Shown here one piece after another: positions 1-64,000 of a stretch of 64,000 bases of DNA (position 1 is its first letter; every line of letters starts with the position of its first letter). The notes under the pieces are model-generated. The model saw only the letters and a program-made list of their open reading frames with translations, did not search any database and had not been told where the DNA came from. This DNA comes from Rahnella variigena (lineage in GTDB: Bacteria > Pseudomonadota > Gammaproteobacteria > Enterobacterales > Enterobacteriaceae). Location of the stretch: the NCBI RefSeq assembly GCF_003610915.1, contig NZ_NSDJ01000002.1, positions 186,001-250,000 on the forward strand, written 5' to 3'. The translations under genes were made by a program, and so were the position numbers.

Positions 1-1681
1 GCCCGGTTTGTTTTATATCGATACCTCCTACAGTAATAGTACCGCTCTCAGGATGTAATAAACCAAGGATGACTTTCGCTAACGTTGTCTTACCCTGACC
101 AGATGGACCGACAATCGCTATACTTTCGCCCGCACGAATGGTCAGGTTGGCACCGTCAATAACCCAGGCATCAGTCGAACCATAGCGGAACTTAATGTCT
201 GATAATACGATATCCTGTGCTGGCTGGTGCTCGTCGGTGGTATGCACGAGACCCGGGCTGGCTTCAGAGCTGGCCTCTGTTTCAGACAGGACGATATCTG
301 CAAGTCGTTCTCCGTGCATTCGCAGCATACGAAAATCTATTATCGCATTGATTAAACCTGCACCACGGCTCATAAACTGATCGGAAAAACTAATGAATGC
401 CGTGAGCATACCTGCAGAGAAATTCCCATCGAGCACCTGAAGCGCGGCTAACCAAACCAGGGCTACTCGCCCTACAGAAGTGAGTAAGCCTTGTGCGGAG
501 CCGAACAGAATGTTGAGCTTCTGCATGACAATGCCTTTGTTGGTGCTGTCCACCATCAAATTCATATAGGCTGCCAGTCGGGGTACCTGCTTATTATTCG
601 TTTTGACAGCCTGAATGCCGCGAAGTGTTTCCAGTAATGATGACTGCGTGCGTGCCGAACTGATAATTTGCTCTTCATTGGCGCGGCGAACCGGGTCATA
701 AGCCATGAATCGCAGCAGGGCATAAACAACAAACAAGCCAATGACTAACCAGGCAAGTTTAGCGTTGTAAATAAACAACATTACTACTGTCACGATTGAC
801 ATCACACCATCGAGAACCGTGCTGATAAATCGGGTGGTGAGAGTGCTTTGTATCGTGTTTAATGAGGCGTAGCGCGAAAGAATATCGCCCACATGACGCG
901 ATTCAAACCAGTCAAGAGGAAGCTTCAGCATATGGTGGCAGACATTAATGGTCCATTGCACACTCAATTGACTGGAGAACCAACTCATTACCCATGAGCG
1001 TAGTGCTGAGATAATGGTCTGAAACAGGGCAATCATCATGAAACCGACGCCAAGTAGCGTTAGTAATGAATAATCGGCAGAAACTAGCACCATATCCATG
1101 ACCCATTGCATAAAGAATGGGGATAAAACACCGAACAGCTCCAACGCTACCGACAAAATAAGAACCTGAACGAAAGCGGACTTTACCCCTGTCACGCTTC
1201 CAACAAGTTTTCTCATTGAAATCCGCGCTTTCTCTTCTTTCACTTCAAAGGTGGAGGAGGGCACAAGTTCCAATGCGACACCGGTAAAAGTATTCGATGC
1301 TTCTTTAAACGTGACCTCACGAATGCCACGCGCGGGATCGTGAAGAGTGATCTTGTTACCACGCACTTTCTTAAGTACGACAAAATGGTTCAATTCCCAA
1401 TGTAAAATACAAGGGGTACGGAGTTTCGACAGCTCTTCAAGGTCAACGCGCAGTGCACGCGAGCTCATATTCAGTTGCTGCGCAATGCCGATGACATCGG
1501 AAAGCGTCGCCCCTTTAAGCGATGTAGAAAATTGCCGGCGCAGGGTGATCATATCGATCTCATGCCCGTGATAGTTGGCAATCATACCCAGACAGGCTAA
1601 TCCGCATTCGGCCGCTTGCGACTGACGGATTAAAGGCAGACGGTTAAACCATTTAAAATTGAGTTTCTCTAATAACAACAC
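1..1681 (-). CDS. C39-peptidase ABC exporter of a microcin-type type I secretion system (3' part beyond window)
   Basis: This is a bifunctional exporter that cuts double-glycine-type leaders in the cytoplasm and moves the peptide through an inner membrane channel. The N-terminal C39 domain has an intact catalytic set: Cys26 in AAECGLACL, His99 in ELNHFVVL and Asp115 in LHDPARG. Transmembrane segments fill roughly residues 150-440. The nucleotide-binding domain begins near residue 490, and Walker A GPSGQGKT lies at residues 525-532. The ABC signature and Walker B lie past the left edge, so the gene is incomplete only because of the window. I place the start at a GTG at 1681, with a GAAGG ribosome site 8 bases upstream and 16 bases after the HlyD-like stop. 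The family is CvaB/MchF-like. The likely substrates are the two leader peptides at 10176-10725. Confidence 0.93.
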   Translation of the reverse strand, partial: MLLLEKLNFKWFNRLPLIRQSQAAECGLACLGMIANYHGHEIDMITLRRQFSTSLKGATLSDVIGIAQQLNMSSRALRVDLEELSKLRTPCILHWELNHFVVLKKVRGNKITLHDPARGIREVTFKEASNTFTGVALELVPSSTFEVKEEKARISMRKLVGSVTGVKSAFVQVLILSVALELFGVLSPFFMQWVMDMVLVSADYSLLTLLGVGFMMIALFQTIISALRSWVMSWFSSQLSVQWTINVCHHMLKLPLDWFESRHVGDILSRYASLNTIQSTLTTRFISTVLDGVMSIVTVVMLFIYNAKLAWLVIGLFVVYALLRFMAYDPVRRANEEQIISSARTQSSLLETLRGIQAVKTNNKQVPRLAAYMNLMVDSTNKGIVMQKLNILFGSAQGLLTSVGRVALVWLAALQVLDGNFSAGMLTAFISFSDQFMSRGAGLINAIIDFRMLRMHGERLADIVLSETEASSEASPGLVHTTDEHQPAQDIVLSDIKFRYGSTDAWVIDGANLTIRAGESIAIVGPSGQGKTTLAKVILGLLHPESGTITVGGIDIKQTG

Positions 1682-1697
1682 AGAACAGACCTTCTAA

Positions 1698-2957
1698 TCA
1701 GAGCGAAATTTTGTGACCCAGCGCGAAAATCGGCTCAAGTACCCACTCGTAAAGACGACGTTTGTCGACGATAAAATCGGCGTCCAGCGCCATTCCCGGT
1801 TTTAGTGGCTCGTTTTGCATATAGGCTTTAATAGATTGTTTATCTAATGCCACCAGTACACGGTACTGTTGTTCTTCAACATTGTTTTTTCCGGTGAGCG
1901 TGGCGACTTCCTGCGGAGAAAGTGCTGTACGAGAGACCTCAATGACTTTTCCGTATTGCTGACCAAACTTCTGATAGGGAAAGGCTTTATAACGCAGTAC
2001 GACGCGCTGCCCGGCCTGGATGAAACCGATGGACTTAGTATTCACCATCATGCGAGCGACAAGTTCAGTGTCACTGGGTAATATCGAGATCGCTGACTGG
2101 CCAGCGTTCAGCATTTGGCCATTCTTAATCATGATCATGCCGATATAGCCACTTTTTGGAGCACGCAATTCAAATGAACGGCGTGCTTCGTTCTCAACCA
2201 ATGCCTGGCGATTGTCCGCGAGTTGCCGTTCGATATCGTTACGTTTCTTATCGTCATCAAGAGGCTTCTCATGGCGCTGCTGCTGAGCCTGCAAGATTTT
2301 TTGCGCGATATCTAAAATTTGCCGCTGATATTCCTGTTGCCGTGCCTGGCTGTCGAGTAAGTTTGACTCCTGCTCTTCAAGTTGACGGCTGGAGGCGTAA
2401 CCCTGTGTATGCATGGCATTGAGTTTATCCAGCTGTAGTCGTGCTAAACTCACTTGTTTTTTGCGTTGTGCTAATTGAATTTTTAGCTGTTCTTGCTGTA
2501 GCTCAAGGCTGGCGATTGTCTCATTAACACCTTGCATCTCAACGGCATGCAGTTTGCTCAGTGTATTAAGATCTTGCTGTAGCCGTTCACGTTGTGCCGC
2601 CAGGTTTTCAGCAATCATCTGGCGAGTCTGACCCAGCTGTGTCGAGACCTCAGATGACAACACCATAACAACATCGCCTTTTTCTACGTGCTGGCCTTCT
2701 TTGACTGGAATATCAATTACAGTCGCGCTAACCGGGGGGGGAATAACTAACATGCCGTTCCTGGGTAATAACTCACCCGTTGAAGATTCGTATTTGGTAT
2801 AACTGCCAAAAATAAAGAACAGGGCAGTGGCTGCCGTGATAACGACAACAATAGAAATAACCAACCAGCGATAGGGTGGGCAATAAAGTGCGACGGTTCC
2901 AAGATTACCGCGGTTGGCTGCATCGAGCGCTTCCTGGCGAAAAAGTGACTGTTCCAT
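1698..2957 (-). CDS. HlyD/CvaA-like periplasmic adaptor of the microcin-type exporter
   Basis: This is the membrane fusion subunit that links the C39 ABC exporter to the outer membrane channel. It has a short cytoplasmic N-terminus, one membrane segment at about residues 29-53 (WLVISIVVVITAATALFFIF), a first half-lipoyl region (VKEGQHVEKGDVV), long Gln/Leu-rich coiled coils at about 110-265, and a second lipoyl half followed by a beta-barrel domain. At 419 residues the length matches CvaA/MchE-type adaptors. It sits between the TolC-like gene (26 bases upstream) and the ABC gene (16 bases downstream), so the three export genes are very probably co-transcribed. Confidence 0.93.
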   Translation of the reverse strand: MEQSLFRQEALDAANRGNLGTVALYCPPYRWLVISIVVVITAATALFFIFGSYTKYESSTGELLPRNGMLVIPPPVSATVIDIPVKEGQHVEKGDVVMVLSSEVSTQLGQTRQMIAENLAAQRERLQQDLNTLSKLHAVEMQGVNETIASLELQQEQLKIQLAQRKKQVSLARLQLDKLNAMHTQGYASSRQLEEQESNLLDSQARQQEYQRQILDIAQKILQAQQQRHEKPLDDDKKRNDIERQLADNRQALVENEARRSFELRAPKSGYIGMIMIKNGQMLNAGQSAISILPSDTELVARMMVNTKSIGFIQAGQRVVLRYKAFPYQKFGQQYGKVIEVSRTALSPQEVATLTGKNNVEEQQYRVLVALDKQSIKAYMQNEPLKPGMALDADFIVDKRRLYEWVLEPIFALGHKISL

Positions 2958-2983
2958 TTAACTATTCATTTTATTGGGTTGAT

Positions 2984-4327
2984 TTAGCGGCACTGAAAAA
3001 AATTCAGCATATCGAGCGATAATGAACCGGTACTCTGTGCAAGATTGATCATGGCGTTTAAGTAATTCAAACGAGCCTCTGCCTGATCTTTAAGTATGCT
3101 GTAATACTTTTGCTGAGCATCGAGTTCATCATTAACTGTGCGAAATCCCATTTCACGTCCATATTGAACGGATAAGACTTTTTCGCGTGCAGAGGCGACC
3201 GCATTCTTTTCAGCGTCGATAAGAGCGGTGCCATTAGTGAGACTGAGCCAGGCAGAACGGGTATCCTGAACGGCCTTTCGCTGCGCTTCTAACGTGGAGT
3301 ATTTAGCGGCTTCGCGTCGATAAGTGGCCTCAAAAGATTGCGATAGCTGGCTGCCGCCTGCGAAAAGCGGAACAGAAACGTTTACACCGTATTGCAGGTT
3401 ATTGCTTTTGGAATTGGTGCCGAAAATAGCATCATAAAGAATATTGTCATCATTATCATTGCGGCTCCAGTTCTTGCCATAGCTTGCATAGAGCGAAACC
3501 ACTGGCATATGCGCGCCGTCTGCGGCGAGCACATCAGCATCAGTTTGGTCATGCTGAAATTGCGCGATTCTGATATCTGTATTGCGCAACTGGCTGACAC
3601 TGATCGCTTCTGACAAGGAAGAATAGGGCGTCGATTTAAGGCATTGAAAATTCACCGCCTCCAATGTGTCTGGGTTAATCCCGGATAAACGGCGTACGGC
3701 CTCCCCGGCCAGAAGCAACTGGTTACTGGCTTCAATCTGCTTTGCCTGCGCGATAGCATAGTTAGCATTTGCCTCATCAACTTCAGTGCGTGTGTTTTGA
3801 TCATTGCGCAATCCGGCCTGAAGTTTTTCCATTTGCTGTTTAAAATTGTGCGTTGCAGCTTGTGCTGCCTGTAATACTTCCTGCTGGTAGAGAACCGTGA
3901 AATAGGCATTGGCGATCGAACCGAGCAGTTTTTCTTCAGCCTGGCGCGCCTGCGCTTCTGCGGTATTAGCAATCGCGACGCCTTTACGCCAACCGGCATA
4001 TTTACTCATATCAAACAAGGGTTGCCGGACACGGACATCATAGTTGTGGGTTGTCACGCCACTCTGGTATTTTTTGTCTGGTTGTTCCTGACGGTCCCAG
4101 CCTCCTTCCAACGTCAGAGTGGGCAGCATTCCTGACATTCCTTGCCAGTATTTCTGTTTATCGGCTTCGCTGGTCTGCTTGCTTGACTGCAACGCCGAAT
4201 CATAAGTTAAAGCTGCCTGCGCAGCTTGCTGTAAATTAGTTGCGTTTGCGCCGGATGAGGCACAAATAAATGCAATAAAAATACAATTCTTTTGATAGTG
4301 TTTCATTATTTTCGCTGTTTCATGCAA
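2984..4327 (-). CDS. TolC-family outer membrane channel protein
   Basis: This is an outer membrane efflux protein, predicted to form the exit duct for the neighbouring C39 ABC/HlyD pair. It has a signal peptide ending near ASSGANA, then two long helical repeats rich in Ala, Gln and Glu, with typical text such as NAYFTVLYQQEVLQAA and NDELDAQQKYYSILKDQAEA. The 447 residues match TolC. An alternative ATG at 4306 (MKHYQKNC) gives a more usual signal peptide. Neither start has a clear ribosome site. A cluster-specific TolC is notable because most class II microcin exporters use the chromosomal tolC. Confidence 0.9.
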   Translation of the reverse strand: MHETAKIMKHYQKNCIFIAFICASSGANATNLQQAAQAALTYDSALQSSKQTSEADKQKYWQGMSGMLPTLTLEGGWDRQEQPDKKYQSGVTTHNYDVRVRQPLFDMSKYAGWRKGVAIANTAEAQARQAEEKLLGSIANAYFTVLYQQEVLQAAQAATHNFKQQMEKLQAGLRNDQNTRTEVDEANANYAIAQAKQIEASNQLLLAGEAVRRLSGINPDTLEAVNFQCLKSTPYSSLSEAISVSQLRNTDIRIAQFQHDQTDADVLAADGAHMPVVSLYASYGKNWSRNDNDDNILYDAIFGTNSKSNNLQYGVNVSVPLFAGGSQLSQSFEATYRREAAKYSTLEAQRKAVQDTRSAWLSLTNGTALIDAEKNAVASAREKVLSVQYGREMGFRTVNDELDAQQKYYSILKDQAEARLNYLNAMINLAQSTGSLSLDMLNFFQCR

Positions 4328-4342
4328 TAAGTAATATCAGGC

Positions 4343-5023
4343 CTAAATTAATTCCTGAGTCAAAACATACTTTATTAAATCTGTGTTCGAATGTAGTTGA
4401 AGCTTACGCATCGCATTGTATTTCTGTGTTGCTACAGTACTCACACTACGTTTACGTAACCTTGCTATATTCATTAAGCTGTGCCCCATTGCAAAAAGCC
4501 GGATTATTTCCAACTCTGATGGGGTTAAAACATTATTACTTTCAACAAACAGCCGGTCTGATACCAAATTTTTCATCTGTTCTGAATAATAAATTCTTTT
4601 ACGTGGATAAGTAATCCAGTGAAAAGCTTCAACTAACTGATGCCGGTTATCACGTTTGCTTACGATGCCGTTTATCGGAGTCTGAATGACCTTATTCAAA
4701 AGAGCTTGATTGGTCTGAGCTGTAAAAATAATAATTTTCATGTCAGGATGCCGCTTTCTAACCTCCTCAATTTTTCTAATGCCGTTTAAATTCGATTGTT
4801 CAGGGCCGAAATTCAAGTCAGTAATTAAAATTTCAGGTGGATTTTCATTTAACTGTGTTAACAAGTCCTCCCCGTCAACCGGATAAGAGAAAATTTCGTG
4901 CCGGATAAGTTCAGCTGCCAGTATAGTCTGGATGGAATACACAATGAAGGGACTCTCATCAGATACACCAATTCGGAATATGTTTTTTTTCTGTGGCATA
5001 TCGTTTGAAAGTCCTTTATTCAA
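4343..5023 (-). CDS. NarL/RcsB-type response regulator with LuxR helix-turn-helix
   Basis: This is a DNA-binding response regulator. A receiver domain covers about residues 15-135 and keeps the acidic pair Asp22/Glu23, the predicted phospho-acceptor Asp69 (LITDLNF) and the later Lys in IVSKRDN. The LuxR-type helix-turn-helix covers about residues 163-222 (LTPSELEIIRLFAMGHS, then VSTVATQKYNAMRKL). No histidine kinase is nearby. It lies between the fimbrial adhesin (44 bases, with a hairpin) and the TolC-like gene (15 bases), so it probably controls the fimbrial and export genes. That role is an inference from position. Confidence 0.9.
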   Translation of the reverse strand: MNKGLSNDMPQKKNIFRIGVSDESPFIVYSIQTILAAELIRHEIFSYPVDGEDLLTQLNENPPEILITDLNFGPEQSNLNGIRKIEEVRKRHPDMKIIIFTAQTNQALLNKVIQTPINGIVSKRDNRHQLVEAFHWITYPRKRIYYSEQMKNLVSDRLFVESNNVLTPSELEIIRLFAMGHSLMNIARLRKRSVSTVATQKYNAMRKLQLHSNTDLIKYVLTQELI

Positions 5024-5037
5024 TACTATCCAGATAA

Positions 5038-5062
5038 GGCAAGGCTCCGGTGGAGCCTTGCC
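5038..5062 (-). terminator. Hairpin after the fimbrial adhesin gene
   Basis: An 11-bp perfect inverted repeat (GGCAAGGCTCC / GGAGCCTTGCC) has a 3-base loop and begins 5 bases after the adhesin stop codon. No strong T run follows on the minus strand. It may act as a partial terminator or mRNA 3' stabiliser, lowering expression of the regulator and exporter relative to the pilus genes. Confidence 0.5.
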
Positions 5063-5067
5063 AGGTA

Positions 5068-6120
5068 TTACTGATAACTTATCGTATACGTTGCAACAGC
5101 ATTGGCACTTCCCGGACCCACAGTATCTTTAATCTGATAATAACGTGCATATAAAGGTACTGTTATTAACGCAGCAGAAAGAGGGTACGATGCCACATTA
5201 AAAGGTGTTGCTAAGGCAACCGGTTGTTGATTTTCATTCAAAATCTGTACCCCTACACCGCTTGCGGTCGAAGAAGAATTAAGTGCCATTACACCTATGT
5301 CCGATAAACCGCTAACGGCGTCACCATCAAATTGCATCATGACGTCAAAAGAACCGGACAATAATGATTCGCAGTTGAGTTGTACGTTAAAGGGAATCAT
5401 ATTGCTGGTCTGCCCGATGCCTGACCCTAATCCACTGCTTTTGCTGACAGAATAACTCCCAAGCGGTACATATTTGTTAGTATCGCCAGCGACAGAACAC
5501 GTTTCGTCCTTAACCGTGATACCTGATTTGATATTAGTGAAGTAAAACTTCAGGTCTGTTCCGGTAACAAAAGAGCCCACATCAAAGACGTTCACATAAC
5601 TACGGAGCGAGTTTGAACTTGTCATGGACGCTGACGTCCTGACAATTTCAAATGGCACAGTCAGAGAGACGTCTGTATAAGCCCCGACCGTTCCCCCGCT
5701 GGTAAGAGCATAGGTGCTGATCGTTTGTCCGGTAGCGACTGATACGGGTTCGGCCGCCATATCACCGCCATAACCCGTATAAATAGTCAGACCGTAGCCC
5801 AGCGTGCCTTCAGCGATAGCCTTGCGCTTGAAATAAACTTCGCTGGTCAAACCATCTACGAACTGCTGCAAGTTGTCCAATGCGCACTGAAACTGAACCG
5901 TAAAACTGCCGCTGTAGACGACAGTACCCACGGGTACGGCTGACGATATAGACAATCCTAGAGAACTGAAGTCTAAGGCCGCGTCAGTATTCGTTTTCTT
6001 ACACAGCAAAGTGACATTATCATCTGCCTGCGCATTAGCCGTCAGCATACCCAAAGTTAATGCCACTGCCATGGCAGGAATCAAATGACTCATTTTTTTG
6101 TATAAATTAAAATATGACAT
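5068..6120 (-). CDS. Two-domain fimbrial tip adhesin
   Basis: This is the likely receptor-binding tip subunit of the chaperone-usher fimbria. After a signal peptide (cleaved near TANAQA) comes a lectin-like N-terminal region to about residue 190. A C-terminal pilin domain follows, starting around DETCSVAG and ending with the alternating hydrophobic donor strand motif VATYTISYQ. The 350 residues are about twice a pilin, as expected for FimH-type adhesins, though the binding domain is not recognisable. I start at ATG 6120 because it gives a clean signal peptide and an AGGTG site 7 bases upstream. Longer reading back to 6198 would overlap the usher. Start and usher stop are 13 bases apart. Confidence 0.88.
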   Translation of the reverse strand: MSYFNLYKKMSHLIPAMAVALTLGMLTANAQADDNVTLLCKKTNTDAALDFSSLGLSISSAVPVGTVVYSGSFTVQFQCALDNLQQFVDGLTSEVYFKRKAIAEGTLGYGLTIYTGYGGDMAAEPVSVATGQTISTYALTSGGTVGAYTDVSLTVPFEIVRTSASMTSSNSLRSYVNVFDVGSFVTGTDLKFYFTNIKSGITVKDETCSVAGDTNKYVPLGSYSVSKSSGLGSGIGQTSNMIPFNVQLNCESLLSGSFDVMMQFDGDAVSGLSDIGVMALNSSSTASGVGVQILNENQQPVALATPFNVASYPLSAALITVPLYARYYQIKDTVGPGSANAVATYTISYQ

Positions 6121-6133
6121 AAAATTCACCTGA

Positions 6134-8722
6134 TTAGCCCTTGATATCATTATTGCTTGATTCATTGGAAACATAACGAGACTCGCGAGACTTATCATCG
6201 CTACAGGTTGTTTCTATTCTCGCCAGAGTATTGTTATTACTGCTACGAACGTTGCCAGATTCAAGGTTAACCAGACAGTTGTCTGTTGGCTTTTTACCCC
6301 ATGAAATATGTAGCTGACTGATGTCTTTATTCAGCCTGGTATATATTTGTCCTCCCTGGGAGACAGTGGCTACGAGGTTTCCATTCTCATCATTAACTGC
6401 TGCACCAAAGGGGAGGGGATTCCCGTCCAACTGATTTGCACGTATTAAAAGTGGTTGCCCTTTACTTGTTTTGTAATCAACTTTTACTACCGCACCTTCA
6501 ATAGGAATAACACGCTGTTGTGTCGCTTCCAGTTCAACATCGAGCGGAATACCTTTTGGATCTATTGCCAGTTCATTGATACGGTAAGGCATCAGATTTG
6601 GAACAATAGCCCGTCCATTACCATCTAAAACAATGTTTGGATAACCTATTACATGTGCGCCACTTGCATCCGGGGCAGTAATAATTGCATAGGTTGTTGC
6701 CTGATAAGCACTAAATGTCAGGCTATCAGGTAACGCGACCACTGTTCCACTGGCACCACCTGAAGCGGAATAATAGTTGCTTCCCTGGGTATAAGAAGCT
6801 GTAAGGGTGCTATATGGAGAGCGATATTGCCCACTGACCGAGCCGGACTTATTGTTCTCAGCATCACGTGCAGCGCTGACATTATAATTATATTGGTCGT
6901 AGTCTCCTAAAACACCATTAACAGCAGTCTGTGCAGTAACGCCTTCTTTTGAATGTGCTGCGCTTCCGGTGAGATAATTTTTACTATCGCTGCCTAAAGG
7001 AACAGAGAAGTCGATAGAGAATTGTGTATCGTGGCCGCCGGTTGAATATAATAATCGGTTTGCAGAAAAAGTATAGGCCACACGCCCGATAGTATTATTG
7101 TAACCTACCTGAAATTGGGTGTTTGTACCGGTTGAATTCCAGTAGTTTTGAACAAAACCAGTAAGATATACATTCCCAAATGAATCTCCTAAATTTTGGC
7201 TTGCTGTCAATGAAAAGCGTTGTTTTGGCCGGGAAAGATACGCTTTGGTTGTTTCGCTACCATACTTCTTGTAATAGTTGTTAATCTGCAGTGCATCATT
7301 AAAACTATAATAACCGGATGAAGAGAACCGGTATGCAGCAAGTGTAAAATTAGTATCAGTAGAAGAAACCTTCTTGCTATATGTTGCCCGATAGCTGACA
7401 CCTTGTTTTTTGCTATCTGCATATTCGGTCTGCGCCCCGGTGACATCCACGGAAATCGCACCAAATGGCAACCCGAAAGCCCCACCCAGTAATAAGGAGG
7501 TATAACTATCAGAGCCAAGAATGCCTGAATAGCCTGTCAGACTATTAGTGAAGCCATGCTGAATTGTGCCCTGATAAATTGACGGGGTGTAAACCATATT
7601 ATCGCGGCGAGACTGGCCACCTGTCAGGGTGTAATAAGTCATCCCCGGACGTTTTAAACGAGCCATGGAAGCATAAGGAACGGAAAAGTGTGATTCACTT
7701 CCGTCAGCTTCTTTAATCGTAACGTCTAAATCACCGCCGTAGCCAGTAGGGTAGAGATCGGAGATGTTAAATGCGCCAGGAGATACAGTGGTCTCATATA
7801 TTTTATTGCCATTTTGTGTGACGGATACTTGTGCGTTAGTACGGGCAATACCACGAATTTCAGGGGCATAGCCGCGTTGAGAGTCTGGCAACATCTGATC
7901 AACGGTCGAAATTTGTGCCCCTCTGAAAGACAGGGTATCGAAAATTTCACCACTCGTATTGCCTTCACCCAGCAGTAAGCGTGACTTAATCTGCGGAATA
8001 TCTCGTTGCACATAAGTATTAATGTCATCGTAATGATGATATTCAGTGCCTTGCTGACGTCGCCAGCTGAGTGCGCCATCGTGGCGGAACATCCAGCCAC
8101 CCACATTAAAACCGGCCAGCGCGCGACCATAAAAGGAGTTGTACTCTTTGGCGCTATAAACAGAGCGATAATAGTTGGTGTTATAATTTAATGAAAACGC
8201 ATTTTCACCGTGGTCCCAATACTCAGGCGATACATAGCCACGCGCCGTTCTGAACAGATAAATTTGCGGAATCGAGATGTCCATCTGCATATCGGCACTA
8301 TTTATTGCTGCATGGCTATCCTCAACAACTTCCTCGAGCGCTATACACTGGCTTTCTGAACGTAAATTCGTGATCTGTTTTGCATCAAAAACGCTATCCT
8401 TGATTGCCAGGCTTTTGATTAAATTATAGGAAAGGCAGGCCTTATTACTATTGCCATCACGTATTACACGCACATTTTCACGGCTTACCAGGCGGCCATT
8501 GAGGTAAATATCAAGCGTATATACACCAGGGTCGATGGGATTTCCCTGAGCATAACGAGTCACATCTACCTTGACGCCCGACAGGTTTTTTACAAAAGAC
8601 TCATCAAAATCATAGCTGGTTTCTGCAAAAGTAGGGGCAGCCGAAGTTGTAAGAAAAACTGCCAAAAAAGAATACAGAATATCCCGACCCACTGACTTTT
8701 TCATATAGACTATCCCTGCCAT
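6134..8722 (-). CDS. Fimbrial outer membrane usher protein
   Basis: This is the FimD-family usher that catalyses pilus subunit polymerisation and secretion at the outer membrane. It has a signal peptide (SFLAVFLTTSAAPTFAE), an N-terminal periplasmic chaperone-docking domain with FDESFVKNLSGVKVDVTRY, a 24-strand barrel with plug (GYAPEIRGIARTNAQV, then PGAFNISDLYPTGYGGDLDV), and C-terminal domains (GAVVKVDYKTSKGQPLLIR) with a typical late cysteine pair. The 862 residues are full length. Two starts are possible: ATG 8722 with AAGGAA upstream, or ATG 8704 (MKKSVGRD) with AGGGA upstream. The gap to the chaperone stop is 27 bases. Confidence 0.95.
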   Translation of the reverse strand: MAGIVYMKKSVGRDILYSFLAVFLTTSAAPTFAETSYDFDESFVKNLSGVKVDVTRYAQGNPIDPGVYTLDIYLNGRLVSRENVRVIRDGNSNKACLSYNLIKSLAIKDSVFDAKQITNLRSESQCIALEEVVEDSHAAINSADMQMDISIPQIYLFRTARGYVSPEYWDHGENAFSLNYNTNYYRSVYSAKEYNSFYGRALAGFNVGGWMFRHDGALSWRRQQGTEYHHYDDINTYVQRDIPQIKSRLLLGEGNTSGEIFDTLSFRGAQISTVDQMLPDSQRGYAPEIRGIARTNAQVSVTQNGNKIYETTVSPGAFNISDLYPTGYGGDLDVTIKEADGSESHFSVPYASMARLKRPGMTYYTLTGGQSRRDNMVYTPSIYQGTIQHGFTNSLTGYSGILGSDSYTSLLLGGAFGLPFGAISVDVTGAQTEYADSKKQGVSYRATYSKKVSSTDTNFTLAAYRFSSSGYYSFNDALQINNYYKKYGSETTKAYLSRPKQRFSLTASQNLGDSFGNVYLTGFVQNYWNSTGTNTQFQVGYNNTIGRVAYTFSANRLLYSTGGHDTQFSIDFSVPLGSDSKNYLTGSAAHSKEGVTAQTAVNGVLGDYDQYNYNVSAARDAENNKSGSVSGQYRSPYSTLTASYTQGSNYYSASGGASGTVVALPDSLTFSAYQATTYAIITAPDASGAHVIGYPNIVLDGNGRAIVPNLMPYRINELAIDPKGIPLDVELEATQQRVIPIEGAVVKVDYKTSKGQPLLIRANQLDGNPLPFGAAVNDENGNLVATVSQGGQIYTRLNKDISQLHISWGKKPTDNCLVNLESGNVRSSNNNTLARIETTCSDDKSRESRYVSNESSNNDIKG

Positions 8723-8749
8723 TATTGTTTCCTTATATAACTAATCTTG

Positions 8750-9487
8750 TTACTGACCGAGTTGGCTTTCAACATCACGTGCTGCGCCAAAATCATCCAA
8801 ATATTGATAGTGAAGAGTGGGCTTTATATTGTCGATGTTGCTTGTTTTAAAGGTGAAATCTTTTGTTCCGTGGGGCAAAAGCATGCCACCATTTTCGCTT
8901 AAGACTTTGCGGCCATCAGCAGTCTCTGCCGTAATTTGAGCGACATTAATGTGATAGGGGGAATTGTTAACAGCGGTGAGCCGGTTAGTTTTATTGTTTT
9001 TACGCCAAATTAATGCCGCAGCCGATTTGTCAGCATCCCGGGAATTCAATCCTGTAGGCCGATAAAACAGTTTAATACGACTACGAATAGCCATCTGTAG
9101 CTGGTTTTTATCAGCCAGACTTTTATCTTTTGGTGGGATATCTAATACATTAAGCCAATAGATGGATTCTTTATCTGCGGGAAGATTGTTTCCTGTAAAT
9201 ACAATACGTAATGTCTGGCCCTTGTTGGCCTCCATGCGAAAAACGGGAGGGAGGAGAACAAAAGGAACATTGATTTTATCCACGGCCTGATTAATGTCGC
9301 CGTCATCAATCCATGCCTGTACCAGGGCGGGTTGATTACCACGATTATCCAGCCGTACTGTCACTTCCTTTTCGGAGGACGGATATATGACACGCGTTCC
9401 AATAATGGTGACATTGGCGGAAGCAGAGGAAAAGTAAACAGATGCTAGCAGAAGTGCAGCTAAAGAATTAAGGATTTTTTTTTTCAT
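8750..9487 (-). CDS. Periplasmic fimbrial chaperone (PapD/FimC family)
   Basis: This protein folds and caps pilin subunits in the periplasm by donor strand complementation. After a signal peptide (ASVYFSSASA) come hallmark PapD-family segments: GTRVIYPSSEKEVTVRLDN, the G1 strand region PFVLLPPVFRMEANKGQTLRI, and SIYWLNVLDIPPK. The second domain carries SRIKLFYRPTGL. I choose ATG 9487 because it puts the signal peptide at the N-terminus. The longer reading to 9547 adds a non-signal extension touching the pilin stop. No clear ribosome site is visible at 9487. Confidence 0.94.
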   Translation of the reverse strand: MKKKILNSLAALLLASVYFSSASANVTIIGTRVIYPSSEKEVTVRLDNRGNQPALVQAWIDDGDINQAVDKINVPFVLLPPVFRMEANKGQTLRIVFTGNNLPADKESIYWLNVLDIPPKDKSLADKNQLQMAIRSRIKLFYRPTGLNSRDADKSAAALIWRKNNKTNRLTAVNNSPYHINVAQITAETADGRKVLSENGGMLLPHGTKDFTFKTSNIDNIKPTLHYQYLDDFGAARDVESQLGQ

Positions 9488-9547
9488 GATGTTACTGGAA
9501 TCATTCAAGAGGGAAAGAGGTGGGAGACAAGCTCCCACCATCATCAA

Positions 9548-10078
9548 TTAAAGATAATTGATAGAATAAGTTACTGATGACGCTACGGTACCGGCAGTAG
9601 CTGCAGCAGTAGCATAGTAACGTGCAGCGTAAGTCAGAGTTGCCGCGCCGTCAGCCAGGGTTGCAGTGGTAGGAGAGGTTGACTGGTCAGTGCTACCTGC
9701 ATTTAAAGTAGTACCTGCATTATCCAGCAGTTCCAGATCAACGTTAGTAGCGGTCCCGGTATTCGTCAGACGGCCATTAGCATTCACATTGGCGCCTTGT
9801 TCAAAATAGGCATAAACGTCGCCAGTTGTTGTTGAACATTCACTCAGATCAACAGTGAAACGGGTGGCACCCGCAGTTTCGCCAGCAGTTTTGAGCAAGC
9901 TTGCTGCTACAGTTGGCAATGCTACGGTTGCTGAGCTGCTGCCGCCGTTGACGCTAACTGTACAAGTCTGGCTGTCAATATTACCAGTGAAGCTGATAGT
10001 GCCATCCGATGCTTCAGCAGCATTCACCTGAGAAGCAGCCAGCAGTAAACCTAAAGCAATCATGGAGACCTTTTTCAT
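9548..10078 (-). CDS. Major fimbrial subunit (type 1 pilin family)
   Basis: This is the structural pilin of the fimbrial shaft. It has a 20-residue signal peptide (AASQVNA), a pilin domain with the conserved Cys pair (SQTCTVSV and LSECSTT), the usual GTISFTGNI opening, and a C-terminal donor-strand acceptor end SVTYSINYL. The 176 residues are typical of FimA-like pilins, and it is rich in Ala and Thr. It is first of the fimbrial genes and lies 97 bases downstream of the second leader peptide, in the same direction. Confidence 0.94.
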   Translation of the reverse strand: MKKVSMIALGLLLAASQVNAAEASDGTISFTGNIDSQTCTVSVNGGSSSATVALPTVAASLLKTAGETAGATRFTVDLSECSTTTGDVYAYFEQGANVNANGRLTNTGTATNVDLELLDNAGTTLNAGSTDQSTSPTTATLADGAATLTYAARYYATAAATAGTVASSVTYSINYL

Positions 10079-10175
10079 ATACTATCCTTTGTATAAATAA
10101 AATTTAAATTACATTATGTTGAATGACGTTGATCATTCGTTTTACTTCTCTGAGAGAATCATTCTCTCCAGGGAA

Positions 10176-10397
10176 TTAGAAAAGCAGCAGACCAAAGACG
10201 ACGGTAGCAGCAATGCCGACAATACCCATTCCAAAAGCATTACCATTTACCGGCGTTGCTTCAGGAATCGAATCGGGCCGTTGCCATTCGACTTTTTCTT
10301 CAGATGAAGTGCCTAACTGTTTAAAAAAATCTAGAATTAATGATGTGAACGAGCCCCCGCTGACATCTTCAATTTCTTTTGTATTTAACTCACGCAT
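10176..10397 (-). CDS. Class II microcin-like precursor peptide with GG leader (second of two)
   Basis: This 73-residue peptide opens with a 15-residue leader ending VSGG, the form cut by C39 exporters (compare the colicin V leader ending in VSGG). The predicted mature part is 58 residues: a polar, charged first half (SSEEKVEWQRPDS) and a hydrophobic Gly-rich C-terminal segment ending GIAATVVFGLLLF, long enough to span a membrane. It starts at ATG 10397 with AAGGAA upstream, 10 bases after the other precursor. Export by the C39 system at 1-4327 is inferred. Its activity (toxin, partner peptide or pilus-linked factor) is unknown. Confidence 0.8.
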   Translation of the reverse strand: MRELNTKEIEDVSGGSFTSLILDFFKQLGTSSEEKVEWQRPDSIPEATPVNGNAFGMGIVGIAATVVFGLLLF

Positions 10398-10407
10398 TGA
10401 ATTTCCT

Positions 10408-10725
10408 TTATGCAGTGACTACAGATGCATTTGGATCAAATTGGTTTTCAACGATTTCATTGAACCAGGCAGATGTGGTGCTCCAGCCGTTAATCGCACC
10501 ATAAAGTGCACCATCAACAAGACCCACTACGGCGCCGACAACTAATCCCACACCGCCTGAAATAATCCCTGCACCAACGATGCCACCAGCACTTCCGCCA
10601 CTCATTGCCCATTTCAAGCCAAAAGCGGTAATACCCGTTACAGCGCCTACAACTACAGCACCAATAAAGTCAAAAAAACCCGCGCCTGAAACATTTTGCG
10701 TTTCAAATGATGTTAACTCTCTCAC
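10408..10725 (-). CDS. Class II microcin-like precursor peptide with GA leader (first of two)
   Basis: This 105-residue peptide has a 15-residue leader ending VSGA, matching the GA-type cleavage site of microcin E492-like precursors. The leader shares MREL at the start and VSG near the end with its neighbour. The mature part (about 90 residues) is very rich in Gly, Ala and Val in membrane-like stretches (GAVVVGAVTGITAFG, GIISGGVGLVVGAVVG), typical of pore-forming colicin V-type microcins. Translation begins at a GTG at 10725 with GGAGA 7 bases upstream. No immunity gene is recognised beside it. Confidence 0.82.
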   Translation of the reverse strand: MRELTSFETQNVSGAGFFDFIGAVVVGAVTGITAFGLKWAMSGGSAGGIVGAGIISGGVGLVVGAVVGLVDGALYGAINGWSTTSAWFNEIVENQFDPNASVVTA

Positions 10726-11755
10726 TTAATCTCTCCATCCATTTAATCTAATAATTTTTCCATTTACTTACATCACCGTCTGAAGCAAGTGGCGCTATTA
10801 AATTGATTAATTGATTCGAGTTAAATAGTAAAAAATCCATAATTTATATTTTTTTAGAAGTTCTTTGGCGTTTTTTACATTTTTATAACGCCTATGATTT
10901 TTTTTGTGCCGAGTGTTTCTGACTCAAAGCTAATCTAATTAAAATGAATAATATCAATAAATTGTAATAATTCTGCTCCTGATTTAATTAAGGATTTGTA
11001 ATTATCACTCCAAATTCAGACGCTAAATTTACAGAAATTTCAAAATATCAGTCATTCATCAATTTCGTTAATTTCGCTGTTCAACTATCTGGTCATAAAA
11101 ACCGTTCAATAAACTGAAGTTTGCTGCACATTTTGGAGTGTAAAACTATTTAAAAGTTAATTATAAGCATAAAAAACTAAATAAATGGCATTTTCTTATT
11201 TAAATACCTGTTTTGGGCATGATGTGGTTAACTACTGTGGCAATGAACGAACAAGAGGGAGTGTGTCAGATGCGTGTATTAACATTGAACCCAAAATGAT
11301 TATTCACTTTATTACCTCAGGTGATTTTTTAATAGATTGTTGTTTTTATTTCCATAAACGATGTGATGTATAACATCTATGGTTCATATGGTAATGGAAA
11401 ATACAATTTTTCAGAAATAAGTTATAAAACAATCAGGAAGCCACTGTTTGCAAGATAACGGATCTGAATCATGATCATTAAATGGTTTGTTATACGGCTT
11501 ATGTTCAAATAACTAGCATTTATATCTATTTTTGGCTCAGTTTGTGGGATTGAATTTTATTAGCGTGGAATTAATATAGTTCTCCCGGTTAAGTGTCTCT
11601 TTATCGAACCATAAATTTCATGGGTTTCGTGGATGACTTTTATTAGTTGTTCTCGATCACTATAAAGAACACAACAGGCTGGTTTGAGTTACTTTTGATA
11701 CTAACAAGGACCATGGAACCTTGCCTTGTAAGTCAGTTTAATTGAGTTGACAGAT
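10726..11755. other. AT-rich intergenic region between divergent gene trains
   Basis: About 1 kb with much lower GC than its neighbours and no convincing gene on either strand. It must carry the promoters of the leftward microcin/fimbrial train and of the rightward regulator genes. Many short A/T runs would suit H-NS binding, which is inference. I see no clear -35/-10 pair that I would defend. Confidence 0.6.
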
Positions 11756-12346
11756 ATGCATAGAGTGAACGCAAATTATGACCGAATTATCGACGCATTA
11801 GCTGGATATACGCATGTAGCAAATCCTGATGAGATTTCACGCGGTAAACGGCGATATCATTTAACCAAAGATAACGTACGTCGGGTTATGTTTATCATGG
11901 ATGGAGACTTTTTGCTGAAGCTGAAAGGAAGAAATAAGGTGCTTAATATTTTATCTTCACCGTCAGTGGTGGGGGTGACACCTGCTTTTGATGAGTCGCC
12001 AGTATATCTGGAAAGGATAGATTATGGAAAAATCAATTACATCGAATATGATGTTTTTTGGCGATTAATTTTTGAAAAGGATTTATTTAATGATGCCATG
12101 TCTATTTTGGCATGCCAATATTCAGACTTAATGGATTACATTCAGTTATCTAAAAGTAATTCTTACGATGAAGTGACTTCTCTGATTGAGCGTTGGAATA
12201 AATTGCCCACTCATCTTAAGAGACGTTTTTCTGTTCTCTATTTGATTGAACATAGTTCCCATCTTTCAAAAAGCTCCATAAGCAGAGTTTTGAAAGACCT
12301 TAAAGAGAAAGGGGAACTCGAGTTGATTAACGGAAAATTTATCTAG
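11756..12346 (+). CDS. IprA/YaiV-like winged-helix regulator (putative)
   Basis: About 196 residues. The N-terminal part resembles a Crp-like cyclic-nucleotide-binding fold without recognisable ligand residues (FIMDGDFLLKLKGRNKVLNI). The C-terminus is a winged helix (HLSKSSISRVLKDLKEKGELELI). This layout recalls the IprA/YaiV group of enterobacterial regulators, but the match is from memory of the layout and is not strong. A TTG at 11747 in the same frame could add three residues. Neither start has a clear ribosome site. It precedes a LuxR-type regulator and the giant adhesin locus, so local control is likely. Confidence 0.7.
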   Translation: MHRVNANYDRIIDALAGYTHVANPDEISRGKRRYHLTKDNVRRVMFIMDGDFLLKLKGRNKVLNILSSPSVVGVTPAFDESPVYLERIDYGKINYIEYDVFWRLIFEKDLFNDAMSILACQYSDLMDYIQLSKSNSYDEVTSLIERWNKLPTHLKRRFSVLYLIEHSSHLSKSSISRVLKDLKEKGELELINGKFI

Positions 12347-12391
12347 CGGGCATGTGGTTTTCCTGCCTTTGGATGAGGAATAGAACGCAAT

Positions 12392-13024
12392 ATGGATATT
12401 AAAGTTATATGTTCTGATGCTGATTTTTATTTTAAGAATGGCATTTCAAAAATAATTGAAGATGCTTTGCCAACGAAAAATAAAATTTCGTTTGTCGATA
12501 AGATCAATAGCGAAAGTATATCTCAGGCAGACTTCATTATAATTAATGCTGCCCACTGGCGTCTTTATATGTGTCATCCTGCCTACCGCTTTAGAAAAAA
12601 AAGCAGTGTCCTGATTTTATTCACTGACGATGACAGTAATATTTCGTCCGAAAAATTGCCAGTCTGCTATCAATCATTGACCTGCATATCGCAGACGGAA
12701 ACTGTCAGAAACGTTAAGTATAAAATCGCGAAAGCCTGGTTTTTAGCAAATGAATTAAACATTTCTTACTACAGGTCAGGTGATTGTATAAGGTGCAAGT
12801 TACCACGGATTTCATTAATTCAGCTGAGAGTGTTACATCATTTTAAAAAGGGCGATACCGTCCACCAGACTGCTAAATATCTTGGTGTGTCAGTAAAAAC
12901 AGTTTATACGCATAAATATAACATTATGAGGAAGTTTTATATAAAAGGTGATTTTCTATTTTATTCCTTCATCAGACATGTTTCCCTTTTCGAGCTCTAT
13001 ACAGGGTCATTAAATGATGAATGA
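12392..13024 (+). CDS. LuxR-type regulator with degenerate receiver domain
   Basis: 210 residues. The C-terminal LuxR helix-turn-helix is clear (LIQLRVLHHFKKGDTVHQTA, then VSVKTVYTHKYNIMRKF). The N-terminal half is laid out like a response-regulator receiver, but the phospho-acceptor position reads IIINAAHW, without Asp. It is therefore probably an atypical regulator not driven by phosphorylation. It sits 45 bases after the IprA-like gene and about 150 bases before the OmpA-like gene of the adhesin locus. Confidence 0.83.
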   Translation: MDIKVICSDADFYFKNGISKIIEDALPTKNKISFVDKINSESISQADFIIINAAHWRLYMCHPAYRFRKKSSVLILFTDDDSNISSEKLPVCYQSLTCISQTETVRNVKYKIAKAWFLANELNISYYRSGDCIRCKLPRISLIQLRVLHHFKKGDTVHQTAKYLGVSVKTVYTHKYNIMRKFYIKGDFLFYSFIRHVSLFELYTGSLNDE

Positions 13025-13176
13025 AATCACTCCAGAGGAGCGGCGTATTCGAAAATAGTACGGTAACTCAATATAAATTCATCTCATTATTAACGATGGC
13101 CATCTTGTAAGCTTGCATAGTCATGCGTGTAACTTATTGTTTATTTTTGTTTTTTAGTAGATTGTAAGAGGTAGTT

Positions 13177-14145
13177 ATGAAAATTGAATCATCCACCAAG
13201 AACAAGAGTTTCATTATTCCCTTCAAAGTTTTTACGGGGATTTCTCTTGGGTTATTTTTAACATTATTAAGTTATATATCTGGTAATTATGCATTCGCGA
13301 TGCCATTTCAGGCTCAACATGTGTCAGAAGATCAAGGGCACTGGCAAGAGCTGGATACGCACGCGCACATTATTATTTATCGCCTTGACGATGACTCGGC
13401 AAAATCATCAAAGAGCGTCGTAAATATTTTCGTTAATCATCAGTATCATACGAGTTTCTTGTCACATAATCGTGCAGTGGAGTTACTGCTTTGTCCGGGT
13501 GAAAAGGCACTCGAATTCTCGATTGGTCAGCTTGACCGCCACCGTTTTGGTAACTCTGAAAAGGTAGGGCTGGTTTCCCCAACGTTGAAATCAGGTGAAC
13601 GTTACTACTATCAGGTTTCTTTAAATGACCAGGGTAAAATTGATGCCCGTCTGGTTCCTGAAAAAGAAGCTGAAGCAGCGCTGGTAAATCTACAGCCGCA
13701 AGACAGAACATTGTCCCGTGTATTGAATGAGCGTACCTGTCCTGCAGTGACCTATTCAATTAATGCAGAAGACGTATTCACACATCATAAAAACTCAACG
13801 ACGTTGAGCCATGCTGGTGAAAATGCGTTGTCTTCACTAGTGAAAACTATCGAGCATGAGTTTGGTGAAATAGATGAAGTTGTTATTAAAAACTCCAGTG
13901 ACATTAATGATGAAACCGCCACTACACATCCTCTTTCACAAATGCGTGCGAATACGGTCACCACATGGCTAATAAACTCTCCGCTTTTATTGCCGCAATA
14001 TCATGCGAAAGGAGTAGACATTAAATCCTGCTCATTACCTTTTGATAATAAAAGAGGCGCTCAAGCTTGCCTGGAGTCTTCAAGGACTATTGATGTTGAA
14101 GTTTATGGTGTAAGAAAAAACACTCACTCCGCTTTAATAAAATAA
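13177..14145 (+). CDS. OmpA-domain-like envelope protein linked to the giant adhesin
   Basis: 322 residues, starting at ATG 13177 with GAGG upstream. An N-terminal hydrophobic segment ends at NYAFA, consistent with export. The middle is a beta-rich region, and the C-terminal 130 residues resemble a degenerate OmpA-like peptidoglycan-binding domain: AGENALSSLVKTIEHEFGEI, then PLSQMRANTVTTWLI and RTIDVEVYGV. Genes of this type are often found just upstream of BapA-like type I adhesins. The stop is 33 bases before the adhesin ATG. A role in holding or exposing the adhesin at the surface is inferred. Confidence 0.75.
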   Translation: MKIESSTKNKSFIIPFKVFTGISLGLFLTLLSYISGNYAFAMPFQAQHVSEDQGHWQELDTHAHIIIYRLDDDSAKSSKSVVNIFVNHQYHTSFLSHNRAVELLLCPGEKALEFSIGQLDRHRFGNSEKVGLVSPTLKSGERYYYQVSLNDQGKIDARLVPEKEAEAALVNLQPQDRTLSRVLNERTCPAVTYSINAEDVFTHHKNSTTLSHAGENALSSLVKTIEHEFGEIDEVVIKNSSDINDETATTHPLSQMRANTVTTWLINSPLLLPQYHAKGVDIKSCSLPFDNKRGAQACLESSRTIDVEVYGVRKNTHSALIK

Positions 14146-14178
14146 TTGGATTTATCTTTATTTAATAAGAAGGTTATC

Positions 14179-17100
14179 ATGTTAAAAATTAATATGCGTA
14201 GTGCAAAGGGGATTACATCTTCTTTCACTGTCGAAACGAATACAGATCAGAGTACGACAATTAAAGTGCCTAATCATGGTGCATTAAATATTGAACTCAT
14301 CGATAGCGCGACGGGTCATGCACCACAAATGGTGATGACTAAGCGTGTTGGTAACAATTTACTCCTCGTTATCGGCCAGGGAGATCTCGACCATCCCGAT
14401 GTTATTTTTGAAGATTATTATGACAATGATAATGCTCATCTGGTAGGCCTGGGTGAAAACGGACAGTATTATGAATATGTTCCCACATCTGGCGATGTCG
14501 CTGAATACACTCCCGCTCTGACCGAAGGTAAAAGTGGTGAATTAGTACTTGGCGGTGAAGGTTATACAAGTGCTGATCCTATCCTTGCTGACGATAATCA
14601 TTTCGGCTGGCTTCCTTTTATGTTGTTAGGCGGTGCGGCTGCAGCGGGGGGTATTGTTGCAGCGGTTTCCAGCAGCGGCGGCAGTGATCATCATTCTGAA
14701 AATAAAACAGTGACGGTCACTCTCGACCCCATTACTGATGCAGATCAGAACGGGCGTCCGGAATTCTCCGGGACTTCAAATACTGCTAATTCGCAGGTTG
14801 TCATTCTCTTGCCTGATGGTTCGCAAATCACCACACAAACTGACAGCGAGGGTCACTGGTCTGTTGAAGCGCCATCTTCGCAACCGAACGGGACAGTGAC
14901 TGTCACGGTCACTGACAGTGAGGGTAACAGCGCAAGTCTGGTAGAAGAGTACTCTGACAACGTATTGCCTGAGTCTGCTGTTATTAACGTTAATGACAAT
15001 GATCAGATGGCGGGCAAGGCAGAACCGGGCTCTACAGTCATCATTACTGATGGTGAAACCGGTGAAACAATTACCGTTGATGTTGATGAAAACGGCGACT
15101 GGAGTATCCAGCCTAACCCGGTCAATGAAGGTGACAGCGATGTAAGCATCGTCGTCGTTGATCCTGCAGGTAATGTTTCTCCTCCGACTGACGCTTCTCG
15201 TGAAGATACCACGGCGCCGGACAACGTCACTTCCGGCGTGGTGACCGACAGCATCACCCTGACCGACGACGTGGGACCGGTGACCGGCGCTATCGCGGAC
15301 GGCGCGGTGACCGACGATGCGCGTCCGACCTTTGCGGGTCAGGCGACGGCGGACATTGATCACGTCAACATTTACGACAACGGCGAGCTGGCGGGCACCG
15401 CAGCGGTGGACGAAAACGGCCAGTGGAGCTGGACGCCGGAGCAGGACCTGGCGGACGGTGAGCACGATCTGACGGTCGCAGCGGTAGACGCGGCGGGCAA
15501 CGAAGGTCCGCAGGCGGACGGCGGTTGGGGCTTTACCGTGGACACCACCACGGCGGTGCCGGAAATTACCGTGAACACCGAGGACGAGCTGGCGGGTAAC
15601 GCCGAGCCGGGCGCGGTGATCGTGATCACCGATCCGACCAGCGACAGCGAAACCAGCGTGGTGGCGGACGAGGACGGGCACTGGAGCATCCAGCCGAACC
15701 CGCTCGCCCCGGGCGACGCGGCGGTGGTGGTTGAGGCAACCGATGAAGCGGGCAACAGCAGCAGCATCGTGATCGACGGCCCGGCCGACAGCACGGCGCC
15801 GGACAACGTCACTTCCGGCGTGGTGACCGACAGCATCACCCTGACCGACGACGTGGGCCCGGTGACCGGCGCTATCGAGGACGGCGCGGTGACCGACGAT
15901 GCGCGTCCGACCTTTGCGGGTCAGGCGACGGCGGACATCGATCACGTCAACATTTATGACAACGGCGAGCTGGCGGACACCGCAGCGGTGGACGAAAACG
16001 GCCAGTGGAGCTGGACGCCGGAGCAGGACCTGGCGGACGGTGAGCACGATCTGACGGTCGCAGCGGTAGACGCGGCGGGCAACGAAGGTCCGCAGGCGGA
16101 CGGCGGTTGGGGCTTTACCGTGGACACCACCACGGCGGTGCCGGAAATTACCGTGAACACCGAGGACGAGCTGGCGGGTAACGCCGAGCCGGGCGCGGTG
16201 ATCGTGATCACCGATCCGACCAGCGACAGCGAAACCAGCGTGGTGGCGGACGAGGACGGGCACTGGAGCATCCAGCCGAACCCGCTCGCCCCGGGCGACG
16301 CGGCGGTGGTGGTTGAGGCAACCGATGAAGCGGGCAACAGCAGCAGCATCGTGATCGACGGCCCGGCCGACAGCACGGCGCCGGACAACGTCACTTCCGG
16401 CGTGGTGACCGACAGCATCACCCTGACCGACGACGTGGGCCCGGTGACCGGCGCTATCGAGGACGGCGCGGTGACCGACGATGCGCGTCCGACCTTTGCG
16501 GGTCAGGCGACGGCGGACATCGATCACGTCAACATTTACGACAACGGCGAGCTGGCGGGCACCGCAGCGGTGGACGAAAACGGCCAGTGGAGCTGGACGC
16601 CGGAGCAGGACCTGGCGGACGGTGAGCACGATCTGACGGTCGCAGCGGTAGACGCGGCGGGCAACGAAGGTCCGCAGGCGGACGGCGGTTGGGGCTTTAC
16701 CGTGGACACCACCACGGCGGTGCCGGAAATTACCGTGAACACCGAGGACGAGCTGGCGGGTAACGCCGAGCCGGGCGCGGTGATCGTGATCACCGATCCG
16801 ACCAGCGACAGCGAAACCAGCGTGGTGGCGGACGAGGACGGGCACTGGAGCATCCAGCCGAACCCGCTCGCCCCGGGCGACGCGGCGGTGGTGGTTGAGG
16901 CAACCGATGAAGCGGGCAACAGCAGCAGCATCGTGATCGACGGCCCGGCCGACAGCACGGCGCCGGACAACGTCACTTCCGGCGTGGTGACCGACAGCAT
17001 CACCCTGACCGACGACGTGGGCCCGGTGACCGGCGCTATCGAGGACGGCGCGGTGACCGACGATGCGCGTCCGACCTTTGCGGGTCAGGCGACGGCGGAC

Positions 17101-20100
17101 ATCGATCACGTCAACATTTATGACAACGGCGAGCTGGCGGACACCGCAGCGGTGGACGAAAACGGCCAGTGGAGCTGGACGCCGGAGCAGGACCTGGCGG
17201 ACGGTGAGCACGATCTGACGGTCGCAGCGGTAGACGCGGCGGGCAACGAAGGTCCGCAGGCGGACGGCGGTTGGGGCTTTACCGTGGACACCACCACGGC
17301 GGTGCCGGAAATTACCGTGAACACCGAGGACGAGCTGGCGGGTAACGCCGAGCCGGGCGCGGTGATCGTGATCACCGATCCGACCAGCGACAGCGAAACC
17401 AGCGTGGTGGCGGACGAGGACGGGCACTGGAGCATCCAGCCGAACCCGCTCGCCCCGGGCGACGCGGCGGTGGTGGTTGAGGCAACGGACGAAGCGGGCA
17501 ACAGCAGCAGCATCGTGATCGACGGCCCGGCCGACAGCACGGCGCCGGACAACGTTACTTCCGGCGTGGTGACCGACAGCATCACCCTGACCGACGACGT
17601 GGGGCCGGTGACCGGCGCTATCGAGGACGGCGCGGTGACCGACGATGCGCGTCCGACCTTTGCGGGTCAGGCAACGGCGGACATCGATCACGTCAACATT
17701 TATGACAACGGCGAGCTGGCGGGCACCGCAGCGGTGGACGAAAACGGCCAGTGGAGCTGGACGCCGGAGCAGGACCTGGCGGACGGTGAGCACGATCTGA
17801 CTGTGACGGCGGTAGACGCGGCGGGCAACGAAGGTCCGCAGGCGGACGGCGGTTGGGGCTTTACCGTGGACACCACCACGGCGGTGCCGGAAATTACCGT
17901 GAACACCGAGGACGAGCTGGCGGGTAACGCCGAGCCGGGCGCGGTGATCGTGATCACCGATCCGACCAGCGACAGCGAAACCAGCGTGGTGGCGGACGAA
18001 GACGGGCACTGGAGCATTCAGCCGAATCCGCTCGCCCCGGGCGACGCGGCGGTGGTGGTTGAGGCAACCGATGAAGCGGGCAACAGCAGCAGCATCGTGA
18101 TCGACGGCCCGGCCGACAGCACGGCGCCGGACAACGTCACTTCCGGCGTGGTGACCGACAGCATCACCCTGACCGACGACGTGGGACCGGTGACCGGCGC
18201 TATCGCGGACGGCGCGGTGACCGACGATGCGCGTCCGACCTTTGCGGGTCAGGCGACGGCGGATATCGATCACGTCAACATTTATGACAACGGCGAGCTG
18301 GCGGGCACCGCAGCGGTGGACGAAAACGGCCAGTGGAGCTGGACGCCGGAGCAGGACCTGGCGGACGGTGAGCACGATCTGACGGTCGCGGCGGTAGACG
18401 CGGCGGGCAACGAAGGTCCGCAGGCGGACGGCGGCTGGGGCTTTACCGTGGACACCACCACGGCGGTGCCGGAAATTACCGTGAACACCGAGGACGAGCT
18501 GGCGGGTAACGCCGAGCCGGGCGCGGTGATCGTGATCACCGATCCGACCAGCGACAGCGAAACCAGCGTGGTGGCGGACGAGGACGGGCACTGGAGCATC
18601 CAGCCGAACCCGCTCGCCCCGGGCGACGCGGCGGCGGTGGTTGAGGCAACCGATGAAGCGGGCAACAGCAGCAGCATCGTGATCGACGGCCCGGCCGACA
18701 GCACGGCGCCGGACAACGTTACTTCCGGCGTGGTGACCGACAGCATCACCCTGACCGACGACGTGGGGCCGGTGACCGGCGCTATCGAGGACGGCGCGGT
18801 GACCGACGATGCGCGTCCGACCTTTGCGGGTCAGGCAACGGCGGACATCGATCACGTCAACATTTATGACAACGGCGAGCTGGCGGGCACCGCAGCGGTG
18901 GACGAAAACGGCCAGTGGAGCTGGACGCCGGAGCAGGACCTGGCGGACGGTGAGCACGATCTGACGGTCGCAGCGGTAGACGCGGCGGGCAACGAAGGTC
19001 CGCAGGCGGACGGCGGTTGGGGCTTTACCGTGGATACTACTGCGCCTGGTGATGACGCGTTCGGTGAAGAAAGCATTACGCTGATGGATGATGTCGGACC
19101 TGTGCAGGGTGTAATTGCCGACGGTTCGACCACTGATGACGCACGTCCGATGTATAGCGGTAGCATAAGTGCGGAAGGCAAAGCAGCCGGTGTCGTCAGC
19201 GTCAACATCTACGACAACGGCGTATTCATTAGCAGTGCACCAGTGGATGCAGAGGGCAACTGGAGCTGGACAGCGGAAAGCGCGCTGGCAAGCGGGGCTC
19301 ATGCCCTGACCGTTGCAGCAGTTGATGCGGCAGGCAACGAAGGTCCGCAGGTAAGTGGCACCACCGACGAAGCTTGGGACTTCAACGTTCTGACAAGTGC
19401 CCCGGCGCAGCCAGCGATTGAGAATGTCGTTGACGATTACAGTCAGGGTGAAGATGCGGATACTGGCTTCCTGCAAAAAGGACAATCCACCAACGACAGC
19501 ACGCTGACCGTGAACGGCACAGCAGGTGCGGGTCTGACGGTAATAATCTGGGCGACCGACACTGCTGGCAATAAAGTGAAAGCAGGTGAGGGCGTGGCAG
19601 ATGATGAAGGTCGCTGGAGCATCACCACGACAGAACTGGGCGAGGATGGCAATTACAACTTAACGGCTACTGCGGTCAACGCAGCAGGGGTATCTTCAGC
19701 CGAAACCGGGATGTTTAATGTCGTGCTCGACACTACGGCACCTGACGCGGCTACGGCTGCATTGATGGATGACCAGGGCGCCGTGCAGGGTGAAGTTACC
19801 GATGGAGGTGTTACCGATGACCGTTCACCGGTGCTGAATGGCATGGCTGAGGCCGGCGCAATTGTGGCTGTTTATCTCGATGATAGCGAAACACCTGCGG
19901 GTAGCACGGTAGCTGTTGATGACGGCAGCTGGACGTTGCCGCTGGGTACTCTGGCTGATGGCGAGCATCATTATCAGATTAAAGTCATAGATGCAGCGGG
20001 CAACGAAACGCGTGGTGATACCGTAAGCTTCACGCTGGACAGCAGCAACGTGGAACTGACCATTGATCTTGCGAACGATGACGCTGGCAGCATTACCGGT

Positions 20101-23100
20101 GTTGTACTGAACAACGGTCTGACCGATGACAATACGCCGGAATTGCAAGGTACTGCGTTGCCTGGCGCGGTGGTGACCATCCGCAACGCCGCGGGTGACA
20201 TACTGGGTGAGAGTACAGCGGATGCGAATGGAACCTGGCTCTTTGCCGTGCCGTTACTTTCGGACGGTGAGCACAGCTTTACGGCGCAGGTGACTAATGC
20301 TGCGGGTAACAGCAGTGAAGCGACCTTCACCCTGACGGTCGATACCACACCGCCCGAGCCAGTGATTATCCAGTCACTGGAAGATGACGTGGGAACAATC
20401 CAGTTCACATCGCCTGTAGCAGGTAATGTGACCGACGATCCGGCACCGACCTTTACCGGTACGACGGAAGTGGGATCTCTGGTCACGCTGTATGACAACG
20501 GTATCTTGCTGGCAACACTCACCGCAGATGCACAAGGTAACTGGAGCTATACACCCACCACGAATCTGCTGGAAGGCACGCACAGCATCACTGCGACGGC
20601 AACTGACGCCGCTGGCAACGTGAGTGAACTCAGCAACAGCTGGAATTTCATTCTGGACATTACTGCCGCTAATGTAGGCATTTCGGGTAACTCTGAAGAG
20701 TCGCTTGGCGGTGTGACTGAGCCGGGTGTGGTGGTTGTCGTCGTTGATAAGAACGGAACCGAATATCGCACAGTGGCAGATCAGCAGGGTAACTGGATTA
20801 TTGCCCCGAACCCGGTTGCCGCCGGTGAGTCTGGCGAGATCTATACCATAGATCCTGCAGGTAATCAGGGCACACCGGTTGCATTCCAGGGATCGGCGCT
20901 TGCCAGTTATAACCTGCTCAATGAAAGCGCGCAGGTGAACACCACCACCACCGGTGATCAGCTCAACCCGGCCACCACCCGTCTCGCCGACGGCCGTATC
21001 GTGGTGGTATGGCAGGGTGACGGTAATTCCGGTACTGAGGTCTACATGCAGCTTTTCGAGGCTGACGGTGTACACAAAATAGGTACCGAGCAGCAGGTAA
21101 ACCAGCGCACCGCTAACAACCAGGACAGTGCGCAGGTTATCGCCCTGACCGACGGCGGTTTCCTGATTGTTTATGAGTCCAACAACAACGGGCTCGATAA
21201 CAACGGCGATGGCGTGATGGCGCGCCGCTACGGCTCCGATGGCCAGGCGGTCACCGATGAGTTCCAGGTGAACACCACCTACAGTGGTGCTCAGAACCGC
21301 CCTGGCGCAATGGCGACCGACGACGGCGGCTACATTATCAGCTGGGAAAGCCAGGGCACCAGTATCGTTCAGCGCACCTATGATGCCGACAATACGTCCG
21401 CCGCCGGAGAAGTCGTTGTGGCAACCGGCAGCAGCATGGGCGCCTCGGGTGGTCCGGAAATGGCGGCCTTCACCGACGCGGCGCACAGCGGTATGTACAT
21501 CACGGTGTGGAATGCGGGCAGCGGTCCGGGCGATACCAGTGGTACCGGTATCGTCGGGCAGATTTTTGCCGCTGACGGTACGCCGCTGGGCAGCAATGTT
21601 CAGATAAACACCACCACGGACAGTTCACAGAACTATCCGGACGTCATCACCCTGAGTGACGGCAGCGTAGTGGTTTACTGGGACTCCAGCGACAGCGGTG
21701 CGAACGGCTCTGACATCCGTGCGGTGCACTATCGTGTTGATGCAGAAACCGGCGCGCTGACGCTGGTCGGCAGTGGCGACTTTATCGTCAACACTTACAC
21801 CAGTGGCAAGCAGTACAAGCCGGTGGGTGTGGCGCTTGAGGATGGCGGCTACCTGCTTATCTGGGGCTCAGAAGGCGGTGACGGAGATGGCTCGGCTATC
21901 TATGCGCAGCGCTTCGACGCGAACGATAACAGAGTAGGGCGTGAGTTCCTGGTCAATACCACTACCAGCGGTAACCAGGGCAGCGGCGGGGATTCGGTGG
22001 ATGCTACGCACATCTTCGATGCGGTACTGACCGAAGACGGCAGCGTGTATGTCACCTGGCAGTCCGACAACGTGGACGGTGCGGGCACCGGTATCGAAGG
22101 TATCGTGATTGACGCCGATGCGGCGTTCTACTCCGAGTACACCATCAATACCACCACTGCTGGCAACCAGACGGTGTCATCAGTGGCCAGCCTGCCGGAC
22201 GGCGGCGCAATCGTGGTGTGGCAGTCGGCAAACGGCGATGGTTCCGGTACCGGCATTAAAGGGCAGTTGCTGGATGCGAAGGGCCAGCCGGTCGGCGCAG
22301 AGTTTACTGTGAATACCACGACGGCAGGCGATCAGCTGACGCCGCAGGTCACGGTGCTTACCGACGGCAGCTTCCAGGTGGTCTGGAGCACCGGCTCGGG
22401 CGCAACCATCAAGGGTCAGGGCTTCGGCTACAGCTATGACAGCGAAGGCAACGTGAACGGCGTGGCGGCGGACGGCGCGGAGTACAGCGTCAACACCGGT
22501 ACCACGGCAACCAAACAAACGGAACCGGCTATCACCGCGCTGGAGGATGGCGGTTATCTGGTGGTTTGGCAGGCGAACGTCAGTGGTAACTGGGTGATAT
22601 ACAGCCGGCAGTACGATGCCAGCGGCGTTCCGGTCACCGGCGAAACCGTGCTGATCACTACCACCCTGAGCGTGAATGGGGTACTGGGCGTCGGCGCCGA
22701 CTGGCAACCGTTGCCGTCTGTTGCGGTACTGGAGAATGGCCAGGTCGCCATCACCTACACGGTGAAAGGCACCGGTTATGACGTGGGCGTGAGCATTTAT
22801 GATCCGTCGAGCCATGCTGTGTTAACGAGTTTTGTGGCGAACCAGACGCTGACCAGCGATCAGGCCTCACCTGCGGTGAGCGCGCTGGACAACGGAAACT
22901 ATGTCGTGACCTGGGATTCTAAAGACACCAGCGGGCCGGATCAGAATGGCCTTAGCGTCTGGGGCCGCATTTATGCGGCGGATGGCACCGCGGTTACCGA
23001 TGAGTTCATTATCAACACCGCGACGGCCGGCGACCAGCATCTGGCACGCGTGGTGAGTCGCCCTGATGGCAGCTTCGTGGCGGTGTTCCTTTCGGCCACC

Positions 23101-26100
23101 GATACCCTGCCGGGTGCAGGTACCAACGGTATCTATGCGCAGTATTTTGATGCGGCGGGTAACAAGGTGGGGCAGCAGATGCAAATCCACCAGCTGACCT
23201 ACGGCGCTCAGGTAGAGATTGATGCGACTTTCCTGGAAGGCGGTCAGCTGTATGTGACCTGGACCGATCAGGGCGTGGGTGACGGTGATGGCTCAGCAAT
23301 CAAAGGACGCGTAGTCGACCTGGTGGAAACCCTGGGGCTTGAGCAGTTAACCCCGAACAATGACGATCCGACCAGCATTGACTATCAACCTGCGACGACG
23401 CCAATCTCCAATGATACGGATGTGTTGCCGCCAAATGTGGGTATCTCAACCAACACTAAAGAGACGCTGGGTGGCCAGACTGAAGCCGGCGCGACCGTCA
23501 CAGTGACGGATGCAGACGGAAAGATCTATTCAACCGTAGCGGATGCTGATGGTGTATGGAAGATCGAACCTAACCCGCTGAGTGTAGGCGAAAATGGCAC
23601 CATCACGGCGACGGATGCAGCGGGTAATGAGAGTCAGCCTGTTTTGATCTCCGGCGCTGCACTGAGTTCTTATGACCTGCTCAATGAAAGTGCGCAGGTG
23701 AACACCACCACCACCGGTGACCAGCTCAACCCGGCCACCACCCGTCTCGCCGACGGCCGTATCGTGGTGGTATGGCAGGGCGCAGGTACCTCCGGAACCG
23801 AAGTTTACATGCAGCTTTTCGAGGCTGACGGTGTACACAAAATCGGAACCGAGCAGCAGGTAAACCAGCGCACCGCTAATAACCAGGACAGTGCGCAGGT
23901 TATCGCCCTGACTGACGGCGGTTTCCTGATCGTCTATGAGTCCAACAACAACGGGCTGGATAACAACGGCGATGGCGTGATGGCGCGCCGCTACGGCTCC
24001 GATGGGCAGGCGGTCTCCGACGAGTTCCAGGTGAACACCACCTACAGTGGTGCCCAGAACCGTCCGGGCGCAATGGCGACCGACGACGGCGGCTACATTA
24101 TCAGCTGGGAAAACCAGGGTACCAGCATCGTGCAACGTACCTATGATGCGGACAACGAGCCAACCACCGGTGAGGTGGTTGTGGCAACCGGCAGCAGCAT
24201 GGGCGCCTCGGGTGGTCCGGAAATGGCGGCCTTCACCGACGCGGCACACAGCGGTATGTACATCACGGTGTGGAATGCGGGCAGTGGTCCGGGCGATACC
24301 AGTGGTACCGGTATCGTCGGGCAGATTTTTGCCGCTGACGGTACGCCGCTGGGCAGCAATGTTCAGATAAACACCACCACGGACAGTTCACAGAACTATC
24401 CGGACGTCATCACCCTGAGTGACGGCAGCGTAGTGGTTTACTGGGACTCCGGCGACAGCGGTGCGAACGGCTCTGACATCCGTGCGGTGCACTACCGTGT
24501 TGATGCAGAAACCGGCGCGCTGACGCTGGTCGGCAGTGGCGACTTTATCGTCAATACCTACACTACCGGCAAGCAGTACAAGCCGGTGGGTGTGACGCTT
24601 GAGGATGGCGGCTACCTGCTTATCTGGGGCTCAGAAGGCGGTGACGGAGATGGCTCGGCTATCTATGCGCAGCGCTTCGACGCGAACGATAACAGAGTAG
24701 GACGTGAATTCCTGGTGAACACCACCACCAGCGGTAACCAGGGCACCGGCGGCGACTCCATCGACGCCACGCACATCTTCGATGCGGTACTGACCGAAGA
24801 CGGCAGCGTGTATGTCACCTGGCAGTCCGACAACGTGGACGGTGCGGGTACCGGTATCGAAGGTATCGTGATTAATGTGGATGCGGCTTTTTACTCCGAG
24901 TACACCGTTAACACGACCACTGCCGGCAATCAGACGGTCTCATCCGTTGTCGGTCTGCCAGACGGCGGCGCTATCGTGGTGTGGCAGTCGGCAAACGGTG
25001 ATGGTTCCGGTACCGGCATTAAAGGGCAGTTGCTTGATGCGAAGGGCCAGCCGGTCGGCGCAGAGTTTACTGTGAATACCACGACGGCAGGCGATCAGCT
25101 GACGCCGCAGGTAGCGGTGCTGGCAGACGGCAGCTTCCAGGTGGTATGGAGCACGGATTCAGGCGGCCATATTAAAGGCCAGGGCTACACCTACAGCTAC
25201 GACAGCAGCGGTAATGTCAGCGGCGTCGTTGCTGACGGCGCAGAGTACAATGTCGACTCCGGTACTGCCGCAAGCAAAATGCGTGTTCCGGCGATCACTG
25301 GCCTGGACGATGGCGGTTATCTGGTCGTCTGGGAAGCGAGCCTGAACGGTTCATGGGTGGTCTACGGCCGTCAGTATGACGCCAGCGGAACGCCGGTTAC
25401 GGCCGAAACCGTACTGGTCAATACTGGTCTGAACCCGAACGCTATCATAGGTGAATGGGAGCCGCTGCCGTCGGTTGCGGTACTGGAGAATGGTCAGGTC
25501 GCCATCACCTACACGGTGAAAGGCACCGGTTATGACGTAGGCGTGTCGGTTTACGATCCGTCGAGCCACGTAGTGTTAACGAGCTTTGTGGCGAACCAGA
25601 CGCTGACCAGCGATCAGGCTTCACCGGCTGTGAGCGCCCTGGACAACGGTAACTATGTCGTGACCTGGGATTCAAAAGATAACACCGGGCCGGACCAGAA
25701 TGGCCAGAGCGTCTGGGGCCGCATTTATGCGGCGGACGGTACGGCGCTGACCGGTGAGTTCCTGATTAACACGACGACGGCCAGCGATCAGAGTATGGCG
25801 CGCGTGGTGAGCCAGACAGACGGCAGTTTTGTGGTTGTGTTCCTCTCGGATACCGATACGGCACCGGGCGCAGCTACCAGCGGTATCTACGCGCAGTACT
25901 TTGATGCGGCGGGTAACAAGGTGGGGCAGCAGATGCAGATCCATCAGCTGACCTACGGTGCTCAGGTGGAAGTTGATGCAACCTTCCTGGAAGGCGGTCA
26001 GCTGTATGTGACCTGGACCGATCAGGGCGTAGGTGACGGCGATGGCTCAGCAATCAAAGGCCGTTTAGTCGACCTTAATGAGACGTTGGGGCTGACTACT

Positions 26101-26628
26101 GAAACCGGCGCAACGCATATTGAGTATCAACCTGCGCAGTACGACCTCAATGGCACTGCAGACAGCGATGTGCTTGATGCTCGCGGCGCGAACTCAGTCG
26201 ATGCGAAAGAGGGTGATGACACAATAGTCGTTAACAGCACTAACTTCACCAGTATCAAAGGTGGAGAAGGGCACGATACGTTAGTCTGGGATTCTAATAA
26301 TGACTTAGAACTTGGCAGTGTCTCGAATAAAGTGAGTGGAATTGAAACTATCCACATGGGTAATAATACGGCGCAAACATTATTTATTAATGTTAATGAT
26401 GTACTCGAGCTCACCAAAGAAAATGGTGATGAGGCCAATACGTTACGTATTACCGGTGATGTGGGTGATTCAAACTCTAATAATGCGAGTGATACTGTCA
26501 GTATTAATAAGTCGGAGTGGACAACGACAACGTCGCAAACTGAGAATGGTGTAAATTATGATGTATACACAAGCAATGATGACGCTACCGTCAAGCTGTT
26601 AATTCAGCATGGCTTAAACGTTATCTAA
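14179..26628 (+). CDS. Giant type I-secreted BapA-like repeat adhesin
   Basis: About 4,149 residues, predicted to be exported by the type I system encoded just downstream. Residues 1-180 form a BapA-type N-terminal module with a hydrophobic stretch LPFMLLGGAAAAGGIVAAV, likely a retention segment. Bacterial Ig-like domains follow to about 2,240, including a near-identical array at 345-1619. Then comes an Ig plus propeller-like block (EFxVNTTTxGxQ and VVVWQS motifs, about 2247-3053), repeated at 3168-3970. The C-terminal 170 residues hold a degenerate calcium-binding type I secretion region (DSDVLDARGANSVDAKEGDDT). Cysteine is almost absent. I start at ATG 14179 with AAGAAGG upstream; a TTG at 14146 has no such site. 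Confidence 0.95.
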   Translation: MLKINMRSAKGITSSFTVETNTDQSTTIKVPNHGALNIELIDSATGHAPQMVMTKRVGNNLLLVIGQGDLDHPDVIFEDYYDNDNAHLVGLGENGQYYEYVPTSGDVAEYTPALTEGKSGELVLGGEGYTSADPILADDNHFGWLPFMLLGGAAAAGGIVAAVSSSGGSDHHSENKTVTVTLDPITDADQNGRPEFSGTSNTANSQVVILLPDGSQITTQTDSEGHWSVEAPSSQPNGTVTVTVTDSEGNSASLVEEYSDNVLPESAVINVNDNDQMAGKAEPGSTVIITDGETGETITVDVDENGDWSIQPNPVNEGDSDVSIVVVDPAGNVSPPTDASREDTTAPDNVTSGVVTDSITLTDDVGPVTGAIADGAVTDDARPTFAGQATADIDHVNIYDNGELAGTAAVDENGQWSWTPEQDLADGEHDLTVAAVDAAGNEGPQADGGWGFTVDTTTAVPEITVNTEDELAGNAEPGAVIVITDPTSDSETSVVADEDGHWSIQPNPLAPGDAAVVVEATDEAGNSSSIVIDGPADSTAPDNVTSGVVTDSITLTDDVGPVTGAIEDGAVTDDARPTFAGQATADIDHVNIYDNGELADTAAVDENGQWSWTPEQDLADGEHDLTVAAVDAAGNEGPQADGGWGFTVDTTTAVPEITVNTEDELAGNAEPGAVIVITDPTSDSETSVVADEDGHWSIQPNPLAPGDAAVVVEATDEAGNSSSIVIDGPADSTAPDNVTSGVVTDSITLTDDVGPVTGAIEDGAVTDDARPTFAGQATADIDHVNIYDNGELAGTAAVDENGQWSWTPEQDLADGEHDLTVAAVDAAGNEGPQADGGWGFTVDTTTAVPEITVNTEDELAGNAEPGAVIVITDPTSDSETSVVADEDGHWSIQPNPLAPGDAAVVVEATDEAGNSSSIVIDGPADSTAPDNVTSGVVTDSITLTDDVGPVTGAIEDGAVTDDARPTFAGQATADIDHVNIYDNGELADTAAVDENGQWSWTPEQDLADGEHDLTVAAVDAAGNEGPQADGGWGFTVDTTTAVPEITVNTEDELAGNAEPGAVIVITDPTSDSETSVVADEDGHWSIQPNPLAPGDAAVVVEATDEAGNSSSIVIDGPADSTAPDNVTSGVVTDSITLTDDVGPVTGAIEDGAVTDDARPTFAGQATADIDHVNIYDNGELAGTAAVDENGQWSWTPEQDLADGEHDLTVTAVDAAGNEGPQADGGWGFTVDTTTAVPEITVNTEDELAGNAEPGAVIVITDPTSDSETSVVADEDGHWSIQPNPLAPGDAAVVVEATDEAGNSSSIVIDGPADSTAPDNVTSGVVTDSITLTDDVGPVTGAIADGAVTDDARPTFAGQATADIDHVNIYDNGELAGTAAVDENGQWSWTPEQDLADGEHDLTVAAVDAAGNEGPQADGGWGFTVDTTTAVPEITVNTEDELAGNAEPGAVIVITDPTSDSETSVVADEDGHWSIQPNPLAPGDAAAVVEATDEAGNSSSIVIDGPADSTAPDNVTSGVVTDSITLTDDVGPVTGAIEDGAVTDDARPTFAGQATADIDHVNIYDNGELAGTAAVDENGQWSWTPEQDLADGEHDLTVAAVDAAGNEGPQADGGWGFTVDTTAPGDDAFGEESITLMDDVGPVQGVIADGSTTDDARPMYSGSISAEGKAAGVVSVNIYDNGVFISSAPVDAEGNWSWTAESALASGAHALTVAAVDAAGNEGPQVSGTTDEAWDFNVLTSAPAQPAIENVVDDYSQGEDADTGFLQKGQSTNDSTLTVNGTAGAGLTVIIWATDTAGNKVKAGEGVADDEGRWSITTTELGEDGNYNLTATAVNAAGVSSAETGMFNVVLDTTAPDAATAALMDDQGAVQGEVTDGGVTDDRSPVLNGMAEAGAIVAVYLDDSETPAGSTVAVDDGSWTLPLGTLADGEHHYQIKVIDAAGNETRGDTVSFTLDSSNVELTIDLANDDAGSITGVVLNNGLTDDNTPELQGTALPGAVVTIRNAAGDILGESTADANGTWLFAVPLLSDGEHSFTAQVTNAAGNSSEATFTLTVDTTPPEPVIIQSLEDDVGTIQFTSPVAGNVTDDPAPTFTGTTEVGSLVTLYDNGILLATLTADAQGNWSYTPTTNLLEGTHSITATATDAAGNVSELSNSWNFILDITAANVGISGNSEESLGGVTEPGVVVVVVDKNGTEYRTVADQQGNWIIAPNPVAAGESGEIYTIDPAGNQGTPVAFQGSALASYNLLNESAQVNTTTTGDQLNPATTRLADGRIVVVWQGDGNSGTEVYMQLFEADGVHKIGTEQQVNQRTANNQDSAQVIALTDGGFLIVYESNNNGLDNNGDGVMARRYGSDGQAVTDEFQVNTTYSGAQNRPGAMATDDGGYIISWESQGTSIVQRTYDADNTSAAGEVVVATGSSMGASGGPEMAAFTDAAHSGMYITVWNAGSGPGDTSGTGIVGQIFAADGTPLGSNVQINTTTDSSQNYPDVITLSDGSVVVYWDSSDSGANGSDIRAVHYRVDAETGALTLVGSGDFIVNTYTSGKQYKPVGVALEDGGYLLIWGSEGGDGDGSAIYAQRFDANDNRVGREFLVNTTTSGNQGSGGDSVDATHIFDAVLTEDGSVYVTWQSDNVDGAGTGIEGIVIDADAAFYSEYTINTTTAGNQTVSSVASLPDGGAIVVWQSANGDGSGTGIKGQLLDAKGQPVGAEFTVNTTTAGDQLTPQVTVLTDGSFQVVWSTGSGATIKGQGFGYSYDSEGNVNGVAADGAEYSVNTGTTATKQTEPAITALEDGGYLVVWQANVSGNWVIYSRQYDASGVPVTGETVLITTTLSVNGVLGVGADWQPLPSVAVLENGQVAITYTVKGTGYDVGVSIYDPSSHAVLTSFVANQTLTSDQASPAVSALDNGNYVVTWDSKDTSGPDQNGLSVWGRIYAADGTAVTDEFIINTATAGDQHLARVVSRPDGSFVAVFLSATDTLPGAGTNGIYAQYFDAAGNKVGQQMQIHQLTYGAQVEIDATFLEGGQLYVTWTDQGVGDGDGSAIKGRVVDLVETLGLEQLTPNNDDPTSIDYQPATTPISNDTDVLPPNVGISTNTKETLGGQTEAGATVTVTDADGKIYSTVADADGVWKIEPNPLSVGENGTITATDAAGNESQPVLISGAALSSYDLLNESAQVNTTTTGDQLNPATTRLADGRIVVVWQGAGTSGTEVYMQLFEADGVHKIGTEQQVNQRTANNQDSAQVIALTDGGFLIVYESNNNGLDNNGDGVMARRYGSDGQAVSDEFQVNTTYSGAQNRPGAMATDDGGYIISWENQGTSIVQRTYDADNEPTTGEVVVATGSSMGASGGPEMAAFTDAAHSGMYITVWNAGSGPGDTSGTGIVGQIFAADGTPLGSNVQINTTTDSSQNYPDVITLSDGSVVVYWDSGDSGANGSDIRAVHYRVDAETGALTLVGSGDFIVNTYTTGKQYKPVGVTLEDGGYLLIWGSEGGDGDGSAIYAQRFDANDNRVGREFLVNTTTSGNQGTGGDSIDATHIFDAVLTEDGSVYVTWQSDNVDGAGTGIEGIVINVDAAFYSEYTVNTTTAGNQTVSSVVGLPDGGAIVVWQSANGDGSGTGIKGQLLDAKGQPVGAEFTVNTTTAGDQLTPQVAVLADGSFQVVWSTDSGGHIKGQGYTYSYDSSGNVSGVVADGAEYNVDSGTAASKMRVPAITGLDDGGYLVVWEASLNGSWVVYGRQYDASGTPVTAETVLVNTGLNPNAIIGEWEPLPSVAVLENGQVAITYTVKGTGYDVGVSVYDPSSHVVLTSFVANQTLTSDQASPAVSALDNGNYVVTWDSKDNTGPDQNGQSVWGRIYAADGTALTGEFLINTTTASDQSMARVVSQTDGSFVVVFLSDTDTAPGAATSGIYAQYFDAAGNKVGQQMQIHQLTYGAQVEVDATFLEGGQLYVTWTDQGVGDGDGSAIKGRLVDLNETLGLTTETGATHIEYQPAQYDLNGTADSDVLDARGANSVDAKEGDDTIVVNSTNFTSIKGGEGHDTLVWDSNNDLELGSVSNKVSGIETIHMGNNTAQTLFINVNDVLELTKENGDEANTLRITGDVGDSNSNNASDTVSINKSEWTTTTSQTENGVNYDVYTSNDDATVKLLIQHGLNVI
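15211..19034 (+). repeat. Tandem 582-bp coding repeats (six full, one partial)
   Basis: Units begin at 15211, 15793, 16375, 16957, 17539, 18121 and 18703 with ACGGCGCCGGACAACGT, and the last stops near 19034. Each unit encodes 194 residues, about two Ig-like domains. Copies differ at only a few sites and are much richer in GC than the flanks. Units 2 and 4 share GELADT; units 5 and 7 share several silent changes. Confidence 0.95.
20917..26090 (+). repeat. Tandem duplication of a roughly 2.76-kb coding block
   Basis: The stretch starting CTCAATGAAAG at 20917 recurs at 23680, an offset of 2,763 bases that shrinks to 2,754 near the end through small indels. Each copy encodes about 810 residues of propeller-like repeats preceded by one Ig-like domain of the AANVGIS / PPNVGIS type. 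Identity is high in the centre of the copies and lower near their ends. Confidence 0.9.
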
Positions 26629-26632
26629 TCTT

Positions 26633-26660
26633 AATGGCGGTAGCGAAGGCTACCGCCATT
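26633..26660 (+). terminator. Hairpin between adhesin and its export genes
   Basis: A 12-bp perfect stem (AATGGCGGTAGC / GCTACCGCCATT) with a GAAG tetraloop starts 5 bases after the adhesin stop and is followed by TCTTC. The T tract is poor, so it may be an attenuator that lets some transcription reach the export genes. Confidence 0.65.
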
Positions 26661-26912
26661 TCTTCATTCGTTGCTATTTTTCTTCCTGTTGCTGATACCT
26701 TCACCGATTTTTAACAGTTGGCGTATGTTCACATTTTTGGAACAAAAATGTAAATAAGAGCCCATTTTAAGGATTTAAAATCCATATATGGACTTTTTGC
26801 AGAATTAACGTTGTAGGTGATGCTCGGGTCGTTACAAGATATGCCATCGCAGTATTTGTCTGGTGGCAGTGTAAATAGCCAGTTTCACTCACTAGTTATT
26901 TTTGAGTTAATT

Positions 26913-28238
26913 ATGAATGCAATCTTCTTGGCACTAAAATCGAAATTACCTTTGCGCAGTCTGATAATAGTGGGTTTGTTTTTTAATCCTTTATTAAATG
27001 CCCGCGCTACTGACTTTATTGAATTGCTACGTATGACGGCTGAACATCCTTCTGTGCGGTCCGGGATATCAACCAGCGCAGGTGCATATTATGATATCGA
27101 GCAGGCTAAAGCAGCTGATGGTTTTCAAATAAGTACGGGTGTGAGTAGCGTAGGATATACAGGGCAACCGGGTTATGAAAGTAATCCACTGTCGCCCCAT
27201 ATTTCTATCAGTAAATTACTTTATGACCATGGGCGTACCGCTGCCAGTGTTGCCGGAAAACAGGCCGCCTATTCTATGCAACAGGCACAAGTCAATGTGA
27301 CGCGTGAGAGCCTTAATCAACAAGTTCTCTCGTTGTTCACCTCTGCCGCGACGAATGCCAAAGTTGTCGCTGTGCTCGATAAAGAGATCGCAGCGCTACA
27401 AGATCTGTTGAACAGGGTGCAGGCAATTGCCAGAGTTGACAGTGGTCGTGGGTCTGAGATCAATCAGGTGGAAACGCGGCTCAATGCCGTGATAGCCAGT
27501 CGTGAAATGAATTTCACAACCTACATGCAGGCACAGCAACAGCTTAGTGCGCTGCTCAATAATGACATCGTACTTACCCGTGATCTTCCTGACCTGAAAA
27601 AGACAGGGCTGTTACCCGCGTCTTTGGAACAGGCGCAGCAAGTGTTGAAAGAAAATCCCAGCTGGATGGTCTCACGTCAACGTAAAGAAGAGGCTAAAGC
27701 CGCTGTTGAGCTGGCCTCAAAGTGGAACCGTCCGAAATGGAATGTGCAGCTTAGTTTGGATAGCCCAAAACGCAATGGAGAAATGGAACCCTTCAAGGCC
27801 GTGACGTTGCAGGTGAGCAGCGATATCAGCTTATGGGACGGGGGTGCCGGCCGTGCAAACGCAAATGCAGAAACGCAGCGCTTAATTGCCGCTGAAGCAG
27901 ATCAGGATGCAACTTTCCGAAGCTTAAAACAGCAACTGGATCAGTTGTGGGTCTCATTGCCTTTGCGTGAGCGACAAATAAACGCGTTGCAACGGCAATC
28001 CGAAACCGCGCTAAAAACCTGGAAAGCAGGGGAAGTGCAGTTTTTCGCTGGCCAGCGCCCTTTAACCGATCTGATTTCCTTTGCCACGGATTACTACACC
28101 AGCCTGGCCAGTTATCAGGAGCAGCAAATGCAATACCTGGCAACGCAATGGCAGATTGTCGCCGCTTTGGGCAAAACAAGTGAACTGGCGCAAAAGGTGA
28201 ACTCATTACCCGCCAACACTATTCAGCCTGTGCACTGA
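26913..28238 (+). CDS. TolC-family outer membrane protein of the adhesin export system
   Basis: This is the outer membrane channel of the type I system that would export the giant adhesin. I start at ATG 26913, which places the signal peptide (FFNPLLNARA) at the N-terminus; the reading frame is open further upstream to 26817. The mature part has two TolC-like helical halves (DHGRTAASVAGKQAAYSMQQ, later LISFATDYYTSLASYQEQQ). About 441 residues, usual for LapE/BapB-type proteins. It is followed 88 bases later by the ABC gene. Confidence 0.9.
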   Translation: MNAIFLALKSKLPLRSLIIVGLFFNPLLNARATDFIELLRMTAEHPSVRSGISTSAGAYYDIEQAKAADGFQISTGVSSVGYTGQPGYESNPLSPHISISKLLYDHGRTAASVAGKQAAYSMQQAQVNVTRESLNQQVLSLFTSAATNAKVVAVLDKEIAALQDLLNRVQAIARVDSGRGSEINQVETRLNAVIASREMNFTTYMQAQQQLSALLNNDIVLTRDLPDLKKTGLLPASLEQAQQVLKENPSWMVSRQRKEEAKAAVELASKWNRPKWNVQLSLDSPKRNGEMEPFKAVTLQVSSDISLWDGGAGRANANAETQRLIAAEADQDATFRSLKQQLDQLWVSLPLRERQINALQRQSETALKTWKAGEVQFFAGQRPLTDLISFATDYYTSLASYQEQQMQYLATQWQIVAALGKTSELAQKVNSLPANTIQPVH

Positions 28239-28326
28239 GCCTATTTTCAATAAAGGGTATGCATGCCGTGAGATCTTTCCGCTTGTCGCCATGCCACCCT
28301 GAATTCATTGTCCAGAGGACAACATC

Positions 28327-30597
28327 GTGACTGATATAACTACCGGGCCTGCGGGCTCTGAAATGAATGCTGACAGCGAGCAGAATACAGGAGCCAACAC
28401 TCAGGAATCGCTGTTGCTCGCTTTGCAAAGTGCGTTACGCCTGTTTGACGTACGACTTACCTTAAATAACTTACGTGCTGATATGCCCGCTTTCTCATCG
28501 CGTGATGAGCTTGCCGATCAAAATCAGTGGGTACTGAATGCTTTACAGAGTCGCGGCATCAGTGCGGCCTGGCAAAAAATAGATCTGGCTGATGTAAAAA
28601 ACTTTGTTCTGCCTGCGGTGATGCGTCTTGATACCGGCTACTGCGTTCTTACAAAATTCAGCGAAAAAAGCTGCGCCATTATCGACCCCTCACTGGGCAG
28701 CCAGCCTGTTGAGGTTGATTTTTCACGACTGGCTCAACATTACTGCGGCGAATTGCTGCTGCTTCGCCCTAAGTCCTATCTCGATCACCGTGCTGATGAC
28801 ATTGTCAGCGTAGGCGAAGGACATTGGTTCTGGCATACCTTGTGGGGTTTTAAGCGTTACATATATGAAGCCGCAGCCCTGTCAGTGGTGATTAATCTGC
28901 TGGTTCTGGCCATGTCGATTTTTACTATGACGGTCTATAACCGCGTATTGCCTAATCAGACCTATATCACGCTCTGGACCATGGCGATCGGTGTGACGCT
29001 GGCCTTATTGTTTGAACTGGCAGCGCGTTTAGGCCGTGCCTGGATCACCGACCGGGCCGGTAAAAAAATTGACCTGGTACTCGGTGCCCAGCTCTTCCGT
29101 CACGTTCTCAATGGCAAAATGTCGAACCGGACACAATCAAGCGGGGCGTTTGGCAATGTCATGCAAAGTTTCGACAGCGTTCGGGAACTGACGACCTCAG
29201 CGGCACTCACTACCGTGGCCGACCTGCCATTTGTCTTATTATTTCTGGTGGTGATCCATCTGGTGGCCGGGCCACTTGTATGGTGTGTCATCCTGATCCT
29301 GCTAATTATTGTGGCGATGGTTTTGCTGATGCAAATCCCTTTAAAGCGCCATGCTGAAGCCTCAATGAAAATCGGCAGTAACCGTTACGGTTTGGTAATT
29401 GAGTCGCTGGATAATCTCGAAACGATCAAAGTGCTGCGCGCTGAAAATCTGGTGGCATCAAAACATGACGTGGCAAGCGTCAAACTCTCCTATGTGAATA
29501 TGAAGTCACGTTTTCTGGCCACTATGGGGTCGAGCATCATACAGACCACTCAGCAGTTCGGTACCGTTATTTTGCTGGTATGGGGGGCTTATCTGGTCGG
29601 TGATGGTGATATTTCAATGGGGGGGATTATTGCCACCATGACCCTGATGGGGCGCGCCATTATGCCGATTGCAACCTTAGCCGCGCTCGGTCTGCGTATC
29701 CAGCAGGCGAAGACCTCACTGGCGATCCTTAATAAGGTCATGCAGGCGCCGACAGAACGTGAAAAAGACAAAGTGTATGTGCAACTGCCGCAGGGTAGCC
29801 AGACAGAAATCGACTGTAAGGGAATATCCTTCCATTACAAAGATGATTTACCGGCAGTCGTGGAGCAACTTGACGTCCGGTTCCGTCAGGGAGAGCGCGT
29901 AGCCATCCTTGGAAAAATGGGCAGCGGAAAATCATCACTCCTTCGCTTACTGGTCGGGCTCTATCCGCTCAGTACGGGCACCATTACTGTTGCCGGGGTG
30001 GATCTACGACAAATAGAGCCGGTGGAATTACGTACGCGTATTGCACTGGTCAACCAGGATCCCCGCTTTATGTATGGGACCTTACGCGACAACCTGGTGA
30101 TGGGAGCCCCCTACGCCAGTGATGAAGAACTCATGGCTGCGGTTAAAATGACCGGCGTCAGCGACATTATAGCGGCACATCCGATGGGGTTCGGTATGCC
30201 GGTAAGTGAACGTGGTGAGAACTTCTCGGGTGGCCAAAAGCAGGCTATTGCATTGGCGCGCGCCATATTATCCAACCCTGACGTCTTGCTACTGGATGAG
30301 CCAACATCGGGTATGGATATGGGCTCTGAACGCATGATCCTGCAGGCGCTGATCCCTGCGATGGAAGGACGAACGGTCATTATTGTTACGCACCGTCCCG
30401 CTGTTTTGAAATATGTCGACCGGGTCATTGTCATGGATAACGGCATTAAGGTCGCTGATGGTCCCCGGGACGAAATTATCGACCTGTTGAACAGCGGGAA
30501 AATACCGGCTGCATCAGTACTGCGTTCTGCAGCCAAACCTGCTGGTGTCGAGATAAGTACAGATAATGCACGTCAGTCTGACGAGGTAACAGCATGA
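28327..30597 (+). CDS. Type I secretion ABC transporter with C39-like (non-cleaving) domain, LapB-like
   Basis: This is the inner membrane ATPase of the adhesin exporter. Residues 30-150 form a C39-like domain that lacks the catalytic Cys, as in RTX and LapB exporters that do not cut their substrate. Transmembrane segments lie at about 175-460. The nucleotide-binding domain has Walker A GKMGSGKSS (about 528), signature FSGGQKQA (about 634) and Walker B VLLLDEPTSGMD (about 654). At 756 residues it is full length. The stop overlaps the HlyD-like start as ATGA, indicating translational coupling. Confidence 0.95.
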   Translation: MTDITTGPAGSEMNADSEQNTGANTQESLLLALQSALRLFDVRLTLNNLRADMPAFSSRDELADQNQWVLNALQSRGISAAWQKIDLADVKNFVLPAVMRLDTGYCVLTKFSEKSCAIIDPSLGSQPVEVDFSRLAQHYCGELLLLRPKSYLDHRADDIVSVGEGHWFWHTLWGFKRYIYEAAALSVVINLLVLAMSIFTMTVYNRVLPNQTYITLWTMAIGVTLALLFELAARLGRAWITDRAGKKIDLVLGAQLFRHVLNGKMSNRTQSSGAFGNVMQSFDSVRELTTSAALTTVADLPFVLLFLVVIHLVAGPLVWCVILILLIIVAMVLLMQIPLKRHAEASMKIGSNRYGLVIESLDNLETIKVLRAENLVASKHDVASVKLSYVNMKSRFLATMGSSIIQTTQQFGTVILLVWGAYLVGDGDISMGGIIATMTLMGRAIMPIATLAALGLRIQQAKTSLAILNKVMQAPTEREKDKVYVQLPQGSQTEIDCKGISFHYKDDLPAVVEQLDVRFRQGERVAILGKMGSGKSSLLRLLVGLYPLSTGTITVAGVDLRQIEPVELRTRIALVNQDPRFMYGTLRDNLVMGAPYASDEELMAAVKMTGVSDIIAAHPMGFGMPVSERGENFSGGQKQAIALARAILSNPDVLLLDEPTSGMDMGSERMILQALIPAMEGRTVIIVTHRPAVLKYVDRVIVMDNGIKVADGPRDEIIDLLNSGKIPAASVLRSAAKPAGVEISTDNARQSDEVTA

Positions 30598-31838
30598 GTA
30601 AAATATCTAATAAAGCTAAAGGCCAAGGCAAAGACCTGGCGGATCGTACGGCCAGTGACATGGTACTGGCAGCCCGACAAGATCGTTGGGAAGGCTGGCT
30701 CTTTATCGCCTGGGGAGGCGTGACATTAATGGTACTGGCTGTGCTATGGGCGGCGAATTTTAACATTGAAGAGGTGACGACAGGATCTGCCAAAATCGTG
30801 CCGAGTTCCCATGAACAGGTGCTGCAAAGTCTTGAGGGCGGTATTTTGCAGGAACTGATGGTACATGAGGGGGACACTGTTGAGAAAGGGCAGCCGTTGG
30901 CCAAAATCGATCCTACCAGGGCACAAGCATCCTTTCGTGAAAGTGCTAACCGCTTGCTGGCCCTCCAGGCTCAGGCCGCACGTCTTGAAGCTGAGGCGTC
31001 GGGACACGATTTGATTTTTCCAGCGAAGGTGATGCAACAACCTGAGTTAGTGGCGCGGGAAACGGATGCATGGAATCTGCGCAAACGCGCGCTGGATGAG
31101 TCAATCGCAGGCTATCTGAGATCAAAGACGTTATTGCAAAAAGAACTGGTGATGGCCCGCGAGCTTTCAGCTAAATCATTGTTGTCGAAAACTGAAGTCT
31201 TGAAGCTTGAACGACAGGCGAATGATGCCGAATTGCAGATTACTGAGCGACAAAATCGTTATCACAACGAAGCGAATGATGAATTGTCGAAAGTAGAAGT
31301 CGAAATGACCAGTCTGCAAGAGACCGCTATGGGGCGACAAGATACTCTCGAACGAACTGAGGTGCGGTCACCGGTGCGCGGTATTGTGAATCGCATTAAT
31401 ATCAATACGATTGGCGGCGTTATTCAGCCAGGCTCATCGATTATGGAAGTGACACCGCTGGATGACCAGTTGCTTGTAGAGACACGGATCAGACCTTCTG
31501 ATGTTGCTTTTCTGGCCCCGGGACAAGCGGCGGTAGTAAAAATTTCTGCCTACGATTACTCCATCTATGGCGGTCTGGAAGGGCATGTTCAGAGTATAAG
31601 TCCGGGAGCGCTTAAGGATGAAGAAAGCAAAACTGCAAGAAAACCGGGTGCAGACGATACTTATTATCGGGTCATGGTGCTGACGGAAAGCAACACTCTG
31701 ACCAAGAGTGGAAGTCAGGAACTGCGTGTAATCCCCGGCATGACGGCCACAGTTGATATCCGTACGGGTGAAAAAAGTTTATTACAATATCTTCTGCGTC
31801 CTTTATTACGTGTTCAGGAGGCATTTCGCGAGAAGTAA
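30594..31838 (+). CDS. HlyD-family adaptor of the adhesin export system, LapC-like
   Basis: This is the periplasmic adaptor joining the ABC transporter to the TolC-like channel. It has one N-terminal membrane segment (about residues 35-55), a biotinyl-lipoyl motif EGGILQELMVHEGDTVEKGQPLAKID, coiled coil at about 110-260, then RSPVRGIVNRININTIGG and a C-terminal beta domain ending in GMTATVDIRTGEKSLLQYLL, the family signature. At 414 residues it is normal in length. It overlaps the ABC gene by 4 bases and ends the operon. Confidence 0.95.
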   Translation: MSKISNKAKGQGKDLADRTASDMVLAARQDRWEGWLFIAWGGVTLMVLAVLWAANFNIEEVTTGSAKIVPSSHEQVLQSLEGGILQELMVHEGDTVEKGQPLAKIDPTRAQASFRESANRLLALQAQAARLEAEASGHDLIFPAKVMQQPELVARETDAWNLRKRALDESIAGYLRSKTLLQKELVMARELSAKSLLSKTEVLKLERQANDAELQITERQNRYHNEANDELSKVEVEMTSLQETAMGRQDTLERTEVRSPVRGIVNRININTIGGVIQPGSSIMEVTPLDDQLLVETRIRPSDVAFLAPGQAAVVKISAYDYSIYGGLEGHVQSISPGALKDEESKTARKPGADDTYYRVMVLTESNTLTKSGSQELRVIPGMTATVDIRTGEKSLLQYLLRPLLRVQEAFREK

Positions 31839-32016
31839 TGTCGAGAAGTTATATCAAGAACTAATTTCGAAAAGTCATATCCAGGCAATCGTCGATATTA
31901 CTAAGGAATGCAACAGCAGGACGATTTGTAACGAAGATGAAAATGTTGATGACAGCGAAAGTCCACATTGACTTTGGGTTATTTAATAAACCCGGACAAC
32001 CTGAATAACGTAGATG

Positions 32017-32045
32017 AAAAAAGCCAGCATATTTGCTGGCTTTTT
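32017..32045. terminator. Bidirectional rho-independent terminator
   Basis: AAAAAGCCAGCA and TGCTGGCTTTTT form a stem with A and T runs on both sides. It lies between the convergent HlyD-like gene and the OB-fold gene and can serve both strands. Confidence 0.9.
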
Positions 32046-32062
32046 CATAACCTGTTATGACG

Positions 32063-32380
32063 TTATTTTAAAATAATAATCCGACTAACATCAATTTCAA
32101 CCTGGCGGTCATCGCGGTCAATTTCTCCATTAATCCGTACTTTTTTACCTATGAAGTAGCGGTCATCATCATCATCGTCTTCGTCTATATCAATCCTAAT
32201 CTTGCCCGTTGGATCCTGAAGCCAGTAGTGGTCATCATCCGCGCGGCTACTGATGGTACCTGTCAGGGTAACATGTCGGTCATCACGCATGTTTTTTGCC
32301 TCGGCGATCGACACTTCCTGTTGCGCTAAAGCAGATGTGGAATACAGCGCTGCAAGAGTAAGTAATTGATATTTGTTCAT
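32063..32380 (-). CDS. YgiW/YdeI-family OB-fold periplasmic protein
   Basis: A small exported protein of the bacterial OB-fold (BOF) family, members of which are tied to stress tolerance. It has a signal peptide (STSALA), then SIAEAKNMRDDRHVTLTG, HYWLQDPTGKIRIDID and VRINGEIDRDDRQVEIDV, all matching the family. An acidic run DEDDDDDDR interrupts the position where relatives have a mixed sequence. The ribosome site AGGAG lies 6 bases before ATG 32380. Ligand unknown. Confidence 0.88.
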   Translation of the reverse strand: MNKYQLLTLAALYSTSALAQQEVSIAEAKNMRDDRHVTLTGTISSRADDDHYWLQDPTGKIRIDIDEDDDDDDRYFIGKKVRINGEIDRDDRQVEIDVSRIIILK

Positions 32381-32429
32381 TTATAGCTCCTTTGGTAAAT
32401 ATAAACAGCCTTGTCTGGTTGGGGCCTGA

Positions 32430-35333
32430 TTAGAAACTGAAACGATAACCGGCATTGATTTGACGTTGGTTGAAGCGTTGACCGTCAAGAATATCTGCTT
32501 CAAGAAAAACGGTATGGTTGCTGAGTTGAGCGCTTACACCGGCACCATTATTCCAGCCATTTCCTTTAAAAGAGATTTTCTCTGTTGAGCCATTTAAGGC
32601 ATAAGATGCATTGCCAGAGAATTCGCGCATCATCCCTGATTTGATATAGGTATTGAGTTTGTAATCATTTTGATTGATTTCATAACCGGCAACTAAGTCG
32701 GCGCGGCTCACCAGTGTTTTATAATTTGACAAGTCGATGTTCAGCCCGTTAGAGGCACGCACTGAGCTGCCATTCTGATGCCCCGCGGTGAACTGGAGTT
32801 GAGGTTCAAGATAAAAACCCGCACCGTTGCTGGAAAAACTTATTTTCTTTCCAGCTTCCAATGACACACTCATGCCAGAAGAAACGCCGTTGCCCGATAC
32901 TGCATTATTCTGCGTATCGTTGACTGAAAACTGGTTTCTCATGCGATTGAACTTCATCACCCCATCAATGTAATAACCTGCATCATTCAGCCATGTTCCG
33001 TATAAACCAAAATGTTCAGACTTTGTGGTACCGCTGCCCCGGTTATAGTTCGGAGAGCCTTCGGTCATCCCCATAAACAGACCCAGATAGACCGGCAAAT
33101 CTTCTGAAATACGTTTATCAACGCCAAACTGATAGCCGCTGTAATTCAAACTGAAATCACTTAACTTGCCATTGACAAAGCCGCTAAAACGTCCGTCTAC
33201 ACCACGCAGCCAGACATTTCCTTCCGTTTTACCCTGACGCACATCCCCCATGCGTTGCATCAAAGTTTGCATTTCGGCATAACTCATCAGATATCCAATA
33301 TTAAGGAACTGAGCCCCTGCATTGGCAGAACTGGTAATGACAGATTGACGCTCGGAGTCAGCCGCCGTACCCGGACTTGTTGTATCAGCAGTTGACGCCG
33401 GCGTTACATCTCCATTATTTACCGTTGTCGCATCAGTTGCCGCAGCGGTATCGCTTGCAGTATCCGTATCAGCGGGCAGGGGGGTAACAGCAGAGTTGCT
33501 ATCTTCGGTTTTTGATGACGAAAGGACCCAGTTAGTGCCCTGCTGATTGACGGTATAGACATAGCCGCCCAGCTCAACTTCTGAATTGCCTTTGAAAGTG
33601 GCAATACCGTCAGGCGTTTCAACCACGGTCAGTACTTCATTACCTGTGGTGACGGCACTGCCTCTGTTTTCAATGGTCAGGCCGTAAACGCCAGCACTGC
33701 TTTCTGTTACTACAATCTTATCGCCAATGTTGTTGAGCCCCTCACCGTCACCCGCAAGATTTGTACGCAGCGCAAAATTACCTGTGCCACTGAGGTTGGC
33801 AACAGTCAGCGTCGAGTAGGTGTTGTCGTCAGTTGCGGCGGTCAGATCGACCAGAGAATTGCTTAATTGCAAATTATCTAGAGTGGAACTGCTCGCTATA
33901 CGCCATTCGCTGTCGGTTAAATTGACGTTCAGGTGGCCGCCATTAACATTGTCACTGACAGCACTGCCGGACCATAGCGAGCCAGAGGTAAAGTTAAGAT
34001 CGATTAACCCCCCAAGAGATTCAATACTGCCGTTAATATCCATCTTGCCATCGGCAGAAATGACGCTGGGTGAATAGCCATCATTATGCTGGGTGGCCAT
34101 TGCGATACCTTCTGGCGAACCCATGTCAATGGTGAGACCATCCTGAAGATTTACGACACCGTCTGCCATCGCATATACGCCGATGGTATTGTCCGCAGAA
34201 CCGGTAATCGTTAACCCACTACCGTTTATTGTGCCGCCAGTGGCCCAAAGACCCAGCCCCATGCTGTCTGCTGTGTTAATGGCAATGTCAGTGTTTTCGA
34301 GATTAATTGTCGAACCCGCCGACTGTGCTGAAACCGCATAGGAGCCTGCTGACTGAACGGTGTTGCGCTCCTCTTCACTACCAAAGAAATTGACTGTTGC
34401 GCTGTCCCCCAAGGCGACAATTCCGCCACTTTGAGCAGAGGAAACGACGCTGCCAGCTCCGATAGTGGCCTCCCCGTTATCCCGGACGGACAAGCCTGCG
34501 GAAGTCGTGCCTGACGTGCTGATGGTCAAATGGTCAGCGGTTAAATTGCCTAAGTTCCATATGCCTGCAGAGGTATTACCGGTGGTAATGATAGTTGAAT
34601 TACTGCCCAGATCGACTGAACTATTCTCCTGAATATTGATACCCTGAGAGCTATTACCCAGAGTGTTGATAGTCAGGTGATTTGCTGTGAGGGTTGAAGA
34701 ACCCTCGCTGGCCAGGCCCGAAAGTGCGTCGATCTGAATGCCATGGCTACTGGTGCCATTTGTCTGAATAACGCTATTGTCTCCGAGATTGGCCTGACTT
34801 CCGTAACCGGAAATGTGCAATGCGACTCCGCTCGTTCCCTGAGTAGAGATTTGTAATTGGTCAGCAACCAGAGACGATGCATTGCTTATTGTTATTCCAT
34901 CAGCGAATCCGTCGCCGGTGCCAACGATGCTTACTGAGGTGCCTGATCCTAAATCAGCGCTGGATTTATTGCCGTTAAGCTCAATACCGGTTGCTGTTTT
35001 TCCAGAGACATTGATAGTCAGTTTGTCCGCGGTGAGGCTGCTATTATCGCTATTTAAAATAATGCCTTGAGCAAAGTGATCGGCATCTGTGACCCGAACC
35101 GTGCTACCACTACCCACCGCAACTGTGCCCGTTGTCGCTTTAGGAACAAGGATACCGTAGCGTCCACCGCCGGATGACAGGTCAGCGATGAGTGTCGTGC
35201 CGTCCGATAAACTGATCGCACTCCCTGTCTGGCTGCCGGTCACCGCGGCGTAACCTGTACCCGTTATCGCACCTATTCCGCTAACCAGCATTAATGCTTT
35301 GGTTAGCCTGCTCACTTCAAACTTATTATTCAT
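32430..35333 (-). CDS. Autotransporter with beta-helix passenger and C-terminal barrel (type Va)
   Basis: 967 residues. A signal segment (MLVSGIGAITGTGYAA) is followed by a passenger of repeated short beta-strands (LTADKLTINVSGKTATGIELN and similar) up to about residue 480, a pertactin-like stretch, an Ala/Thr/Asp-rich linker (TDTASDTAAATDATT, about 620-665), and a C-terminal autotransporter barrel from about 690, with AEMQTLMQRMGDVR and the final aromatic YRFSF. No catalytic motif is seen, so adhesion or aggregation is more likely than proteolysis. It stops 49 bases before the OB-fold gene start. Confidence 0.92.
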   Translation of the reverse strand: MNNKFEVSRLTKALMLVSGIGAITGTGYAAVTGSQTGSAISLSDGTTLIADLSSGGGRYGILVPKATTGTVAVGSGSTVRVTDADHFAQGIILNSDNSSLTADKLTINVSGKTATGIELNGNKSSADLGSGTSVSIVGTGDGFADGITISNASSLVADQLQISTQGTSGVALHISGYGSQANLGDNSVIQTNGTSSHGIQIDALSGLASEGSSTLTANHLTINTLGNSSQGINIQENSSVDLGSNSTIITTGNTSAGIWNLGNLTADHLTISTSGTTSAGLSVRDNGEATIGAGSVVSSAQSGGIVALGDSATVNFFGSEEERNTVQSAGSYAVSAQSAGSTINLENTDIAINTADSMGLGLWATGGTINGSGLTITGSADNTIGVYAMADGVVNLQDGLTIDMGSPEGIAMATQHNDGYSPSVISADGKMDINGSIESLGGLIDLNFTSGSLWSGSAVSDNVNGGHLNVNLTDSEWRIASSSTLDNLQLSNSLVDLTAATDDNTYSTLTVANLSGTGNFALRTNLAGDGEGLNNIGDKIVVTESSAGVYGLTIENRGSAVTTGNEVLTVVETPDGIATFKGNSEVELGGYVYTVNQQGTNWVLSSSKTEDSNSAVTPLPADTDTASDTAAATDATTVNNGDVTPASTADTTSPGTAADSERQSVITSSANAGAQFLNIGYLMSYAEMQTLMQRMGDVRQGKTEGNVWLRGVDGRFSGFVNGKLSDFSLNYSGYQFGVDKRISEDLPVYLGLFMGMTEGSPNYNRGSGTTKSEHFGLYGTWLNDAGYYIDGVMKFNRMRNQFSVNDTQNNAVSGNGVSSGMSVSLEAGKKISFSSNGAGFYLEPQLQFTAGHQNGSSVRASNGLNIDLSNYKTLVSRADLVAGYEINQNDYKLNTYIKSGMMREFSGNASYALNGSTEKISFKGNGWNNGAGVSAQLSNHTVFLEADILDGQRFNQRQINAGYRFSF

Positions 35334-36356
35334 GTCTGTATCTCTTCCGTAAGACTCTTGATGATTTAACCTTGTCAGAACTGACCTAATGAATATGTTT
35401 ACTGCATAAAAAACGGTACTTAACTAAAATCCCGTTAAGTTGATTTGCCTTTTGTTTGGTGTGAATTAACAGGATTATGCAGAGGGTTGCTGAATTATGT
35501 AAAGTTGCTTAAATGACAGGGTGATTTTATTTTGGTTGCGCTAGATGCAGTCTGATCTTTTCTTGTGATTGAAAAATAAGGGGATTTTAGGTGTAAAATA
35601 GAGTGTGTTTGTTAAATTTAATAACATGCATTGTCTTTTGACGATATATATTTACTTATGTGTTGAGCTGATGATGCTTAAATTAAAAATAATCTGAAGA
35701 TGATTTTTAATCATGAGCCTGAATAGAAGGAGTAGGGGGGCGATAGCGGATGACCATTTTTACAAAGATGATCGCTGTTCTACCAGAGATGGGCTGTCCT
35801 GAAATAAACGGGAGTAAGTATATTTATGGAATATTTTGCAGAACTTCACCGATACTGAAACGAATGGCTATATTTTTCAGCCGTTTTTTTGTTGAGATAT
35901 CGTGATATTTTTTAAATTATGGTGATGCAATGCTATGTAAGGGATATGTAATTTTTTATCTGGATAATTTACCGGGAGCATGGAATTTTAAATGAAATGT
36001 CAAAGAGGCAGAAAACCTTGCCTTTTCCAATCAAAAGTTTTATTAACTATACAAAGAAACTCTTTTCAGGATTAAAATTCACTGGCAATAAGGTTATTTA
36101 TTTCATAGTCAATGGCTATTGCTTATTTTTGGAAACTTAAAGTCTTCACCTTAATTTAATTTATCCAACAATATTATAAACTGCATGGTATTTTGACTAT
36201 ATAAATTTTCTCTTACGAAACAAGGAAGTAGTTGTGTTCCATGACTGGGGTCAACTAAAATAATAAAGCCGCGCCAGGAAATATAAGTCGCAATGTTATT
36301 ATTAACGTGAAGTTAGTATTTGCTTTTAAAAGTGATTAATTCACAAGGAGAATACA
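35334..36356. other. AT-rich region between divergent autotransporters
   Basis: About 1 kb of low GC with no credible gene. It must hold the promoters of both autotransporters. The only defined site I can point to is the AAGGAG ribosome site at about 36345-36350 in front of the TTG start of the right-hand gene. Confidence 0.6.
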
Positions 36357-39300
36357 TTGAAACATTTCGGTGTGACGGCTTTTATTTGCACGGCTTTTGT
36401 CTGTTCAAAATCTTATGCTGGAATTATGAGGCACGATGTTGATGTCCAGAACTATCGTGACTTTGCAGAAAACCTTGGTAAATTCTCTGCGGGAGTAACA
36501 AATCTGCCAATATATAAAACCGATGGCACGCTCGCCGGCTATCTGGATTTCTCTATGCCTGATTTCGGTATGGTGGCAACTTACGGATATAGCACGCTGG
36601 TGGCGTCATCCTATGTGGCAAGTGCCCGGCATAACACCGGCTATAAAACACTCAGTTTTGGTAATGGTGCGCAATATGCCTCAGTTTACACATTAATAAA
36701 CCGTAATGAATCGGCGGATGCTGATGTTGACTTCCACCTGCCGCGTTTGAATAAAGTCGTTACTGAGGCAGCGCCGGTTGAGACTGTAGAAAAATCTGCT
36801 CTTCGTGATGCGGATGCTTCACGCTATTCCTGGTACACACGCGTTGGCGGTGGCACACAAAGCCAGGTGAGTGAAGATCAGACTGAACAAATTACGCTGA
36901 GTGGCGCCTATCAGTGGGTGAGTGGAGGAACTATCAATGCAGCGACAGTGACGACGCCTTCAAGCTCATTACGTGCAACGAGCTATGGCCCTGATAACCC
37001 GCTGACCTCCCCGCTTTCCATCGGGACGATGGCTGGTGATAGCGGCAGTCCAATCATGGTTTATGACGAGCTGGACAAAGTGTGGAAAATTGCCGGTGTT
37101 TTGCACGGTGCGTTTGTCACAGACCAGGTTTACGGTACGACCAGTATATGGGAGTACATGCCAGATAATTATATTCAGGATATTACTGCCGCCAACACGT
37201 CTGCGGATGTAGAGGACATCGCGGGTAAGGGGGCTGTTTACTGGAATAATGCAGCTATCACGCAGCAGGATACCGCATGGTCATGGAGCGGGCTGGCTCA
37301 GGCCTATGCGAGTGTTGCCCCAGCAAATGCGACGAATGATGAGCTGGATGCTACAAAAGATCTGCGCTTCAACGGAGCAGGGGGGCTGATTACCCTTAAT
37401 GCTCCGATCAACATGGGTGCAGGGAAACTCCAGTTCTCCAATAACTACATTGTTGCGTCTGCTTCGGATGTAAATGCGACCTGGGCTGGCGGTGGGGTTG
37501 AAGTCGATGCTGGCAAAGAAGTGTTATGGAAGGTCAATGGCTTAGCCAACGATGCGCTTCACAAAATCGGAGCGGGTACGTTACATATCAATGCCAGGGG
37601 AAGTAACCCGGGCAGCCTCAATGTCGGCGAGGGTACGGTTATTCTCGATCAGATTGCTGATGAATCGGGAGATAAACAAGCATTCTCCTCCGTCACCCTG
37701 GTGAGCGGGCGCCCAACCGTTGTAATTGAAGACAGCCAGCAGGTTTCAACCAGTAATATCTATTTTGGTTATCGCGGCGGAAGGTTGGATTTGAATGGTA
37801 ATGAATTAACTTTCAAAAAAATTAACCATACCGACAGTGGCGCCAAACTGGTTAATCACAGCGATGAACTGGCTACGCTTAACATCACGGGTTACACACC
37901 GGAGGATGTGTCGTTTAATACGTTTAATGGCAGCAATCCCAACGGAACGCCGGGATCTATTTATGTCTATAACAACCCGTATACCAAAGAGACTGAATAC
38001 TTTCAGCTTAAGACCAGCAGTTATTGGTATTTCCCTACCGATAAGAGTTCAACCTCAACCTGGGCTTATCTTGGAACAGACGCCAATACTGCAGTTAACC
38101 ATCGTTTAAACGAGTTAAATATTCAGGTTTTCCGGGGCTTTTTAGGTGAAACAGCAGAAGAGCTCACCAATGGCGGCATGAATGTTAATGTCACCCCGAA
38201 TAACGACACGGCATTAACGGCTTTAACCGGTGGCATGAACCTGAATGGCACCCTCTATGCTGGCAAAGGTACCACGATACTTTCTGGCCAGCCTGTCGCA
38301 CATGCCGGTAGTGTCGTCATCGAGGATGACTGGAGCACGTCGTTATTCAAGGCCAACAAGATTCATGTTGCTCAAGGCGCAAATTTCCAGATCGGAGAAT
38401 ATGCTGGCGTTCAGGCAGATATTGTCGCTGATGAATCTGCTCGCGTGGTATTTGGTTATAACGATAGTGAGCTTTCCGATGAGAAGACCTGGCGTTGTTA
38501 TGCGGTTATCTATAAAGATGATGTTTCGTGTAGTCAGCCCGCTCGTGATGCCGCTTCGCTGTCTCTTCTTCCTGCCAGTGAAGTCATCGGTGACGTGCAG
38601 TTGGCAAATAATGCGTCTCTTTATCTTGGAAAAGTTAATTACCAGGGCGCAGTGACCTCCCCCGGTATGGCAGTGATGACACTAGATGCAAATGCAAACT
38701 GGATAATGACAGGTAACAGTAACCTCAATACCTTATATGCCAAAAGCGGAGCTAAATTGTCAACGGTGCAGCAAGGTGACTGGCGGGCAAAAAATCTTAC
38801 GCTTAACTCCCTGGATGCCACAGGCCTGAATCTGATGCTGGGTGTAAAGCCTTCCACGTTGGAAAGCGACAAGCTCATCATTAAAGATTCTGCCACTGGC
38901 GGTAATAATCTGCTGGATGTGAGTTTGTTAGTTGACAGTACGGAGCCGGTCAAGCTGAAACAAGATTTAGTGATGATCGATGCACCAGCAGGTACTTCGC
39001 ACAGTTATTTTGGCTTCGCCAATAGCTATAGCGGGTTCAGTGTGTATACGCCGAACTATCAGGTAAAAGATGAAAATGACCGCGTATTATGGGTTCTTGA
39101 ACATAATGATGAGGGATCTGAAGCTATTGTCGATCCTGAAACAGATGCGCCGATAACGCCTCCTGCTGCAGATCCTACGCCGGATAAGGGAAGTGAAACG
39201 CCGGAGCAGGCAGATCCTACACCGGATACGGGGAGTGAAACGCCTGAGCAGGCAGATCCTACGCCGGATACGGGAAGTGAAACGCCGGAGCAGGCAGATC

Positions 39301-40394
39301 CTACGCCGGATACGGGCAGTGAAACGCCTGAGAAGGCAGATACCACGCCAGATACGGGTAGTGAAATACCAGCTCAGGCTGGTGAGGAAGTCCCGGAAGA
39401 GGCAACGAGTACATCAGAGGCAGGGAAGGATAAAGATGAGGAAACGACTGCAGTTATTGAAAAGGAGCCAACATTTAGCGCTGATGACTGGTTTAGTATC
39501 TACGACAATCAGGCTTTAATTCAGAACTCGCGTGCATTGATGGCATCTCGCCAATATATCTTTAGTGAAGCTGTTAATCAGTTGCACCAGCGTACAGATA
39601 GCTTGCGCACATCGTCGGAAAGAAGCGGTTCCTGGGCAACGTTTCAGCAGGGTAAAGGCAGTTTTCTCGGGCTGAATGCCAGCCAGCAGACGCTGACGGT
39701 GGGGTGGGATAAGCAAAGCAACGGCCAAATCTTTGGGCTCAGCGCCAGTTACACCCAGGGCCAGGTCGGAAATAAAGGTAAAGAAAACCACCGTATGACC
39801 ACTGCGGGAGTTTATTACTCCCTGCTGTCTGACTCTGGATGGTTTTTGGATGCGGCGAGCCGTTATATGTACCTGAACCAGGAGTTATCCTTAGATTCTT
39901 CTCTGGGGATTATTGCGCAAAAACGTGACAGCCACATGCTGGCCGGTAGTCTGCGGACGGGTTATCAATTGGGCCTGGCCCATGACACTATTTTCATCTC
40001 ACCTTTTGTTGGTGTGAGTGCAGGAGCACTTTCCGGATACTCTCTCAAGGGACAGGATGCTGAAGTAGGTCTGAGTTCAGGAAATCCTTATTTCGCGACC
40101 AGTGGTGTTATGGTGCAAAAACGCGGACTTGGAGCCGAGCTTCAAAATATTAATATCTTCGCGAGTATTGAGTATCAATATTCTCCCGGAAAAAACGGTT
40201 CTAAAACGACCCTTACAGACCGTCAATCTACCCGTGAGTATGATGCCTGGTCAGATAACCGCTACCGAAGCAGCATTGGCCTGGAGGGTAATATTAATCG
40301 TAATCTTTCGTTAAATGCGAAAGTCGATAAGAGTTTTGGAGGAGAGTTTAAAACTGACTATAGCGGTCAGGTTGGTTTTTCATATAATTTTTAA
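36357..40394 (+). CDS. S6-family serine protease autotransporter (SPATE-like)
   Basis: A secreted protease autotransporter of 1,345 residues. The short signal peptide ends at SYA21. The S6 peptidase domain keeps the triad His92 (YVASARHNTGY), Asp125 (VDFHLPRLNKVVTEAAP) and Ser229 (GDSGSP). A beta-helix passenger extends to about 900. A Pro/Thr/Glu-rich linker has five 14-residue repeats at about 938-1007. The alpha-helix/barrel junction resembles SPATEs (FSEAVNQLHQRTDSLR, about 1070), and the barrel ends GFSYNF. Translation starts at TTG with an ideal AAGGAG 7 bases upstream. Substrate unknown. The extended signal peptide region common in SPATEs is missing. Confidence 0.92.
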   Translation: MKHFGVTAFICTAFVCSKSYAGIMRHDVDVQNYRDFAENLGKFSAGVTNLPIYKTDGTLAGYLDFSMPDFGMVATYGYSTLVASSYVASARHNTGYKTLSFGNGAQYASVYTLINRNESADADVDFHLPRLNKVVTEAAPVETVEKSALRDADASRYSWYTRVGGGTQSQVSEDQTEQITLSGAYQWVSGGTINAATVTTPSSSLRATSYGPDNPLTSPLSIGTMAGDSGSPIMVYDELDKVWKIAGVLHGAFVTDQVYGTTSIWEYMPDNYIQDITAANTSADVEDIAGKGAVYWNNAAITQQDTAWSWSGLAQAYASVAPANATNDELDATKDLRFNGAGGLITLNAPINMGAGKLQFSNNYIVASASDVNATWAGGGVEVDAGKEVLWKVNGLANDALHKIGAGTLHINARGSNPGSLNVGEGTVILDQIADESGDKQAFSSVTLVSGRPTVVIEDSQQVSTSNIYFGYRGGRLDLNGNELTFKKINHTDSGAKLVNHSDELATLNITGYTPEDVSFNTFNGSNPNGTPGSIYVYNNPYTKETEYFQLKTSSYWYFPTDKSSTSTWAYLGTDANTAVNHRLNELNIQVFRGFLGETAEELTNGGMNVNVTPNNDTALTALTGGMNLNGTLYAGKGTTILSGQPVAHAGSVVIEDDWSTSLFKANKIHVAQGANFQIGEYAGVQADIVADESARVVFGYNDSELSDEKTWRCYAVIYKDDVSCSQPARDAASLSLLPASEVIGDVQLANNASLYLGKVNYQGAVTSPGMAVMTLDANANWIMTGNSNLNTLYAKSGAKLSTVQQGDWRAKNLTLNSLDATGLNLMLGVKPSTLESDKLIIKDSATGGNNLLDVSLLVDSTEPVKLKQDLVMIDAPAGTSHSYFGFANSYSGFSVYTPNYQVKDENDRVLWVLEHNDEGSEAIVDPETDAPITPPAADPTPDKGSETPEQADPTPDTGSETPEQADPTPDTGSETPEQADPTPDTGSETPEKADTTPDTGSEIPAQAGEEVPEEATSTSEAGKDKDEETTAVIEKEPTFSADDWFSIYDNQALIQNSRALMASRQYIFSEAVNQLHQRTDSLRTSSERSGSWATFQQGKGSFLGLNASQQTLTVGWDKQSNGQIFGLSASYTQGQVGNKGKENHRMTTAGVYYSLLSDSGWFLDAASRYMYLNQELSLDSSLGIIAQKRDSHMLAGSLRTGYQLGLAHDTIFISPFVGVSAGALSGYSLKGQDAEVGLSSGNPYFATSGVMVQKRGLGAELQNINIFASIEYQYSPGKNGSKTTLTDRQSTREYDAWSDNRYRSSIGLEGNINRNLSLNAKVDKSFGGEFKTDYSGQVGFSYNF
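39168..39377 (+). repeat. Five 42-bp coding repeats in the protease linker
   Basis: Units start with GCAGATCCTACGCCGGATA or a variant at 39168, 39210, 39252, 39294 and 39336. Each encodes 14 residues of the form ADPTPDTGSETPEQ. The last unit is diverged. Copy number could vary between strains by slippage or recombination. Confidence 0.92.
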
Positions 40395-40401
40395 CATTTC
40401 T

Positions 40402-40435
40402 CAGAGCGTCACCACTTTATTGTGGTGACGCTCTG
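40402..40435 (+). terminator. Long hairpin after the protease autotransporter
   Basis: Perfect 14-bp arms (CAGAGCGTCACCAC / GTGGTGACGCTCTG) enclose a 6-base loop, 7 bases after the stop. There is no T tract, so it may be a terminator of low efficiency or an mRNA-stabilising element. Confidence 0.6.
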
Positions 40436-40584
40436 AATCCGGTATCAAAGTAATAATGCGAGGCGCTATGGATATTTTTTTAATATTCATGGATTTATTG
40501 TTTCCTTGACTGTATTTAAATGACAGAAGGTGGATTTTGAAAGTCTTTGAAGGTTTTTATCAATGAGTGAAAATAGAGGTCTAT

Positions 40585-41280
40585 ATGTTTAAGAAGTTAT
40601 CTGCAGAGTTTATTGGTACTTTTGTATTAGTTTTTGGGGGATGTGGTAGTGCTATTTTTGCTGCCGGATATCCGGGCTTAGGTATTGGGTTTGCAGGCGT
40701 TGCGCTGGCATTTGGCCTTACCGTATTAATGATGGCTTTTGCAGTGGGCCATATTTCTGGTGGGCACTTTAACCCCGCCGTGACATTAGGATTGTTCGCC
40801 GGTGGTCGTATTCACGCCAGCACTATCCTCCCTTACATTATCTCGCAAGTTCTGGGCGGGATCGCTGCGGCGGCAGTGCTATATGGGATAGCCAACGGCC
40901 ATCCCGGTTTTGATGCAACAGTGAGCGGTTTTGCGGCAAACGGCTATGGTCAGCACTCCCCGGCGGGCTATAGTCTTTATGCAGCAATGATCTGTGAGGG
41001 TGTCCTGACGGCTATCTTCCTGATCGTTATTCATGGTGCTACTGACAAACGTGCTCCTGCGGGCTTTGCGCCAATTGCTATTGGTCTGGCGTTGACCCTG
41101 ATCCACCTTGTCAGTATTCCTGTGACGAATACATCAGTTAACCCGGCTCGTAGTACAGCGGTTGCGCTCTTCCAGGGTTCATGGGCAATACAACAGTTAT
41201 GGGTATTTTGGCTGATGCCGATTGTGGGTGGAATTATCGGTGGTTTGGTTTATCGCTTTGTTTTAGCATCAAAAGACTAA
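40585..41280 (+). CDS. aqpZ: Aquaporin Z (first copy)
   Basis: A six-helix water channel of the inner membrane. Both NPA half-helices are present ([10 protein letters not shown] and [11 protein letters not shown]), as is the AqpZ opening [21 protein letters not shown]. At 231 residues it is full length. I start at ATG 40585, with AGAGG upstream, rather than at the GTG at 40567. A very similar second copy is at 49612. Confidence 0.95.
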
Positions 41281-41308
41281 ACTTGTCGGTCCATCACTGA
41301 TGCTCTAA

Positions 41309-41349
41309 AATTGCCCGCTGTTTATATGTTAAATGGTCAGCGGGCAATT
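41309..41349 (+). terminator. Terminator after first aqpZ
   Basis: AATTGCCCGCTG and CAGCGGGCAATT form a 12-bp stem with a 17-base loop, followed by AATTTTCC, starting 29 bases past the stop. Confidence 0.7.
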
Positions 41350-41475
41350 AATTTTCCATTCTTAGGATTCATTCGTAAATCATCCATGCTTTGTAAAGTT
41401 AACGATAATAATTTTGTAAGTCTATGCTAACTCTATATGCTAAGTTTCTTATGGGTTTTTATAATGGAATGAGAC

Positions 41476-41736
41476 ATGAAATGGATTATCATCAATAGTT
41501 GCTCATGTAAAAATACTGGCACTGTATTTTCTCTAATAGTCACGGAGAGAAATAATAGACTCATCCTCTGGTCTGACAATAACGTACAAATCAAACGAGG
41601 TGATATATTGAAATACGGACTAAGTTCTATATATCTGAATAATGACAGGGTCAGCTTGCACATTTTAAAAATAATGCCGTATAACACACAACTCTGGCAA
41701 ACTATATTGAGGTCAACAGGAACAACCCTCCCATGA
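41476..41736 (+). CDS. Possible small hypothetical protein
   Basis: An 86-residue open frame with a GGA site 7 bases before ATG 41476, in an otherwise gene-poor 640-base gap. The protein has an even mix of residues (NNRLILWSDNNVQIKRGD, YLNNDRVSLHILK) that looks plausible for a small folded domain, but I recognise no family and the region is AT-rich. It may be chance. Confidence 0.3.
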   Translation: MKWIIINSCSCKNTGTVFSLIVTERNNRLILWSDNNVQIKRGDILKYGLSSIYLNNDRVSLHILKIMPYNTQLWQTILRSTGTTLP

Positions 41737-41921
41737 ATCTCGTTATAAGGTGGCTTTTCAATGCACCAAGATGATCACATAGCATCCCACATGGTGTTGC
41801 GAAAATTGATGAAAATGTCTGAGAAAAGAAGAGGCTGAGCATCCCTATGCATGTCTGCAATGCAAATGGCACAATGAAACCGGCAGTCTGATTCGATTTC
41901 ATTCCTCTCCCGATACCGAAA

Positions 41922-42812
41922 TTAACGCTCGATTTTCAGCGCTTCCATTACGAGTGAAAATGCCGGCGAATGTTGTTTCCTGCTGGGATAATAGAGGTAA
42001 TAACCCGGGAACGGCAGACAGTAAGGTTCCAGAAAGCGTATCAGACGTCCTTCCTCAATATGGGGAGCAAACTCCTCCTCGGGTAAAAAAGCCACACCCA
42101 ACCCGGCTAAGGCTGCGTCGACCATGTGGGCCGACGTGTTAAACGTCAGTTGCCCGTCAACACGCACGTTGACCGGTCCCTCATCGTTATCGAACTCCCA
42201 GATATACAGCCCGCCCGACGTCGCCATCCGCATATTCATGCAGCTATGTTGCAGCAAATCTTGCGGAGTCAGGGGGATGGGGTGTGAGCGCAAATACTCA
42301 GGCGAGGCTACCGCGGCCATGCGCAGCTGAGGGGTTAGCGGCATGGCAATCATATCTTTATCTATGGTGTCACCCAGCCGCACACCCGCGTCAAACCTGT
42401 CAGCGACAATGTTGCGAAAACCGTGGTTGGCATCGAATTCCAGTTTTATCTCGGGATATTCGCGCAGCAATGCGGATAATTTCGGTAACAGAATGGTTTT
42501 GAGAACGTGCGGGCCGCAGGTGATACGCACCGTACCCGCAGGCTTGTCACGCATCTCTGTCAGCATGTCCAGTTCCGCTTCAATCTCATCAAAACGGGTG
42601 CCGATAGCCTGCAATAAACGCTCGCCTGCTGCCGTCGGCGACACATTGCGCGTGGTCCGCGTCAGTAACCGGATATCCATGCGATTTTCAAGTGCGGTGA
42701 TGGTCTGACTGAGTGCGGGTTGTGTCACCCCCAGCTGCGCTGCGGCGCGGGTGAAACTGCCTTCGCGGGCCACAGTCACAAACGCAATAAGATCATTGAA
42801 ATTACGTTTCAT
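41922..42812 (-). CDS. LysR-family transcriptional regulator
   Basis: 296 residues. An N-terminal winged helix-turn-helix (FVTVAREGSFTRAAAQLGVTQPALSQTI) is followed by a substrate-binding domain with FDAGVRLGDTIDKDMIAMPL, seen in the large subgroup of LysR proteins that control adjacent oxidoreductase or efflux genes. AAGGTG precedes the ATG at 42812. It is divergent from the NepI-like transporter, with a 239-base gap that should hold the shared operator. Confidence 0.93.
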   Translation of the reverse strand: MKRNFNDLIAFVTVAREGSFTRAAAQLGVTQPALSQTITALENRMDIRLLTRTTRNVSPTAAGERLLQAIGTRFDEIEAELDMLTEMRDKPAGTVRITCGPHVLKTILLPKLSALLREYPEIKLEFDANHGFRNIVADRFDAGVRLGDTIDKDMIAMPLTPQLRMAAVASPEYLRSHPIPLTPQDLLQHSCMNMRMATSGGLYIWEFDNDEGPVNVRVDGQLTFNTSAHMVDAALAGLGVAFLPEEEFAPHIEEGRLIRFLEPYCLPFPGYYLYYPSRKQHSPAFSLVMEALKIER

Positions 42813-43051
42813 CGCACCTTCTTCACTTTCGATTTATAAGCAGAGCTTATAGCCCCATTAAGAATTTATTAGCTGGTAAGACTATACCCGTCGTGTAGAA
42901 TTTTTAGCAAGCCGGAATACGAAAGAACCGGGATAAAAACCCCTCCGTCTGATTCGATTAACCACATGAAATTACTGTTTTTATTCTCACGAATAAGACG
43001 CGGCACCGGCTTGCCAAAAATTCATCCTGCAGAAAGAAAAAAGGATCACAA

Positions 43052-44239
43052 GTGACGACAGCAGCAGAGAAAGATTTTGTGAACCAGACTCCGGTCGCGC
43101 ACTGGAACGGGGTCTGGGCGATAACGATGTGCGTATTTGCGCTGGTGGCATCCGAGTTTATGCCGGTGAGTTTACTGTCACCGGTTGCCCGCGATTTGGG
43201 CGTCAGCGAAGGGCTGGCCGGGCAGGGGATTGCCATCTCCGGTGGACTGGCGGTGATAACCAGTCTGTCGATCTCCCGGCTGGCCGGTAACGTCAACCGC
43301 AAGGCGCTGCTTTTAGGGCTGACGCTTCTGATGGCCTTTTCCGGCGGGCTGATTGCTTTAGCGCCCGGCTATACGACTTACATGATCGGGCGAGCCCTGA
43401 TCGGCGTAGCCATTGGCGGATTCTGGTCCATGTCGGCCGCTGTCGCAATGCGGCTGGTTCCGCAGGATCAGGTTCCCCGCGCACTGGCTATTTTCAACGG
43501 CGGTAATGCGCTGGCAACTGTGGTCGCCGCACCGCTGGGCAGTTATCTGGGGGGCGTCATTGGCTGGCGCGGTGCCTTTTTGTGTCTCGTGCCTGTCGCA
43601 CTGATCGCCTTTATCTGGCAGTGGATCAGCCTGCCTTCTATGGCGCCGGAAAGCAGGAAAAATTCTGCAGGGAACGTCTTCCGTTTATTCAAAAATCCTT
43701 TAGTGCTGGCGGGTATGGCTGCGTGCGGGATTTTCTTTATGGGGCAGTTTGCCCTGTTTACCTATATCCGCCCGTTCCTGGAAACCGTCACACGGGTCAG
43801 TGCAGAGATGCTGTCCCTCATTTTGCTGGCGATTGGCGTCGCGGGTTTTGCCGGGACATTACTGATCGGCACGTTTCTGAAAAAGCGTTTCTATCTCACG
43901 CTCATGGTGATCCCGCTGCTGATGGCCTTCATTGCCGTCATGCTGATGGTTCTTGGCCATTCGTCCGGGATCGTGATGATTCTGCTGGCTTTATGGGGGC
44001 TGGTGGCAACGGCGGCACCGGTCGGCTGGTGGTCCTGGGTGGCAAGCACTTTCCCCAATAATGCCGAAGCCGGGGGCGGGCTGATGGTCGCTGTGGTGCA
44101 ACTGTCGATTGCGCTGGGCTCGACCTTAGGCGGCGTTGCCTTTGACCATATCGGCTGGCAGAGCACGTTTATTGTCAGCGCCGCGTTGCTGGTTCTGGCG
44201 TCCGGCCTGACGTTTATCACTTCCCGCAATGACCATTGA
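43052..44239 (+). CDS. NepI-like MFS efflux transporter
   Basis: A 12-segment major facilitator. The text LLSPVARDLGVSEGLAGQ, GGFWSMSAAVAMRLVP and APLGSYLGGVIGWRGAF matches the NepI subgroup (purine nucleoside export in E. coli), though substrate cannot be told from sequence. 395 residues. It begins at GTG 43052 with AAGGA 7 bases upstream. The divergent LysR gene probably controls it. A hydrolase gene follows 68 bases later. Confidence 0.9.
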   Translation: MTTAAEKDFVNQTPVAHWNGVWAITMCVFALVASEFMPVSLLSPVARDLGVSEGLAGQGIAISGGLAVITSLSISRLAGNVNRKALLLGLTLLMAFSGGLIALAPGYTTYMIGRALIGVAIGGFWSMSAAVAMRLVPQDQVPRALAIFNGGNALATVVAAPLGSYLGGVIGWRGAFLCLVPVALIAFIWQWISLPSMAPESRKNSAGNVFRLFKNPLVLAGMAACGIFFMGQFALFTYIRPFLETVTRVSAEMLSLILLAIGVAGFAGTLLIGTFLKKRFYLTLMVIPLLMAFIAVMLMVLGHSSGIVMILLALWGLVATAAPVGWWSWVASTFPNNAEAGGGLMVAVVQLSIALGSTLGGVAFDHIGWQSTFIVSAALLVLASGLTFITSRNDH

Positions 44240-44307
44240 TCACACAAGTATTTTTAACCGGACGAACTGATGTCCATTCACCGCAATACCTGATTAAGGA
44301 TAATTCC

Positions 44308-45336
44308 ATGAGAGTGTTAACGATGTTGTTAGGGCTGTTTGTCAGCTCATTTGCTGCAACAGCCGCCGATATGTCCAACGGCGCAGATAACTTTTATAAA
44401 AGCGATAAAGTGACTCAGCAAAAGGTGACGTTTAAAAACCAGTATCAGATGAATGTGACCGGCAATCTTTTCATGCCAAAAGGCATGAATGAAAGCGCGA
44501 AAAATCCGGCCATTGTTATTGGTCATCCTATGGGGGCGGTGAAAGAACAGAGTTCCAATCTGTATGCGCAAAAGCTTGCCGAGCAGGGATTTGTGACGCT
44601 GGCGATAGACATCTCTTTCTGGGGCGAAAGCGAAGGTAAACCGCGCAATGCTGTCGCGCCGGATATCTACGCAGAGGATTTCAGTGCCGCTGTGGATTAC
44701 CTCGGCACGCGCCCGTACATCGACAAAAACCGCATCGGGGTACTGGGGATTTGTGGCAGCGGCAGTTTCGTTATCAGTGCGGCAAAAATTGATCCGCGTA
44801 TGAAAGCGATTGCGACGGTCAGCATGTATGACATGGGGTCGGCAAATCGTCACGCGCTCAATAATTCGTTAACCCTTGCGCATCGTAAACAGATCATTGC
44901 CGAGGCGGCAGAGCAACGTTACAGCGAATTCACCGGTGGCGAAACGAAATACACCAGCGGCACGCCGCATAAAATTGACGAGAACTCTCCCCCTGTTGCC
45001 AAAGAGTTCTACGACTTTTATCGCACTCCGCGCGGCGAGTTTACGCCAAAAGGTTCATCACCGGCGCTGACCACGCACCCGACGCTGACCAGCAATGTGA
45101 AATTCATGAACTTCTATCCGTTCAACGACATTGAGACCATTTCACCGCGTCCGATGCTGTTTATCACCGGCGATCAGGCGCATTCAAAAGAATTCAGTGA
45201 AGATGCCTATAAACGTGCAGGCCAGCCGAAAGAGTTGTACATCGTTCCGGGTGCCGGTCACGTTGATCTTTACGACCGTACCGATCTGATCCCTTTTGCG
45301 AAACTGACCGCGTTCTTTAAAGAAAACCTGAAATAA
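44308..45336 (+). CDS. Exported alpha/beta hydrolase, YcjY/dienelactone-hydrolase-like
   Basis: 342 residues. A signal peptide (VSSFAATAA) predicts a periplasmic enzyme. The fold motifs are AIVIGHPMGAVKEQS, DISFWGESEGKPRN and a nucleophile elbow LGICGSGSF. In this family the nucleophile is Cys (here Cys149) rather than Ser, and Asp and His follow in LFITGDQAHSK and PGAGHVDLYD. I start at ATG 44308 with AAGGA upstream. It is likely co-transcribed with the efflux gene. Substrate unknown. Confidence 0.85.
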   Translation: MRVLTMLLGLFVSSFAATAADMSNGADNFYKSDKVTQQKVTFKNQYQMNVTGNLFMPKGMNESAKNPAIVIGHPMGAVKEQSSNLYAQKLAEQGFVTLAIDISFWGESEGKPRNAVAPDIYAEDFSAAVDYLGTRPYIDKNRIGVLGICGSGSFVISAAKIDPRMKAIATVSMYDMGSANRHALNNSLTLAHRKQIIAEAAEQRYSEFTGGETKYTSGTPHKIDENSPPVAKEFYDFYRTPRGEFTPKGSSPALTTHPTLTSNVKFMNFYPFNDIETISPRPMLFITGDQAHSKEFSEDAYKRAGQPKELYIVPGAGHVDLYDRTDLIPFAKLTAFFKENLK

Positions 45337-45353
45337 CCCCGCGGATTCTCAAC

Positions 45354-45375
45354 AGTCCGGGCCGTTGCCCGGACT
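45354..45375 (+). terminator. Terminator after the hydrolase gene
   Basis: A 9-bp GC-rich stem (AGTCCGGGC / GCCCGGACT) with a CGTT loop is followed by ACACTTTTGC, 18 bases past the stop. It separates this operon from the convergent FidL-like gene. Confidence 0.78.
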
Positions 45376-45406
45376 ACACTTTTGCTTTCTGCTGCGGAGC
45401 AGGAAA

Positions 45407-45892
45407 TCAATACTCGGTACAAATCAGATAAGGAGTGGGAGTTGTTGTAATGATCCACACGCCAGGACGAATTGTCTTTATTCTGACATGATGAGTTCCG
45501 ACATCGTTTCTGAAATAAAAATCTGGCAGGTATTTCTTAAGAATATCAGGATCACTGCCATTTAATTCCATAACCCCCCCAGGTTTTTGCTCAAAAACAA
45601 ACTCCCCATCCTCCTGGGTATAGATAAACTCTTTGTGGAGGTTGATGTTGGACTTTTGGATCCCATCCCGATAAAAGACTCCGTCCATATTGGCAAATCC
45701 GTCGCCATGATTTAAGTTAAAATTCATTGAAAGGCTTAGCTTTTCATTGCCGGAGTGAAGGGTGAAATTTGAGGTACAAAAAAAGGAGTCCCGCTGACGA
45801 AGCTCAGTTTTACTCAGCAGATACCCACACACGCCGGAGAAGAGAAGGAAGGCCAGCGCGACACCAAATTGTAACTTTGTAATTTTAATCAT
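45407..45892 (-). CDS. FidL-like membrane protein
   Basis: About 161 residues with one N-terminal membrane segment (GVALAFLLFSGVCGYLL) and a periplasmic domain carrying a Cys near each end (FFCTSNF and LICTEY). Proteins of this size and layout pair with ToxR/CadC-like regulators in enterobacteria (FidL, ToxS-like roles). The ATG at 45892 overlaps the stop of the regulator as TGATG, so translation is coupled. Confidence 0.75.
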   Translation of the reverse strand: MIKITKLQFGVALAFLLFSGVCGYLLSKTELRQRDSFFCTSNFTLHSGNEKLSLSMNFNLNHGDGFANMDGVFYRDGIQKSNINLHKEFIYTQEDGEFVFEQKPGGVMELNGSDPDILKKYLPDFYFRNDVGTHHVRIKTIRPGVWIITTTPTPYLICTEY

Positions 45893-46704
45893 CACTGCCC
45901 CGTTTCGGTAAAAAAGTCAGAAGTACACAGCGAGGTCTTATCTGTTCTTTTTGCATTCAGGGCATGTGAGCATCTCAACAAAGAGACCTGGGGGGAGGGC
46001 GGGTAATTCGTCAGGTACCACCATTTTTCTTTCACACACACCGCTTTTTGGTCGGTCAGAAACTGCGTAAAGAAAGCATCACTCCTTAATGAATGGTTTC
46101 TGTAGACCTGGCAGTCATCAATATTTTCAATTTTGTTAAAATCTGGGGCGATGTACTGCGGGATAATATTCTCACCCACTAAGTTAGTGAGAAAGTATGC
46201 GGTATAAAAAACTATCAGGCAGCCGGCTGCTAATGCACCCCAACGTAAATAAGGGGAACCGTCCACAGACTGAGTCAATGGTGCTGCTTTGATTTCTTCT
46301 GTCTCATCAGTGTTGATAATATCCACAGTAGATGTGGGTAAATGTTCATCATGCTCATAGATAAATTCAACGGGGAATGCCGAGGGGATAACAAATCCAC
46401 GTTTGGGCACCGTTTTAATCATCTCATCCGAAAGACCCAATGACACTAACGCCTTCCGCAATATAGACATATTCTGATACAGCGTATTAGGGGAAACCAT
46501 CATTCCTCTGGACTCCCATGCGAATGCCAGCAGATCAGCATGGGAAACGACCTCCCCTTTATGTTGGAGCAAAGATAAAAGACAAAGACTGGCTGGAATG
46601 GCTAAGGTTAACTGACTTTCAATTTTGTCGTTTATATAAACAGAGTGCGTTGAAGGATCGTAAAAGACCTTACCTTCAAGAAGGATGAGCTTTAGGTTTG
46701 TCAC
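45892..46704 (-). CDS. Membrane-anchored ToxR/CadC-like transcriptional regulator
   Basis: 270 residues. An OmpR-type winged helix fills residues 10-110 (NTLYQNMSILRKALVSLG, then IKTVPKRGFVIP, the family signature). It is followed by a linker, a membrane helix at about 152-176 (GALAAGCLIVFYTAYFL) and a periplasmic domain with several Cys. Such proteins sense envelope conditions and bind DNA from the membrane. The start is GTG 46704 with no obvious ribosome site. It is co-translated with the FidL-like gene. Targets unknown. Confidence 0.87.
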   Translation of the reverse strand: MTNLKLILLEGKVFYDPSTHSVYINDKIESQLTLAIPASLCLLSLLQHKGEVVSHADLLAFAWESRGMMVSPNTLYQNMSILRKALVSLGLSDEMIKTVPKRGFVIPSAFPVEFIYEHDEHLPTSTVDIINTDETEEIKAAPLTQSVDGSPYLRWGALAAGCLIVFYTAYFLTNLVGENIIPQYIAPDFNKIENIDDCQVYRNHSLRSDAFFTQFLTDQKAVCVKEKWWYLTNYPPSPQVSLLRCSHALNAKRTDKTSLCTSDFFTETGQ

Positions 46705-46959
46705 TTTGAAAAGGCCAGTCTATTTGAAATTAAAAGTTTCAATAACATTATCATATAAATCTAAAGCGCGCCAAGAGCTAAGCGTAAGTTAAGCGTAAAA
46801 ATCTTTATCAGATTTTTATTATCTTGTAATTCAACATAATAAATGCTCTCGCTATTTGATCCTGACAAAGTTTCTAAAGTTTCGAATGAGAAAATCATGA
46901 GTTGCTCACAATCTTCTTCTCTAAGAAACTGAAATCAGAAATTTTAGGAATCACGGGTA

Positions 46960-47595
46960 TTGAATCTTATGCCTGAAATGGCATTCATGTGCCTCATTTG
47001 TTATAGGAAAATTTTTGTGTATAGACCTTGTTTAACTTACGGCTCTCTTTGTTTTATCTCTGAAGATAACTACACGCTTCCGTATTTGATGGCACTTATT
47101 AGCAGGGAAATTGATATTAAGGCAGGTAGTTCTTGTTGTGTATTACTTTCAACCCATCATACGCTGATCGAAACCTCTGCCTTTTTATTAAAATACCTTA
47201 AAGACGTACGCAATTATGATATTATTATTTTTATCGCTCCGATGTCTATAAAACCGATCCTTGAAAACATCGGAGAACTTCCCATCTTCTTTATCAATGT
47301 TAAATCTCCTGCGGACATGATATCAAAAGAAGTCAGCATTTATTCATCTTTGAATATTCGGAGGTATTATAAATGGCAACCGCTCTTATTAACCCTGTGT
47401 GAAGAAAGAACGATGGCTTTACTACTGAAAGGCTATACACCCACAAGAATCACGAAGATACTAAATTTGAATGAAAAGACCATCAGTCTTCAGAAGCGCA
47501 GAGTGATGAAAAAATACAATGTGAGCAGCCTGGCAGAACTTTTTATTAAGCACAGATTGATGCAGGAAATGCACAGCGTCCTGCGCAATGTCTGA
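46960..47595 (+). CDS. LuxR-type helix-turn-helix protein without receiver domain
   Basis: 211 residues. The C-terminus is a LuxR-type DNA-binding domain (ERTMALLLKGYTPTRITKIL, then LNEKTISLQKRRVMKKY). The N-terminal 130 residues match nothing I know and lack phosphorylation residues. The frame opens at TTG 46960 with AGGAA about 11 bases upstream; ATG 46969 is an alternative. It is divergent from the ToxR-like gene across 255 AT-rich bases. Confidence 0.8.
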   Translation: MNLMPEMAFMCLICYRKIFVYRPCLTYGSLCFISEDNYTLPYLMALISREIDIKAGSSCCVLLSTHHTLIETSAFLLKYLKDVRNYDIIIFIAPMSIKPILENIGELPIFFINVKSPADMISKEVSIYSSLNIRRYYKWQPLLLTLCEERTMALLLKGYTPTRITKILNLNEKTISLQKRRVMKKYNVSSLAELFIKHRLMQEMHSVLRNV

Positions 47596-48366
47596 TGTTT
47601 GTTAACGACACGAACAGAACCCGACCATCCTTCAATCACCCCGAAAATGCAGCTGTTCTTGTAAATCTGTGCATTGTGTATCAAGAGTAGGGCGTTTGCA
47701 TTTTCTCATGAGGATCTCATGTTGACTGTCTTTTGAACTCAGAAGACTTTGCTCAGTTTGACTTGTTTAATGCATTGTATTTTTATTATCTTCCTATAAA
47801 TCAATAGTATGCGCTCATCTCAAGAAGTCATAACACCTTGGTGACTTCATGTGAAGATACCTTTGATGCCGGCATGAGAACTTTATGAGTGGTATTTTGA
47901 CACCCCACGTTTAAGATTAATCACACATTCAGCAGCCGTTTACACTCAGTTGAAAAATGATTGAAGCTTGGTTTATCCCGACAGTTTCGTTTGTAACTAT
48001 AGAGTCAGGTGTGTGCCTGTAAGAGCATGGAGCCGAATGGAAGTGTATTTCATGCAGTCAGTAGAACAAATACGTTTTAGCGTGAAAACGCATTGCTGCC
48101 GGGTGTTGATATTTTTAAACGTATAAACCCGATACGAACAACTCATAAAATTCTCAAACACATCATTTTGTGAATTCAGAGAATGGGATATCCTTTCATA
48201 TGTGAAATGGAAATCCTCTTAGGATTAATCATTAGTAATGATAAGAATGAATATATTAATCAAAAAAATATGAGAAATGGAGGGTGTAGTTAAAGCAATG
48301 AAAACCCACCCTCCAAGAATAAAGTTAATAATTCACATGAAGATTAACTTTGAAACATGAAATGAG
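47596..48366. other. Intergenic region without a recognisable gene
   Basis: About 770 bases. Apart from the hairpin at 48279-48314 near its right end, I see no gene, repeat or motif I can support. Confidence 0.5.
48279..48314 (-). terminator. Hairpin downstream of the LysM gene
   Basis: GGAGGGTG and CACCCTCC form an 8-bp stem with a 20-base loop, about 50 bases past the LysM stop. A run of T's follows a few bases later on the minus strand. Confidence 0.45.
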
Positions 48367-48624
48367 TCACTCCGGGATGCGTAAAACCTGGCCGATTGCG
48401 ATGTTATCAGGGTTAGTAAGTTGCTCTTTATTTTCTTCAAAAATTCTCATGTATTGAGAGGGTTGGTGATAAAACTCCTTCGCAATACTGCTTAATGTAT
48501 CTCCTTCTTTCACGGTGTAGGTACGTACATTTTCTGACTTAGTTACCGGGGTCGGGGTGTCATTTTTTTGTACGTCATTTAACAATTCACTACCGATGTT
48601 TTTAACTTTTTCAAAAATATTCAT
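48367..48624 (-). CDS. Small LysM-domain protein
   Basis: 85 residues: a short helical N-terminus and one LysM module (RTYTVKEGDTLSSIAKEFYH, ending NIAIGQVLRIPE). It closely resembles the C-terminal LysM of Kbp (YgaU) but lacks the BON domain, so it is about half that protein. There is no signal peptide. AGAGG precedes ATG 48624. Binding to peptidoglycan or a cytoplasmic role like Kbp are both possible. Confidence 0.88.
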   Translation of the reverse strand: MNIFEKVKNIGSELLNDVQKNDTPTPVTKSENVRTYTVKEGDTLSSIAKEFYHQPSQYMRIFEENKEQLTNPDNIAIGQVLRIPE

Positions 48625-48753
48625 ATGAAGCCTCTCATGAAAATCTAATGTTTAGGTTACGTTTATAAATTAGGTTTGCAATACAAATGAAAGCACAAGT
48701 ACTATATATTCAAATATTAAATGTACAATATTTATTTAAATGAGGTGGGTGTG

Positions 48754-49014
48754 ATGGGTATTTTATCTTGGGCTTTATTTGGTTTGATTACAGGCGTTTT
48801 GGCCCGATGTGTTATGCCGGGTAAACAACATTTTGGATTGTTCATGACTATGTTACTCGGGGTTGCAGGTGCATTAACAGGCGGTTGGTTCAGCACATCG
48901 TTAGGATTGGTTAATGTAAATGGTTTTAATTTTCCCAGCGTTGCAATTGCTACCTTGGGTGCAGTTATTCTTCTTTTTATTATGCATATACTGCGTTCAA
49001 AAAAACAGCAGTGA
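48754..49014 (+). CDS. GlsB/YeaQ/YmgE-family small membrane protein
   Basis: 86 residues with three hydrophobic segments and the family pattern GLITGVLARCVMPGKQHFG, then LLGVAGALTGGW. Members are stress-induced inner membrane proteins of unclear function. I start at ATG 48754 after GAGGTGG; the frame is open from 48721. Confidence 0.85.
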   Translation: MGILSWALFGLITGVLARCVMPGKQHFGLFMTMLLGVAGALTGGWFSTSLGLVNVNGFNFPSVAIATLGAVILLFIMHILRSKKQQ

Positions 49015-49049
49015 TATTAACTAATTTAATTTATTCAAGGAGTAATTAT

Positions 49050-49430
49050 ATGAGCTTAATACAAAATATTTTGGGAAGTCTGGGTCTAACTGATCAGATT
49101 AGTGACGAGCTAAAAGGGGTGGTTGAGTGGGTAGAGCAGCAGGGAGGGATCCACTCTATCGTGAATCGTCTTCAAAATGGGGAGTTCAGTGATATTGTAA
49201 AATCATGGCTTAGTGATGATAAGAATATGGCTATAAGTAGTGAGCTCGTTCAAAAAATGCTTAATACCAGCGAGATTAATCAATTGGCTGATCATTTAGG
49301 CATCAACTTCAATGACGCTTCAAAGCTGCTGGCAGAATGTCTTCCGCAATTAGTGAACATGGCATCATCGAATGGGAAGATGAATGAGAATACAGATTTG
49401 ATTGATAATCTCAGTAAAATTTCTCACTAA
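49050..49430 (+). CDS. YidB-like (DUF937) protein
   Basis: 126 residues. The text LVQKMLNTSEINQLADHLGI and LLAECLPQLVNMAS fits the YidB/DUF937 family, cytoplasmic helical proteins of unknown role. AAGGAG lies 8 bases before ATG 49050. It follows the GlsB-like gene by 35 bases and probably shares its transcript. Confidence 0.82.
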   Translation: MSLIQNILGSLGLTDQISDELKGVVEWVEQQGGIHSIVNRLQNGEFSDIVKSWLSDDKNMAISSELVQKMLNTSEINQLADHLGINFNDASKLLAECLPQLVNMASSNGKMNENTDLIDNLSKISH

Positions 49431-49611
49431 TATTTAACCTGAAGAACCCAATTTTGGGCTTGTTCGAAATACTCTACTCTCTGTCTATTGTTTGGTCAGA
49501 CTAAAACACTGAAATGATAATCTCAGAAACCATCCCTTGAAATAATCTCTTAGGGGAGCGGTATCTGTATCACTTGAAATTTTCACAGCATGGCTGACAC
49601 CAGGAAATTGT

Positions 49612-50319
49612 ATGTTTAAAAAATTATCTGCCGAATTTATTGGCACATTTGTATTAGTTTTTGGCGGTTGTGGCAGTGCAATTTTTGCCGCTGGCTTTCC
49701 GGGAGTTGGGATCGGGTTTGCCGGTGTCGCGCTGGCATTTGGCCTTACCGTATTGACTATGGCATTTGCGGTGGGGCATATATCAGGCGGCCACTTTAAC
49801 CCGGCAGTGACGTTAGGTTTATTCGCCGGCGGTCGTATTCCTGCCCGTGAGGTTGTACCTTACATTATTTCGCAAGTTCTGGGCGGCGTCGTGGCGGCCT
49901 GCGTGTTGTATCTTATTGCCCGCGGACATGCAGGATTTGATGCCACTGCGAGTGGGTTTGCGTCTAATGGTTATGGTTCGCACTCTCCGGGCGGTTACAG
50001 CCTTTCGGCTGCGTTGATCAGTGAAGGCGTTCTTACCGCTATCTTCCTGATTATCATTCATGGCGCAACGGATAAGCGTGCCCCTGCTGGCTTTGCACCT
50101 ATTGCCATTGGTCTGGCATTGACCCTGATTCATCTTATCAGCATTCCGATAACGAATACTTCTGTGAACCCGGCGCGTAGTACCGCTGTCGCATTATTTC
50201 AGGGAACCTGGGCATTGCAGCAGTTGTGGGTATTTTGGTTGATGCCATTGGTGGGCGGGGTGCTCGGTGGTTTATTTTATCGTTTTGCTCTGGCATCAAA
50301 ATGCCAGGCTGAATCTTAA
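49612..50319 (+). CDS. aqpZ: Aquaporin Z (second copy)
   Basis: 235 residues, very similar to the copy at 40585 through its whole length, with both NPA motifs ([10 protein letters not shown] and [11 protein letters not shown]). The differences cluster in loops ([11 protein letters not shown] here, [11 protein letters not shown] there) and at the C-terminus (SKCQAES). AGGAAA precedes the ATG. The next gene starts 19 bases later. Confidence 0.95.
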
Positions 50320-50338
50320 AACTGATGAGAAATAGATT

Positions 50339-50740
50339 ATGAATATTTCATATTTTACGCGTAGTGCTTTGCTGATTCTGTTCACAGTTACTGCGTATGC
50401 CAGCCCTGTTTCAACACCGGATTTACGAATTGATTCGTTTAAAGAAAAGCAAGGATCACTGGCTCAAAATGGTGAGGTTTCTTATGAAGTTGTGTTCGAC
50501 GTTAACGTTGCCAACCTTCTTAATGAAGACTTCAAAATGCCTAAGAGCTGCTTCATTCTGAGTGATGAACAACATAATAAGGTTGTCAGCAGCGGCATCA
50601 GTGCCAATTTGTTGATGCCCTACGGTAAACGGGGCAGCAAAGAAGGGAAAGTCATGTTCACCAGTAAAGATAAGAAAATTTATGATATGTCGCTGGTGAG
50701 CTGGTCATCAACGGAATGTCATCTGGAAACAGCGAAATGA
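50339..50740 (+). CDS. Exported hypothetical protein
   Basis: 133 residues with a signal peptide ending near AYASP and a beta-rich mature part carrying two Cys (KSCFIL and STECHLE) that may form a disulphide. I recognise no family. The start 19 bases after the second aqpZ suggests co-transcription. Confidence 0.65.
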   Translation: MNISYFTRSALLILFTVTAYASPVSTPDLRIDSFKEKQGSLAQNGEVSYEVVFDVNVANLLNEDFKMPKSCFILSDEQHNKVVSSGISANLLMPYGKRGSKEGKVMFTSKDKKIYDMSLVSWSSTECHLETAK

Positions 50741-50864
50741 CCATCTGAAAACCCATTACTTAAGTAAAAACTGCGAAGACAGTAATGGAAGACGCTAAGG
50801 CTGTGGCCAGTTTTGTTAACCACTACAGATCAGGTTCTTTATGTCGGACATTGAGGGAAGAAGG

Positions 50865-51656
50865 ATGTCGTTAACCATTACTGTATTACTCGAAAATAAT
50901 AAAAGTAATAACAACCTTATCGCCAAACCCGGGCTGAGTTTGTTGCTCGAGGATGAATGCAACAGGGTGCTGTTTGATACCGGCCCTGACGGCAGTTTTT
51001 CGCACAATGCCCAGAATATGGGCATTAATCTTAATGATCTTACTGCCGTTGTATTATCACATGGTCATTATGATCACTGCGGCGGAGTACCGTGGGTCAC
51101 GAAAGGAACGAGGATCATTTGTCATCCTGGGGTGAACGATAAACGATACGCGGCAGTCCATGTAATGGGCCGTGAGATGAAAATGAAACAATTATCAGCT
51201 GACGTAGAGTTTGCACATCATAAGATGGAATATACCCGCGAGCAGTTGAGCATCGGCAAACGTTTTCTCTGGTCTGGTGAGGTCGACACACCAGAACCGA
51301 AGGCATATGGTCTTCTTGAAGGCGATCCCTGCCAACCAGATTACATCGATGATGAAGGGATTTTAATTTATCGTACAGCACAGGGACTGATCATTTTCAC
51401 GGGATGCGGACATAAGGGGTTGATTAATATCATTCGTCACTGCCAGAAAATAACAGGTGATAATCGTATTTATGCGATTGTTGGTGGATTCCACCTCCGA
51501 TGCGCTTCTCCACGTAAGTTACTCGAGGTACGTCATTTTATTCAGGAGTTAAAGCCACGCTGGGTGCTGGGATGTCACTGTACTGGCTGGTGGGGGAATT
51601 TATGGTTGCCTGGCACAATGAAACTGGTCACTGGCAGCAAGGTTGTGCTGCCCTGA
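50865..51656 (+). CDS. Metallo-beta-lactamase-fold hydrolase
   Basis: 263 residues. The metal site SHGHYDHCGG and the later GCGHKG, GGFHLR and GCHCTG fit the subgroup that includes the methanopterin-type RFAP synthase-like and related MBL proteins (LLLEDECNRVLFDTGPDGSF at the front). The enzyme's substrate is unknown. GAGGG lies 7 bases before ATG 50865; an upstream ATG at 50841 is less well placed. Confidence 0.85.
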   Translation: MSLTITVLLENNKSNNNLIAKPGLSLLLEDECNRVLFDTGPDGSFSHNAQNMGINLNDLTAVVLSHGHYDHCGGVPWVTKGTRIICHPGVNDKRYAAVHVMGREMKMKQLSADVEFAHHKMEYTREQLSIGKRFLWSGEVDTPEPKAYGLLEGDPCQPDYIDDEGILIYRTAQGLIIFTGCGHKGLINIIRHCQKITGDNRIYAIVGGFHLRCASPRKLLEVRHFIQELKPRWVLGCHCTGWWGNLWLPGTMKLVTGSKVVLP

Positions 51657-51868
51657 AGCCATCCAGATAAAAGGCATACAGACAACTGTGAGGTTAGAGA
51701 TAAAGACGGCAATCACCGGTTACATCATTCCGGCCTTTTCAAGCGTTTCTGCTTTATTATCAATAACCCTCACAATCTTACTAAATGTCAGACAGTCTCG
51801 ATCATACTTTACGTATTACCGCCAAATGACGCATTAATAACCGAGTCTGCTCATCGACATTTCGAAGC

Positions 51869-53134
51869 CTACACTTTTGCCCGCACCAGCTCATTAAACC
51901 GCGTCGTGTACGCCGGTGACAACATTTCGCGTTTCATCGCCCAGCCGCGCTGGATCCCCTGACCGGCAAACCAGACTTTGCCGACCCCGTCCTTGTGGAT
52001 CTTGTCCAGCGTGGCCATCAGCAGATCGCTGTTTTTCTTTGGCTGATATTCATCAAACAGATTGAGCTGGGCGACGCCCTGACTGAAAAAGTCACCCAGC
52101 ATCACACCGCCTTTCTGATAGCGATATCCGGGTTTCCAGATCTGATCGAGACAACGCACGGCGGCGGCAAGAATATCGCGGCTGTCGTGTGTCGGCGTCA
52201 TCAGTTTGATGCCGGCATGATTGCCGTAATAGGGGACTTTCGGGTCGTGCGGACTGGTTTTCACAAACGCTGACACGTAGCGGCAATACTGATGTTCTCC
52301 GCGCAGTTTTTCCGCCGCGAGTACGGCGTAATTGCAGATGGCTTCGCGCATATCCTGATACTCCGTAATGCGTTCGCCGAAAGAGCGCGAACAGATAATC
52401 TGCTGCTTGGTCGGCACCGATTCTTCAAGCGCCAGACAGGACTCGCCGCGCAGTTCGCGCACGGTACGCTCCAGCACCACGCTGAAATGTTTGCGGATCA
52501 GCGCCGAAGGGCAGTCGGCAAGTTGCAACGCCGTGGTGATCCCCAGCATGTTGAGCTTTTTACTGATGCGCCGCCCCACGCCCCAGACTTCTTCCACCGG
52601 CACCAGAGCCATCAGTTTCCGCTGACGCACGGTCTGCGATAAATCCAGCACGCCACCGGTGCCTTTCCAGGTTTTCGCCGCAAAGTTCGCCAGCTTGGCC
52701 AGCGTTTTAGTGGGGGCAATCCCCACCCCAACGGCCAGATGCGTCTCCTTCCAGAGGGTCTTCTGCACCTGTTTACCAAACTCATGCAGCGAGATGCAGT
52801 TTTCGATATTAGTGATATCCAGAAAGGCCTCATCAATGGAGTAGATATCCACCGCAGGCGCCAGCCGTTCGAGCGTTTCCATCACGCGGTTCGACATGTC
52901 GGCATACAGCGCGTAGTTGGAGGAAAACACTGCCACGTTGTGCTGGCGGATCGCGTCACGCGCCTTGAAAAAGGGCGCGCCCATCGGGATTTGCGCCTTT
53001 TTGGCCAGCGCATTGCGGGCAATCACGCAGCCGTCATTGTTGGACAACACAATCACCGGCCGCCCGCGAAGGTCTGGCCGGAACACGGTTTCGCAGCTCG
53101 CGTAAAAGGAGTTCACATCAACGAGGGCAAACAT
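51869..53134 (-). CDS. umuC: UmuC-type translesion DNA polymerase (pol V catalytic subunit)
   Basis: A Y-family polymerase that copies damaged DNA. It has the catalytic motifs FALVDVNSFYASCE and YSIDEAFLDI, the thumb helix-hairpin-helix region and the C-terminal UmuC extension (NLFDEYQPKKNSDLLMATLD). 421 residues, full length. A LexA box lies 58 bases upstream. No umuD is present between box and start, nor elsewhere in the window, and the start lacks a ribosome site. UmuC needs UmuD' for activity, so it must use a partner encoded elsewhere or be poorly active. Confidence 0.94.
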   Translation of the reverse strand: MFALVDVNSFYASCETVFRPDLRGRPVIVLSNNDGCVIARNALAKKAQIPMGAPFFKARDAIRQHNVAVFSSNYALYADMSNRVMETLERLAPAVDIYSIDEAFLDITNIENCISLHEFGKQVQKTLWKETHLAVGVGIAPTKTLAKLANFAAKTWKGTGGVLDLSQTVRQRKLMALVPVEEVWGVGRRISKKLNMLGITTALQLADCPSALIRKHFSVVLERTVRELRGESCLALEESVPTKQQIICSRSFGERITEYQDMREAICNYAVLAAEKLRGEHQYCRYVSAFVKTSPHDPKVPYYGNHAGIKLMTPTHDSRDILAAAVRCLDQIWKPGYRYQKGGVMLGDFFSQGVAQLNLFDEYQPKKNSDLLMATLDKIHKDGVGKVWFAGQGIQRGWAMKREMLSPAYTTRFNELVRAKV

Positions 53135-53191
53135 GGTTCGGCTGCCGCTTGTCAGGGTTCATTTTCCACATCTGTTTCCATATCCATAAAA

Positions 53192-53211
53192 TACTGGTTA
53201 TGCATACAGTA
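53192..53211 (-). promoter_or_regulatory. LexA (SOS) box of umuC
   Basis: On the minus strand it reads TACTGTATGCATAACCAGTA, with CTG-N10-CAG spacing and a near-palindrome close to the LexA consensus. It is 58 bases before the umuC start, so DNA damage should induce the gene. Confidence 0.92.
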
Positions 53212-53626
53212 TAATCATAAGTGCGGGAAATGGAAAACGCTTAATAGGGGTGAGTCGTCAATCAGCCGGGCAATACAAATCAGCTGCTGATCACCGAGTG
53301 TCTTACCCAGACTGAAAGGTGTCGCCAGCATTCGCTCAAGTTTTGCTCTCAGTCAGGTGAAATACACCACCGCCTTGCCGACGCGGCATTTAAGAAGGTG
53401 AGAAGTGAAGATGTGTTCCCGTATTTCCCCCAACCGCACAGGGTTATCCACAAAATCTGGGGATAACCTTGTGCAAAGTCTGGCCTGAAAATCAGTCGTA
53501 AATTCCTTCAGACCAGTCGGCATAACCTTTTGCGCCACCGCCGTAACAGGTTTCTTTTGCGGCGATGGTCAACTCAGCACCATAACGCAGACGTTTGGGT
53601 TGTCTGCCATACTGATTTCTTAATGG

Positions 53627-53641
53627 TTGACCGGTCGGCTA
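53627..53641 (-). promoter_or_regulatory. Degenerate NemR-type operator upstream of the SDR-like gene
   Basis: TTGACCGGTCGGCTA on the plus strand matches the reverse complement of the three perfect sites (TAGACCAGTCGTCTA) at 12 of 15 positions. It is 88 bases before the ATG at 53730, so the repressor may bind here more weakly. Confidence 0.55.
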
Positions 53642-53729
53642 GTTTTGTGGTTGCATTTTGTGCGATCCATTTTTACCGGGTGTCGCTGCAAAGAATAATG
53701 GCGACACACATTTTGAGAAGGAGGCATTA

Positions 53730-54389
53730 ATGACCACGATTTTCATTATCGGCGCGGCGGGTAATATAGGGCGCCGTCTGTCAAAGACGCTTGCAGATAA
53801 AGGACATGCTGTTCGTGCGCTTTACCGTAAACCTGAACAGGAACAGACGTTACGTCAGGCAGGGGCCGAACCGGTCAGCGGGAACCTGACAGAACTGGAT
53901 GCCACTACTTTGGCAGCGTACATGAAAGGCAGCGACGTGGTGGTTTTCACCGCCGGGGCCGGTGGCAAAGGCGGACCGGAAATGACCAATGCGGTCGATG
54001 GCGAAGGGCTGAAAACCGCGGTCGCGGCGGCGACTCAGGCTGGCGTTTCGCGCTTTTTGCTGGTGTCTGCATTCCCGGAAGCAGGGCGCGGTAAAACCAT
54101 TTCTGATACGTTTGAAAACTACATGCGCGTCAAAAAAGAAGCCGATGTGGCGCTGGCGCAAAGCGAACTGGACTGGGTGATCTTAAGACCGGGAACACTG
54201 GTGGATGACAGCGGTACCGGACTGATTCAGGCCGGACCCGCCATTCCTTACGGCGATATCCCCCGTGATGACGTGGCAGCCACGCTTGCTGAAATCATTG
54301 AGCAGCCTGATGTCAGCCGCGTCATCATTGAACTGACTGCGGGAGATGTGCCGGTTCGTCAGGCTGTAGAAAAGATAGCGAAACGCTAA
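53730..54389 (+). CDS. NAD(P)-binding SDR-like protein
   Basis: 219 residues. The Rossmann motif IIGAAGNIGRRLS is at the N-terminus, with further NmrA/atypical-SDR features (GVSRFLLVSAFPEAGRGK, LDWVILRPGTLVDD). Such proteins act as redox sensors or NAD(P)H-dependent reductases; the reaction is unknown. AGGAGG lies 5 bases before the ATG, which is strong. A NemR-type operator-like site upstream suggests membership of the electrophile-response module. Confidence 0.87.
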   Translation: MTTIFIIGAAGNIGRRLSKTLADKGHAVRALYRKPEQEQTLRQAGAEPVSGNLTELDATTLAAYMKGSDVVVFTAGAGGKGGPEMTNAVDGEGLKTAVAAATQAGVSRFLLVSAFPEAGRGKTISDTFENYMRVKKEADVALAQSELDWVILRPGTLVDDSGTGLIQAGPAIPYGDIPRDDVAATLAEIIEQPDVSRVIIELTAGDVPVRQAVEKIAKR

Positions 54390-54397
54390 AAGTTTTT

Positions 54398-54444
54398 GCC
54401 ACTCCCAGGCGGGCAGAAGAACGTTTGCCCGTCAGGAGAGTGGC
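54398..54444 (+). terminator. Compound hairpin after the SDR-like gene
   Basis: GCCACTC pairs with GAGTGGC, and CGGGCA with TGCCCG inside it, forming a long stem with an internal loop 8 bases past the stop. No T run follows, so it may be a weak terminator. Confidence 0.5.
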
Positions 54445-54496
54445 GGATCGGAAAGGGGAGCCGGCAGCCTGAATGAAAAGTTTTTTAAATTACCTG

Positions 54497-54511
54497 TAGA
54501 CGACTGGTCTA
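54497..54511 (+). promoter_or_regulatory. NemR-type operator, copy 1
   Basis: TAGACGACTGGTCTA, a partial palindrome, 179 bases before the DJ-1/PfpI gene. It is identical to the sites at 54627 and 55479. Binding by the adjacent TetR-family repressor is inferred. Confidence 0.8.
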
Positions 54512-54626
54512 ATTGTTGTTAGTGTAGCGACAAGGTTAAGGCGAACGGGCGATATCACACTGCTTTGTTCAGACCGGATCCAAAGGCTTTTCGTAATGGG
54601 TTCACAGGTTTTTTTTATCTGACATC

Positions 54627-54641
54627 TAGACGACTGGTCTA
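54627..54641 (+). promoter_or_regulatory. NemR-type operator, copy 2
   Basis: TAGACGACTGGTCTA, 49 bases before ATG 54676. The 130-base separation from copy 1 could allow cooperative or looped repression of the DJ-1/PfpI gene. Confidence 0.82.
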
Positions 54642-54675
54642 CTCAAATCACAATTCACTACGCCGGAGATTTATT

Positions 54676-55356
54676 ATGAAGATTCTTATGGTTCTCACCT
54701 CACACGATAAACTGGGTAACACAGGCCGTAAAACAGGTTTCTGGCTGGAAGAGCTGGCCGCACCTTACTATGCATTTAAAGATGCCGGAGCGGAAATTAC
54801 GCTGGCTTCTCCAGAAGGTGGCAACCCGCCGTTAGATCCAAAAAGCAATGAGCCTGATTTCCAGACTGAACAGACTCACCGCTTCGAGGCCGACGAGCAG
54901 GCAACCGCTCAGCTGGCTTCAACGGTTCGTCTCGACAGCGTGTCGCAAGCTGATTTCGACGCCGTTTTCTATCCTGGCGGCCACGGTCCGTTGTGGGATC
55001 TGGCAGAAGATAAAAATTCTGTCGCCCTGATCGAAGCGTTTCTGGCGGCCGGTAAGCACGTGGCGCTGGTCTGTCATGCACCGGGCGTACTGCGTCATGT
55101 TAAAACTTCTGAAGGAAAACCACTGGTTGAAGGTAAAAAAGTGACCGGTTTTACCAACACCGAAGAAGAAGCGGTAGGGCTGACTGACGTGGTGCCTTTC
55201 CTGGTGGAAGACGAACTGATAGCCAAAGGCGGTATCTATTCCAAAGGACCAGACTGGGGTTCCTATGTGGTTATCGACGGTCTGCTGATCACCGGTCAAA
55301 ACCCGGGATCTTCTGCTGAAGCGGCTGAACTGCTGATTAAGCAACTGGGCGCATAG
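54676..55356 (+). CDS. DJ-1/PfpI-family protein (glyoxalase III-like)
   Basis: 226 residues of the DJ-1/PfpI superfamily, in the branch with Hsp31-like and glyoxalase III-type enzymes that handle glyoxals and damaged proteins. It has a putative catalytic Glu at 25 or 26 (FWLEELAAPYYAF), the loop YPGGHGPLWDLAED and the nucleophile Cys133-His134 in LVCHAPGVL. GGAGAT precedes ATG 54676. Two operators upstream indicate strong repression until electrophile stress. Enzyme activity is not proven from sequence. Confidence 0.88.
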   Translation: MKILMVLTSHDKLGNTGRKTGFWLEELAAPYYAFKDAGAEITLASPEGGNPPLDPKSNEPDFQTEQTHRFEADEQATAQLASTVRLDSVSQADFDAVFYPGGHGPLWDLAEDKNSVALIEAFLAAGKHVALVCHAPGVLRHVKTSEGKPLVEGKKVTGFTNTEEEAVGLTDVVPFLVEDELIAKGGIYSKGPDWGSYVVIDGLLITGQNPGSSAEAAELLIKQLGA

Positions 55357-55478
55357 TCGTTCCTCACGCGGGGTGGCAGGCATGAATGTCGCCCCGCTTA
55401 GCAGGTGTCGACCTGTTGTTATTGCGGGGTGGGCGGGTGTATTGTCGTGCGTGAATATGTTGTCCTTTCATTCGCTCA

Positions 55479-55493
55479 TAGACGACTGGTCTA
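55479..55493 (+). promoter_or_regulatory. NemR-type operator, copy 3 (repressor autoregulation)
   Basis: TAGACGACTGGTCTA ends 20 bases before the repressor ATG at 55514, in the position expected for negative autoregulation. Confidence 0.84.
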
Positions 55494-55513
55494 GTTTCTG
55501 GTAAATTTGCCCT

Positions 55514-56116
55514 ATGACTACTGCAACTCAACACCATAACAATGACGTCCGCGAGCATATCCTTGCGACAGGCCAGCGTATTATGGCCGGCAAGGGTTTT
55601 TCTGCTGTCGGACTGAATGAAATCCTCAAAGACGCGGGCGTGCCCAAAGGGTCTTTCTATCACTATTTTGGCTCGAAAGAGGCTTTTGGTGTGGGAATGC
55701 TTGAGCGCTATTTTGAAGACTATCTGGCCGACCTCGACAGGACGCTGAGCCAGCCCGGCCTTAATATGGCGCAGCGACTGATGAATTACTGGCAGCTATG
55801 GCGGGAATCTCAGTCATTCTCCGACTGTCAGGGCAAATGCCTCGCCGTGAAACTGGGCGCGGAAGTTGCAGATCTGTCGGATACCATGCGTTTAACGCTG
55901 CTTTCCGGCACGGCGGGAATTATCTCGCGTCTGGCGGAAGCATTAGAAACTGGTGTGGCTGAGGGATCTCTGACGATTGATGACACACCACGCACTGTGG
56001 CGGAAAGTTTGTATCAGCTCTGGCTGGGTGCCAGCGTGATGGTCAAGATTGTCCGCAACATGAGCCCGTTTGATTCCGCGATGGCGACGACGCAAAAAAT
56101 TATTCACATCATCTGA
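55514..56116 (+). CDS. TetR-family repressor, NemR-like
   Basis: 200 residues. The TetR helix-turn-helix (GLNEILKDAGVPKGSFYHYF) is followed by KEAFGVGMLERYFEDY, as in NemR. Cys109 (QGKCLAVKLGAEVADLS) and Lys178 (LWLGASVMVKI) match the residues of NemR that sense bleach, quinones and aldehydes; a second Cys is at 105. By analogy electrophiles would modify Cys109 and release the repressor from DNA. Its own promoter and that of the DJ-1/PfpI gene carry matching operators. Confidence 0.88.
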   Translation: MTTATQHHNNDVREHILATGQRIMAGKGFSAVGLNEILKDAGVPKGSFYHYFGSKEAFGVGMLERYFEDYLADLDRTLSQPGLNMAQRLMNYWQLWRESQSFSDCQGKCLAVKLGAEVADLSDTMRLTLLSGTAGIISRLAEALETGVAEGSLTIDDTPRTVAESLYQLWLGASVMVKIVRNMSPFDSAMATTQKIIHII

Positions 56117-56120
56117 AAAT

Positions 56121-56149
56121 AATGCCAGCCATATTAAATGACTGGCATT
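56121..56149. terminator. Short hairpin between convergent genes
   Basis: AATGCCAG and CTGGCATT form an 8-bp stem with a 13-base loop between the NemR-like and thioesterase stops. It lacks a T tract. Confidence 0.45.
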
Positions 56150-56164
56150 CGCTTGCGAAAATGA

Positions 56165-56560
56165 TTATTCCGGCAGTTGTGCTAACGCGTTTTTCACTGC
56201 ATCAGGCATCGAAGGGCGTCCGTTAGTCAGACAGGTTGCCACAAAAGTGGCTTCGGCAAACACCACGCCATCCACTTTGATCTGCTGAACGAAGTTGACG
56301 CGGTTACGTTTCTCATTTCTCGCCAGTTCACAGGTTACTTCAACCTGATCGCCTTTTTGCAGGCTTTTACGAAAGCGCAGTGAATACTCCAGCACCATGT
56401 ACATGTTGCCCTGAGCAAACTCTGCCTCGATATCAATACCCAGCGCTTCGCGCATGTAGGCATGGCGCGTCCATTCCATATAGAAGGGATAATACAAACC
56501 ATCCACGACACCCTGAAAATCGATATGTTTTTCATCTACTTCATAATGCTTACTAAACAT
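56165..56560 (-). CDS. Acyl-CoA thioesterase of the 4HBT hot-dog family
   Basis: 131 residues with the hot-dog fold signature FQGVVDGLYYPFYMEWTRHAYM near the N-terminus, the 4-hydroxybenzoyl-CoA thioesterase pattern (Asp14 position DFQG). The natural substrate is unknown. GGAGC precedes ATG 56560. It is divergent from a LysR gene across 156 bases, which suggests LysR control. Confidence 0.86.
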   Translation of the reverse strand: MFSKHYEVDEKHIDFQGVVDGLYYPFYMEWTRHAYMREALGIDIEAEFAQGNMYMVLEYSLRFRKSLQKGDQVEVTCELARNEKRNRVNFVQQIKVDGVVFAEATFVATCLTNGRPSMPDAVKNALAQLPE

Positions 56561-56674
56561 TTGCTGCTCCGTAGCCAGTCCATTTTTTTAAACAGGGCAT
56601 CATATATACAACAGTAAGTTCTTTTGGTAAAAACCAACGTGTTTCAGAATATAAGATCTCTTGTATCAGGATAA

Positions 56675-57610
<936 letters not shown>

Positions 57611-57650
57611 TACGTCAGCGGCACGAATTTTATCCTTCACAGGTTATGGT

Positions 57651-58106
57651 TCAGTCCCGCAATATTTTCGAGAAACATACAGCCTCATTCCGGCCGATAT
57701 AGGGTCCGTAATTCTCTATGAGTACGTATCCGTTATTCTTATAAAAATTTACCGCCTTATGGTTAACGTGTCGGGTTTCAAGCCATATCTCTGTATATCC
57801 CATGTTTTTCGCGGATGTTTCGAGAAAATTGAGTAAGGCTTTTCCTACCCCAGGGGCGCTTCGATCTGAGAACATTCTTTTAAGTTCGGCGATATTTTCT
57901 GTTAACGGTCGGATAGCTCCGCACCCTGTTGCATCGCCTTTTTCGTTTCGTGCCAGCACCCAAAGCGATCTGTCACCATCCATTGAATCTATTGTGAAAT
58001 TACTTTTTCCACTATCACCCGTTATCGCTGCAAGCTCCGCTGACAATTTTTCTACTAAAGAACAAGAATCTGGCGAAAATGGGTCTGATTTCTCTACTGT
58101 TATCAT
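57651..58106 (-). CDS. GNAT-family N-acetyltransferase
   Basis: 151 residues. The acetyl-CoA binding stretch reads LKRMFSDRSAPGVGKALLNF, followed by IWLETRHVNHKAVNFYKNNGY, both typical of GNAT enzymes. The acceptor is unknown. GAGGG precedes the ATG. It is convergent with the LysR gene at 57610. Confidence 0.88.
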   Translation of the reverse strand: MITVEKSDPFSPDSCSLVEKLSAELAAITGDSGKSNFTIDSMDGDRSLWVLARNEKGDATGCGAIRPLTENIAELKRMFSDRSAPGVGKALLNFLETSAKNMGYTEIWLETRHVNHKAVNFYKNNGYVLIENYGPYIGRNEAVCFSKILRD

Positions 58107-58335
58107 TCGATACCCTCATAAAGTTCTTAGTCAGAATAGAAGATGTTTAAGGTAAATTCCTCATGTTTTATTTGATGATGTTAAATGCCGGATTTCTACA
58201 GCTCCACCTGTGATGTTTTCCGTTTTTCTGGCCGATCACTTAAACTGCCCCACACAGGACGGAACATAGGGAAAGTAAGATGCTTTTGCCAGCGACAAGC
58301 TTTATAAAAAACGTGTATCAATCGTCATCTGAAGA

Positions 58336-58965
58336 ATGAGTCATCAATTGTTTGTTTCTCTGGATGGGCCCAAGGGTGCCGGTAAAACCACATTGCTGGA
58401 GGCCATTACGAAAGTATTAAGGGCAGACAACAAGAAGGTGGTCCGCCTTTGCGAGAAAAAAAGCGATCCATACAGGGGCGAAACAATGGCTCTTGTTAAC
58501 AAGTTCGCCCGAAATCCCACTCTGGATTTGGAATTAGAGGTTTGTAAGCGCCTTGCTGATAGCCGTGCCTGGATTTCTGAACATGTGCTGACTAAGCAGC
58601 CAGCGGACTGCATTATCCTGATGGATCGCTGGTATCCGTCGGATGCCGCATTTCGCCGGATGATCCCTTTTGCAGAGATTTTACAGCTTAACATTGAACG
58701 AAGGGTGAGAACGCCAGACCTGCATGTCGGGGTGGTGACTGCGCCTGAAATTTCCTGGGCAAGGGCCGCGTCGCGGTCGCGCGGGCTGGGCAGTACGGTG
58801 ATTTCTAAGCTGGAAGAGCATGTCGCTTGTACCACGGCGTTCGAGCGAGAAGTTGCACATCATGACTGGATTTTATGCCGCAATGAAGGAACGATCGAAG
58901 ACGCAACGATGCAGGTCATTTCAGAGATCTACAGGGTGTCCGGCCTCTTACATCCCCGCTTCTAA
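58336..58965 (+). CDS. Thymidylate-kinase-like P-loop nucleotide kinase
   Basis: 209 residues. The P-loop is DGPKGAGKTT at the N-terminus, and DRWYPSDAAFRR matches the DR-x-x-S step of thymidylate kinases, with a lid-like SRSRGLGSTVIS. It is diverged from the housekeeping tmk and may phosphorylate another nucleotide. No clear ribosome site. Its last 18 bases overlap the end of the convergent LysR gene. Confidence 0.75.
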   Translation: MSHQLFVSLDGPKGAGKTTLLEAITKVLRADNKKVVRLCEKKSDPYRGETMALVNKFARNPTLDLELEVCKRLADSRAWISEHVLTKQPADCIILMDRWYPSDAAFRRMIPFAEILQLNIERRVRTPDLHVGVVTAPEISWARAASRSRGLGSTVISKLEEHVACTTAFEREVAHHDWILCRNEGTIEDATMQVISEIYRVSGLLHPRF

Positions 58966-59835
58966 AAACTCAATAAAGGCTCTGACTTTTGAATTCAGTG
59001 CCGAGCGTTCGTTGACGCAGGCATAGATATTCATCGGCAGAGACTCTGCGTCGCTGTCGCAGAACAAAGGCATGAGCCGTCCGCTATCAATCAACGGCTG
59101 GGCGATAAAGCTTGCCAGCCGCGCGATACCGCCGCCGTTCTCTGCTATTTTGGCAATAATATCAATGTCATCGCTGATGAATTGCGGATTGAGTTTCGCA
59201 TTAATAGGTTGCCCGTTAATCTTAAATGTCCAGGGCAGAAAACGTCCGTCGGTGGGATAACGAAAAACCAGGCAGGCGTGCCGGCTCAGTTCTTCGGGAG
59301 TCTGCGGGATGCCTGCGCGCGCCAGATAAGCGGGGGCGGCGCAGAATATAAACGGCAAAGAGGCGATTTTTCTGGCAATCAGTTGATCGTTTAGTTGTGC
59401 CTCGATGCGGATACTGACGTCTATGCCTTCCAGCCGGTGGTCAACGTTGCGATCTGTGCTGATCAGTTCGACATCAATATCGGGAAATGACGCTTTGAAC
59501 GCTGGCATCAGTGGTGCGATGACATACCGGCCAAAGGCGGCAGTCGTGGCGATGCACAGCGTCCCTTGTGGTTTGGTTTCAAGCGCAGCAGCCTGCGAAG
59601 CGAGATCAATATCATGGGGAATATGACGGACTTTCTCGAAATAGCGTTTACCACTTTCGGTTAATGTCATGCTCCGGGTGGTGCGCGATATCAGGCGTAC
59701 GCCCAGATGTGTCTCAAGTCGCGACAGGCTCTGGCTCACCGCCGCCGGACTCATCCCTTTACCACGTGCTGCCGCGGCGATACTGCCGTGTTCCACTACG
59801 CGGATAAAATTGCTGATCAGCCCTAACACATCCAT
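58948..59835 (-). CDS. LysR-family transcriptional regulator
   Basis: 295 residues, helix-turn-helix IAAAARGKGMSPAAVSQSLSRLE, effector domain with DVSIRIEAQLNDQLIARKI. GGAG precedes ATG 59835. Its divergent neighbour at 59964 (a small DUF2798 membrane protein) is the probable target. Confidence 0.93.
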   Translation of the reverse strand: MDVLGLISNFIRVVEHGSIAAAARGKGMSPAAVSQSLSRLETHLGVRLISRTTRSMTLTESGKRYFEKVRHIPHDIDLASQAAALETKPQGTLCIATTAAFGRYVIAPLMPAFKASFPDIDVELISTDRNVDHRLEGIDVSIRIEAQLNDQLIARKIASLPFIFCAAPAYLARAGIPQTPEELSRHACLVFRYPTDGRFLPWTFKINGQPINAKLNPQFISDDIDIIAKIAENGGGIARLASFIAQPLIDSGRLMPLFCDSDAESLPMNIYACVNERSALNSKVRAFIEFLEAGM

Positions 59836-59963
59836 AGTCTCTCCCGTGCCCGATTCGTCACTTTTTATTAATAATGATTAAAGCACAACCGCTCTACTAC
59901 CGTCAGGGCTAGCTTGTTAGTTTATCCGCTGTTTCGCAAACCTCCGTTAAACAGGATAACCCG

Positions 59964-60227
59964 ATGACTGACGCAGTGACTAAAAATATCCCACGTATTC
60001 GCTTTCCTAAACGTACTTCCCCCTACATTTTTGCGCTGTACATGGCGACCATTATGGCGTTTCTGATGAGTCTGGTGATCACTCTGGCTGAATTTGGCAT
60101 GGGGCCTCATTACATGGAAAATGTGATGAATGCTTATCAGGTTGCTATGCCCGCGGCCTTTGTCTGCATACTCGTTGTCCGTCCGGTGGTTATCCGGCTG
60201 GTGGGATTAACGGTTCACGGTCACTGA
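59964..60227 (+). CDS. DUF2798 small membrane protein
   Basis: 87 residues with two membrane segments (FALYMATIMAFLMSLVITL and AMPAAFVCILVVRPVVIRLV), matching the DUF2798 family. Function unknown. AGGA precedes the ATG. Only 128 bases separate it from the divergent LysR start. Confidence 0.85.
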   Translation: MTDAVTKNIPRIRFPKRTSPYIFALYMATIMAFLMSLVITLAEFGMGPHYMENVMNAYQVAMPAAFVCILVVRPVVIRLVGLTVHGH

Positions 60228-60325
60228 GTCATTCAACAGGCTGCCTGGAGATATATAGAAAAGGGCGGGCGTCTCATCTACGCTGTATGAGCTTTGCCCT
60301 TTTTGCATTTACAGGAACTGGAAAG

Positions 60326-60535
60326 ATGAAAGTCGACTGGCACAGTGCCTTACTGACACGTACCACGCTTGTGGATAAGCATTACAGAAACACCCAGAAT
60401 GTTCGTCGTTTCCTGACTGAACAGTGCGGGGAGGATTTTCGCTTCGATCGTGATTTTATGGCCTGGATACGCAATGGAGTGCCAAAAACGCTGGGCGATG
60501 TGGCCGATGAGTGGAAGCGCAGGCAGTCACCGTAA
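60326..60535 (+). CDS. Small DUF6434-like protein
   Basis: 69 residues, basic and helical: KVDWHSALLTRTTLVDKHY, then TLGDVADEWKRRQ. The pattern resembles DUF6434 (SAP-domain-associated) proteins; this is a tentative match. I start at ATG 60326 with AGGAAC about 8 bases upstream. Confidence 0.65.
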   Translation: MKVDWHSALLTRTTLVDKHYRNTQNVRRFLTEQCGEDFRFDRDFMAWIRNGVPKTLGDVADEWKRRQSP

Positions 60536-60552
60536 CGCTGATATTTTAAATT

Positions 60553-60578
60553 CTGAGTCCCCGATGCTGAGGACTCAG
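60553..60578. terminator. Hairpin between convergent genes
   Basis: CTGAGTCC and GGACTCAG form an 8-bp stem with a 10-base loop, between the DUF6434-like stop and the aldo-keto reductase stop. Confidence 0.5.
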
Positions 60579-60590
60579 TTCACAAGATCC

Positions 60591-61448
60591 TCAGTTCATT
60601 CCGTTCAGTTTTTCCATCAGCTCATCAGATAAATTCAGCCGTGCGCTGGCCAGGTTTTCCTGCAAATGTTCCGGTGATGACGTGCCGGGGATCAGCAAAA
60701 TATTCGGTGAACGTCTGAGCAACCAGGCCAGCGCGACCTGCATCGGTGTGGCCTGTAAGTCAGCGGCGACTTCATCGAGTTGCGTTGACTGCAGCGGGGA
60801 AAATCCGCCGAGCGGGAAGAAAGGCACGTAGGCGATGCCCTGATCCGCCAGCCGGTCCACCAGCGCATCGTCATGGCGGTTGGCCAGGTTATACATATTC
60901 TGCACGCAGACAATCGGCGTCAGTTTCTGCGCGTCCTCGACCTGTTTTGCCGTGACATTGCTCAGGCCAATATGACGAACCAGTCCGCGTTCTTTTAGCT
61001 TAATCATCGCCTCCAGCTGCGGTTCGAGCGATCCTTCTTTCGGCTGATGGGTATCCAGCATACTGCGCAGATTCACCACTTCCATTGCCTCAAGCCCCAG
61101 ATTGCGCAGGTTATCTTCCACCGCACTGACCAGTTCCTGTGGCGTAAATGCCGTTAACCAGCCGCCTTTCTCATCCCGGCGCGCACCGACTTTGGTGACG
61201 ATACACAGATTGTCAGCGTAAGGATGCAGGGCTTTTTTGATTAGCTTATTGGTTTCATGCGGACCGTAGAAATCACTGGTATCGATATGATTCACACCGC
61301 TCGCCACCGCATCGCGCAATACCTGAATGGCGCGGGCTTCATCTTTTACCGGACCAAAAACACCCGGACCTGCCAGCTGCATGGCACCGTAACCTAAACG
61401 TGCCACTTCGCGGTCGCCGAGACGATAAGTCATTGAGGGTTGTGACAT
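60591..61448 (-). CDS. pdxI: Aldo-keto reductase, PdxI/YdbC-like (pyridoxal reductase)
   Basis: 285 residues. The text RLGYGAMQLAGPGVFGPV, NHIDTSDFYGPHETN, RHIGLSNVT, YVPFFPLGGFSPLQS and SPNILLIPGTSSPEHL matches E. coli YdbC (PdxI), which reduces pyridoxal with NADPH. The tetrad Asp/Tyr/Lys is present in DTSDFYG and VTKVG. AGGAG lies 6 bases before ATG 61448. It is divergent from a LysR gene 95 bases away, a likely regulator. Confidence 0.87.
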   Translation of the reverse strand: MSQPSMTYRLGDREVARLGYGAMQLAGPGVFGPVKDEARAIQVLRDAVASGVNHIDTSDFYGPHETNKLIKKALHPYADNLCIVTKVGARRDEKGGWLTAFTPQELVSAVEDNLRNLGLEAMEVVNLRSMLDTHQPKEGSLEPQLEAMIKLKERGLVRHIGLSNVTAKQVEDAQKLTPIVCVQNMYNLANRHDDALVDRLADQGIAYVPFFPLGGFSPLQSTQLDEVAADLQATPMQVALAWLLRRSPNILLIPGTSSPEHLQENLASARLNLSDELMEKLNGMN

Positions 61449-61543
61449 GGGATTCTCCTTTATGTGTGTTCAATGATTGTAGCGCTGCGCTGGCTGTGCA
61501 ACTATCCGGTGAAATCAGGACAAACTGTACGAGGCTACGCACA

Positions 61544-62464
61544 ATGTCGATGGATATCGCCCTGCTGCACGCAGTGGTTGAGGTGGCAAAAGCCGGAGGA
61601 TTTCGCGAGGCGGCACGGGTCACCGGCAGTAATGCATCACGGCTCAGCGATGCGGTACGCCGCGCCGAACAACAACTGGGCATCCGGTTATTTCACCGCA
61701 CCACACGCACGGTGGTTCTGACCGAAGCTGGCAGGGCGCTGATTGAACGACTGCTGCCCGCGATGAATGAAGTGAATGCCGCGCTGGATGCGCTCAACCG
61801 TTACCGCCACACGCCCGGCGGCATATTGCGTCTGAATGTGCCGGTCAGCGCCACGCGGCTGGTTTTACCTGCCTTAGTGCCGGAGTTTTTACAGCGCTAT
61901 CCCGATATCCAGCTGGAAATCATCGCCGAAAGTAATGTGCAGGATGTGTTTCGTGACGGCTGCGACGCCGGTATCCGCTATGACGAACGTCTGGAGCAGG
62001 ACATGGTGGCGATCCCCATTGGTCCGCGTATTCAGCGCTACGCCGCTGCCGCGTCACCGGCATATCTTGATGTCCACGGCAGGCCGTCGCATCCGCGGGA
62101 TCTGATCCCGCATCGCTGTCTGCGCGGACGCTATGCCAGCGGCATCATGCCCGACTGGGAATTCGAGCGTGAAGGCGAAACCGTCAGCGTGCAGGTGAGC
62201 GGTCCGCTGGTGGTCAGCGTGGGTGGCGCGGTCGATCTGGCGGTGGAAGCAGCGATTGCAGGAACGGGGATCATTTATCTGTTTGAAGAATGGTTACGAC
62301 CCGCCATCACCAGCGGAAAACTCGAGCCCCTGTTGCAGCCATGGTGGCTGTCTTTTTCCGGTCCGTGGCTTTATTACAACGATCGCCGTCTGATCCCCGC
62401 GCCTTTACAGGCATTCATTGATTTTGTGCGCGAAGACAATTTGCGCCGGGAAAACTCACTCTGA
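61544..62464 (+). CDS. LysR-family transcriptional regulator
   Basis: 306 residues. Helix-turn-helix FREAARVTGSNASRLSDAVRRAEQQ with an effector domain (DGCDAGIRYDERLEQDMVAIPI). Serine replaces the usual Pro/Ser pattern in the recognition helix (NASRLSDA). I start at ATG 61544, or ATG 61550; the open frame further upstream overlaps the aldo-keto reductase and lacks a ribosome site. Confidence 0.92.
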   Translation: MSMDIALLHAVVEVAKAGGFREAARVTGSNASRLSDAVRRAEQQLGIRLFHRTTRTVVLTEAGRALIERLLPAMNEVNAALDALNRYRHTPGGILRLNVPVSATRLVLPALVPEFLQRYPDIQLEIIAESNVQDVFRDGCDAGIRYDERLEQDMVAIPIGPRIQRYAAAASPAYLDVHGRPSHPRDLIPHRCLRGRYASGIMPDWEFEREGETVSVQVSGPLVVSVGGAVDLAVEAAIAGTGIIYLFEEWLRPAITSGKLEPLLQPWWLSFSGPWLYYNDRRLIPAPLQAFIDFVREDNLRRENSL

Positions 62465-62958
62465 GCCTGGCGCTGCCTGTGTGGTCGCCGCCGGATGATA
62501 TGAAGAGGGCGGCTGCCCGGTCACGCGCCGGAACATGGTGGAAAACGACGAGCCGTTGTCGTATCACGGCGTCAGGTTCTTCTGGCATGCTCTTTACCCG
62601 CCGGTGTATTCCAGCCGTGCCCGACGTTCTGCATGCCCGGATTTATGTCATCTTGCTGCTGGCGGTGCTGATGGCGATGGCTATTTGAAAACACGAATAA
62701 TTAACACAACCATAATATAATTCACGACTATTACCCATGAGGGATATATTTATCCAAAGCTCATAAATAACATTTACCTTAATAAAGGTATAGACCGGAC
62801 TTGTTTAACTCTTATTTAGTTTTCCCACCTCAGAATAATAGTATTAAAAATATCCTTTATACACACTGAAGAGATATTAAATAAATTCAGTTCATCGGTA
62901 ACAGGTACGAATTTTTCCGGTGGTTCAATACATTATCTGAGGCTGGAATAATCATCTT
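62465..62958. other. Intergenic region without a supportable gene
   Basis: About 490 bases. Short frames at 62479-62720 in two phases give unlikely compositions. The last 260 bases are AT-rich and probably hold the promoter of the gene at 62959. Confidence 0.5.
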
Positions 62959-63486
62959 ATGCGTAGAGTTAACCGGGTAAATCTTTTATGGCTTCTGGCC
63001 TTTACGGGGCCAGGGGCGGCTAAAAATGATGCCAGCGAACTGAGTTTGTACTCAATCAATACCGGTTCATTTGTTTACCATATGACGGGTAATGTCGGGG
63101 ATTACAACGAAATTTTCAAGAATAAGTTCTTTTCCGTTGAGCGTAAATTATCTCAGGAGTCGAAGAACAGTATGCTCGTGGGCACGATGAAAAACAGTTT
63201 TAACGATCGCTGTTTGTCGATGGGTATGAGAAGGGATTTACACGAAATCAATTCTAGGTGGATGATAAAAGGGGTCTATGCCTACACCGGTGAGTTCTTT
63301 GCAAAAGCGTTCAGTGACTGCGGCAATCACGGGTCATATCATGATTTTAAAAAAGTCACCGGCATCGGTTTTTCGCCTTACATCTACCACGCTCTCCAGT
63401 ACAATCCGACCACTTTCTTCGGCGTTGAAGCGGGGATTATTGCGCCTGACATTTTTGCAACCAGTATCCAGTGGAGCTTCCGATAA
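62959..63486 (+). CDS. Exported protein of unknown family, tandem copy 1
   Basis: 175 residues with a short hydrophobic N-terminus (LLWLLAFTGPGAA). The mature part opens SLYSINTGSFVYHMTG and holds VGTMKNSFNDRCLSMGMRRD, with two Cys; the end IFATSIQWSFR has the alternating, aromatic-final character of an outer membrane beta-barrel strand. The size fits an 8-strand barrel. I cannot name the family. A close relative follows at 63654. No clear ribosome site. Confidence 0.75.
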   Translation: MRRVNRVNLLWLLAFTGPGAAKNDASELSLYSINTGSFVYHMTGNVGDYNEIFKNKFFSVERKLSQESKNSMLVGTMKNSFNDRCLSMGMRRDLHEINSRWMIKGVYAYTGEFFAKAFSDCGNHGSYHDFKKVTGIGFSPYIYHALQYNPTTFFGVEAGIIAPDIFATSIQWSFR

Positions 63487-63653
63487 GGTTCTGACATAAA
63501 TAGTTTTTTTCAATGCGATAACGCCTCCCTATATACCGAAAATACCTTTCGGTTCTCCTCCTGATATTCTTTTTATTCACTGCGTCTATACTCAAATTCA
63601 GGCTGATGCTGTTCGATTTTCAATACTTTTTTTTCATTAAGGCGGTGGCTGAC

Positions 63654-64000
63654 GTGCTTAAGAAAACTTTCGGGCTTTCATGCCTGCCGTTATTAGTAGC
63701 CCTGCCTGCGAGCCAGGCAGATCAATTAAACTTATATTCGATTAACACCGGATCCTTCGTTTATCACCTGACCGGTAACCACGGGCAATATACCGAGAAA
63801 TTTGATAACGATTTCTATTCGGTTGAGCGAAAATTCTCTGAAGATTCAAAGTATAGTGTGTTAGTCGGGACGATGAAAAACAGCTTTGATGACCGCTGTA
63901 TCGCCATAGGGATGCGGCGCGACTGGGCGGAGAGCAACACGGGTTGGGTGTTCAAAGGCGTGTACGGTTACACCGGTGAGTTCTTTTTTGATGCCTTCAA
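63654..64000 (+). CDS. Exported protein of unknown family, tandem copy 2 (cut by window end)
   Basis: The first 115 codons are visible. The signal peptide ends LPASQA, then LNLYSINTGSFVYHLTG and VGTMKNSFDDRCIAIGMRRD match copy 1 almost exactly, including one Cys. I start at GTG 63654 after AAGGCGG; ATG 63606 in the same frame is an alternative with a poorer signal peptide. Confidence 0.8.
   Translation, partial: MLKKTFGLSCLPLLVALPASQADQLNLYSINTGSFVYHLTGNHGQYTEKFDNDFYSVERKFSEDSKYSVLVGTMKNSFDDRCIAIGMRRDWAESNTGWVFKGVYGYTGEFFFDAF

Follow-up and report, generated by a model that had tools for sequence, protein, structure and literature searches.

Microcin PDI (proximity-dependent inhibition) is a type I exported peptide that acts at close range, and we know of no pilus or Eag-like gene in that system. 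Eag-type chaperones are, to our knowledge, known from type VI secretion (T6SS) only. For the Cdz-like toxins, an excerpt of the Caulobacter report (PMC5380434) gives four sequence features: a length of 60-151 aa, a leader ending in G[G/A/S], a glycine zipper uninterrupted by proline or charge, and a polar C-terminus. Class II microcins are described, in an excerpt of PMC13101503, with immunity genes adjacent to them. Fimbrial adhesins are mentioned near Cdz-like loci in part of PMC5380434, and the preliminary description of the present locus, that no described system has a pilus operon inside a microcin locus, was in this respect slightly too strong; on the joint operon of fimbria, peptides and exporter no paper was found. 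The locus compared here with these systems lies at the beginning of a window of 64,000 nucleotides of Rahnella variigena (contig NZ_NSDJ01000002.1, positions 186,001 to 250,000), which is the whole stretch of DNA analysed.

Gene organisation of the operon and its peptides

The operon contains 11 co-oriented genes, counting an Eag-like gene beyond the window edge. The ten genes inside the window, all on the minus strand and with gaps of 10 and 97 nt as first described, are borne out by their open reading frames, and the expected Pfam domains were found. The two peptide genes encode peptide 1 (10408..10725, 105 aa), whose leader ends in GA and which has two hydrophobic stretches with glycine zippers, seen by eye, and a polar C-terminal tail, and peptide 2 (10176..10397, 73 aa), with a leader ending in GG, a ..ILDFF.. 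start and a hydrophobic C-terminus. The fimbrial genes encode the major subunit (9548..10078; PF00419/PF16970), the periplasmic chaperone (8750..9547; PapD_N/PapD_C), the outer-membrane usher (6134..8722; PF00577, E 3e-164; clade A in the usher tree) and a tip adhesin (5068..6198), which has an N-terminal region ahead of the pilin domain and was recognised by alignment and by a C-terminal Fimbrial domain at 228-376. They are followed by a LuxR/NarL-type response regulator (4343..5023; Response_reg and GerE), whose nearest NCBIfam model is RcsB at a score below that model's cut-off, a TolC-family outer-membrane channel (2984..4327; OEP), a HlyD-family periplasmic adaptor (1698..2957; HlyD_3) and a C39 peptidase/ABC exporter (1..1681; Peptidase_C39 and ABC), which is cut by the window and continues to position 9504 of locus L004, according to the open reading frames of the latter. 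The Eag-like PF08786 gene (L004:9077-9511) lies outside the window and overlaps the exporter gene by 8 nt. By comparison with annotated Pantoea orthologues, the true starts of the adhesin, chaperone and TolC genes are likely internal, at about 6120, 9487 and 4306, respectively.

On the plus strand, a divergent winged-helix regulator gene (11747..12346; HTH_46) is kept beside the operon in Pantoea loci, with 79-83% identity in L001, L002, L026, L027, L028, L052 and L126, and the adjoining LuxR-type regulator gene (12392..13024; GerE) shows 46-54% identity in the same loci. The neighbourhood also encodes surface proteins: a giant adhesin-like protein and autotransporters, including an S6-type autotransporter protease.

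In a scan of the operon, promoter-like sites numbered 23, compared with 26.0 (sd 5.4) for shuffled sequences, which is chance level, and terminator-like sites numbered 11, compared with 11.7. Since the promoter scan is at chance level, it is the gene spacing that suggests one transcript, with weak help from hairpins. The intergenic stretch from peptide 2 to the major pilin gene (10079..10175, minus strand) can form, by folding, two RNA stem-loops; folded in four loci it gave z-scores from -1.4 to -4.4. In the consensus of six loci, five of the 18 pairs are changed on both sides, 12 of the 18 are disrupted or gapped in one or more loci, and the covariation term is unfavourable. No match was found in an Rfam search.

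Neither peptide belongs to a Pfam or NCBIfam family at E<=0.01. Peptide 2 begins MRELN..VSGG and peptide 1 MRELT..VSGA, which we take to be the C39-type leader motif. The mature part of peptide 1, the only one submitted to the zipper test, has 10 GxxxG steps against 3.6 in shuffles (p=0.0003), and this peptide shows all four Cdz-like features: 105 aa, a leader ending in GA, a zipper from G43 to G68 without proline or charge, and the tail STTSAWFNEIVENQFD... Its family comprises 72 proteins, the window's own among them. Peptide 2 is 75-81% identical in two Pantoea loci, and has relatives in genomes G042, G130, G050 and G086 and, by eye, in Burkholderia ubonensis. In genome G153 near-identical peptide copies are in tandem. 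The dN/dS of the peptides ranges from 0.06 to 0.19 where computable, with dS often near saturation, which indicates purifying selection like that of the pilin; by this measure the peptides do not look diversified.

Linkage of the peptides and exporter with the fimbria

In the usher tree, all 13 rows of clade A lie beside such peptides (that of G222 being broken), six of the 13 being close Pantoea-type loci that are not independent. Clade A was first met through peptide 1, so the linkage there partly reflects how the clade was chosen; the B. ubonensis locus was found via the exporter and usher searches. Adjoining clade A in the tree are 24 ordinary ushers, of which 23 form one group and one, from Janthinobacterium, is the nearest sister (support 88). 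None of the 25 nearest ordinary fimbriae has such a peptide or a full C39 exporter, as judged by the leader pattern and by tblastn with both peptides, the latter run alongside because the pattern misses some true peptides, such as the window's peptide 1. The usher search covered 246 genomes with a model built from clade A members and three candidates scored per genome, and the 20 next-ranked ushers among the matches listed are all outside clade A. Another seven ushers on plasmids showed 42-44% identity, and five of these were opened.

Four usher lineages are found with C39 exporters: clade A, clade B, that of P. deleyi and P. anthophila, and that of G163 and G017, in the last of which no peptide was found. 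Among the best 66 C39 matches listed, where the usher distance of the window's own row was entered by hand, an usher lies within 10 kb in same-strand orientation in 11, and on the opposite strand only in two. The 11 include L099 (G024), with a Cys/Pro-rich peptide and unrelated fimbriae, one of them on the opposite strand; leaving it out gives 10 of 66. In both opposite-strand cases (L091 and L095) the usher is a fragment located where the fetched stretch ends. A chance neighbourhood was rejected on the four lineages paired with C39 exporters and the strand bias of 11 against 2.

Peptide 1, usher and exporter occur together in 37 PLSDB records, by comparison of three match lists, on Pantoea plasmids. 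Besides the Pantoea plasmids, several other genera of the window's GTDB family and a B. ubonensis plasmid carry the set. The search for loci related to peptide 1 gave three Pantoea loci, and a megablast against E. coli genomes gave no match. The gene order is kept in the opened Pantoea loci, in full in L001, L002 and L052 with L121, and up to the contig or locus end in L026-L028. It is permuted, with the exporter moved upstream, in G130, G230, G042, G222, G050:C58 (at a contig end) and B. ubonensis. The conservation of gene order across species that had been proposed as a test is thus present in Pantoea plasmids, and the set extends in permuted order to other genera; this conservation makes it unlikely that the link is accidental. 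Simple plasmid hitchhiking was also considered and rejected, since relatives such as G130 are on chromosome-sized contigs.

Many of the Pantoea records list a plant as their source, and this, together with the S6-type autotransporter protease nearby, would agree with host-directed peptides, the pilus binding plant or insect tissue and the peptides permeabilising host cells or signalling to them; records also from soil, water, food and clinical samples speak against such a role, to which we attach only a very slight probability.

Parts of the set are also found apart. Nine of the 20 regions fetched around peptide 1 matches lack an usher; these are mostly weaker matches, with one good match (L040, G043). 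Two type A exporters have no fimbria in the fetched stretch, G016 (L105) and G043 (L103/L118). Beside the exporter of G043 lies a different peptide, and a peptide 1 relative stands alone on a separate contig of this genome (L040/L116). When type A exporters were sought in 369 genomes sampled more widely from the class, with three candidates scored in each, no match exceeded 926 bits apart from the window's own (1335), and no further case was added. P. vagans LMG 24199 retains the exporter after loss of the peptides, this fimbria and the Eag-like gene. Conversely, G086 has the fimbria and the peptides with no C39 exporter nearby. The occurrence of peptide 1 relatives and type A exporters without fimbria makes the parts separable. 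The case that had been named as refuting the link, relatives that keep the microcin and exporter genes in the absence of the fimbria, was therefore found in part: exporters without fimbria exist, and neither G016 nor G043 keeps both window-type peptides beside the exporter. The link between the peptides with their exporter and the fimbria is real, because the set recurs, four usher lineages are paired with C39 exporters, and 13 of 13 clade A ushers (one with a broken peptide) show it against 0 of 25 ordinary fimbriae.

Eag-like protein and search for immunity genes

The Eag-like protein has 144 aa, matches PF08786 (DcrB family) with E 2e-15 and shows by eye no hydrophobic N-terminus or signal peptide, in contrast to the chromosomal DcrB, which has 188 aa and is lipoprotein-like. 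It matches the structure of SciW (E 9e-6; 1e-9 for the Pantoea orthologue) and no DcrB structure, whereas for the chromosomal DcrB of the same genome the reverse holds, with DcrB structures matched at about 1e-63 and SciW not matched. By these matches the operon protein is closer to Eag (SciW) than to DcrB. Among the four polar residues of EagT6 that contact transmembrane domains, the equivalents of S41, Q58 and Q102 (the last listed once as Q106 in the comparison with SciW and EagT6) are kept in the window clade and that of S37 is not. The Q102 equivalent is missing from the G042 copy, and the P. deleyi and P. anthophila copies keep, by eye, Q58 only. The neighbours of the gene are the C39 exporter and regulators, and not the prePAAR/TMD T6SS effector that adjoins an Eag gene.

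The Eag-like protein could instead serve T6SS, of which there are two loci on the replicon of the window, and no other Eag-like match was found in the window's genome. This service, with co-transcription beside the exporter by chance, is improbable in our judgement: the 8-nt overlap with the C39 gene is found in the window, P. agglomerans and P. vagans; the gene adjoins the exporter also in G043 and in P. deleyi and P. anthophila; of the 38 Pantoea records that contain a close exporter, 35 have a C39 match that overlaps a gene annotated as DcrB/DUF1795; and in P. vagans LMG 24199 the Eag-like gene is gone along with the peptides. No Eag-like gene was found near the operon in G130, G230 and G222.

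Immunity genes were searched as small, transmembrane-like open reading frames on the same strand within 400 nt of a peptide, the opposite strand being outside the count. None was found in the 18 fimbria loci, with a filter that is not sensitive, as it finds one in only five of the 26 other C39 loci. Any unassigned open reading frame beside the peptide is present in four of the 18 fimbria loci versus 21 of the 26 others. A stricter scan demanding a ribosome-site word gave 0 of 18 and 0 of 26, the filter being too strict. The Cdz authors too, in part of PMC5380434, found small membrane immunity proteins hard to identify.

The peptides could also be an ordinary diffusible class II microcin placed by chance in a fimbrial operon and sharing regulation only. 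Both sequence features of that class, a double-glycine leader peptide and a C39 exporter with adaptor and outer-membrane channel, are present, and some type A exporters and some relatives of peptide 1 have no fimbria with them. We think this improbable, as an adjacent immunity gene was not found in the 18 fimbria loci, and the four usher lineages and the strand bias of 11 to 2 oppose a chance placement. The label of class II microcin, given in the preliminary description, keeps its leader and C39/HlyD/TolC basis and is weak on immunity: the 0 of 18 leaves it not established and makes a role at the cell surface or in biofilm a strong rival.

Possible functions and comparison with described systems

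The reading we favour, at somewhat below an even chance, is that one operon couples attachment with peptide export and that glycine-zipper peptides are delivered by contact, in the manner of Cdz, with the pilus holding the target. In the cytoplasm the Eag-like protein would hold the hydrophobic peptides in soluble form, and cleavage of the leader by the C39 domain would accompany export through the type I channel. The exported peptides would remain on the cell surface or close to it; the pilus would fix the cell to a neighbour, and the peptides would insert in the neighbour's membrane at the contact zone, as in Caulobacter Cdz. A wider proposal, which we consider unlikely, is a contact-delivery organelle in which the fimbria grips the neighbour and the Eag-fed type I exporter delivers peptides that insert in membranes, either at the contact site or along the fibre, as a class apart from CDI, T6SS and plain Cdz that would have arisen more than once from C39 exporters and unrelated fimbriae.

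In favour of contact delivery are the conserved set and its gene order, the peptides beside clade A ushers, the pairing of C39 exporters with several fimbrial lineages, the similarity of the operon's PF08786 protein to SciW and the Cdz-like features of peptide 1. Several observations count against contact delivery: the immunity-like gene in 0 of 18 loci, the peptides that are not diversified, the exporter without fimbria and the fimbria without exporter, the nine of 20 peptide 1 regions with no usher, the Eag-like gene absent in G130, G230 and G222, and the T6SS that could use the Eag-like protein. As an alternative, the glycine-zipper peptides may be no toxins and may assemble on the surface of the producer or along the pilus, amyloid-like or membrane-inserted, strengthening adhesion or matrix. 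The missing immunity-like gene (0 of 18), the purifying selection at pilin level, the peptide genes that stay with the fimbria in G086 with no C39 exporter near, the tandem copies of G153 and the surface proteins nearby (giant adhesin-like protein and autotransporters) favour it, and CdzC aggregates on the surface of its producer, as an excerpt of PMC5380434 reports. The two-peptide make-up and the Eag-like chaperone, which recall membrane-attacking systems, are against it, as are the related simple fimbriae that do without peptides and the exporter and fimbria kept with a peptide gene broken or not found in G222, G163 and G017; this surface role seems to us possible, if rather doubtful.

If the coupling of attachment and export is functional as proposed, an adhesive organelle and a peptide exporter are joined in one operon, and removal of single genes makes the short-range reach of the peptides to a target directly testable. 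This would further suggest that Eag-type chaperones serve a type I exporter, and would thereby explain the export-ready state of very hydrophobic peptides. If the peptides are surface components instead, the result would be a defined class of exported peptides that accompany pili in plant-associated bacteria.

Compared with Eag chaperones (SciW, EagT6; PMC7773334, in part), the operon protein shares PF08786, 144 aa, SciW as nearest solved structure and the S41, Q58 and Q106 equivalents, and differs in its genetic context, a type I exporter and small peptides where Eag chaperones have a prePAAR effector, and in not keeping S37. The four-gene make-up of pilin, chaperone, usher and adhesin is ordinary for chaperone-usher fimbriae and all four are present, whereas none of the 25 ordinary ones checked showed a peptide of this kind or a full C39 exporter. 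The class II microcins of E. coli MccV type (excerpts of PMC9746304 and PMC13101503) share the double-glycine leader peptide and the C39-ABC/HlyD/TolC export; here, in contrast, no adjacent immunity gene was found, the peptides have no NCBIfam or Pfam model and a fimbria is embedded. Cdz, as given in part of PMC5380434, is likened to this locus by sequence criteria on genes alone and shares two small peptides, the G[G/A/S] leader, glycine zippers and a type I exporter; the locus differs in that no immunity-like gene was seen (0 of 18), an Eag-like gene is added, and the peptides are separated from the exporter by pilus genes that run the same way.

Composition and setting of the operon

The operon lies on the minus strand of the window (G000:C2:186001-250000), which is part of a replicon of 742,735 bases within a genome of 5.5 Mb. 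It reads leftwards from position 10725: the genes of peptide 1 (105 aa) and peptide 2 (73 aa) come first, those of the major pilin, chaperone, usher and adhesin follow, and after the response regulator come TolC, HlyD and the C39-ABC exporter. The C39-ABC protein is completed past the window edge (locus L004) to 725 aa, and its gene overlaps by 8 nt an eleventh gene, with a product of 144 aa. Genes encoding an HTH_46 regulator and a LuxR-type regulator are divergent from peptide 1, at about 1 kb. The gaps of the operon are short, and a promoter and terminator scan of it gave no signal above shuffles. Between peptide 2 and the pilin, two stem-loops are possible in the loci examined; single-sequence folding of four loci gave z-scores of -1.6, -3.8, -1.4 and -4.4, and in the consensus of six aligned loci five of the 18 pairs change on both sides, 12 are disrupted or fall in a gap in one locus or more, and the covariation term is unfavourable. 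There are hints that the peptides and the pilus may share one processed or partly attenuated transcript.

Mature peptide 1 shows 10 GxxxG steps, compared with 3.6 for shuffled sequences (p=0.0003), and, by eye, two hydrophobic stretches with a GGSAGG turn, then a polar tail. Its family contains 72 proteins at E<=1e-3, counting the window's own, and the named members include Pantoea, Erwinia, Serratia, Gibbsiella and Burkholderia. Peptide 2 has ILDFF at its start and is hydrophobic at its end; its relatives are in genomes G042, G130, G050 and G086 and, by eye, in B. ubonensis. Both peptides are under purifying selection, with dN/dS of 0.06-0.19 where computable, against 0.10-0.16 for the pilin, dS being often near saturation.

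A second type I system adjoins the operon: a gene encoding a repeat-rich surface protein of 4160 aa, presumably Bap-like (14146-26628), is followed at 26817-31838 by its own TolC, ABC and HlyD genes, of which the ABC gene shows a weak C39-like domain. On the strand opposite the gene of this protein, an open frame of 1569 aa (14776-19485, minus strand) is most likely a by-product of the gene's repeats. Autotransporters of the pertactin type and the S6-protease type are encoded at 32430-35333 and 36357-40394, and the P. vagans locus L002 likewise encodes an autotransporter and an S6 peptidase near the operon. Two T6SS sheath genes (PF05943) are on the same replicon, at G000:C2:252642-253541 and 478046-478948, the first of them 2.6 kb past the right end of the window.

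Gene order in plasmids and other genomes

The preliminary description had taken conservation of gene order across species as the sign of a functional link; the order is kept in Pantoea plasmids, and the set recurs, permuted, further out. The first 12 kb of the window matched 37 records of the plasmid collection, which may omit records of the window's own or very near genomes; all are Pantoea, and those listed show 75-76% identity. P. agglomerans pASB05p2, P. vagans pPV989-167 and genome G494 (locus L052 with L121) contain the complete set of eleven genes together with the divergent pair, in unchanged order. Peptide 1 was found by tblastn in 39 plasmid records, a close exporter (>=80% identity) in 38 and a close usher (73-79%) in 37, and comparison of the listings places the three together in 37 records; CP134721, CP134755 and OW970318 show peptide matches without a close usher and exporter among the matches listed. 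One record that has the three together, NC_014561, is a plasmid of the biocontrol strain P. vagans C9-1 (PMC13174018), and it also includes a DcrB-related gene. P. vagans LMG 24199 retains the regulator, TolC, HlyD and C39 genes, and the peptides, such a fimbria and the eleventh gene are all absent. Three P. agglomerans plasmids (L127, L128 and L130) are missing the stretch from fimbria to exporter, and their peptide genes or remains of them persist; in L128 and L130 these are followed by a remnant of the eleventh gene, as if everything between them, pilin to exporter, had gone as a block.

The peptide 1 profile, searched against 246 genomes from the GTDB family, had a match in 16 of them. Twenty regions were fetched around peptide 1 matches, two of them from G494 by a separate search, and an usher is present in 11 and absent in nine. 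The latter are mostly weaker matches, with E of 4e-8 to 1e-3, and are glycine-rich peptides whose core is similar; one of the nine, locus L040 of genome G043, has a good match (E 7e-16), and no fimbria or full C39 exporter was found in about 38 kb around it.

Two main architectures, type A and type B, were found. Type A combines an exporter of the window's kind (C39 about 60% identical) with a fimbria of the window's kind (usher about 43%), and in G230, G130, G042, G222 and, at a contig end, G050:C58 its order is regulator, TolC, HlyD, C39, peptide(s), pilin, chaperone, usher and adhesin, with the exporter block upstream, whereas in the window it is downstream. The peptide genes of G222 are broken. 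The plasmid pRF23 of Burkholderia ubonensis, which types as conjugative, shows the same exporter-upstream order. G086 has four double-glycine peptide genes (L035, 7843-10106) ahead of a fimbria of the window's usher clade (clade A); a C39 exporter is absent from the fetched stretch, and the single C39 match of the genome is elsewhere. Past the adhesin, three type A loci show a large autotransporter-like gene (L035, 15470-18691; L036, 1144-4260; L038, 16430-18340), with domains found in those of L035 and L036. In type B the exporter is more distant (C39 about 43%), the order is pilin, chaperone, usher, adhesin, peptide(s), HlyD and C39, and the gene maps show no TolC gene; this type includes G027, G242, G050:C34, G002, G153, G142 and G046. 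A YjeJ-like gene (PF15922) directly follows the C39 exporter in five of the seven type B loci (L047, L051, L073, L089 and L097), the position of the eleventh gene in type A. P. deleyi and P. anthophila pair an exporter of type A level (C39 59-60%) and a copy of the eleventh gene with a third fimbria, and their peptide resembles that of type B. In G163 and G017 a type A exporter is paired with a fourth fimbria, and the gap showed no intact peptide gene.

Linkage of fimbria, peptides and exporter

The 66 C39 matches listed, down to E 7.3e-36, were taken irrespective of fimbriae; each has an open frame of 500 aa or longer, and one shorter frame was excluded. Among them, an usher is within 10 kb on the same strand in at least 11 and on the opposite strand only in at least two, these being lower bounds because five regions are incomplete, in part at contig ends. 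One of the 11 same-strand cases, L099 of genome G024, is probably incidental. At 8357-8530 this locus (contig C56) encodes a precursor of the double-glycine type that carries a Cys/Pro repeat (CCPRPCPPPKPVCPPKPVC..); this precursor precedes the C39 exporter and is flanked by two unrelated fimbriae. In a quick exporter tree of 79 rows, the fimbria-linked exporters make up 9 of 11 rows in one supported group and 7 of 9 in another, with L099 apart.

Ordinary ushers were represented by the best 20 next-ranked from the 246 genomes and five from plasmids, and none of the 25 has such peptides or a full C39 exporter nearby; a short leader-like frame in locus L138 was rejected by eye as spurious. In a quick usher tree, whose rows are related and whose clade A members were originally reached via peptide 1, all 13 rows of clade A group together (SH-aLRT 99), and nearest to them are one ordinary Janthinobacterium usher (support 88) and 23 further ordinary ushers that form a group; the ushers of type B, P. 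deleyi and P. anthophila, and G163 and G017 are placed elsewhere. From these counts and this tree, the peptides are therefore a lasting trait of one fimbrial lineage. The C39 exporters are paired with at least four fimbrial lineages, and fimbria, peptides and exporter are regarded as an established genetic unit.

Immunity, the Eag-like protein and function

Class II microcins have an immunity gene encoded adjacent to them, according to parts of PMC13101503. In none of the 18 loci with a fimbria and intact peptides does the same strand have, within 400 nt of a peptide, a small ORF that includes a membrane-like stretch; the test is weak, because just five of 26 other C39 loci have such an ORF. 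More weight falls on how compact the fimbria operons are: an unassigned ORF of any kind is within 400 nt of a peptide in four of the 18, against 21 of the 26 other loci. Together these lower the class II microcin reading of the preliminary description, with which the double-glycine peptides and the C39 exporter agree. The producer may be protected by the product of the eleventh gene or by a gene elsewhere.

That product belongs to PF08786 (DcrB; E 2e-15), which comprises two kinds of protein, the lipoprotein DcrB and the T6SS Eag chaperones (PMC7773334, in part). Among solved structures it matches SciW only (E 9e-6), as its Pantoea orthologue does SciW at E 1e-9; as a control, the chromosomal DcrB, the sole further PF08786 match of the genome, matches two DcrB structures, 6e8a and 13cz, with E of about 1e-63 and leaves SciW unmatched. 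Parts of PMC7773334 describe contacts of Eag S37, S41, Q58 and Q102 (Q106 in SciW) with bound transmembrane helices, and the SciW alignment places S40, Q57 and Q104 of the operon protein opposite S41, Q58 and Q106. Across 25 aligned sequences S40 and Q57 never vary and Q104 hardly does, and an equivalent of S37 is absent; the G042 copy is without Q104, and the more divergent copies in P. deleyi and P. anthophila retain, by eye, the equivalent of Q57 alone. From these alignments the protein is read as Eag-like and would have been recruited to a type I exporter.

The favoured reading, a tentative one as a whole chain, is that the peptides would insert into membranes and be delivered at contact. 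A surface or biofilm role of the peptides, close behind it, is possible but less probable. Fimbriae and ushers are unmentioned in the main texts of PMC9746304, PMC13174018, PMC13101503 and PMC11494933, as is type I secretion in PMC12881460, on Eag chaperones, and no account of a joint fimbria-peptide operon, or of an Eag protein with type I secretion, was found in the open-access PMC literature. The earlier statement that no such system had been described thus holds there for the joint operon, but fimbrial adhesins near comparable loci are known: parts of PMC5380434 describe the contact-dependent glycine-zipper system of Caulobacter (Cdz) and list 239 Cdz-like proteins, many of whose regions contain adhesion genes, among them those of thin aggregative fimbriae and fimbrial adhesins.
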